Source of the DNA: Bdellovibrionales bacterium
GTDB taxonomy: Bacteria > Bdellovibrionota_C > UBA2361 > SZUA-149 > JAGRAN01
Length of the DNA: 34,136 bases
Direction: 5' to 3'
NCBI GenBank assembly: GCA_020434585.1
Contig: JAGRAN010000127.1
Location: 1 to 34,136, forward strand
The translations under genes were made by a program, and so were the position numbers. This document shows, piece after piece, positions 1 through 34,136 of the stretch (position 1 is the stretch's first letter; each line of letters begins with the position of its first letter). The notes below the pieces were generated by a model. The model saw only the letters and a list, made by a program, of their open reading frames with translations. It made no database searches and was not told the DNA's origin.

Positions 1-2
1 TC

Positions 3-77
3 GGCCTTGAAGGCCTTAAAGAAGGTCTGCGCAACGATATGCGCAATGCCAAGCGTCCGCTTAAGCAGCATCGATAG
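3..77 (+). CDS. Possible 3' end of a truncated gene
   Basis: The plus strand is open from the window edge to a TAG at 75-77. It encodes a short, strongly basic and hydrophilic tail ending in KRPLKQHR, which looks like a plausible C-terminus. The opposite strand is also open across the same bases and reads a plausible hydrophobic/basic stretch (MLLKRTLGIAHIVAQTF), so the coding strand cannot be settled from 77 bases. No family is recognised. A perfect palindrome starts 41 bases after the stop, which is where a gene-end structure would sit. Confidence 0.25.
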   Translation, partial: GLEGLKEGLRNDMRNAKRPLKQHR

Positions 78-118
78 CTTTTCCGCCCCTGCTTCGCGAT
101 GGTGGAATTCGTGCACGT

Positions 119-146
119 TTCCCGTGCACGTGCACGTGCACGGGAA
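119..146. repeat. 28-bp perfect palindrome built on GTGCAC units
   Basis: Bases 119-146 equal their own reverse complement. The core is three tandem GTGCAC hexamers (124-141) flanked by TTCCC on the left and GGGAA on the right; a further GTGCAC lies at 111-116. There is no unpaired loop and no T-run follows on either strand, so it does not look like a standard intrinsic terminator. It could be a protein-binding site for a dimeric regulator, or a gene-end structure. Confidence 0.6.
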
Positions 147-233
147 GCTGTGGTTCGGGTAGGAAGTGAGATTGAAGAGAAGGCAGCACGGGCGAACCAT
201 GTGATCTCTTCGGTGACGAACACGACCCGGGGC

Positions 234-521
234 TCACGCGACTTCGATGGAATCCTCTTCCTCGATGCCAGTGACTCGTGCCCATTCCGCTGCGAATGTG
301 ACAGAGATAACGACTCTCCGACCACTGTCTTCGCGGAATCGGAAGCTGTGAAAGTCCAAGCCTCCGCTGTACCGGTGAACCATGTAGATCGCGATGAGCG
401 CAAGAAGGGGTTCGTGCCATTTCAGCAAGCGACCGCCTTGCAATAGCGCTTTGGCCTCCGGGTCGTAATGTAACCTCCACCCTTCTTGGGGTGTGAGGTA
501 GGGTTTAGAGTTTGTAACCAT
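234..521 (-). CDS. Small hypothetical protein
   Basis: A 95-residue reading frame starts at the ATG at 521 (MVTNSKPYLTPQEGWRLHYD) and is preceded by a weak CGGAAG ribosome-binding site; a 104-residue version starts at 548. Composition looks protein-like: a tryptophan/tyrosine-rich first third, a short hydrophobic patch (LLALIAIYMV) and an acidic C-terminus. No domain family is recognised. Two other frames are open over the same bases (plus 99-446, minus 61-480) but their composition is arginine/serine/histidine-rich and looks like frame shadow, so this frame is preferred. Whether it is expressed is uncertain. Confidence 0.4.
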   Translation of the reverse strand: MVTNSKPYLTPQEGWRLHYDPEAKALLQGGRLLKWHEPLLALIAIYMVHRYSGGLDFHSFRFREDSGRRVVISVTFAAEWARVTGIEEEDSIEVA

Positions 522-548
522 GTCTAGCTTCCGTGAGTAGAACCACAC

Positions 549-830
549 GGCCTGAAGCGCTTAGGGCCTCAAGTCGTGCGGCTCGGTCGGGGGCAGAAAA
601 TGTACTTGAAAAAACCTTGTGAGTGCTGCCGACTCTGCGTGAATGTGTGGCATTCGCGCAGCTTCGCCGCATTGGCGAGCTACACTTCTGTAGTGCTGAA
701 AGAACTGTTACGGGGTAGGCCGTATTAACTCACAATCGCGGTTTGCGTTCAAGTAAAGGAGAGGTAATCTGTCGGCAATTTGAATGGCTGCGGCGGATTG
801 GGCGTCGGAAAGGGAAAAATTTAGGGGAAT
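549..830. other. Intergenic stretch upstream of the TolB-like gene
   Basis: No convincing gene lies here. A weak -24/-12-like match (TGGCATTCGCGCAGC) sits at 648-662 on the plus strand but its -12 half is poor and it lies about 170 bases from the next start codon. A GGGGAA ribosome-binding site at 824-829 serves the ATG at 831. Confidence 0.4.
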
Positions 831-1733
831 ATGCGCGCATTAATCGGAATAGTTCTAATTTCTTTGACCCCAACGCTGTGTTTGGCTGCCGAAACAGGCG
901 CCGACTTCAATCTCGTTTTCGACTCCAATCGATCCGGCAGTTTCGGAATATATCGTCAGGGCAGCGGAGATAAAGAGCCGGTGAAAATCGTCGACACACC
1001 GAAGCATGAAATGTATCCGGCGGTTTCTCCTGACGGTAAGCTGATCGCGTTCGCTCGTTCTGCGGACCTTGAGGATCGTGATGGGTATTCCGAAGTGTTT
1101 GTTGTCAATCCTGACGGAAGCGGCGAGCGGCTGGTGCTTAAGGACGCGACCTTTCCGAGTTTCACTGCGGACGGGAAGCATTTGATTGTTGAGCGCAAGC
1201 GCAGACAAGTACTTAAAGTTTCTTTGGCCGACGGTTCGGCGGCAGAGATATTTCCGCTTCAGCACCCGAAGTTTCAGCGAAGATATATCGTCAAGCCGCG
1301 GCTCTCGCCCGACGAGAGCAGATTGGTGTTTACTTCAAATCTTCCGGATCGCTGGAATGCCTGGGCAGTAGATCTTAAATCAGGTCAGGCCTTTCACATC
1401 GGACACGGCTGTCAGCCGAACTTTGTTGCACAAAACGACAGGCTGGCGTGGGTTCAGCGCGGGCAGTTTAAGGGTGGTTCGGGAATTCAGGTTTTCGAAG
1501 TCAAGGACTCGTCTCGCTCTAGTCTAGTGGACTTCCCCCACCCTCACGGCTACGAGTATTTCCCAATGCCATCGAGTGACGGCAGATATGTTGCTTACGC
1601 TGCGGCACGCGAAGGCGAGCATTCGCACTACGATTCCAACTATCAGATTTTTGTAGCAGATCTTGCTTCAGGGAAGCGCTACCGCATAACCCACGATAAA
1701 TATACCAATCGCTGGCCGCGTTTCATGGATTAG
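831..1733 (+). CDS. Secreted TolB-like WD40/PD40 beta-propeller protein
   Basis: This 300-residue protein begins with a typical signal peptide (residues 1 to about 20, cleavage after LCLAA), so it is exported. The rest shows repeated PD40/TolB-type propeller blades: LVFDSNRSGSFGIYR near 29, YPAVSPDGKLIAFAR near 62, a third repeat with LSPDESRLVFTSN near 158, and MPSSDGRYVAYAAAR near 247. Such proteins are periplasmic propellers that mediate protein contacts. It is shorter than TolB (about 430 residues) and lacks the N-terminal TolB domain, so it is a TolB-like propeller and not TolB itself. The start is fixed by the GGGGAA ribosome-binding site. It stands alone and converges with the rhodanese gene, so its link to motility is unproven. 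Confidence 0.75.
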   Translation: MRALIGIVLISLTPTLCLAAETGADFNLVFDSNRSGSFGIYRQGSGDKEPVKIVDTPKHEMYPAVSPDGKLIAFARSADLEDRDGYSEVFVVNPDGSGERLVLKDATFPSFTADGKHLIVERKRRQVLKVSLADGSAAEIFPLQHPKFQRRYIVKPRLSPDESRLVFTSNLPDRWNAWAVDLKSGQAFHIGHGCQPNFVAQNDRLAWVQRGQFKGGSGIQVFEVKDSSRSSLVDFPHPHGYEYFPMPSSDGRYVAYAAAREGEHSHYDSNYQIFVADLASGKRYRITHDKYTNRWPRFMD

Positions 1734-1753
1734 CGGCAGACGCTTTCTCTAAC

Positions 1754-2137
1754 TTACACTCCGCTTGGATCGGTTTCGATTGACGGCTGTGCTGCGCCAG
1801 ATTTTACTTCCCCGTTTGCATCCTTCCATGCGGCGAGTCCGCCCTCAAAGTCAGTTACGTTAGTGAAGCCCAACTTCTCTAGCTCTTGCGCACCTTTCAA
1901 TGAGGAGTCGCATGATTCAGATGCGCAATAAGTGATGATTAACTTATCCTGATCGAAGAACCGCTTTAGCGACTCCATATCGTCTTTTGTCACATTGATC
2001 GAGCGTGGAATATGCTCTTTCTGGAAAGAGTTCTGGGGTAGTGTATTTACAACAATGTATCCTACAGAACGTGAAGAGTAGTTGGGGTCCTGTTGTTTCA
2101 TCATTTCTTTTAGGTCCAACGCTTCGATTTTTTTCAT
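1754..2137 (-). CDS. Single-domain rhodanese-like sulfurtransferase
   Basis: The 127-residue protein has the rhodanese fold signatures in order: YIVVNTLPQNSFQKEHIPRS (residues 27-46, equivalent to the usual D-x-R...GHIPGA motif), the active-site strand and loop YCASESCDSS with candidate catalytic Cys71 and a second Cys76, and the closing GFTNVTDFEGGLAAW (90-104). The family transfers sulfane sulfur. There is no signal peptide, so it should be cytoplasmic. The start ATG is preceded by GCGAGGA. It lies downstream of the flagellar operon terminator and so is probably a separate transcription unit. The physiological substrate cannot be told from sequence. Confidence 0.85.
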   Translation of the reverse strand: MKKIEALDLKEMMKQQDPNYSSRSVGYIVVNTLPQNSFQKEHIPRSINVTKDDMESLKRFFDQDKLIITYCASESCDSSLKGAQELEKLGFTNVTDFEGGLAAWKDANGEVKSGAAQPSIETDPSGV

Positions 2138-2278
2138 TGTTAGTCCTCGCTCTCGATTCTTTACAATATTCGCATAGAGACAAGAACATTACGCTGAGTG
2201 CATGCGTGACGGTATGATCCGCATCAGGTCGGGTTTCGATTGTGGCTTAGTTGCACAGCGGAAGTTTAGTAGATAGGT

Positions 2279-2319
2279 AAAAAAAGGGCGCCAGATGGCT
2301 CGAAAGCCAACTGACGCCC
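2279..2319 (-). terminator. Rho-independent terminator of the basal-body operon
   Basis: Reading the minus strand, a hairpin runs from 2319 to 2286. The arms are GGGCG-CAG-GGCT and AGCC-CTG-CGCCC with small internal mismatches, closed by a TTCG tetraloop. It is followed at once by seven T residues (2285-2279). It sits 22 bases past the stop of the MotE-like gene. Confidence 0.9.
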
Positions 2320-2341
2320 TGGCGCGGTCATTCAAAGATTG

Positions 2342-3358
2342 TTATTTCATCTGCTTCCTGTCGGTCAGCAGTCGAGTTAGGTCGATAGCACGATCCTGAT
2401 TCATCATGCTTAGGACCTGACCCATGCGCTTGCCTGGCAGTCGCTGCAGCAGCTCAAGTGCAATTGATTCATCGAGCTTAGCGATTAGCGGAGCTGCTTC
2501 CTGCGGTGGCATTGAACCGTAGACATTAGCCAGCTGTTCCATTCTGGATTCATACTGATTGTCTTTAGTCTGCCGATGCTCTTTTAGCGTGCGGGTAAGG
2601 CTGCGCATTTCCGCAACGCGTGCAGAAATCTCGGCTTCTCGCTTATTTAAATCGTCTTCTCTGCGCTCCAAGGCTTCGCGACGGCGCTCAAGCTCTACTC
2701 GGCGTTCGTCAAGCTCAAGCAAAACTTTGCGCTCACCTGCGGTCCAGCCGCCTTGTTGAATGATGCTTTCAATTCCGATTGCACGAGCTTCTGAAGTGTT
2801 CTGAATCGCTGGAGCTTCCGCTGCCGGGAGTGCGGCTATCGTATTTTCGAAGCGACTATCCGACTTTGGAGCAACTGAAGCATTAACAACTCCGGTGCTT
2901 GAAAGCACTTTCAAGATTGCTACCACTACTATGCCGCTCATCAGCATTACGTGTTTGCCGGTAAGTCCGGATCGTTCCGTATTGCGAGACTGCATCTGGA
3001 GCTGCATCTGCTGAGCTGCAGCAGCTTCCGGAGAGAGCGAAAAGGATACGTCGCTTGCGGCGGACTTCTTTCCGCTGCGCAGGGCGTCGCTTAACGCGCC
3101 GAATCCGCTTTTCTTGGGCTTGCTGCCTGTTTTGAGCGCCTGCTGCATTTCGGCATACATGGCACGCGCCTGTTCTCGGTCAAGGCCCGTTGCCATGCGA
3201 GAGCTTTTTACATTGCTGCCGCGTTCAGCTTTCGCTTTTCGCACTTTGGCTGCTTCTCGCGAGCGCAGTTCATTGGCGAGAAGCTCTGCCATGTCCTTGC
3301 GCTGCTGCGGGGTCATCTTCTTTTTTAATCTTTCCAAACCTTTATCGTTCTCTGACAT
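2342..3358 (-). CDS. MotE-like membrane protein with coiled coil and MgtE-N-like C-terminus
   Basis: The 338-residue protein has a charged cytoplasmic N-terminal region (1-130), one transmembrane segment (about 136-156), a long coiled coil rich in E and R (about 205-265) and a C-terminal MgtE N-domain-like helical repeat (EEAAPLIAKL-type pattern about 285-335, ending in LLTDRK). This is the layout of MotE-type proteins, which sit after fliJ in many flagellar operons and are periplasmic helpers of motor/stator assembly in alphaproteobacteria. The N-terminal extension is longer than in typical MotE. It is the last gene of the flgB operon, 9 bases after fliJ, and is followed by the operon terminator. 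The stator role is inferred from family and position. Confidence 0.75.
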   Translation of the reverse strand: MSENDKGLERLKKKMTPQQRKDMAELLANELRSREAAKVRKAKAERGSNVKSSRMATGLDREQARAMYAEMQQALKTGSKPKKSGFGALSDALRSGKKSAASDVSFSLSPEAAAAQQMQLQMQSRNTERSGLTGKHVMLMSGIVVVAILKVLSSTGVVNASVAPKSDSRFENTIAALPAAEAPAIQNTSEARAIGIESIIQQGGWTAGERKVLLELDERRVELERRREALERREDDLNKREAEISARVAEMRSLTRTLKEHRQTKDNQYESRMEQLANVYGSMPPQEAAPLIAKLDESIALELLQRLPGKRMGQVLSMMNQDRAIDLTRLLTDRKQMK

Positions 3359-3367
3359 TGCGCGCCC

Positions 3368-3811
3368 TTAACCTCCGTTGTTTTTCGTAAACCTGTGCCG
3401 CTGCACGACTGTTTCGTCGATCTGCTTCTTCTCTTTCTTTTTCGCTTCTTCCAAGTGTTCCTGCTTTCTGCGTCGTTTTACAGCCTCCAGCGACTCAGTT
3501 TCCTTTGTCTTTTCGATATAGGCCTCGCGGGCCTCATCAACTGCTTTGGCAGCTAGAAGAATATGCTCTCGCTGCTGCTCTAGTTCGTCCTGCAGGCGCT
3601 GCTTGTAGTCCCCCGTCAGACAGAGCTCCTCAATTGTCATAACGGCATCACCGATTCCACCGAGGACTTCCTGCTCCTCGAGAATCGCCTGCATGCGCTC
3701 CTCCAGCGATAACAATCGCTGGTTCTCCTGAGCTAACTGCTGCGCGCGCTCTTTCTTCTCGGTTTCTTTGAAGTCGAGCACTTTCTGCAGTCTGAACTTA
3801 AATCGCTTCAT
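3368..3811 (-). CDS. fliJ: Flagellar export chaperone FliJ
   Basis: A 147-residue protein that is almost entirely a charged helical coiled coil, starting MKRFKFRLQKVLDFKE, the standard FliJ N-terminus. FliJ is the soluble stalk of the flagellar type III export apparatus; it contacts the FliI ATPase ring and the FlhA gate. Length matches the family (about 145-150). It follows fliI by 18 bases and precedes the MotE-like gene, the conserved order. Assignment rests on the N-terminal motif, coiled-coil character and synteny, because FliJ sequences diverge strongly. Confidence 0.9.
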   Translation of the reverse strand: MKRFKFRLQKVLDFKETEKKERAQQLAQENQRLLSLEERMQAILEEQEVLGGIGDAVMTIEELCLTGDYKQRLQDELEQQREHILLAAKAVDEAREAYIEKTKETESLEAVKRRRKQEHLEEAKKKEKKQIDETVVQRHRFTKNNGG

Positions 3812-3829
3812 GAGCTAAAACCTTCAAAA

Positions 3830-5197
3830 CTACTGAACTGGCCTCTCAATCTGCTGCACACCCTGACGTCCGGCGAACGATGCCGAGCTGCTGTTATCAA
3901 AAACTGCGTTCAGCATAGTCATGCATTCGTTCATAGAATATTTTTCGTTCGGAGCTTGCCGGAGAAAATCGTTTAGCATTTCAATATGTCGGACGGCAGA
4001 ATCCACCCGCGGGTTTTGACCCGGCTTGTAAGCGCCGATTGTAATTAAATCCTCTGCTTCTTTATAATCTGCGAGTACTGTTCGAGCTTTATATGCGAGA
4101 TTCATCGTGTCTTCGTCGACGATTTCTGGCATCAATCGCGATACACTCTGCAGAATATCAATTGCTGGATAGTGCCCTTTAGAGGCCAAGCTGCGAGAGA
4201 GGATAATATGGCCGTCCAGAATACCGCGAACTGCATCCGCGATTGGTTCGTTCATATCATCGCCTTCGACGAGAACTGTGTAAAAGCCGGTTATTGAGCC
4301 AGTGCCGGTAGTAGTTCCTGCACGCTCCATCAACTTCGGCAGCATCGCGAAGACCGAAGGGGTATAACCATTTGTGCTCGGCGGCTCACCAACTGCCAGT
4401 CCGATTTCTCTCTGGGCCATGCAAAAGCGGGTAATCGAATCAAGCATCAGCGCTACGGTGTCGCCTCTGTCGCGAAAATACTCCGCAATTGCTGTTGCGA
4501 CGAATGCGGCGCGAATTCTTAGCAAAGCGCTTGTGTCGCTGGTTGCTACGATTACGACACTGCGCGCCATGCCTTCCGGGCCAAGGTCGCGTTCTACGAA
4601 TTCTCGTACTTCACGTCCTCGCTCTCCGACCAGCGCGATAACGTTAATCGAGCTACGGGCATGTTTGGCAATCATGCCGAGAAATGTTGATTTACCAACA
4701 CCTGAGCCAGCCATAATGGCTACACGCTGGCCGACCCCGATAGTTAGCATTGTGTTCACCGCTTTAATGCCAGTGTCGTAGGTCTGAGATATGCGTTCAC
4801 GCAGCAGCGGGGACGGCGGATTGCGAAACAGCGGAGCCTCCTCTCCGTCGATGATCGGAGGCCCGCCGTCGAGCGGTTCGCCCAACGGGGTGATTACCCT
4901 GCCGAGCAGTTTTTCACTGACGAGAAACTCAGCGCCTTCGCCGTGTGCGATGATATTCGCGCCTGGTGCTATGCCATGCAGCTGCTCAAGCGGCATTAAC
5001 AGGATGCGATCCTTCCTGAAGCCAACCACTTGCGCCATTACCTGCTGGTCACCTTGGCGAATTACACACGTCGCCCCTACTCCGACGGCAGGCCCATTCC
5101 CTTCAATAATTAGGCCTGTTACGTCGGTAACAACACCCCGAGCAGATACAGGCTGTACCCGCTCAAGAATTGTGTTAGCACGTTCCCAAATACTCAT
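3830..5197 (-). CDS. fliI: Flagellum-specific export ATPase FliI
   Basis: The 455-residue protein is a full-length FliI of the F1-ATPase beta/rotary family. The Walker A motif is AGSGVGKST (163-171), the catalytic-glutamate loop is GERGREVREF (191-200), and Walker B is VALMLDSITR (248-257). The family signature PPSTNGYTPSVFAMLPKLMER lies at about 272-292. It powers unfolding and delivery of export substrates at the cytoplasmic face of the basal body, regulated by FliH. Its ATG overlaps the fliH stop codon in an ATGA, so the two are translationally coupled. Confidence 0.97.
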   Translation of the reverse strand: MSIWERANTILERVQPVSARGVVTDVTGLIIEGNGPAVGVGATCVIRQGDQQVMAQVVGFRKDRILLMPLEQLHGIAPGANIIAHGEGAEFLVSEKLLGRVITPLGEPLDGGPPIIDGEEAPLFRNPPSPLLRERISQTYDTGIKAVNTMLTIGVGQRVAIMAGSGVGKSTFLGMIAKHARSSINVIALVGERGREVREFVERDLGPEGMARSVVIVATSDTSALLRIRAAFVATAIAEYFRDRGDTVALMLDSITRFCMAQREIGLAVGEPPSTNGYTPSVFAMLPKLMERAGTTTGTGSITGFYTVLVEGDDMNEPIADAVRGILDGHIILSRSLASKGHYPAIDILQSVSRLMPEIVDEDTMNLAYKARTVLADYKEAEDLITIGAYKPGQNPRVDSAVRHIEMLNDFLRQAPNEKYSMNECMTMLNAVFDNSSSASFAGRQGVQQIERPVQ

Positions 5198-6039
5198 TTG
5201 CGATAGACCTCAAACAAGTCAGCCGCTACCTGCTCCCACATAGCGTCCAGTTGAAGGTCAGTTTCGCCAAAATCCGTTTCGATTACGCAGCCGGACTTAA
5301 TTGAATCATCGGCTACGTAGCTTACCCCGAGCTCGTCAGACTGCATGTCTTCCGGCAGACCCACTACTTCGAGAAACTCCAAATCTTGGGGAGAAACTCG
5401 GATACGTATAGCGCTTGCACTGCCGAGAGAGCTGATGCCTCTCTTTATTATTTCATAAATGTATTCAGGCTTCGCTTCTGAAGTCGTTTCCAAAATTTTA
5501 CGGGCAACTTGAAGCGAGAATTCCAGAGCGTGACGCTCGACTTCAGAGTAAACGATATTAACCTTCGTATTAAGATCGGCGGTCAAAGACTGCATCCGCT
5601 CGACTAGCTTATTGTAGTTCTCAACTACGTCAGCTTTAGCCTGTTCAAGGCCTTCGGCTAAGCCTTCTGCTTTACCCTTTTTGTAGGCTTCCTGAACTTT
5701 GCGCTTAATCAGCTCTTCATCAATTTCTGGTGCAGGTGCTTCACTGTCTGCTGGAATTGGGTTTGTTAGGGTCTCGTTATGCCAAATCGAACGGCTTTCA
5801 TGCGGAACTTGAACGCCAAAGTCGTCAAACATCACGTCAACGCGAGTTCCGCCTGAGGGAATTACCTCAATCTCCATTGGGATGAAGTCTAGATTCTCCA
5901 AGCGCTCGCCGACGACTTCCCATTCCTCCTGTTTGTAGGGGGTGGGTTTAAAGTTGCGCTGAGAAACTCGGCGCAAGTCGTCTACGCTGCTTTCGCGAAA
6001 GCCGGAAGATTTGGACTCTGCAGAATGCGTGTTTCCCAT
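5194..6039 (-). CDS. fliH: Flagellar export ATPase regulator FliH
   Basis: A 281-residue protein. The N-terminal third is low in recognisable motifs. The middle (about 105-165) is a helical section with a GKAEGLAEGLEQAK pattern, the glycine-rich helix repeat typical of FliH, followed by a V-type ATPase subunit E-like C-terminal domain (about 165-281). FliH dimers hold FliI in a heterotrimer and anchor it to FliN at the C-ring. The gene begins 3 bases after fliG and overlaps fliI by 4 bases. Confidence 0.93.
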   Translation of the reverse strand: MGNTHSAESKSSGFRESSVDDLRRVSQRNFKPTPYKQEEWEVVGERLENLDFIPMEIEVIPSGGTRVDVMFDDFGVQVPHESRSIWHNETLTNPIPADSEAPAPEIDEELIKRKVQEAYKKGKAEGLAEGLEQAKADVVENYNKLVERMQSLTADLNTKVNIVYSEVERHALEFSLQVARKILETTSEAKPEYIYEIIKRGISSLGSASAIRIRVSPQDLEFLEVVGLPEDMQSDELGVSYVADDSIKSGCVIETDFGETDLQLDAMWEQVAADLFEVYRK

Positions 6040-6042
6040 GGA

Positions 6043-7050
6043 TTAAACGAGAACCTCCTCAGCTCCACCGCCGACGGTGATTTTGCCTTCAGCGTCGAGC
6101 CTTCTGACGACGTCGACGATCCCTTGTTGAGCTTTAACGACGTCTTTAAGCTTAGTGGGTCCAAGCGACTCGAGATCTTCTTGAAGCATAGCGGCAGCCC
6201 GCGAAGAAATATTGCGGAACAGCAGCTCCTTGAGGTCGTCGCTGGCGGTTTTGAGTGCAAGAACGAGCTGGTCTCTCGGAACTTCTTTGAGAATCTGCTG
6301 GATATCGCGGTCGTTGATCTTGCGAACATCTTCGAATGTGAACATGAGGTTGCGAAGATCTTCGGCCAGCTCGGGATACATCTCTTCAATTTCCGCGAGC
6401 ATCCGTTCTTCGTTGTTGCGATCAACAAAGTTAAGAATGTCAGCTGCGGCTTTCGGCCCACCGAGTTCTTCTTCACCGCGCATGCTGACACCGCGGAGCT
6501 GTGAGCGAAGCACTTCACGCACTTCATCTATGACGTCGCCTTTGACGTGCTCGAGCTGAGAAATTCTGACCATAACCTCGGTCTGCATTTCCTCAGGCAT
6601 TTTTTCCATCATTTCGGCTGCCTGTTCAGGATTCATTTTAGTCAGCAAGAAAGCGATGGTCTGCGGGTGCTCTGACTGAATAAAGCTGTCGACGATGTTT
6701 TGTGGAATATCTGAAAGAAGGGTTGCGAGCGGCTCCTTCTTGGTTCCTGTGATGTAGCTGAGCAGGCTGTCTCCGGCTTCTTCGCCGAACGCGTCCGTAA
6801 TAACGCTTTCTGCGAAATCTCGACCGTCAACAACGACCTTCTCTGCAGCCCGAAGCATGTTGTGAAACTCACCGGCAACTGCCGCCTGAACTTCACGCTC
6901 TACCTCCTGCACCGCCATAAAAGTTCGACTGAGCTTTTTAACTTCAGTTTCAGTCAGGAACTTCATCACCTCGGCTGCCTGGGATTTACCCAAGCTCATC
7001 AGCACGAGTGCGGCTTTCTCCGCTGGATCTAAGTCTGTTTTATCTGCCAT
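6043..7050 (-). CDS. fliG: Flagellar motor switch protein FliG
   Basis: 335 residues, the usual FliG length. The middle domain carries the EHPQTIAFLLTKMNPEQAAE motif (about 126-145). The C-terminal torque domain has the charged helix region MFTFEDVRKINDRDIQQILK and SSRAAAMLQEDLESLGPTKL. FliG forms the upper C-ring, docks to the FliF C-terminus and takes torque from the MotA stator. It is 28 bases from fliF in the same operon. Confidence 0.97.
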   Translation of the reverse strand: MADKTDLDPAEKAALVLMSLGKSQAAEVMKFLTETEVKKLSRTFMAVQEVEREVQAAVAGEFHNMLRAAEKVVVDGRDFAESVITDAFGEEAGDSLLSYITGTKKEPLATLLSDIPQNIVDSFIQSEHPQTIAFLLTKMNPEQAAEMMEKMPEEMQTEVMVRISQLEHVKGDVIDEVREVLRSQLRGVSMRGEEELGGPKAAADILNFVDRNNEERMLAEIEEMYPELAEDLRNLMFTFEDVRKINDRDIQQILKEVPRDQLVLALKTASDDLKELLFRNISSRAAAMLQEDLESLGPTKLKDVVKAQQGIVDVVRRLDAEGKITVGGGAEEVLV

Positions 7051-7078
7051 GACGCGCGCCTTGTCTTTTCAACTACTT

Positions 7079-8728
7079 CTATAGTCGTCCTTCGTTGAGC
7101 CAGTATCTGATCAGCAGAGCAGCCTGCTGCGGATTCTCTTTAACCATTCTTGAGTTCTCAGACAGCAGCTCTTCGAGCTCTTCAATGTCGACTGTCGGCT
7201 CGAGCATTTCTTGAGCACTGCTCATTCTGCCGCGCTCAGCTTCAAGTTCGGCCTCAAGTTCCTCAACACCCGCAGGAAGCAGACGGCTGAGGTCGACTTC
7301 TGCTTCTGTCGGGCTGACAAGGAACTTAACCATTGGTCGAACGAGGAAGAACAACACGAGTATCAGGAAGTATGGGGCAAGGGTCTGCGCCCAGTCTCTG
7401 ATCATCTCGCGGCTTTCAGCTTGAACGAATACATCTTCAAGCGAGCTGTCCGGCTCAAAGAACTTGATATTTTCGACTGTAACGATATCGCCGCGGGTTG
7501 CGTCGAAGCCTACGCTCTGTTTAACGAGATTCTCGATCTTCTTGAGCATCTCGTTAGTGAGCGGCTGATAGTTTTTAACAGCTTCGGCTTCTTGGCCAGC
7601 TCCAGCTGGGGCTGAGTACTGACCATCGACCAGCACAGCCACGCTGAGGCGTTCTATCGTTCCGCTTTCCGATACAGTGCGGCTGACTGCACGCGATACT
7701 TCGTAGTTGGTCAGTGACTCGCTGCGTCGTGTGCTGCCGTCGCCTGAGTTCGGAGGCGAAATCAACGAAGGATCGTTTGTCAGGTTGGAAACTACTCCAG
7801 TTACCCCAGCCTGCGAGCCAATGCCAGCTCCTTCCTCAATTGTGCGCGAGCTTCTGACTACTTGTCCTCCCGGATCGTAAGCTTCCTCTTCCTTCTCGTG
7901 CTTGCTAAAGTCCAGCTCAGCGGTTACGCGTGCGACAGCGCGGCCCGGTCCGAGGATTTCTGCGAGCATTGATTCGATGCGTCTTGAGTAGCTGGCTTCA
8001 ATCGAAGTGCGATATTCAAGCTTGGTAGAATCCGCTCCGCCCATTTCCTCCTGGCTTTGCTGTTCGTTGAGGATGTTTCCGTGAGAGTCGATGATTGTAA
8101 CGTTCTCAGGAGTCAGTCGTTCAACGCTGTTAGAAACTAAGTTGGCGATACCCTTTACCTGGGATTTAGACAGCTTGTTGCCGGCCTTGAGGCGAAGCAG
8201 AACAGATGCTGTTGGAAGCACGTCGCGTTTAACAAAGACAGAACGTTTTGGCTTGGTGATGTGAATTCTCACGTCGCGAACGGCGTCGATCGAGCGGATC
8301 GTGCGTTCCAATTCGCCCTGCAGAGCGCGAATTGCTTTTAACATTTCAACAAAACCGGTCTGACCCAGTGAAGACTCGTCGAAAATCTCGAAACCAGCGC
8401 TTTTGCCCTTCGGAATCCCGGCGGCTGCAAACTCAAGGCGCAGTTCATGTACAACTGAAGGCGGGGTGACTTCAATCGTTCGGCCGTCGTCACGAATGCG
8501 AAAACCGATACGTTGATCTTTTAGGCGTTCAACAACGGAAGCGGCGTCTGACTCCTGCATTCCAGAAAATAGAACGGCATAATCCGGCTGGTTGGCCCAG
8601 TTGGAGACGAAGACGATGACGCCCATGCTGCCTGCGACCAGCAGCGGCAAAGCGATTTTCTGTGCCAGCGGCAGCTTGACATAGAGCTGAACAAGCTGTG
8701 TGAATATTGCGCCAATATCAAATTTCAT
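7079..8728 (-). CDS. fliF: Flagellar MS-ring protein FliF
   Basis: The 549-residue protein has the FliF plan: a short cytoplasmic N-terminus, a first transmembrane helix (about 24-43), a YscJ-like periplasmic ring-building domain (for example NQPDYAVLFSGMQ at 46-58 and the SVFVKRDVLPTASVLL strand), a second transmembrane helix (about 448-468), and a cytoplasmic tail ending NPQQAALLIRYWLNEGRL, the FliG-docking motif. It forms the membrane MS ring on which rotor and export gate assemble. It lies 47 bases after fliE, the widest gap in this operon. Confidence 0.97.
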   Translation of the reverse strand: MKFDIGAIFTQLVQLYVKLPLAQKIALPLLVAGSMGVIVFVSNWANQPDYAVLFSGMQESDAASVVERLKDQRIGFRIRDDGRTIEVTPPSVVHELRLEFAAAGIPKGKSAGFEIFDESSLGQTGFVEMLKAIRALQGELERTIRSIDAVRDVRIHITKPKRSVFVKRDVLPTASVLLRLKAGNKLSKSQVKGIANLVSNSVERLTPENVTIIDSHGNILNEQQSQEEMGGADSTKLEYRTSIEASYSRRIESMLAEILGPGRAVARVTAELDFSKHEKEEEAYDPGGQVVRSSRTIEEGAGIGSQAGVTGVVSNLTNDPSLISPPNSGDGSTRRSESLTNYEVSRAVSRTVSESGTIERLSVAVLVDGQYSAPAGAGQEAEAVKNYQPLTNEMLKKIENLVKQSVGFDATRGDIVTVENIKFFEPDSSLEDVFVQAESREMIRDWAQTLAPYFLILVLFFLVRPMVKFLVSPTEAEVDLSRLLPAGVEELEAELEAERGRMSSAQEMLEPTVDIEELEELLSENSRMVKENPQQAALLIRYWLNEGRL

Positions 8729-8775
8729 ACGTCAACCAAACCTTATCGCTTCAACCTTTTACCGAGGCTAATGAC

Positions 8776-9111
8776 CTAACCAATCGGCATACGCAGTACT
8801 TCTTGATACGCCTGTACAATTCTCTCTTTAACTGACATCAGCAGGCGAAATGAAATATCCGCCTTTTGGAGCGCTATGAGAGTCGTATGCGGGCTAACGT
8901 CTTCACCCGCGATAGCTTGCTGCACTAAATGATCTGCTTCGAGATTTTGTGTGTTCACTTCTTCTAACTTGTTGATGAACATCTCGCCAAACGAAGGAAG
9001 GCCGCTGGCTTCGGTTGCTGAAGGCTCCTTCGGCTTGTTGTTCGGAATAATGCTGCGCACCGACTCGGCGCGTGCAAATGATTCTGAAAGAGATATGGGC
9101 ATTTTGCTCAT
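8776..9111 (-). CDS. fliE: Flagellar hook-basal body protein FliE
   Basis: 111 residues, matching the family. The recognisable C-terminal half includes TTLIALQKADISFRLLMSVKERIVQAYQEVLRMPI, split over about residues 76-110, which is the FliE core. FliE is exported and joins the MS ring to the proximal rod (FlgB). It sits 15 bases after flgC. Confidence 0.95.
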   Translation of the reverse strand: MSKMPISLSESFARAESVRSIIPNNKPKEPSATEASGLPSFGEMFINKLEEVNTQNLEADHLVQQAIAGEDVSPHTTLIALQKADISFRLLMSVKERIVQAYQEVLRMPIG

Positions 9112-9126
9112 CGTTTATTCTCCTAC

Positions 9127-9564
9127 CTAGAATCGCTGCGCCAAGCGCTCGAGAACCTGGGTCATCTGCTTGCTGACGTTTACAACTTCAGCAGCAGCTT
9201 TGTAAGCGTTGCTGGCGCTTAGCATGTTGACCATCTCAGTTACCGGGTTGATGTTTGGCATTGCGACCATTCCCGTTTTTGGGTCGGCATCAGGGTGCGC
9301 CGGGTCGTAAACCATGCGGGGTTCACTCTGATCCTCAACAACTGCGGCGACCGCTACGCTCTTCATCGACGCACGGTCGAGCGCTGATGCGAATTCGTCG
9401 CCTTGAATGTCAGTCGCGCGTAAAGCTACGTCTTTGCGTTTGTATGGTCCACCTTCGTCAGTTTTTGTCGTGTTTGCGTTCGCTATGTTACTGGCAATGG
9501 TGTTGATACGCAGGCGATTTGCGCTCATTGCAGCAGCAGCGATGTCGTATACCTTGCCGAACAT
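9127..9564 (-). CDS. flgC: Flagellar proximal rod protein FlgC
   Basis: 145 residues with the rod-protein N-terminal motif MSANRLRINTIASNIANANT (13-32) and the C-terminal NPVTEMVNMLSASNAYKAAA motif (about 106-125) that forms the paired terminal helices. It polymerises in the proximal rod. A strong GAGGAG ribosome-binding site lies just upstream of the ATG, and it starts 3 bases after flgB. Confidence 0.97.
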   Translation of the reverse strand: MFGKVYDIAAAAMSANRLRINTIASNIANANTTKTDEGGPYKRKDVALRATDIQGDEFASALDRASMKSVAVAAVVEDQSEPRMVYDPAHPDADPKTGMVAMPNINPVTEMVNMLSASNAYKAAAEVVNVSKQMTQVLERLAQRF

Positions 9565-9567
9565 TTT

Positions 9568-9972
9568 TTATACTCCTCCTCTTCCGCCGCTGGCCGCGAA
9601 TCTGATTAAGCGCAGCTTCATGTTCAGATAGTTTGTAGCTGCTGAGTATCTGCGGCCGTTGTCGGAGATTTTTCCAAGTGCAATGTCGAGGTCGACGTTG
9701 TTGCCGTCGCCACCGACTGCCCCGGTATCGTCAAAAACGATATGCGAAGCTTCGTTTAACGATAGGTCCATGTGCTTGGGATTTGTCTGGGCGACCTCTG
9801 ACTGGGTGCCGTTTGTCATCATGCGGTTCAGTTCACCGGCGAAGTCCACTTCTCTAGCACGGTATCCAGGGGTCTCGCTGTTGGCGATGTCGCTGGCGAG
9901 CACGGCATGGCGTCTGGTGCGCAAATCCATCGCGCGCTCAATCATGGAAAATGTCGAGTCAAAGATTTTCAT
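9568..9972 (-). CDS. flgB: Flagellar proximal rod protein FlgB
   Basis: 134 residues starting MKIFDSTFSMIERAMDLR, with the rod motif VLASDIANSETPGYRAREVDF (split, about 24-44) and a C-terminal region with ATNYLNMKLRLIRFAA. FlgB is the first rod protein above FliE. The ATG at 9972 is preferred over an in-frame TTG at 9990: an AGAGGA ribosome-binding site lies 6 bases before the ATG, and the TTG would put that site inside the coding region. First gene of the basal-body operon, about 36 bases after the predicted transcription start of the sigma-54 promoter. Confidence 0.95.
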   Translation of the reverse strand: MKIFDSTFSMIERAMDLRTRRHAVLASDIANSETPGYRAREVDFAGELNRMMTNGTQSEVAQTNPKHMDLSLNEASHIVFDDTGAVGGDGNNVDLDIALGKISDNGRRYSAATNYLNMKLRLIRFAASGGRGGV

Positions 9973-10019
9973 GGAGCGTCCTCTGCTCAAAAAAATTACC
10001 TTTTACCGGCTCAAAAATG

Positions 10020-10035
10020 GCAAGCATCATGCCGA
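10020..10035 (-). promoter_or_regulatory. Sigma-54 (-24/-12) promoter of the flgB operon
   Basis: The minus strand reads TCGGCATGATGCTTGC. It has GG and GC elements with exactly 10 bases between them, a GGCA -24 core and a perfect TTGC -12 core. The start of transcription is predicted near 10009, giving a leader of about 36 bases before the flgB ATG with its AGAGGA ribosome-binding site. Control by the neighbouring sigma-54 activators is inferred from position. Confidence 0.75.
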
Positions 10036-10062
10036 ATTGAGCGTTTTGGTAACTGCCTTTAA

Positions 10063-10135
10063 ACGCTGCGGTTTTTCTAAACTGCTAGTTCTCGCAGCGT
10101 CGTCTCTTTGACGCCTGATACGCACAGCGTCAAAG
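10063..10135. repeat. Two inverted repeats between the response regulator and the flgB promoter
   Basis: One repeat has arms CTTTGACGC (10106-10114) and GCGTCAAAG (10127-10135), a perfect 9-bp pairing with a 12-base spacer, starting 10 bases past the response-regulator stop. The second has arms ACGCTGCG (10063-10070) and CGCAGCGT (10093-10100). Neither is followed by a T-run on the minus strand. They lie roughly 55-125 bases upstream of the predicted flgB start, where enhancer sites for sigma-54 activators are expected, but the first could also act as a weak transcription-end hairpin. Confidence 0.45.
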
Positions 10136-10144
10136 GACCACCAC

Positions 10145-11521
10145 TTACTGCGTTCCCGCGCCGTCCTGCATGGAGTATTCGTTCAGCTTATTGCGTAGTG
10201 TTCGAATACTAATTCCCAGGAGCTCTGCGGCTTTGGTTTTGTTGTTTCCCGTACTCTTTAAAGTCTCAAAAATCAGTCGACGTTCAGCCTCCGCTACGCT
10301 CAGTCCCGAGTGGAGGCGCAGGTCGTCATCCCCTTCCCCGGTCGACACAGTAGTTCCGTTCTGTTCGAGCGCTCCGATTAGGAAGTGGGAAGCCTCGAGT
10401 TCACCGCCCTGCGCTAAAATCACAGCTCTCTCACAAGCGTTTTGCAGCTCTCGTACGTTGCCCGGCCAAGCGTATGTGCTTAGTTCTTCGAGCAATGGGC
10501 TTGGAACGGATTTTATGCTGCCGTTGGTAAATTTCCTGACGAAATGTTCGACTAGTAGCTTAATATCGCCGCTGCGATCGCGAAGCGGTGGAACCATGAG
10601 CGGGATAACATTGAGTCGGTAGTATAAGTCTTCCCGAAACTCTCCTTTACGCACAGCCTGCTTAATGTCTCGGTTTGTAGTAGCGACTACTCGGACATCG
10701 ATTGGAATCGGCTTTTGGCCGCCGACCCTATCAACTTCCCTCTCTTGAAGCACTCTCAGCAGTTTTGCTTGAAGGGCTTCTTCCATTTCGCTGATTTCGT
10801 CGAGCAAAATAGTTCCGCCGTTGGCCAGTTCAAACTTACCGACCTTAGTGCTAACAGCGCCGGTAAAAGCTCCTTTCTCGTGACCAAATAGTTCACTTTC
10901 CAGCAGGTTGTCCGGCAGAGCTGCGCAGTTAACGGCCACGAAGGGTCCGCTGTTACGTGTGCTGCTTGAGTGAATCAAGCGTGCGATTAACTCTTTGCCT
11001 GTTCCGGATTCGCCTTGAATTAAGACGCTGGCAGAGCTTTGTGCCACAGTCACTGCAATTTCCAGCACTCGCTTGAACGAGCCATCGTTGGTTACGATTG
11101 CCCGTGATTGCGAGGTTCCGGACTTGCTCGGCTGTTTTGTCGGCTGAGCTCTTCCTGGTTTGCAAGCTCTAGCAACTACGCGCTCCAAGTCATCAGCAGA
11201 AAATGGTTTGGTGATAAAATCGAACGCGCCGTTTCTCATGGCGTCGACCGCCTGTTCGATCGTACCGTAGGCGGTTATCATGACCATGGGAATGGTGGGG
11301 TGCTCTTTACACACCCGCTCAAGCAATTCATTTCCGGTCATGATCGGCATCTTCATGTCCGAGATGATCATATCGACGGAGGACTGGGCGAGAAAGTCGA
11401 GAGCTTCCTTTCCGTTCTCGCAAGTGATAACGGCGTGACCAAGGCGTGCCAGGACGGTTTCCATTCCGAGACGCATCTGCTTCTCGTCGTCTACCACCAA
11501 GATTCTTGCTGTTTCCTGCAT
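10145..11521 (-). CDS. NtrC-type sigma-54 response regulator (FlrC/FleR-like)
   Basis: 458 residues in three domains. The receiver is residues 1 to about 120, with acidic pair D11/D12 and phospho-acceptor Asp55 in IISDMKMP. The AAA+ sigma-54 interaction domain is about 140-375, with Walker A GESGTGKE and the sigma-54 contact loop GAFTGA. A Fis-type helix-turn-helix (NNKTKAAELLGISIRTLRNK, about 427-446) closes the protein. It would be phosphorylated by the histidine kinase encoded just upstream, whose stop overlaps this ATG (TAATG). Its place directly before flgB matches FlrC/FleR-type control of the basal-body operon. The exact symbol is uncertain. Confidence 0.92.
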   Translation of the reverse strand: MQETARILVVDDEKQMRLGMETVLARLGHAVITCENGKEALDFLAQSSVDMIISDMKMPIMTGNELLERVCKEHPTIPMVMITAYGTIEQAVDAMRNGAFDFITKPFSADDLERVVARACKPGRAQPTKQPSKSGTSQSRAIVTNDGSFKRVLEIAVTVAQSSASVLIQGESGTGKELIARLIHSSSTRNSGPFVAVNCAALPDNLLESELFGHEKGAFTGAVSTKVGKFELANGGTILLDEISEMEEALQAKLLRVLQEREVDRVGGQKPIPIDVRVVATTNRDIKQAVRKGEFREDLYYRLNVIPLMVPPLRDRSGDIKLLVEHFVRKFTNGSIKSVPSPLLEELSTYAWPGNVRELQNACERAVILAQGGELEASHFLIGALEQNGTTVSTGEGDDDLRLHSGLSVAEAERRLIFETLKSTGNNKTKAAELLGISIRTLRNKLNEYSMQDGAGTQ

Positions 11522-12243
11522 TACGACTGTCCTCCGTTTGCACCACTTGGTTGTGGAATTGATATTGTAATTTCTGTTCCCTCACCCGGTTCACTAGACA
11601 AAGATAGGGTGCCGTCGTGCGCCGAGATTAGCGAGTGAACAATCGCCAAGCCCAGCCCGGTGCCTTCGTCTTTTGTCGTGTAAAATGGTTCGAAAATACG
11701 TTCGCGGACCTCATCCGGAATTCCGCTGCCATTGTCAGTAATTTTTATCACCCATGCAGCGCTGTCGCTTGTGTTGCTGAATAGCTTCACATGCTTACCG
11801 CCCTCAGCTGCAGCATCAATTGCATTGAAGACTAAATTCAGCAGCGCTTGTTTAAGGAGATACGGATCGGCCTGAGGCGCTAGTTCGCCGACAAGTTCGG
11901 TTTCGATAGTTATGCCTTTGGCGTCAGCTTTTGGTCCCGCGTCGCGCAGAATCTGTGCAAAATAGTCTTCGACAGATGGGATAGTTTTTAGCTTAGCGCT
12001 GCGGTCGCGGGTAAACTCGAGGCAATTCGCAATAATGCGGTCGAGCACCTTGATGCTTTCATGCATTTGCTCGGCAAGCTGATAAAGATCGGGCTGCGAA
12101 GACAAGTCCTTCTTTAGCAGAGTGCAGAACAACTCCATGCTGCCGAGTGGATTGCGAATTTCGTGCGCCATCGACGCAGCCATCTGCCCCATCGCGATTA
12201 GGCGCGCCGCACGCTGACTATGTAGCTCGAAACTCTCGCTCAT
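11521..12243 (-). CDS. Soluble sensor histidine kinase (FlrB/FleS-like)
   Basis: 240 residues made almost entirely of a HisKA dimerisation domain with phospho-acceptor His27 in SMAHEIRNPLG (24-34) and a HATPase_c domain with N-box NLVFNAIDAA, G1 DNGSGIP, F-box FEPFYTTK and G2 GTGLGLAI. No transmembrane segment and no PAS or other sensor domain is present, so the kinase should be cytoplasmic and driven by a partner. Its ATG overlaps the stop of the TPR gene (ATGA) and its stop overlaps the response regulator start, so all three are coupled. FlrB/FleS kinases usually have a PAS domain; this one lacks it. Confidence 0.92.
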   Translation of the reverse strand: MSESFELHSQRAARLIAMGQMAASMAHEIRNPLGSMELFCTLLKKDLSSQPDLYQLAEQMHESIKVLDRIIANCLEFTRDRSAKLKTIPSVEDYFAQILRDAGPKADAKGITIETELVGELAPQADPYLLKQALLNLVFNAIDAAAEGGKHVKLFSNTSDSAAWVIKITDNGSGIPDEVRERIFEPFYTTKDEGTGLGLAIVHSLISAHDGTLSLSSEPGEGTEITISIPQPSGANGGQS

Positions 12244-13229
12244 ATCCCCTCACCGCTGTGCTTGTCGGCAATCGTGTGAGACACGGATTTGAAAGCTGTT
12301 GAGCTTTCGTCATGCTCGGATGGGTAAAGGTTCTTGATGAGTGCAGCCTCGCTAGCCGCTTCCGCCAAGGCATACCAGTGATTGTTTTCCGAATGCTTGA
12401 TCTTAAAGGATGTCAGCGTTGCGGAGGCATCATCCAAGCGCCCAAGTTCGAGCAGCGCGGTGACCTTTGCGTAGTAGGTCCACGGGTCGTCAAATAGTGC
12501 CTGTGCCGCGGATGAGCCTTCTGTGTGCCAGAGTAATACTCCCTCGTAGTCACGTTCCGTAAAGTCTATTTCCATCAATTGACGTAGGGCTGGGCCGACG
12601 TACTGGGATGCGATTGGCACGCTGGTGAATGTATGACGCGCCTCTTCGAGCATTCCAAGTCTGCGCTGAGTTTCTCCTAGGTAATACAAGGATTCAGCCT
12701 TAGATTCTTCACTTCCCTCGAGGCTAGCGCGTTTGTAGTAGTCCTCAGCTCTACTGAAGATTCCCTGCGATTTTAGCGATTCAGCAATCAGCAGCCAGAA
12801 CTGAGCGCGAAGCTCAGAAGATGGAATTTTTTGGGCACCGCGCTCTGCGAACGCACGGGCAGACTCAAATTGGGATTCTTGCAGTTCTAGAATCGCACGG
12901 CTTAGCAGTGCACGTGCTCTCTCAGAGCCTGTGAAATCTCTGTTTGCCAGCAGACGGTCGGTATAGCTTCGAGATCGTTCAGCAAGACCTAGTGCCCAGG
13001 CGCTGCGCGATGCTGCGATTAGATCCGCGATAGTCGCGTCGTTGGAGGCCTCTTCAATTGCCGAAATGGCTTCGAAGTGCTTTCCGCTGCGCGACAGCTC
13101 GACAGGTGACTCCTGCGAGACATGAGAGTTGGCCTGCGCTGTTCTATGTGACTGCGCTTCGGCGTCGGGTGACGATTGCACCGCAATAAACGCTGAAATG
13201 ACCAGTATGGTAGTCCTAATGGGTTTCAC
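12240..13229 (-). CDS. Exported TPR-type protein in the flagellar regulatory operon
   Basis: 329 residues starting at a GTG with an AGGGG ribosome-binding site 5-9 bases upstream. A signal peptide (about 1-26, MKPIRTTILVISAFIAVQSS then ...AEA) points to export. The remainder is helical with tetratricopeptide-like repeats (for example GIFSRAEDYYKRASLEG and LYYLGETQRRLGMLEEARHTF near 165-205). No enzyme motif is visible. It lies 10 bases after the sigma-54 activator gene and overlaps the kinase start by 4 bases. A periplasmic scaffold or sensory role is inference. Confidence 0.7.
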   Translation of the reverse strand: MKPIRTTILVISAFIAVQSSPDAEAQSHRTAQANSHVSQESPVELSRSGKHFEAISAIEEASNDATIADLIAASRSAWALGLAERSRSYTDRLLANRDFTGSERARALLSRAILELQESQFESARAFAERGAQKIPSSELRAQFWLLIAESLKSQGIFSRAEDYYKRASLEGSEESKAESLYYLGETQRRLGMLEEARHTFTSVPIASQYVGPALRQLMEIDFTERDYEGVLLWHTEGSSAAQALFDDPWTYYAKVTALLELGRLDDASATLTSFKIKHSENNHWYALAEAASEAALIKNLYPSEHDESSTAFKSVSHTIADKHSGEGI

Positions 13230-13239
13230 GGCTGTTCCC

Positions 13240-14307
13240 CTATCTGGCTGCTTTCAGCTGGGTTTCCTCTTCGTCGCGCTTAACTCCAATTCCCTTCTTT
13301 TTAATTTTTTCAACTAGCGTGGTTCGGTTGAGATTGAGCAGCTCGGCTGCTGCTTTCTTATTGCCTTTGGTTCGCTCCAGCGCTTGCATAATTAGGCTGT
13401 TTTCAAACGAATCGACGACGGAGTTAAAATCAAGTCCGTCTTCGGGCAATTCGCTGCTGCGCCAGTCGAAGCCGTCAACGTCGCTTTGTTCGCACAAATA
13501 GCGCGGCAGGTGTTCGACATAGACTGCGTCGCCGTCAACTAAGATAGTCAGACGCTCAATCAGGTTTTCAAATTCGCGAATATTGCCTGGCCAGCGATAG
13601 CGTCCAAAGACTTGGAGCACTTCCGGACTGAAGACAAGCGGCCGCCGATTATTCTGCAGCGCGTATTCGTGACTGAAGTGATTAGCCAAGATTGTGATAT
13701 CTTCTGGGCGTTCTGACAGTGAAGGCAGTTCAATCGGAACTACTTGAAGTCTGTAATAAAGGTCTTCGCGGAAGGAACCTTCCTGTACTTTTTCCCAAAG
13801 ATTGACGTTGGTCGCCGCAATAACGCGAACATTTACCGGCTGCGACTTGACGCCGCCAACGGGTTCAATTACCCGCTCTTGCAGTACTCGCAGCAGTTTA
13901 ACCTGAAGATTCGGTGTCATTTCTCCGATTTCGTCGAGAAAAATTGTTCCGTTATTGGCTAGCATGAAGCGGCCGGGCTTCGAAGAAATAGCTCCGGTGA
14001 ATGCCCCTTTTTCGTGACCGAAGAGTTCGCTTTCAAGCAGATTGTCAGGAATCGCACCGCAGTTAACAGGGACAAAAGGTCCACTTACGCCGCTAAGGTC
14101 ATGCAGCGCTCGTGCGATAAGTTCCTTTCCGGTTCCGCTATCGCCGAGAATCAGCACGGTGCTGTTAGTGCCCGCGACTTTCTCGATGACGTGGAAAATC
14201 TTTTCCATCTCGGGATTGGCGGTAATAATATCCCGAAAGACCGGGTTGCGGCCGAACATCCCTGAGACAACCGGCGATCCCGAAACTTCTGTCGTTTGAT
14301 CAAACAT
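13240..14307 (-). CDS. Receiver-less sigma-54 activator (FleQ/FlrA-like)
   Basis: 355 residues. Only about 35 residues precede the AAA+ sigma-54 interaction domain (about 36-265), which has Walker A GDSGTGKE, the GAFTGA loop and the R-finger region REDLYYRL. A Fis-like helix-turn-helix ends the protein ([19 protein letters not shown], about 318-336). No receiver domain is present, so activity is not set by phosphorylation of the protein itself. It is the first gene of the regulatory operon, with ribosome-binding site GGGAGG. By position it would be the master activator; FleQ proper has an N-terminal FleQ domain that is absent here. Confidence 0.88.
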
Positions 14308-14342
14308 GAAAAAAACCTCCCTACCCTACGGTGCCAAGAAAG

Positions 14343-14360
14343 CGGACACTCTTATGTCCG
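14343..14360 (-). promoter_or_regulatory. Hairpin in the leader of the sigma-54 activator gene
   Basis: Perfect 6-bp arms CGGACA and TGTCCG with a 6-base loop lie in the predicted untranslated leader, about 36-53 bases before the start codon and downstream of the candidate -24/-12 promoter. It could be an operator or an RNA hairpin; no other support is visible. Confidence 0.35.
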
Positions 14361-14388
14361 ATTATCCAACGAGTGCGTCAGATTCATG

Positions 14389-14404
14389 GCAATCCTCATA
14401 CCAA
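14389..14404 (-). promoter_or_regulatory. Candidate sigma-54 promoter of the flagellar regulatory operon
   Basis: The minus strand reads TTGGTATGAGGATTGC: a TGG-A-G -24 element and a perfect TTGC -12 element with the required 10 bases between GG and GC. The start of transcription would fall near 14378, about 70 bases before the activator start codon. If real, the activator operon is itself sigma-54 dependent, which allows autoregulation. Confidence 0.65.
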
Positions 14405-14487
14405 CTCGATCGCGCATGTCATGATTTTGGCAGGCTGTACTGATGTATTTACTTCTTGCTTCTTGAGCAGAAAAACGCGCTTGGGTA

Positions 14488-14516
14488 AGTGCTTATAACT
14501 GCACAATAAAAGCACT
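14488..14516. repeat. Inverted repeat upstream of the activator promoter
   Basis: Arms AGTGCTT (14488-14494) and AAGCACT (14510-14516) pair perfectly across a 15-base spacer. The repeat is about 110-140 bases upstream of the predicted activator start, a distance suitable for an enhancer-binding protein site. No protein is known to bind it. Confidence 0.35.
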
Positions 14517-14963
14517 ACCTGTCTGGCGTGGGCCTTAGTGCCAAATCTTATGCACAAAGCGTTGGCAGCTCGACTTTTTATTAGAAAAACTTCGCGTCGT
14601 CTTTTTGGCGTTCATTAATGTTCACTGCGGCCGAGGAAAGTTGAAAAGTATGCGTAGCGTGGGCGAAAAGGACGCCATTTTATGGGGCAATTGAGGCTTA
14701 GCAGATGTTCAAGCCGATTCGGAGAATAACTAATATTCATTCTGTTATTTCAGTAACTTAGCTGGGCAGGCGAAGCGGCGGATATTAGGTATAATTCTTT
14801 GCGGAAATGGGGTGATGGTGTATGTTATGGCGCTAAAATATTGGAGTTGTGTCGGCCGGTTGACGTTCCCTTTTCAAGTGTTCCGACTGTGCCAAATACT
14901 TTGAGCGAAATTGGCAAGTGCTGCTAATTTGCTGACACGCGACGTACGGGCAACAACGTTATT

Positions 14964-17900
14964 ATGGCATCGAGCACCTTTCTGGCGCGACACTCGGGTG
15001 CAGCAGCCGAGAAGTTAGCTGAACTCCACCGATCTCTTACTGGCGGCACTAATGGAACGTCTCCCAGTGCCAACGTAGAGCTGTTGAAGGACAACCCTCT
15101 GGGGCTTGCAGAGTTGTTATTTCGCAGGGCTCCCGACGATTTTCTTAGCCGCTCGCACGTAGGAACCCTCAGTTACCTGTCCCATCAGTTAAACACTTTC
15201 TATTTTGACTTTCTTGAAAGCAACAAAGAATACAAAGTTGTTGAGCTCGATCTGTCTAGCCGCAATGAAGGTAAATATGTAACCAGCTTTATGCTGGCGC
15301 TCTACGATCGACCATTTATCGTCGATACGTTGACAGAGTTTTTCCGTGAACAGGGCTTGCGCGTTTTTACCTACCTACATCCGATTTTAACCGGACCAGG
15401 TGACAAAGTAATTTCACTTAACTACATCGAACTTGAGAAGATTGAGAGTCTCGATCGGGTCCAGGAGTTGTATGACTCCATCAGTTCGATTATGGCCGAC
15501 CTCGCTCTAGTCACCAGTGGTTTTCAGCCGATGATTGACCGCGCTCGCAGTTGTGCGCTCAGCGTTGAGGAAGGCTATAGCGACAGCAAGACGGTTGTTC
15601 AGGCTCGGGAAACTGCTGACGTGCTGCATTGGTTAACAGATGGCGGCTTCGTTTTTCTTGGGCACAGGGTCTGGCAGCCAGGCTCAGGCCCAGCCTCGGA
15701 AGGTTTCGACTACGATCCCAGTCTCGACCTAGGTCTCTTCTGCTCCACTACGAATGCATACCGAGAGGGTCTGCAGTTTACCTCTCGAGATGCGGAATTT
15801 TTGTTTAACCGTGATACCTTCCTGCACTTCTCTAAACTGCTGCTAAAAAGCCCCGTTCATCGCCGGATCCGCATGGATGCAGTTTGCGTCAAGGTTCCGA
15901 CTGAGACTGGAGATGCGATTCATTGTTTCGTCGGTTTGCTTACTTCGAAAGCTATTGCCCAAGAAGCGTCCTCAATTCCGTTTATCCGCAGAAAGCTAAA
16001 GCAAATCATCGAGCTTGAAGGCGTCTACCCTAATTCCCATGACTACAAGGAAACGCTTTCGATTATCGACAGCATGCCGAAGTTCGAACTGTTTCAAGGT
16101 GCGACTTCTGCGCTGAGGCGGGATGTGCAGATAATTCTTTCGTCTTATCAGGCGCACGAAACTCGAGTTTCCACCCATCTGGATGCATTGCGACGTATAG
16201 TATCGGTGATGGTCGTAATGCCGCGAGAACGCTTCACCGTAGGTGTAAGACAGCGGATCCAAAATTTTGTCGAGAAAACTCTTCGAGTGCCCCAAGGCGA
16301 GTCGGAGTATAGCCTCGCGGTTGCCGATGATCCGCTGGTCAGGCTTCACTTTTTCGTGCCGAACCACACCGGCAAGGAGTTGAGTGTTGATGCACGAGAG
16401 TTTGAGCAGCGCATCAGTGAATTGACCCTAACCTGGGACGATAATCTTTTTCGCTCATTGGTCGAAAACGGGCAGGAGCATGCGGCGCGCAAGTTAACCG
16501 CCTTTTACAGCAGAGCGCTGCCTGAGCAGTATAAAGCCGGGACGAGCGCAGACGAAGCTGCTTACGATATTCAGATGCTCGAGTCTTTGAACGAGACCGA
16601 AAATCTGCAGATCGCTGTTAGGTCGGCAGCTGATGATTTGAGCGGTGTTCATGTTAATTTGAGAATCTACAAGAAAGGCGGCGGACTAACATTAAGTTCA
16701 ATTGTCCCCTTCTTGGAAAACACCGAGCTGGTAATCGTTGACGAACAGTCGACTGAAATTACAACTCAGGAATCCGTTTGGGCAGCGATCTACAATTTCC
16801 GAGTTCGCAAAAACTCCGGACAAAAATTTCCGATCGACGATGCCCAGAACTTTTTTGTTCCAGGTTTGCGCGATGTAATTAACGGCAAGGCAGACAACGA
16901 TCGGCTTAACGCGCTGCTGCTCGATGCCGGTCTTGCAGTTAGTGACCTCGCGATACTGCGCACAGCGCAGCGCTATCTCTGGCAAATAAAGGTTTTTACA
17001 TCTACTAAGTCAATTGTTCTCGGGATCGCCCGTAATCCGTCAATCGCAGCGATTATCGTCGAATACTTCCGTACCAAGTTTGAGCCGGGAATTTTTGATG
17101 GTCCCTCGCCTGAGCGTCTGGCGAAACTTGAAGAGATAGAGCAGCGCTTCGTCTTGCGTTTGAAGGAAGTCAGCAATTTGCTTGACGACCGAGTCCTCAG
17201 GGCGATGCTCGGCGTTTTTAAGGCGACTGTTCGAACCAATTACTACCATGGTTCCAACATTCCGATTGGCTTAAAGATCGAATGTCGAAAAATCGCCGCA
17301 ATGCCGTCACCACGTCCGATGTTCGAAACGTTTGTGAATAGCCCAGATTTTGAGGGCGTTCACCTCAGAGGCGGCAAGGTCGCCCGCGGTGGCCTGCGCT
17401 GGAGTGAGCGCAAGGACGATTACCGGACAGAAATTTTGGGTCTCATGAAGACTCAGATGGTTAAGAATTCGATTATCATTCCCGTTGGAGCCAAAGGCGG
17501 TTTTATCGTGCGCGGTGAAGCTACTCGTGAATCAGTCGAAAACTGCTACCGCAAGTTTATTCGAACTCTGCTTCAGCTCGCCGATAATCGGGTCTCAGAT
17601 GAAATCGTTCACCCACCAAACACAGTTATCTACGACCCGGATGATCCGTACTTGGTTGTTGCTGCAGATAAAGGGACAGCAACATTTAGTGACATAGCGA
17701 ACTCTATTTCAATCGATGAGTTCGATTTTTGGCTAGGAGATGCGTTTGCGTCTGGAGGCAGCAACGGTTACGACCACAAAAAGCTGGGCATTACTGCCAG
17801 AGGTGCGTGGGAAGCGACGTGCCGACATTTCAGGGAAGTAGGAATTGATGTAGCTGAGCAAGAGTTTAAAGTTGTCGGTATCGGCGATATGTCAGGCGAT

Positions 17901-19760
17901 GTTTTCGGCAACGGACTATTGTGCAGCGACAAGGCGAAACTGATCGCAGCGTTTAACCATAGACACATCTTCATCGATCCGAATCCGGATGCCGAGCTCT
18001 CTTTTAAAGAAAGAAAGCGCATGTTTGAAACTCCGGGCACCCAGTGGACGGACTATGATGCTTCTGTGTTGAGTACTGGCGGCGGTATCTACAACCGCGG
18101 CGATAAAGAAATAGAACTCTCAGAAGAAGCTGCCCGAGCTTTAGGAATTAAAGAGCGCCTTCTTTCCGGTCAGGAGCTAGTCAAGGCGATCTTATGTTCT
18201 CCGGCGGACCTACTTTGGAACGGCGGAATCGGAACCTACGTAAAGTCTTCGACAGAGTCCAATATGGAAGTCGAAGATCCTGCCAACGACGATGTTCGCG
18301 TTGATGCGCGAGAGCTGAGAGTGAAAGTTGTTGGTGAGGGAGGAAACCTCGGTTTTACGCAGCGGGCGCGAATCGAGTATTCAAAACTTGGCGGTCATAT
18401 CAACACGGACGCCGTCGACAATTCCGGTGGCGTAGATTGCTCAGATGCGGAAGTGAACCTGAAAATTCTGCTAAACGAAGAAGTCAGACTGGGCAAAATA
18501 ACATTGGAGGAGCGAAATGAGCTTCTCGAAATGTGCGCCGACTCAGTATGTCGCAAGGTAATTGGGCGCAATCGCTCACAGAGCATGATACTTAGTTTGG
18601 GTGTCCGCCGCAGCCGTAAGAATATCGATTATTATCGCGGCCTAATTGCACAGTTAGAAAATAACGGCGTGCTGGATCGTGAAGGCGAATTTCTTCCCGA
18701 TGACGAATCTTTAGTTAAGCGCAGTCAACTGCGTGCAGGCCTTACCCGGCCCGAACTTGCCGTCATTATCGCTTACGTCAAGATTGCGCTGTTCGAAGTC
18801 ATAATGAAATCATCTCTGCCGGAAGAGCCGTTCGTAGAGCGTTACTTGCTTAGCTACTTCCCCGCCAAAGTCGTTCAGCGATTCAGGGCAGAAACAGAGA
18901 AGCATCCGCTGCGTAGAGAAATCGTTGCGACCCAGATTGCGAATGAATTGGTCGAACGTATGGGCGCATCGTTCGTTTATCGGCTCACTCAGGAAACTGG
19001 CGCGCCTGAGATAGACATCATTTGTGCGTTCTTAGCTGCTGATACTCTGCTCAGTGCTGACGCGCTGAAGATTGAGCTGCGCGTCATGGACAAAGCCTCG
19101 ACGACAAACAGCCACCTGAAAGCGCTGCTCACGATGACTGCCGCGCTTGACGGCATGACCCGGTGGCTGCTCGAACATCGCAATCCAAATTGGTCTTGGG
19201 GTGAGCTGATTGAGCGTTACCAGGAGCCGTTTACGTTGTTGCTTCGAGAGACAGAAGGATTGGTGACCGAGGTCGAGCTACGTAGGTTCCAAGAATCGGT
19301 TAAGCGCCTTACGCTGAACGGGTTCCCAGAGAATCTTGCGAAATCTGTTGCATCTATCGCCTACGCAACTTCTTACCTGGATATTGCGCAGATCGCTTTT
19401 GGGCTAGAGAAGAAAGTTACAAATGTCGCGAAGCTTTATGCGCGACTAGCCGCTGAATTTCAGACCACTAATCTTCTTGAGCAGGCTGCTGATATTGAAC
19501 CAAACGATCGCTGGGAAGCTCTTGCCGTTCGAGCGATTTCAGCCGAACTCAAAAACAGTATTGCAACGATTACTCGCAGTGTAATTGAAGAAGTTGGTGA
19601 GCCGACAATTGAAGCGATGGAAACCTATCTGTCCAGGCGGACCGAAGTGGCACAGCGCTTTAGGCAAAGTATGCGTGAGTTTCACAACAAATCGATGTCA
19701 ATTCCGGCGATATTGGTGCTGACGAATCAGCTGCGTGCGCTGTCTAAGCTGTACGTTTAA
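14964..19760 (+). CDS. Large NAD-dependent glutamate dehydrogenase (GdhB-type, about 180 kDa)
   Basis: 1598 residues, the typical length of the L-GDH180 class. It oxidises L-glutamate to 2-oxoglutarate and ammonia with NAD and is cytoplasmic. A long N-terminal regulatory region (about 1-700) precedes the catalytic core, which has GGLRWSERKDDYRTE (about 809-823) and the substrate-binding lysine region PVGAKGGF. A Rossmann segment VVGIGDMSGDVFGNG lies at about 969-983, and VVGEGGNLGFTQRARIE lies further on, before a helical C-terminal domain. The start is preceded only by a weak GGG ribosome-binding site. It runs against all its neighbours and ends one base from the stop of the converging glycosyltransferase gene. 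No role in motility is implied by its sequence; it looks like a metabolic gene inserted in the locus. Confidence 0.93.
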   Translation: MASSTFLARHSGAAAEKLAELHRSLTGGTNGTSPSANVELLKDNPLGLAELLFRRAPDDFLSRSHVGTLSYLSHQLNTFYFDFLESNKEYKVVELDLSSRNEGKYVTSFMLALYDRPFIVDTLTEFFREQGLRVFTYLHPILTGPGDKVISLNYIELEKIESLDRVQELYDSISSIMADLALVTSGFQPMIDRARSCALSVEEGYSDSKTVVQARETADVLHWLTDGGFVFLGHRVWQPGSGPASEGFDYDPSLDLGLFCSTTNAYREGLQFTSRDAEFLFNRDTFLHFSKLLLKSPVHRRIRMDAVCVKVPTETGDAIHCFVGLLTSKAIAQEASSIPFIRRKLKQIIELEGVYPNSHDYKETLSIIDSMPKFELFQGATSALRRDVQIILSSYQAHETRVSTHLDALRRIVSVMVVMPRERFTVGVRQRIQNFVEKTLRVPQGESEYSLAVADDPLVRLHFFVPNHTGKELSVDAREFEQRISELTLTWDDNLFRSLVENGQEHAARKLTAFYSRALPEQYKAGTSADEAAYDIQMLESLNETENLQIAVRSAADDLSGVHVNLRIYKKGGGLTLSSIVPFLENTELVIVDEQSTEITTQESVWAAIYNFRVRKNSGQKFPIDDAQNFFVPGLRDVINGKADNDRLNALLLDAGLAVSDLAILRTAQRYLWQIKVFTSTKSIVLGIARNPSIAAIIVEYFRTKFEPGIFDGPSPERLAKLEEIEQRFVLRLKEVSNLLDDRVLRAMLGVFKATVRTNYYHGSNIPIGLKIECRKIAAMPSPRPMFETFVNSPDFEGVHLRGGKVARGGLRWSERKDDYRTEILGLMKTQMVKNSIIIPVGAKGGFIVRGEATRESVENCYRKFIRTLLQLADNRVSDEIVHPPNTVIYDPDDPYLVVAADKGTATFSDIANSISIDEFDFWLGDAFASGGSNGYDHKKLGITARGAWEATCRHFREVGIDVAEQEFKVVGIGDMSGDVFGNGLLCSDKAKLIAAFNHRHIFIDPNPDAELSFKERKRMFETPGTQWTDYDASVLSTGGGIYNRGDKEIELSEEAARALGIKERLLSGQELVKAILCSPADLLWNGGIGTYVKSSTESNMEVEDPANDDVRVDARELRVKVVGEGGNLGFTQRARIEYSKLGGHINTDAVDNSGGVDCSDAEVNLKILLNEEVRLGKITLEERNELLEMCADSVCRKVIGRNRSQSMILSLGVRRSRKNIDYYRGLIAQLENNGVLDREGEFLPDDESLVKRSQLRAGLTRPELAVIIAYVKIALFEVIMKSSLPEEPFVERYLLSYFPAKVVQRFRAETEKHPLRREIVATQIANELVERMGASFVYRLTQETGAPEIDIICAFLAADTLLSADALKIELRVMDKASTTNSHLKALLTMTAALDGMTRWLLEHRNPNWSWGELIERYQEPFTLLLRETEGLVTEVELRRFQESVKRLTLNGFPENLAKSVASIAYATSYLDIAQIAFGLEKKVTNVAKLYARLAAEFQTTNLLEQAADIEPNDRWEALAVRAISAELKNSIATITRSVIEEVGEPTIEAMETYLSRRTEVAQRFRQSMREFHNKSMSIPAILVLTNQLRALSKLYV

Positions 19761-19761
19761 T

Positions 19762-21129
19762 CTACGTCTTCTCGGCGATAAAAGAGCTTAGGCGGTTGTC
19801 GCGTCTGACTTTAGCCTGATCGAGCTGCTGAACAATTTCCCTGCGAAATGGGGCAAGAGTCGGACCGGCCATGTTGATCAGTTCCTGTTCATTTGGTCCG
19901 AAGTGGCGTGCGATCTCAAGAGCTTCGCCGCGTCTTCCTGCGGTTAACAGCGATTCGATCACGCTTAGTCCGACAAGAAGTGTGTCCGGAAAGAATCCGT
20001 AAATTGTTTTAATAAACTCGATTGCTTGCTCAGCCTTGCCGCGATGCTCGTATTCGTACTTGCAGAAGTGGACCGATGTCATGAAGGCGTTATTGTTGAT
20101 TTCCTTCTTAGACGCGCTTTGAATCAGAAGTTTTGCCGCTTGGTCTAGCAACCTGTCGGCGAGTATGTTTGAAATTCGTCTGACGGTCGTCGAGCTTGTG
20201 TATACTGCAGAGCCTTCGCCGAAGTAGCGATAAGGCCGTGGGGTGACTTTTGTGTCCCTTAAGCGCTGTTCAAGGAATGTTGCTCGCGCCATCATAGTAT
20301 GTTCTTTACATACGGCTTCTCTGCCTGCGGCGGCGATGCGCGCCCTTTCCTCTTCATGTTCTAGATAGTAATTGCATTTCGCTGCGGCCTCCTGGGCGTT
20401 TCCATCTTCGTAGGTTACTAGGTGAACGTCTTCTTGGAAGAGCTCGAGCAGGCCGTTATTCATGCGCGGAGTTATCAGCAGTGCTCCACACATCATCGCC
20501 TCGAAAACTCTAAAGTTTAAATCGTCTTTGACAGACTGATTAACGACAATCTTGGAGCGTGGAAATGACTCGGCGTATCGTCCGGTTTTAGCGTCTAAGT
20601 TGGTTAGCTGTCCCAGCTCACCAAAGAATTTTGCTCGCTTAGGGTGTAAGTCGGGATCTAGATTGCCGCGGAAGCAGACATCAATTGTAGGAGTTTCAGC
20701 CGGCTCAATCTTGATCGGTGCCCACAATGGCAGCCATTCGATACCGCTGCAGTACTCGCTAAGGCTCTGAATGTAGTTTTTCTGTGCAACCAGTGTTTTG
20801 TCGAACACTGCGCAGAAGCACGAGTGCCACCACGAATGATGGTGGGCATCGACTGAGTAGAATAATGTCGGGATGTCTATCTCCGCCAGCCCTGTTACGG
20901 CCAAGGGTCCACTGTCGTCAAGGTATAGGATACGTTGAGGTTTGAAGCCGCTTGGCAGCATTGCCAGCACTTCTTTTATGGGTGTGGATGGAAACTTGAA
21001 GTAGATGTCTAGGGATTCGCTGACCCATCCGGCCGAAACGACTCGGTGTCCGAGTTCACGCAGTTCGTTGACAAACCAGTCTTGGTTAAGAACCAGAATT
21101 GCTAAGCGTTCGTTTTCTGCCACAGGCAA
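19762..21129 (-). CDS. CgeB-like glycosyltransferase with helical C-terminal region
   Basis: 455 residues. The first 280 or so form a GT-B glycosyltransferase of the CgeB/Glyco_trans_1_2 type: a Rossmann-like N-terminal half with an HHHSWWHS segment, then the donor-binding signature NFRVFEAMMCGALLITPRM (about 205-223) and a C-terminal KEHTMMARATFLEQRL. The last 150 residues are helical and TPR-like. No membrane segment is seen. The start is a TTG at 21129 (a GTG lies two codons further) only 4 bases after the stop of the previous gene, with no clear ribosome-binding site, so translation is probably coupled. Likely part of flagellin or surface glycan transfer; donor and acceptor are unknown. 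Confidence 0.75.
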   Translation of the reverse strand: MPVAENERLAILVLNQDWFVNELRELGHRVVSAGWVSESLDIYFKFPSTPIKEVLAMLPSGFKPQRILYLDDSGPLAVTGLAEIDIPTLFYSVDAHHHSWWHSCFCAVFDKTLVAQKNYIQSLSEYCSGIEWLPLWAPIKIEPAETPTIDVCFRGNLDPDLHPKRAKFFGELGQLTNLDAKTGRYAESFPRSKIVVNQSVKDDLNFRVFEAMMCGALLITPRMNNGLLELFQEDVHLVTYEDGNAQEAAAKCNYYLEHEEERARIAAAGREAVCKEHTMMARATFLEQRLRDTKVTPRPYRYFGEGSAVYTSSTTVRRISNILADRLLDQAAKLLIQSASKKEINNNAFMTSVHFCKYEYEHRGKAEQAIEFIKTIYGFFPDTLLVGLSVIESLLTAGRRGEALEIARHFGPNEQELINMAGPTLAPFRREIVQQLDQAKVRRDNRLSSFIAEKT

Positions 21130-21133
21130 GTAA

Positions 21134-24100
21134 CTAGGGGTTCGCCGCCGACTCAGCTAGCTCTTCGTTAATTTTGTCCAGAAGCTCATTTGCCATGGCG
21201 TGTCCGGCATCAAAGATCAGAATCTTCTCTAGCTCCGACTTTGCGTCCAGCAATCCTCCCTGGGCATACAAGCATCCGGCGTACGAATACAAGATTGCCA
21301 GGTCAGCCGGGTGAATGTCGAGATAATTCTCTAAAGCAGCCTGCACTTCCGGCGCTTTATTCAACTCATAACCGACTTGGACCATGCCGAGCAGCGAACG
21401 CATGTTCTCGCAATTGACCGTTAAAGAACGTTGGTAGAAATCCCAGGCGTCGTGCAATCGACCCTGCTTCATCGCACAGATTCCAAGACCTGCTAGCGCT
21501 TTATCGTTGTCCACCTGACAATTGAGAGCGTCCTTGAAGTGGCGCTGAGCGTTATCCCAGTCCTGGCGAGCGGCAGCAATTGCGCCAAGCGCCGTTTGTG
21601 CACGGGCGCGGTGTACGCGGTCTACTGCAACTTCCTGAAGGAGCTCCTCAGCTTCGGTCAGTCGTTCTAGGCAAGCTAAGGATTCGCCTTTCAAGATAAT
21701 CGCAAAACTGCGCTGATCAGGTCGGGCGCTCGCATCGCTCGAAACTTCATCGGCTTCGATAATTACACGACCGTAGTCGCGCGCCTCTTTTGCTTTTTCT
21801 AATTCTCGCAGCTTCTGGTCGAACGCATGGCTAAAAGTTTGGCTAATACCGGCAGGCTTAGCTGGCTGGGCGACCTCCGCTTTCGGCTGAGCGGCCCCGA
21901 GCTTCTCCTCGGCCAGTCTTTTCAGTTCCAGTGCATCCGCATGCTCAGGCTGATCTTCAAGGAGATTGCTTAAAACTTTGATACACTCGTCGAACTTCTG
22001 TTGTTTGAAGCAGCATCCGGCCAGGCAATACTTAATTTGGAAATCACCGGGTTTTTGCGTCAGATACTGGATAAGCGCGTTCTCGAGCGACGCCATTTCG
22101 TCTAGAACATAAGCGGCATTTAGCAGTTGAAGCAGGATCGATGAATCTGCCGGTGACCTCTCAAGCGCCTGTTCGTAGAGCTTGTAGCCTTCCTGCTGCT
22201 GTCCCAGAGTCCACAAGCATGTACCAAGTCCTGCAATGGACCGTGCGTCCGTCGCGTCGAACTTAATTGCTTGCTCAAAATTTACTGTCGCCTGGTCTGT
22301 GCCGCCAAGCTGTAAATACATTACGGCGCATGAGCGGTAAGCTCGTCCAAATCTGGGGTCGATTTCAAGTGCGGCTTTATAGTGAGATAAAGCTTCTTCG
22401 AATCGTCCTTCCCTCGCAATTACATCAGCTTCGTCGCAAATAATTGTCGGGTCGGGTGCGTCTGGCATTCTGATTGGCGCTAGTGAACGCATCTTATCCG
22501 CAATTTGGGATACGGTTCTTGAAGCCTCGGCTGCTGTGTCAGACGCAGTTTCGATAGTCCTGACGAGAGTCTTATTCGAATTGTCGATGGACCATTCCGG
22601 AAGCTCGTAAGAAGATCGGTTTAACTTGGGAGATGCTGACAATACAGCTTTGTAAACGCCTAGAACCTGCTTAGCTGCATTTTCCCAAGTGCGGTGCTCA
22701 ACCGACTCCATCAAACCTGCCTTAGGAGGAGTGTAGTAAGCGGCCATAACTGCGTTGTAAATGCTCTCAGTGTCACCCGGATTGCAGTAGTAAGCTGAAT
22801 CGCCAAAATAGTCTTTTGGAGTTCCGTAATCCGTCACTACAATATTTGTATTGTGCCGAGCTGCTTCCATTGAAACGATGCCGGGAAGTTCGTACCAGCT
22901 CGGAAGAGCATGGACCCGGGCGGCGGCAAAGGCGCTGGAGAGCATTCTGGCATCCAGTCGGTCGAGAAAGATAGTTTGGCCGCGGCGCTTGAACTTCTTG
23001 CACTGCTCTTCATATTCAGGCTGATAAGTAAAGCCACCGGTAGCAAATACTACGGTAAGTTCGCTGTCATCTAGCGCCTTCAGCAGGCTCAGCTGATTCT
23101 TCCGAGTTTCAAGTCGTCCAACGCAGAAGATGAAGTCCTTAAGTCCGGTTTCAGCGGTGAACAGGTCGCCGTTTGGTTCAATATGCTCCAAGTTGCATCC
23201 GCAGGAATACAAATCGACTCTGCGAACATTTGGATAGTCGCGCAGCAATGACTGGCGTTCCCGTTCGCCGGTAGCGATTAACGAAGCCGCATGTTCAGCC
23301 GTCCACGTATTCTCCCATCTTTCACTAGGTTGGGCGTTCTTCGCCATCTGGCTGAGTTCGCCCCATTTGCGCTTTGGCTGTCCGGCATTTGTATATGCCT
23401 GAAGCACTTCAAACTGAGCGAACATTTGGTTGTAGAACAGCGGTAGATCTTCATACATGGTCGTAACCACGTAAGGCACGCCTGCTTCGTGTGCTCTGCG
23501 AGCAAAAGCTTCCGTGATTTGAGGTGTTGCAAAATTGTGTATGTGTACTAGATCGTATGCACGAACGTCAGCGGTCCCGTCCAAGTCATATTCGACATGA
23601 ACGTTCATTGCTCGCAGCCCTTCGGCAACTCGCTCCATGACTACTGTGTCGCCGCCGCGATGTGTAAGTGCATTACTGCGATTCTGCATTAACACCCGCA
23701 TAATTGGTTGAGCTGTCGAAGCTCCTCGCGACTTGATCTCTTCCAGTAAAGATTTACGCCTTTCCGCCAGTTGGCGATAAAGCACTAACAATTTTTCAGC
23801 TACTGCAGGCCAGCTGTTCTTTTCTGCCCACGCGGCCGCAGAGCTTCTTAAAGTACTATTGAGCGTTTGATTACTTAGAACCAGTTCCAAGGCCATCGGA
23901 AGCGGGTAGCCGCTCGTGACATGAAAGACTGTATCAGCAAATCTTGCGAAGGTCGGAGCAGTGGACGCTATTACGGGAGCTTTGCAGCCGAGGGCGCGAG
24001 CGATAGCACCTGATGCTTCGTAATATGTGGAACGATAGTTCATGACTACGGCATCAGCTGCACAGAGAAAATCGTTCACTAGTTCTTCGGACGCAAATTC

Positions 24101-24859
24101 ATCACGGATAGTGATGAAGGATTGAGCGCCCAGCTTAGCGACCAATTCCTTGATTGCTGCTACGTAGCGCACTGAGTTTGGATCTTCGTGGTGGGCTCCG
24201 CCAATAATATATAAGTGTAAATTCGGGATTTTTGCTTTGAGCTCTGCCGCGGCAGTTATCGCTTCGTCAAAACCTTTATGGGCTTGTGCGAAGCCGAAGC
24301 ATACGACCACTTTCTGCTCACTTGGTATGCCCTGGCGTTGTCGCGCTTGCGCCGGGTCTTGATCGATTCCCAGCACACCGTGCTCAAGGACATGAACGGA
24401 CTCGGGCGCTGCTCCATTGGCAATTGCCTCAAGCTTGTTTTCCGGAGTGTGAACTATAATCGCGTCGGAACCCTGCATTAAGGCAATTAGACTCGGATCG
24501 ATCGTGTAAGGGTTGTGGACGTGGGCAATGATTTGTACACCGGCTGCACGTTGCTCGCTGAGAAACTGTGTAAGAACATGAGCCTTGAAAAAGCGATAGT
24601 GGCAGTTCAAATGGAGAATTTCGATCTCACTGCGCTTTATCTCTTCAGAGAGTTGAGTAAGTGATGAGGTATCGCGCTTCCAGCAGCGGCGAACCCTGCT
24701 GTCATCAGGAGCTGTTAGCTGCTCTGCACCTGCGGTTTCGGCAAGGACTATGATTTCTTCGTCCCGTAGGGCACTGATCAAATAGTCGGCGTAAGTTGCC
24801 AGTCCGCACTTCTGATTAAAGGTCGTTACAATACCGATTCTTGGTTTTCCGGTATCCAT
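21134..24859 (-). CDS. Two-domain GT4 glycosyltransferase with TPR tail
   Basis: 1241 residues. The first GT-B/GT4 domain (about 1-370) has an N-terminal KCGLATYADYL motif, a VVCFGFAQAHKGFDEAI start of the donor half and the ASGAIARALGCKAPVIAS donor loop. The second GT4 domain (about 385-745) has FCVGRLETRKNQ at about 580 and PSWYELPGIVSMEAARHNTN, the E-x7-E type motif, at about 670. The rest (about 815-1235) is tetratricopeptide repeats with an internal duplication. The N-terminal third of each GT half is consistent with acceptor binding. No transmembrane segment is seen. Ribosome-binding site AAGGAAG lies about 10 bases before the ATG. It probably builds a glycan from two sugars on a protein bound by its TPR region; that mechanism is inference. 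Confidence 0.85.
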   Translation of the reverse strand: MDTGKPRIGIVTTFNQKCGLATYADYLISALRDEEIIVLAETAGAEQLTAPDDSRVRRCWKRDTSSLTQLSEEIKRSEIEILHLNCHYRFFKAHVLTQFLSEQRAAGVQIIAHVHNPYTIDPSLIALMQGSDAIIVHTPENKLEAIANGAAPESVHVLEHGVLGIDQDPAQARQRQGIPSEQKVVVCFGFAQAHKGFDEAITAAAELKAKIPNLHLYIIGGAHHEDPNSVRYVAAIKELVAKLGAQSFITIRDEFASEELVNDFLCAADAVVMNYRSTYYEASGAIARALGCKAPVIASTAPTFARFADTVFHVTSGYPLPMALELVLSNQTLNSTLRSSAAAWAEKNSWPAVAEKLLVLYRQLAERRKSLLEEIKSRGASTAQPIMRVLMQNRSNALTHRGGDTVVMERVAEGLRAMNVHVEYDLDGTADVRAYDLVHIHNFATPQITEAFARRAHEAGVPYVVTTMYEDLPLFYNQMFAQFEVLQAYTNAGQPKRKWGELSQMAKNAQPSERWENTWTAEHAASLIATGERERQSLLRDYPNVRRVDLYSCGCNLEHIEPNGDLFTAETGLKDFIFCVGRLETRKNQLSLLKALDDSELTVVFATGGFTYQPEYEEQCKKFKRRGQTIFLDRLDARMLSSAFAAARVHALPSWYELPGIVSMEAARHNTNIVVTDYGTPKDYFGDSAYYCNPGDTESIYNAVMAAYYTPPKAGLMESVEHRTWENAAKQVLGVYKAVLSASPKLNRSSYELPEWSIDNSNKTLVRTIETASDTAAEASRTVSQIADKMRSLAPIRMPDAPDPTIICDEADVIAREGRFEEALSHYKAALEIDPRFGRAYRSCAVMYLQLGGTDQATVNFEQAIKFDATDARSIAGLGTCLWTLGQQQEGYKLYEQALERSPADSSILLQLLNAAYVLDEMASLENALIQYLTQKPGDFQIKYCLAGCCFKQQKFDECIKVLSNLLEDQPEHADALELKRLAEEKLGAAQPKAEVAQPAKPAGISQTFSHAFDQKLRELEKAKEARDYGRVIIEADEVSSDASARPDQRSFAIILKGESLACLERLTEAEELLQEVAVDRVHRARAQTALGAIAAARQDWDNAQRHFKDALNCQVDNDKALAGLGICAMKQGRLHDAWDFYQRSLTVNCENMRSLLGMVQVGYELNKAPEVQAALENYLDIHPADLAILYSYAGCLYAQGGLLDAKSELEKILIFDAGHAMANELLDKINEELAESAANP

Positions 24860-25479
24860 ACCGAATACTTCCTTTCTCGAGCTGCGCTCTCCTACGTTAA
24901 AAAACTCGGTCGACTATTGCCGACTGATTTATGCTTTCATGCAGCTTCAGAGAATCGGAACGAAGGGCTATCCTTAACCAAAACCCATAAAACCGTATGG
25001 CAGCACTCTTTAGATGCAGCTTAGCGCTGCACTACTCACCACAGTCCTCCTTTCAAGAAGCGTTCCAATCTTGCTCGGTTTGGCTGCCGCGGTTTACTTT
25101 GTTTCACATGCAGCAGGGTTTTTGAGGAATGCCGCGGTAAGACGACTAGGGTCAGTGGTCGAAAAAGATAGGTAAAAACAAAAGGTTAGTAGGGTTATGT
25201 GCAGAATCGACCGGCTCGCTCTTGCGGTTATTTCTGCCTAACTTTACTCTGTTTAAACTAAGAAAGGCGCTCCCGAAGAAGAATTCTCTGTGTTTAGTTG
25301 GGCTTAAGCCCTAGTTAATTTGACGCCGGATCCAAACTTTTGACAGCAGTTCTCCCCTTCCCGCAGTGTATATAACCTGTCCAAGGGGTGTTTTAACTCT
25401 GTTTTAAAACTAGCCTTCAGGTGTCGAGGCGAAGCGGTCGATGTATAAATGAGTAGAAGAACATAGCTTTCTGAATTAA
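24860..25479. other. Divergent intergenic region, no gene recognised
   Basis: About 620 bases between the GT4/TPR gene (-) and the Cas4-like gene (+). No reading frame with protein-like composition was found. TTGACA at about 25341 and TATAAC at about 25372 resemble promoter elements but are too far apart (about 25 bases) to form one promoter. No tRNA, terminator or sigma-54 site was recognised. Confidence 0.4.
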
Positions 25480-26391
25480 ATGGCCGACGATCAACACCAC
25501 CGCACGCTCAGCGCCGCTGAAATTTCAAACTACGTCGTCTGCCCCGAAGCTTGGCGGCTTAAGTACATTGAGCATGCGCGCTACGAGCACGGCGAAGGCA
25601 CAGAAGAAAGCAAAGAGCTGCGAGAAGAATGGGTGCGTCAACACGACCTGAGCAGCGAACTTCGCGAATACGCCACAATTGCGTACTTACTGTTGTTTGT
25701 TCTGGCTGTGTTTGTCTTTGCCTGGGACCAGGTACGCGAACTCGAATCTCAGGCTTTCGAAGGCGAAAAGAAACTACTGCACATCATCGATTCCGCGAAG
25801 CAGGCGATACCGCTCGAAATCCTTGGCCTGTTCTTGGTCCTTGGGATTTTGATTTTTGTTTGGGATCTGCTTGACCGTAAGCGCCGTTCGATTCGACAAA
25901 GCGCAGGTGTCGGCGAGAAGACTGATGTCATTGCTGTGCGCGGAAGTTCCGAACTCCCGGGTAAAAAGTATTATTCAGAAAAGCTGAAGCTTTCGAGCCG
26001 ACCGGATGCATTACTGGTCGAGGAAGGTTTTATTGTTCCCGCCGACCGCAAGCCGATGACTAACAAAGTGCGCGATCGTCACGTTATTCAGCTGCTTGTT
26101 CACTGTCGGCTGGTTGAGGAAGAAGAAGGTAAGCGGCCGCCGTATGGTGTGTTATTCATGGGTAAGAGCGTTCGCACCGTTAGAATTAAAAACACAGATG
26201 AAAAGCAGCGTTGGCTGGATAGTGTGCTCGCCGAGATGCGCTCGATACTTGGGGGCGTGCCCGCCGTTCCTGCGCCGAGCAAGATGAAATGTAAGTATTG
26301 TGATGTCCGGCAGTACTGCAGCCATAGTCGCTTTCACTCCCGAGGTGAAGATTCGAGCGACTCTGGCGAGGAAGAAACTACTGCGATCTAG
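25480..26391 (+). CDS. Cas4-like PD-(D/E)XK protein with inserted transmembrane hairpin
   Basis: 303 residues. The N-terminus LSAAEISNYVVCPEAWRLKY (10-29) is the Cas4/RecB-like opening with Cys21. The nuclease core has RPDALL (Asp176) and PADRK (Asp189, Lys191), matching motifs II and III, followed by the helix RHVIQLLVHCRLVEE with the usual Gln. The C-terminus KCKYCDVRQYC supplies Cys271, Cys274 and Cys280, so four cysteines are placed as in the Cas4/AddB iron-sulfur cluster. Between Cys21 and the core lie two clear transmembrane helices (about 64-81 and 111-129), which Cas4 proteins lack. No CRISPR array or cas gene is nearby. The start has no good ribosome-binding site. It is the only plus-strand gene in the glycosylation block. 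Nuclease function is predicted, not shown. Confidence 0.78.
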   Translation: MADDQHHRTLSAAEISNYVVCPEAWRLKYIEHARYEHGEGTEESKELREEWVRQHDLSSELREYATIAYLLLFVLAVFVFAWDQVRELESQAFEGEKKLLHIIDSAKQAIPLEILGLFLVLGILIFVWDLLDRKRRSIRQSAGVGEKTDVIAVRGSSELPGKKYYSEKLKLSSRPDALLVEEGFIVPADRKPMTNKVRDRHVIQLLVHCRLVEEEEGKRPPYGVLFMGKSVRTVRIKNTDEKQRWLDSVLAEMRSILGGVPAVPAPSKMKCKYCDVRQYCSHSRFHSRGEDSSDSGEEETTAI

Positions 26392-26398
26392 TTTCGAC

Positions 26399-27001
26399 TT
26401 ACTGCTCGCAATATTTGCTTTGCAAGGACAGGCAAAACGAGCGGATCTCCTCTAGGTGAGGAACGAGTTTGCCGTCGATTACGTCTGCCATGAGGATCCA
26501 CGATTGGTGAAGCTGGTGCTGAACGATTTCTTCTGAGATCTGAAGAATCGGAGTTATTTTTTCGCTGTAGCTATTCACATCTTGCTCAGCAGTTTCTGCA
26601 AGCACTTGGAGCACGGCGCTGTACCAATTGAAGAATGCTTTCAAGTCGTCCATTGATTGGCTGAAAGAATTGTTGGCGTCTTCGTTACTGCCTTGTCGGA
26701 AAAGTTGTGCGCTTACTTGCAGCTGCTCGGCGATTTGCTCAAGATATCCTCCAGCTTGAGACAAGCGCTCAGAAACGTAATCCTCTTTTGAGCCCGTAGT
26801 AACTTCAAGCATTGCGTCGCCCTGCACGCTGAGCGGGACTCTCCAGTCTGCGTCGCTAAGTTCTTTTCCTTCGAGAACGAGAGAGGTAATGATGCTGTCT
26901 GGGTCGATTTGCGCTTTGATCAATTCTACGAGGTCGGCCATCGTGTTGATTGTGCCGATGTCGCTCAGCTCCTGCTCGCCGTTAATCTTGACACGTACCA
27001 T
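26399..27001 (-). CDS. Hypothetical protein: ubiquitin-like N-terminus plus helical domain
   Basis: 200 residues, acidic and soluble. Residues 1 to about 70 have the strand/helix/strand pattern of a ubiquitin-like beta-grasp: VRVKING, the helix TMADLVELIKAQI, then SLVLEGKELSDADW and AMLEVTTG, laid out like the ubiquitin LIFAGKQLEDGRTL segment. Residues about 75-200 are long amphipathic helices (SERLSQAGGYLEQIAEQLQV and on). No catalytic motif is seen. It starts 3 bases after the GT9 gene stop and is co-transcribed with it, converging with the Cas4-like gene 7 bases away. The helical part and the placement between glycosyltransferase genes and fliS could fit a chaperone or adaptor, but that is a guess. 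Confidence 0.6.
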   Translation of the reverse strand: MVRVKINGEQELSDIGTINTMADLVELIKAQIDPDSIITSLVLEGKELSDADWRVPLSVQGDAMLEVTTGSKEDYVSERLSQAGGYLEQIAEQLQVSAQLFRQGSNEDANNSFSQSMDDLKAFFNWYSAVLQVLAETAEQDVNSYSEKITPILQISEEIVQHQLHQSWILMADVIDGKLVPHLEEIRSFCLSLQSKYCEQ

Positions 27002-27004
27002 GTG

Positions 27005-28726
27005 TTAGTTCCAATTCTGCTCTATGTTGTACTTAAACAGCTTAGCAAACTTTTGGCCGCGCCGTCTGAGATTTTCGTAAATTTGCTTCATTTCCGAGGC
27101 TAGATGCACAGGATCAGCGCCCTGCATGTTCTGCTGCTCCATTACAAACATTCTCACCAGTGCGCCCAGCATCGGATAAGCCAGCCCGATATCTTCGATA
27201 TGGCGGTTGATTGCGTTAATTTGAGAATTAACTTCACCCAGCAAGCTAGGTGGGCTCGAAACATTTCGGATAAGCTCAACCAATCGCTCGGAAACTTCTA
27301 CTCCTTTTACAGCTGCGTTAATTGCCTCGTCAAGGCCTGCTGTGCCCTCAGCTCTGTGATCGATTACAGCAAGTTTGTTTGTAGCCTCGACATGAGGAAC
27401 ATCTTTAACAGGCATCATGCCGAATTCTTCCTTCCACAAGTGCCGATAAGCGTCCATTGCTGCGTCGAAGTATGCCGGATGATAACCGAGGCGCGCTGCC
27501 GGTGAGTTAAGGCGTCTAAAATCTAAAAAACCCTCTTCGTCAAAATCGCTGTAGTACACGGCGACTTGATCGGGCGGACATAGTGTCTCGTCGATTGCAA
27601 GGCTGGCAACTTCCTCTGCAGAAGTTGCTAGGCGAAGCTTAAGCAAGTAGGCGACCATCTCTGGTGTGATCTGATCATGGCAGTCTGGTCGCGGACAAGA
27701 AAAGTTTGGATTACATGGATTGCAGCTGATTTGCGGCTGAATGATTAGGTTGCCTCTGCTATAGGGACCTGTTTCGAAGCAGTACGCCGAGGCAAGAAAT
27801 AGCGCGATCACTGGGGTGCCGACGGCAACGGCAAGATGCATTGGGCCAGTATCACCTGTTATTAACGCATCAGCGCGCTGCAGCAGTGCTGCGAGCTCGC
27901 CTAGGTTAGTCTTGCCCACTGCGCTTGCGATGTTGGGGTGATTGTAAATGCTAAGGATTTTTTCGATGATCGCTGCTTCACCTGCCGCACCGGTCATAAT
28001 GACTCGAGCACCATGTTCTTCAACCAGCTGCTGCAGCAGGCGGGCAAACTTAACAGGCGCCCATTGACGCTTTTCCTGGCTAGCTCCGGCTTGAAGACAC
28101 ACGAGAGGACCGCTGGCGGAGCTTAGGCCGTGTTCGGCCAGAAACTTGTCAGGAAAGGAATGAAACTGCTGCGGAATTTCATAGACCAAATGACGCGGGT
28201 GCGTGTGAACGCCTGCGGAGCAGCGAATTACGTCAACCAGGTTAATCGAGTTGTAGTGCCGATTGGAGTGATAGACAAAAGCGGCGAAGAGCATCGACCA
28301 TGGGTTAGAAATAATACGATTCCCTTCGTCGTCGGCAGTCCAGCCGTAGCTGCGTTCAATGCCGATCATCTTGAGTAGCAATGCTGTGTAGCCGGCCGAT
28401 GCCATGTTTACGCAGTAGTCAAAGTTCTTTGCTCGTAAATCTTGGACTAGCTTGTGGACATATTCGTAGCCGTCAACGATTCCGTCTCCATCCCGGTGTA
28501 GGCTGCGAACGACCATGGACAGATCGACTTCATACAGCTCGTCAATGCCGGGAATCCCCTTGCAAATTGCGGAGAATTGGCGATCGACAAGAACTGTTAA
28601 TCTTGCGCCTGGAAACTGCTCTTTCATCCCGACAATTGTCGGCGACGCCTGCAGCAGGTCTCCCAGTCTGGTAATTGCAACCAGCAGGATGTTGCTAACG
28701 GGTTTCTGATCGAAGCTTGTTGACAT
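27005..28726 (-). CDS. GT9 heptosyltransferase-like glycosyltransferase
   Basis: 573 residues from the ATG at 28726; a TTG two codons upstream is the alternative. The N-terminal 360 residues are a GT9/WaaF-like GT-B enzyme: NILLVAITRLGDLLQASPTI opening, CLQAGASQEKRQWAPVKFA donor-half start, and ITGDTGPMHLAVAVGTPVIALF, the family signature. A cysteine cluster (SCNPCNPNFSCPRPDC) follows, as in other GT9 proteins. The C-terminal 200 residues are helical and unassigned. The family transfers heptose or related sugars from ADP/GDP-activated donors, classically in LPS core; here the setting points to a flagellar or surface glycan. Its start overlaps the previous gene by about 32 bases. Confidence 0.85.
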   Translation of the reverse strand: MSTSFDQKPVSNILLVAITRLGDLLQASPTIVGMKEQFPGARLTVLVDRQFSAICKGIPGIDELYEVDLSMVVRSLHRDGDGIVDGYEYVHKLVQDLRAKNFDYCVNMASAGYTALLLKMIGIERSYGWTADDEGNRIISNPWSMLFAAFVYHSNRHYNSINLVDVIRCSAGVHTHPRHLVYEIPQQFHSFPDKFLAEHGLSSASGPLVCLQAGASQEKRQWAPVKFARLLQQLVEEHGARVIMTGAAGEAAIIEKILSIYNHPNIASAVGKTNLGELAALLQRADALITGDTGPMHLAVAVGTPVIALFLASAYCFETGPYSRGNLIIQPQISCNPCNPNFSCPRPDCHDQITPEMVAYLLKLRLATSAEEVASLAIDETLCPPDQVAVYYSDFDEEGFLDFRRLNSPAARLGYHPAYFDAAMDAYRHLWKEEFGMMPVKDVPHVEATNKLAVIDHRAEGTAGLDEAINAAVKGVEVSERLVELIRNVSSPPSLLGEVNSQINAINRHIEDIGLAYPMLGALVRMFVMEQQNMQGADPVHLASEMKQIYENLRRRGQKFAKLFKYNIEQNWN

Positions 28727-31517
28727 AAGCAATCTGCGCTTTGAGATTGAACATAAACATCAGCATCTGCTCGACCTCGTCGAGTGCGCCTTTTCCAAGC
28801 TGAATGTCTGCTACCAGCTGTTCAAGTTTCGGTTCCTCTCCTCTTTGGTAAACCTTCTCCAGCCTCTCTTTTAGTTCGGGATACTTCTCTGCGGCGGCCA
28901 GCGTCTTGGGCCAAGGTCCTTCGCTTACGCGAGAGCGCAAATATTCAGAGCGATCTGCATAGATATAGCCGAGCATCGACTTCACTCGGTGCTCGTAAGT
29001 GTGCTCTTCGAGGACACGTTTGCGAGCTGCTTCTGTAATAGCCGTGCGCTCTGCTGGATTTTGCAGAAAGTACTTAATTTTGTCTTCCAGCTCATTCCCA
29101 TCACTGAAAGTAGCAATTTCGCTTCCGACGGAGAAAAGTTCGGGCAGTAATGTTCGATTGTCCGCTAACTGAAATGCACCTGCTGCTGCAAGTTCAAACG
29201 TGCGCGGGTTTACAAAGTCTCCGAAAGGATCTACGCCGTCACGTTCCATTGAAGAGTGGAGATTGAGATTAATCTCTGAGCTGTTGAATATTTTTACATA
29301 CTCTTCCGGTTCAAGCCGTCGTCCACCTTCCTGAACGAGTTTGTCGAAAGGGTGACTCTTCGGCCACTCGGTGCCCCAAATCTTAAACGGCATGTTGGCG
29401 AGCTGCGCAAACATTTGCTGCCGGTTATGATATCCCGCCCCTAAAAAGGAAATCGGTGAACCCCAACGAGCTCGCTCCTCTTCCGGAACATTAAGCGGTT
29501 TGTGAACGTGAGGGTCGCATGCCAGCGGAAGATAAATAGCTCTGCCAGCTCCCGCGGCCTCAACATAGGTAGTAAACGGTTCCTTCTGAATCAGGAACAT
29601 GTAATCGTAGTAGCGGGAAATCTGCTGCCAAGTGGCAAACCGTCTGCAGTCTTCCACAAACCACATTGCGGTAATAATGCCGCGGTTGCGCATCTCCGTC
29701 AGCGCTTCTGGAGACAAAGGTGCCTGCGCCAGGCTGATCATAATATCAACAGGTCGTTCGCTCAGGCCTTCTAAAACTATTTCAGACAACATTTGCACGA
29801 AGGAGCTCTCAAGAGAGCTTCGTCGTGATTTGTCGCGCACGAACTCAGGCAGCTTCTTGTACGGAGGACAGAAGTCTGACAAGTCGTAGTACTGAACTCG
29901 ATGGCCGAGCCGCCGAAACGCATTGTAGACATAGCTGGCTATTGGGAGTGAGCCCCCGTAGATCGGACCGACTACGGCAATTGACGGCCGCAGACCTTCA
30001 GCAGAGCGCTTTGACCAAAAAATTGTACGAATTTCGTCTACGAAACTGCGATGAAGCGCGTGGGTTTGAGGGTGCGCAATAATAGTTGTTTCGACGTGAT
30101 CAGCGGATAGGGATTCGCTTACCTCCTTAAACTGTTCAGGGGTAATTGTCAGCGAATCCAGTTGACCCAGCAAGTTAGTGTAGTCCTGAATGCCTAGCGC
30201 CGCTCTAAGTACTCGCGGGTCAGGCTCTACTACATGGACATTAGAGCCCATTTTCTCAACAAGCGATGCTAGATGATATCCGGAAGCGAATCCAATGACG
30301 ATCAGTCTTTCACCGCTTGGCCTGCAGCAGCGTTCGGCCCAAACTTCTCCGGCACGTCGTGGCTTGTCTTTTTGGTCGAGCGCTGTATCGCCACGATAAA
30401 CTACTCCGTCACCGCTGCCCGCGCGTCGAACAGATACTTCCGCATCCGGCGCGATGGTAGAAGCAAGCTTGTGAACTTCAGGAAATCGCTCTGCGAGGAC
30501 TCTTAGATTTCGTTCGAAAATTTCTGCGGACCACTCGCCAGTATTTGCACTTGCGGGTGACTGTTCGCGTTTCGAAGGAGCGGCTCCTGTTTTCAGTTCT
30601 TCAAGAAGCTCAATAACCTGTGGCTCGGGGCTATCAAAATGCTGAACCGCAAATTCCAAAGCCTCGCGCGCTTCACTAAGTTCACCTTTATCTAGGTGCT
30701 GCTGCGCTCGGGCAAGGGCCATTAAATATTCTGTTTCTGAGCCGCCCCAACCAGATCCCGCACTCTGCTCACCTCCGGGCATGAGTATCTCAGCAATCTG
30801 AGCGGCGCTTAAACTTGGCTGTTCGTTTTTAGTGAGATCTACGAATTTGGCGTACAAGCCAGCTTCCTCGTCGGATACCTCGAATGGCAAGACCAGCTCT
30901 CTTACGCCGACAACTGAAAATCCTGCCGCCTGAACAGCGGCGACGAAACGGCCCTTGTCGTAGCAGCGAATTGCAATGCTGTCTTCCTGCATTGCCGCTT
31001 GGGGTGAGCCAAGATAGAGCTGAAGACGTGCATGTCCGCCAGGCTTCAAAACTCGCTGCAGTTCAAGCAAGTAGGTAGCAACGACAGCAACTGGCATACT
31101 GGCAAGAGCTGCAAATGTGTATGCAAGATCGATTGAATTTGATTCAACGGCGCTTATGTCTGAACCATTGCCGAGATGAAGGGTCACATTGCTTTTATCG
31201 CTAAGGAGGCGCTGCGCTTCCGCAATTGCTTGTTCGGAAACGTCGACACCAATCACTTGCTTACAGCGTTTCGAGGCCGCACCGACAAGTCTCCCTACTC
31301 CGCAGCCCAGGTCGAGTGCAGTAGCTTGAGAGACGAATTTTTCGTCGAGACCCTTGAACAGCAAGGAGAGATCGCGGTCACCGGTTTCCCACATCGCGCA
31401 GTCGTCGTCTACGCCGTCACTCATCCAGTAGCGGTAATCGTGAGCGATGCGGCGATCCCACTCCGAGCGCATCCGGCTGCCCAGTTCTTGGAGTTTTAGT
31501 TTGTCGTCCGCTGACAT
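28695..31517 (-). CDS. Methyltransferase / Maf-like / CgeB-like glycosyltransferase fusion
   Basis: About 940 residues from the ATG at 31517 (MSADDKLKLQELG); an upstream in-frame ATG at 31583 adds 22 less protein-like residues. The order is as follows. A class I SAM methyltransferase (LDLGCGVGRL, then VIGVDVSEQA) covers about the first 230 residues. A short linker follows. A region of about 330-530 has FERNLRVLAERFPE and LIVIGFASGYHLASLV, resembling the Rossmann part of Maf motility accessory proteins. The last domain is a CgeB-like glycosyltransferase (AVVGPIYGGSLPIASYVYNA; IWGTEWPKSHPF; NPRTFELAAAGAFQLADNRT). The Maf resemblance is by eye. The protein probably makes and modifies a flagellar glycan. 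Confidence 0.75.
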   Translation of the reverse strand: MSADDKLKLQELGSRMRSEWDRRIAHDYRYWMSDGVDDDCAMWETGDRDLSLLFKGLDEKFVSQATALDLGCGVGRLVGAASKRCKQVIGVDVSEQAIAEAQRLLSDKSNVTLHLGNGSDISAVESNSIDLAYTFAALASMPVAVVATYLLELQRVLKPGGHARLQLYLGSPQAAMQEDSIAIRCYDKGRFVAAVQAAGFSVVGVRELVLPFEVSDEEAGLYAKFVDLTKNEQPSLSAAQIAEILMPGGEQSAGSGWGGSETEYLMALARAQQHLDKGELSEAREALEFAVQHFDSPEPQVIELLEELKTGAAPSKREQSPASANTGEWSAEIFERNLRVLAERFPEVHKLASTIAPDAEVSVRRAGSGDGVVYRGDTALDQKDKPRRAGEVWAERCCRPSGERLIVIGFASGYHLASLVEKMGSNVHVVEPDPRVLRAALGIQDYTNLLGQLDSLTITPEQFKEVSESLSADHVETTIIAHPQTHALHRSFVDEIRTIFWSKRSAEGLRPSIAVVGPIYGGSLPIASYVYNAFRRLGHRVQYYDLSDFCPPYKKLPEFVRDKSRRSSLESSFVQMLSEIVLEGLSERPVDIMISLAQAPLSPEALTEMRNRGIITAMWFVEDCRRFATWQQISRYYDYMFLIQKEPFTTYVEAAGAGRAIYLPLACDPHVHKPLNVPEEERARWGSPISFLGAGYHNRQQMFAQLANMPFKIWGTEWPKSHPFDKLVQEGGRRLEPEEYVKIFNSSEINLNLHSSMERDGVDPFGDFVNPRTFELAAAGAFQLADNRTLLPELFSVGSEIATFSDGNELEDKIKYFLQNPAERTAITEAARKRVLEEHTYEHRVKSMLGYIYADRSEYLRSRVSEGPWPKTLAAAEKYPELKERLEKVYQRGEEPKLEQLVADIQLGKGALDEVEQMLMFMFNLKAQIAYVNKLRSETR

Positions 31518-31583
31518 AATCCCATTCTTGGAAACGCACAAAAGTGCCAACCGCGGGCTTACCAGCCTATCGACTGGCGCCAT

Positions 31584-31737
31584 TTCGCCGCAAGTATTTA
31601 ACTTCTATAGAAAAAGATGCTGTGAGCTAGCTAATCGACGCGCATTCCGCGTCTAGGAAACAGCTTGCGCTGCTAATAGGCCGTAAACGCAAGACAACTC
31701 AAGCGTAAACGCACTAAAATAGACTGAAAATTTCGAA
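31584..31737. other. Spacer between the fusion enzyme and fliS
   Basis: No gene is seen. It holds a small inverted repeat GACGCG/CGCGTC (about 31638-31654) without a T-run, and a direct repeat of CGTAAACGCA (two copies about 24 bases apart near 31682-31713). Their meaning is unknown; neither looks like a normal terminator. Confidence 0.3.
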
Positions 31738-32214
31738 CTAGAACTGAACTGATAGCGATGAATTCTCTGGGGTTTCTTCAGTGGAGTGCTTCTCCGCCCC
31801 CTGCCCTCGCTCGAGAATATCGCTTAGTTCGTTATTGTATTTACCGCTGTCGATAATCTCGCGGTATGCTCCGGCGATCGTTTCGAGCAGATTAATCACC
31901 CGCTGAACTTTCTCCGGATCTTTCTGAAGATTAGCTTCCGTTAAGTAGAAAAGCATAAAATCGTATAAACGATCTAAGTCTTTTGCAATTTGCCCGCCCG
32001 AATCGAAATCGAGCGTGTTCATCAGCTCTGCAATAATCGCCTGCCCTTTGCTTAAAAAGCGGGCGAATTTAACGATGTCCTTGTTTACCAGGCCGTCTTT
32101 AGCGTGCTTTAGGAAATTAATGCCCCCGTCATACATCATGAGCAGGAGCTTGCCTCGATCTACTGTGGAGATCTGAACGTTCGTGTATTGCTTGTGTGCG
32201 TTCTTGGCGTACAT
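31738..32214 (-). CDS. fliS: Flagellin export chaperone FliS
   Basis: 158 residues, slightly longer than the usual 125-140 because of an acidic low-complexity tail. The FliS core is clear: NAHKQYTNVQISTVDRGKLL (5-24), LMMYDGGINFLKHA, then helices with ISKGQAIIAELMNTLDF-type sequence (KGQAIIAELMNTLD) and LDRLYDFMLFYLTEANLQKD. FliS binds the C-terminal part of flagellin in the cytoplasm and keeps it unpolymerised until export. It lies downstream of fliD, the conserved order; a gap of about 160 bases separates them. Only a weak ribosome-binding site precedes the ATG. Confidence 0.95.
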   Translation of the reverse strand: MYAKNAHKQYTNVQISTVDRGKLLLMMYDGGINFLKHAKDGLVNKDIVKFARFLSKGQAIIAELMNTLDFDSGGQIAKDLDRLYDFMLFYLTEANLQKDPEKVQRVINLLETIAGAYREIIDSGKYNNELSDILERGQGAEKHSTEETPENSSLSVQF

Positions 32215-32377
32215 AAACCGAAAAACCTGTGTTGTCTGATTCCCTAACGCTGTTGAAACTTCCTGTATCTATAATTGTTATCGTAAGTTTACCCCCTGCT
32301 CCTTTAGCGGTTTCTGGGAAGAAATCCTATTTTTTTAAGGGGAATCGCGTATTGCTAAGCAGTTGATATTATTACAC

Positions 32378-33790
32378 TTATAGCCCTGCCAAGATGCCGC
32401 TCAGCGCAGACTCCTTGCTTTGCAGTTCAGCGGTGATTTGTTCAAGTCGGGCGAAGCGCAAAGTTAGCGTTTCTCGCATTGAAGCGGTTTGCCGTTCGAG
32501 CTGCTCAATTGCGTCGTTTAAGTTAGAAATCTCGTTGTTATTTGACTCCTGCGCCAGGTCAATAAACCCGTTGAACTTCGTAAACTGGTTGAGCACTCCA
32601 GCTGTGCCGGCAACGTTGTCGGCGAAGTCTGTAATTACTTCGGACACCCCGGTTGAATCGGTGTTAACGGCTTCAATAAACTCATCAATATCAAAGCTAA
32701 GCGAGCCGTCCCGGTTTGTGGAGATACCGAGCTCGGACATTGCGGTGACTTCCGTTCCATTTGCCGACGAAGCAGCTAGCAACTGAGTTCTAAATCTTGA
32801 AATCAGATCGTTATCGACGTTAGTTTTGGCCAAAGTTCCGAACACGTTGGTCGCGTTGTCGCCGGACTCGATACGTTCGATAGTGTCATTTTCGTTGACG
32901 AAATCGACTATGTCGTTGAACGCATCGATCAATTCCTGTAGCTGATCCCCAGTCGAGTCGGCATCGTCGCTGATGGTGATAGTTGTTTGACCGGCGCTCT
33001 CAAGGTTAAAAGTTACTCCGGATATTACGTCATTGATGGTGTTGGTTTGACGCGTAATAGTTCCAGCAATTCCGTCAATAGAGAATGTTGCGTCAGTTGC
33101 GTCGGCGGAAGAGTCGTCGATTGTAATCGATCCTGTCCCTACTGAGTCGGTATAGCTTATTGAAATAGCACCCTCTTCTGTGCCTGTGTTTAAAGTCTGC
33201 AGCACAAGCTGGTAATTTGGACTGCTACTAGTTCCTGTGTTTACCGCGGAAGCGACGATATTCCCCTCAGCTCCCGGGTCATTATTAATAGCGTCAATTA
33301 CGTCTTGGAGTGTATCACCTGCTGCGGTGTCGACGTTAACGCTGATTACAAAGCTGCTTCCTCCAGTTCCTACGGTAATTGACAGTGTCTCATCGAAACC
33401 GGAGTCAGGATCGAACTCCGAGGTGAGGCTCGACCAAGGAGAAAGGCCATTGGTTATGTTTGCAGTTTCAGTGTTTGCTACTGAGGTCACTGTCAGCGTG
33501 TACGATGAATTAATCGCCGTCGTACCGGCCGCAGCCGTGGCGACTGTTGCGTCCGAGGTATTTGCCTCTTTCTTTACTCCGCCGCCATTAATCGTGCGAA
33601 ACTGATCAACCAGGTCGTTTAGCGCGAGAATCTTGGTGTTGAGTTCTTCGAGAGCGTCATTCTCAGAGTTGAGAAATTCTATCTCAGAGCGCCGCAGCTC
33701 GTTGGAAGATTCGCGGGCTTCGACCAGTGCGTCAATTAACGCAGCAGAGTCAATGCCAGACGCCAAGCCGGAAAACTGAATGAGAGCCAT
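32378..33790 (-). CDS. fliD: Filament cap protein FliD
   Basis: 470 residues with the FliD plan: N-terminal domain FSGLASGIDSAALIDALVEA (6-25), a threonine/serine-rich middle region typical of the exposed D2/D3 domains, and a C-terminal domain with QELIDAFNDIVDFVNEN, then MSELGISTNRDGSLSFD, and a coiled coil ending ESALSGILAGL. FliD pentamers cap the filament and insert flagellin. A strong GGGAGG ribosome-binding site precedes the ATG. A second fliD-like gene lies immediately upstream in the same orientation. Confidence 0.95.
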   Translation of the reverse strand: MALIQFSGLASGIDSAALIDALVEARESSNELRRSEIEFLNSENDALEELNTKILALNDLVDQFRTINGGGVKKEANTSDATVATAAAGTTAINSSYTLTVTSVANTETANITNGLSPWSSLTSEFDPDSGFDETLSITVGTGGSSFVISVNVDTAAGDTLQDVIDAINNDPGAEGNIVASAVNTGTSSSPNYQLVLQTLNTGTEEGAISISYTDSVGTGSITIDDSSADATDATFSIDGIAGTITRQTNTINDVISGVTFNLESAGQTTITISDDADSTGDQLQELIDAFNDIVDFVNENDTIERIESGDNATNVFGTLAKTNVDNDLISRFRTQLLAASSANGTEVTAMSELGISTNRDGSLSFDIDEFIEAVNTDSTGVSEVITDFADNVAGTAGVLNQFTKFNGFIDLAQESNNNEISNLNDAIEQLERQTASMRETLTLRFARLEQITAELQSKESALSGILAGL

Positions 33791-33838
33791 AAACTACTAC
33801 CTCCCTGTACTACCGCACTCCACAACCCGTTTGTGAAG

Positions 33839-33887
33839 GCCAGCACAACAGCTAATGCTGGCGAAAGCAGGCCCGGCGCCTGCTTTC
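33839..33887 (-). repeat. Two adjacent hairpins between the tandem fliD genes
   Basis: The first pairs GAAAGCAGGC (33863-33872) with GCCTGCTTTC (33878-33887), a 10-bp perfect stem with a 5-base loop, starting 3 bases past the upstream fliD-like stop. The second pairs GCCAGCA (33839-33845) with TGCTGGC (33856-33862), 7 bp with a 10-base loop. They abut each other and no T-run follows, so complete termination is unlikely; they could limit read-through, stabilise the upstream mRNA or mark a processing site. Confidence 0.6.
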
Positions 33888-33889
33888 CG

Positions 33890-34136
33890 CTAAAACTTCA
33901 GCAATCCTGCAATCAGGTTTGCGTCAGAGTTGAGCTTAGCGAGTAAGCCCTCGAGCGAAGTGAACTGGCTTTGCAAAGCCTCCTGCCGTGAGGTTGCACT
34001 GCGCTCGACCTTTGAAATCGTGTCCTGCAGGTTTTGCATTTCGCCGTTATTGGCATCCTGCGCACCATCAATCAGCTTGCCGAAACCGGTGAACTGCTGG
34101 ATGGAACCCGTTGCTCCGCCTAACTGGTCTGCGAGG
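33890..34136 (-). CDS. Second FliD-like protein, C-terminal part (cut by window edge)
   Basis: The minus strand is open from the window edge to a TAG at 33890-33892 and encodes 81 residues: LADQLGGATGSIQQFTGFGK, LIDGAQDANNGEMQNLQDTI and a final coiled coil ending ANLIAGLLKF. The order and spacing of hydrophobic residues follow the C-terminus of the neighbouring FliD (LADNVAGTAGVLNQFTKFNG ... SALSGILAGL), so it is a FliD paralog, with clear divergence between the two. It is incomplete here, so full length and integrity cannot be judged. Confidence 0.85.
   Translation of the reverse strand, partial: LADQLGGATGSIQQFTGFGKLIDGAQDANNGEMQNLQDTISKVERSATSRQEALQSQFTSLEGLLAKLNSDANLIAGLLKF

Follow-up and report, generated by a model that had tools for sequence, protein, structure and literature searches.

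A predicted membrane-bound Cas4-like nuclease, often encoded as two genes

Cas4 nucleases are usually described as soluble helpers of CRISPR immunity, and the type I-C Cas4 (PDB 8d3l), a soluble single chain, works with Cas1-Cas2. Members of the family are also encoded away from cas genes: these solo-Cas4 proteins have a PD-(D/E)XK core with four Fe-S cysteines (one N-terminal, three C-terminal), are mostly vertically inherited and have had no assigned role (Hudaiberdiev et al. 2017, PMC5704561). A Cas4-like nuclease of S. elongatus reduced transfer or maintenance of RSF1010 plasmids (PMC10653904). Pyrobaculum calidifontis Cas4 Pcal_0546 (PDB 4r5q) is likewise soluble and single-chain, while in AddB, AdnA and Dna2 the same fold, with the nuclease between Cys1 and Cys2-4, forms a domain of large helicase-nucleases. 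Finally, the nucleocapsid protein of virus TTV1, a viral structural protein, is an inactivated Cas4-like protein (cited in PMC5704561). Here we examine a Cas4-like gene on a 34,136-nucleotide stretch of DNA from a Bdellovibrionales bacterium (contig JAGRAN010000127.1 of assembly GCA_020434585.1; hereafter 'the window'). The initial annotation described it as a Cas4-like nuclease retaining the hallmark residues but carrying about 130 residues with two transmembrane helices between the first cysteine and the catalytic core, running against its neighbours inside a flagellar glycosylation block and without a CRISPR array or cas gene nearby. This observation proved correct.

The gene is an ORF without internal stops (Table 1). 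To establish whether it belongs to the Cas4 family, we first compared the protein with Cas4 and PD-(D/E)XK profiles, a comparison that had been proposed together with the original observation. Residues 173–281 match Pfam Cas_Cas4 (PF01930; 6.2e-9, 36.6 bits, gathering score 22.7) and residues 154–280 match PDDEXK_1 (2e-8), both above Pfam's cut-offs. The NCBI model TIGR00372 cas4, however, scores 61.1 bits against a cut-off of 65, and so the curated cut-offs taken together do not decide membership; the C-half of a split relative (locus L051; L numbers denote loci and G numbers genomes) scores 71.1 bits and does exceed it. PADLOC Cas4 models match down to 1e-17, with model PDLC01447 aligning residues 9–282 to its positions 4–159, leaving about 118 residues extra relative to that model. 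Hydropathy gives two membrane helices between Cys21 and the core. An AlphaFold2 model, built on an alignment of 58 native sequences, has a pLDDT of 90.1 and a pTM of 0.84, with two long helices (40–94 and 112–142) followed by a compact nuclease fold, and its best Foldseek match in the PDB is type I-C Cas4 8d3l (1e-6), followed by Dna2, Cas4-Cas1 and AdnA; 8d3l is also the closest solved structure by profile, while the best PDB profile match of the separate C-halves is 4r5q (4e-8). Lack of the PD-(D/E)XK fold in a model would have counted against the reading, as would poor conservation of the hallmark residues. We aligned 40 orthologues from the class to which the window's genome belongs. C21, C271, C274 and C280, as well as W25, W51, P175, G223, G228, P266 and K270, are identical in 40/40, while D176 is found in 39/40, D/E189 in 38/40 and K191 in 34/40. 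The window's protein keeps Q204 of the QxxxY motif that follows the catalytic lysine but has H208 in place of the tyrosine, whereas Q...Y is found in all class members outside the window's order; this is a secondary motif rather than a strict criterion. By fold, motifs and cysteines the protein belongs to the Cas4 superfamily. Substitutions against the sister species indicate strong constraint (pN 0.10 against pS 0.85).

Table 1. Positions of the features of the gene in the window and of further loci mentioned in the text.
Feature	Sequence	Coordinates	Strand	Residues or length	Remark
Fused membrane Cas4-like protein	window	25480..26391	+	303 aa	
N-terminal part	window	25480..25656	+	1-59	Equivalent to the soluble part of the separate N-half gene of split relatives, from alignment with split N-halves
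Cys21 codon	window	25540-25542	+	C21	
Membrane helix 1	window	25669..25725	+	64-82	
Loop between the membrane helices	window	25726..25803	+	83-108	Place where split relatives end one gene and start the next
Membrane helix 2	window	25804..25860	+	109-127	Followed by a K/R-rich stretch (inferred cytoplasmic side)
PD-(D/E)XK core plus Cys cluster	window	25924..26328	+	149-283	
D176 codon	window	26005-26007	+	D176	
D189 codon	window	26044-26046	+	D189	
K191 codon	window	26050-26052	+	K191	
C271 codon	window	26290-26292	+	C271	
C274 codon	window	26299-26301	+	C274	
C280 codon	window	26317-26319	+	C280	
Protein without Pfam match	window	26399-27001	-	200 aa	Next to the Glyco_transf_9 gene
Second, divergent split copy	L085 (G007)	10062-10798		83 + 162 aa	ATGA overlap
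Fused gene and ComEC homologue	L070 (G034)	2750-5257			Same strand
Independent fusion	L174 (G652)	4691-5680 of the reverse complement	-	330 aa	Two adjacent membrane helices
Uncharacterised upstream protein	L041	8336-8845			Also at 18 other loci; family of about 164-213 aa
N-half, C-half, nadK, small zinc-ribbon-like membrane protein, recN	L148 (G426)	7151-11129			All in one direction
C-half with broken reading frame	L086 (G038)	8979-9746			Matches in two frames

The window's genome, a 3.8-Mb draft, has one copy, and a profile search found an orthologue in 41 of 46 genomes of the class and in 19 of the 20 good ones, making it a class-wide core gene. It is not a CRISPR-associated Cas4: no Cas1 was found in the window's genome, Cas1 is present in only 9 of the 46 genomes of the class, and positions 18000–34136 of the window contain no CRISPR-like repeats; a role in CRISPR adaptation was rejected on these grounds. 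While being unlinked to CRISPR-cas places the gene with solo-Cas4, the two membrane helices, and often two genes, set it apart from solo-Cas4 as described, a single soluble polypeptide. 'Many Chloroflexi' are named as carriers of solo-Cas4, possibly including the C-halves described below; the main text of PMC5704561 does not contain the word transmembrane, and we found no description of a split in it. Similarly, we found no paper on membrane or split Cas4 in a literature search that left most subscription papers uncovered. In contrast to AddB, AdnA and Dna2, no helicase is attached or adjacent here.

In 18 of the 40 orthologues the protein is encoded as two ORFs, which are adjacent on one strand except in G010, where they sit at the ends of two contigs. 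The first ORF (about 83–123 aa; the N-half) carries the 'CPEAWRL'-type cysteine motif and one membrane helix at or near its C-terminal end, while the second (about 177–248 aa; the C-half) has one membrane helix near its start and carries the PD-(D/E)XK core and three cysteines. Every fused protein has two predicted helices and every half has one. Several pairs overlap by ATGA or GTGA (G002, G020, G029, G042 and G040), and each half has its own possible start codon. A tree of the family requires 7 parsimony changes between split and fused, of which at least 4 are forced by well-supported branches; since the tree is unrooted, it does not show the direction of these changes. The topology signal is clearest at the second helix, which is followed by positive charge in 39/40 orthologues, placing the core on the cytoplasmic side, and is weaker at the first helix (positive charge before exceeds that after in 25/40).

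The profile of the fused proteins also returned weaker hits in other bacteria, and reading these loci revealed the same split pair in genomes G104, G375, G355, G142 and G150; the pair occurs in Chloroflexota and in three further lineages. The phylum of G375 is identified as Chloroflexota by G482, the isolate genome of Herpetosiphon aurantiacus DSM 785 (its second contig is plasmid CP000876.1, at 100% over the 3 kb compared), which also has the pair. Among 301 Chloroflexota genomes, searches with a C-half and an N-half profile found both halves in 78, the C-half only in 2, the N-half only in 7 (five of them weak) and neither in 214 (Fisher p=4e-61, a value that ignores relatedness). Of the two C-only genomes, G652 in fact encodes a fused protein, an independent fusion, and G613 is a partial hit. 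In 27 of 30 fetched Chloroflexota loci the N-half lies upstream on the same strand, in three of them (L120, L121 and L131) with other sequence of 640–760 nt or more between the halves. In eight genomes the halves are on different contigs or far apart: in G588, a single contig of 3.32 Mb, they lie at 3,051,906 and 244,715, and the detached N-halves that we read still carry the Cys motif and helix. The two halves cover complementary parts of one Cas4 profile (N-half positions 3–54, C-half positions 53–159, E about 1e-10), although the N-half alone matches the Cas4 and PDDEXK_1 profiles only weakly (E about 0.02), and thus its membership rests on homology to the fused N-terminus.

Outside the window's order the PD...E-x-K motif is intact in all class members, as well as in the Chloroflexota C-halves examined other than G652, in which the first catalytic Asp reads Thr (GKPTYII). 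In the window's order, on the other hand, the active site is eroding and under relaxed constraint: 6 of 13 orthologues (G003, G007, G009, G010, G012 and G014) have lost K191, D/E189 or D176, yet none has lost a cysteine, which argues that nuclease activity is not essential there. The fused copy of G007 reads AIIRP, while the second, split copy in the same genome has an intact E-x-K. The window's protein keeps D176, D189, K191 and Q204 and is probably, though not certainly, active.

Gene neighbourhoods, whose comparison among homologues had been suggested as a check, are housekeeping and differ by lineage, and no single pathway is indicated. In the window the gene runs against its neighbours, which include Glyco_transf_9, a Maf_flag10_N protein and FliS. 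This flagellar glycosylation setting is shared only by some members of the window's order and is absent elsewhere; a flagellar or glycosylation function was therefore rejected, and we consider the neighbourhood incidental. Genes resembling methionyl-tRNA formyltransferase and peptide deformylase (def-fmt) lie downstream, with an uncharacterised 169-aa gene upstream, in one family and an RseP-like gene is found in Chloroflexia-type loci, both recognised by eye, while nadK- and recN-like genes follow the pair in one Chloroflexota family (L148, and also downstream in L147 and L155). In G034 the fused gene lies 63 nt upstream of comEC, the only such case seen.

Taken together, the sequences show a Cas4-fold core with conserved catalytic and cysteine motifs, one membrane helix in each half, halves that in many relatives are separate and sometimes unlinked genes yet are inherited together, and repeated switching between split and fused at the same point. 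From this we infer that the window's gene encodes the fused form of a membrane-bound, CRISPR-independent Cas4-type nuclease that in most relatives is a two-gene, two-subunit enzyme, an explanation that we consider more likely than not. In this view, the helices would pair in the inner membrane and place both soluble parts on the cytoplasmic face; the halves would build one Cas4 fold whose [4Fe-4S] cluster takes one cysteine from the N-half and three from the C-half, stapling the subunits together; and, like Cas4, AddB and Dna2, the enzyme would cut or resect single-stranded DNA ends, here at the membrane, in DNA repair or in handling DNA entering the cell. The assembly is a strong inference, whereas neither the cluster nor nuclease activity was measured, there are no biochemical data, and the pathway is not shown. 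Part of the clade in the window's order would have become non-catalytic while keeping the cysteines. Somewhat more likely than not, this is a widespread family in which the cluster-binding cysteines are divided 1+3 between two separately encoded membrane proteins, so that an inter-subunit [4Fe-4S] cluster at the membrane assembles, and possibly redox-switches, the nuclease, with the window's protein being one of several independent fusions. A cluster shared between two membrane proteins would be an unusual way to build a nuclease, and the split/fused switching is a natural experiment on it. A membrane-bound branch that is core in one class and common in Chloroflexota gives Cas4 outside CRISPR a place in the cell and a defined partner, and cultured isolates such as H. 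aurantiacus make the question testable. It also exposes a blind spot of annotation: the C-half matches Cas4 models, while the small N-half gets no family name.

The interpretation offered by the initial annotation is thus partly supported. While the Cas4 fold, hallmark residues, membrane hairpin and absence of CRISPR all hold, describing the nuclease as split by a hairpin undersells it, since in many relatives there really are two proteins with one membrane helix each, and the hairpin is the join between two subunits rather than an insertion peculiar to this gene. Its two functional suggestions, a nuclease acting on incoming DNA and a catalytically repurposed protein, are both still possible. 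That the protein trims or destroys single strands entering through ComEC, conjugation or phage injection, as a first line of defence or a competence nuclease, is a tentative reading: a membrane anchor with a cytoplasmic catalytic face would suit it, as would the comEC adjacency and the plasmid effect in S. elongatus (PMC10653904). However, the adjacency is a single case, ComEC is near universal (20/20 good genomes of the class) and its co-occurrence thus uninformative, there is no defence-island context, no viral relative was found in one scan of IMG/VR and inheritance is core-like. Equally tentative is a membrane-tethered repair or end-resection nuclease working with RecN-type repair, as suggested by the nadK and recN loci, the structural similarity to Cas4, AddB, AdnA and Dna2, and the core-like distribution in the class; nadK-recN is a common pair in bacteria, the link is limited to one family in the sample, and it does not explain the membrane anchor.

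A non-catalytic role, as a membrane Fe-S DNA-binding or redox-sensing scaffold repurposed as in the TTV1 protein (which is not membrane-split), is doubtful. It gains some weight from the loss of catalytic residues but not cysteines in the window's order, the Thr in G652, the intact second copy in G007 and the histidine in the window's QxxxY motif, but the catalytic motif is intact in all class members outside the window's order and in the Chloroflexota C-halves examined other than G652, and the window's copy keeps D176, D189 and K191. That the split forms are sequencing frameshifts, pseudogenes or programmed frameshifting of one gene is, as a general explanation, very unlikely: although most pairs are adjacent, several overlap by a few bases and the C-half frame of G038 is indeed broken (possibly a real frameshift or an assembly error), the same split point occurs in many families and several phyla, including the isolate genome of H. 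aurantiacus, and the halves can be separated by other sequence or unlinked.

To ask whether the membrane forms share an origin, we built a tree with 14 soluble Cas4 cores, which put all membrane types on one side of one branch, but with a support of only 61, and thus a single origin is not shown. An origin in viruses found no support: one scan of IMG/VR with the C-half profile returned no relative, and PHROGs gives only weak matches to exonuclease/Cas4 families. No consensus promoter was found for the window's gene. In much of the class outside the window's order, an uncharacterised protein with the motif C(G/A)RYAFWR(L/I)T is encoded directly upstream; the 169-aa representative has no Pfam or NCBIfam match, and its AlphaFold2 model (pLDDT 81) no PDB fold match at E<=0.001, providing no functional clue. 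Finally, the 200-aa protein encoded next to Glyco_transf_9 in the window is conserved at this position in the flagellar glycosylation block of six genomes of the order.
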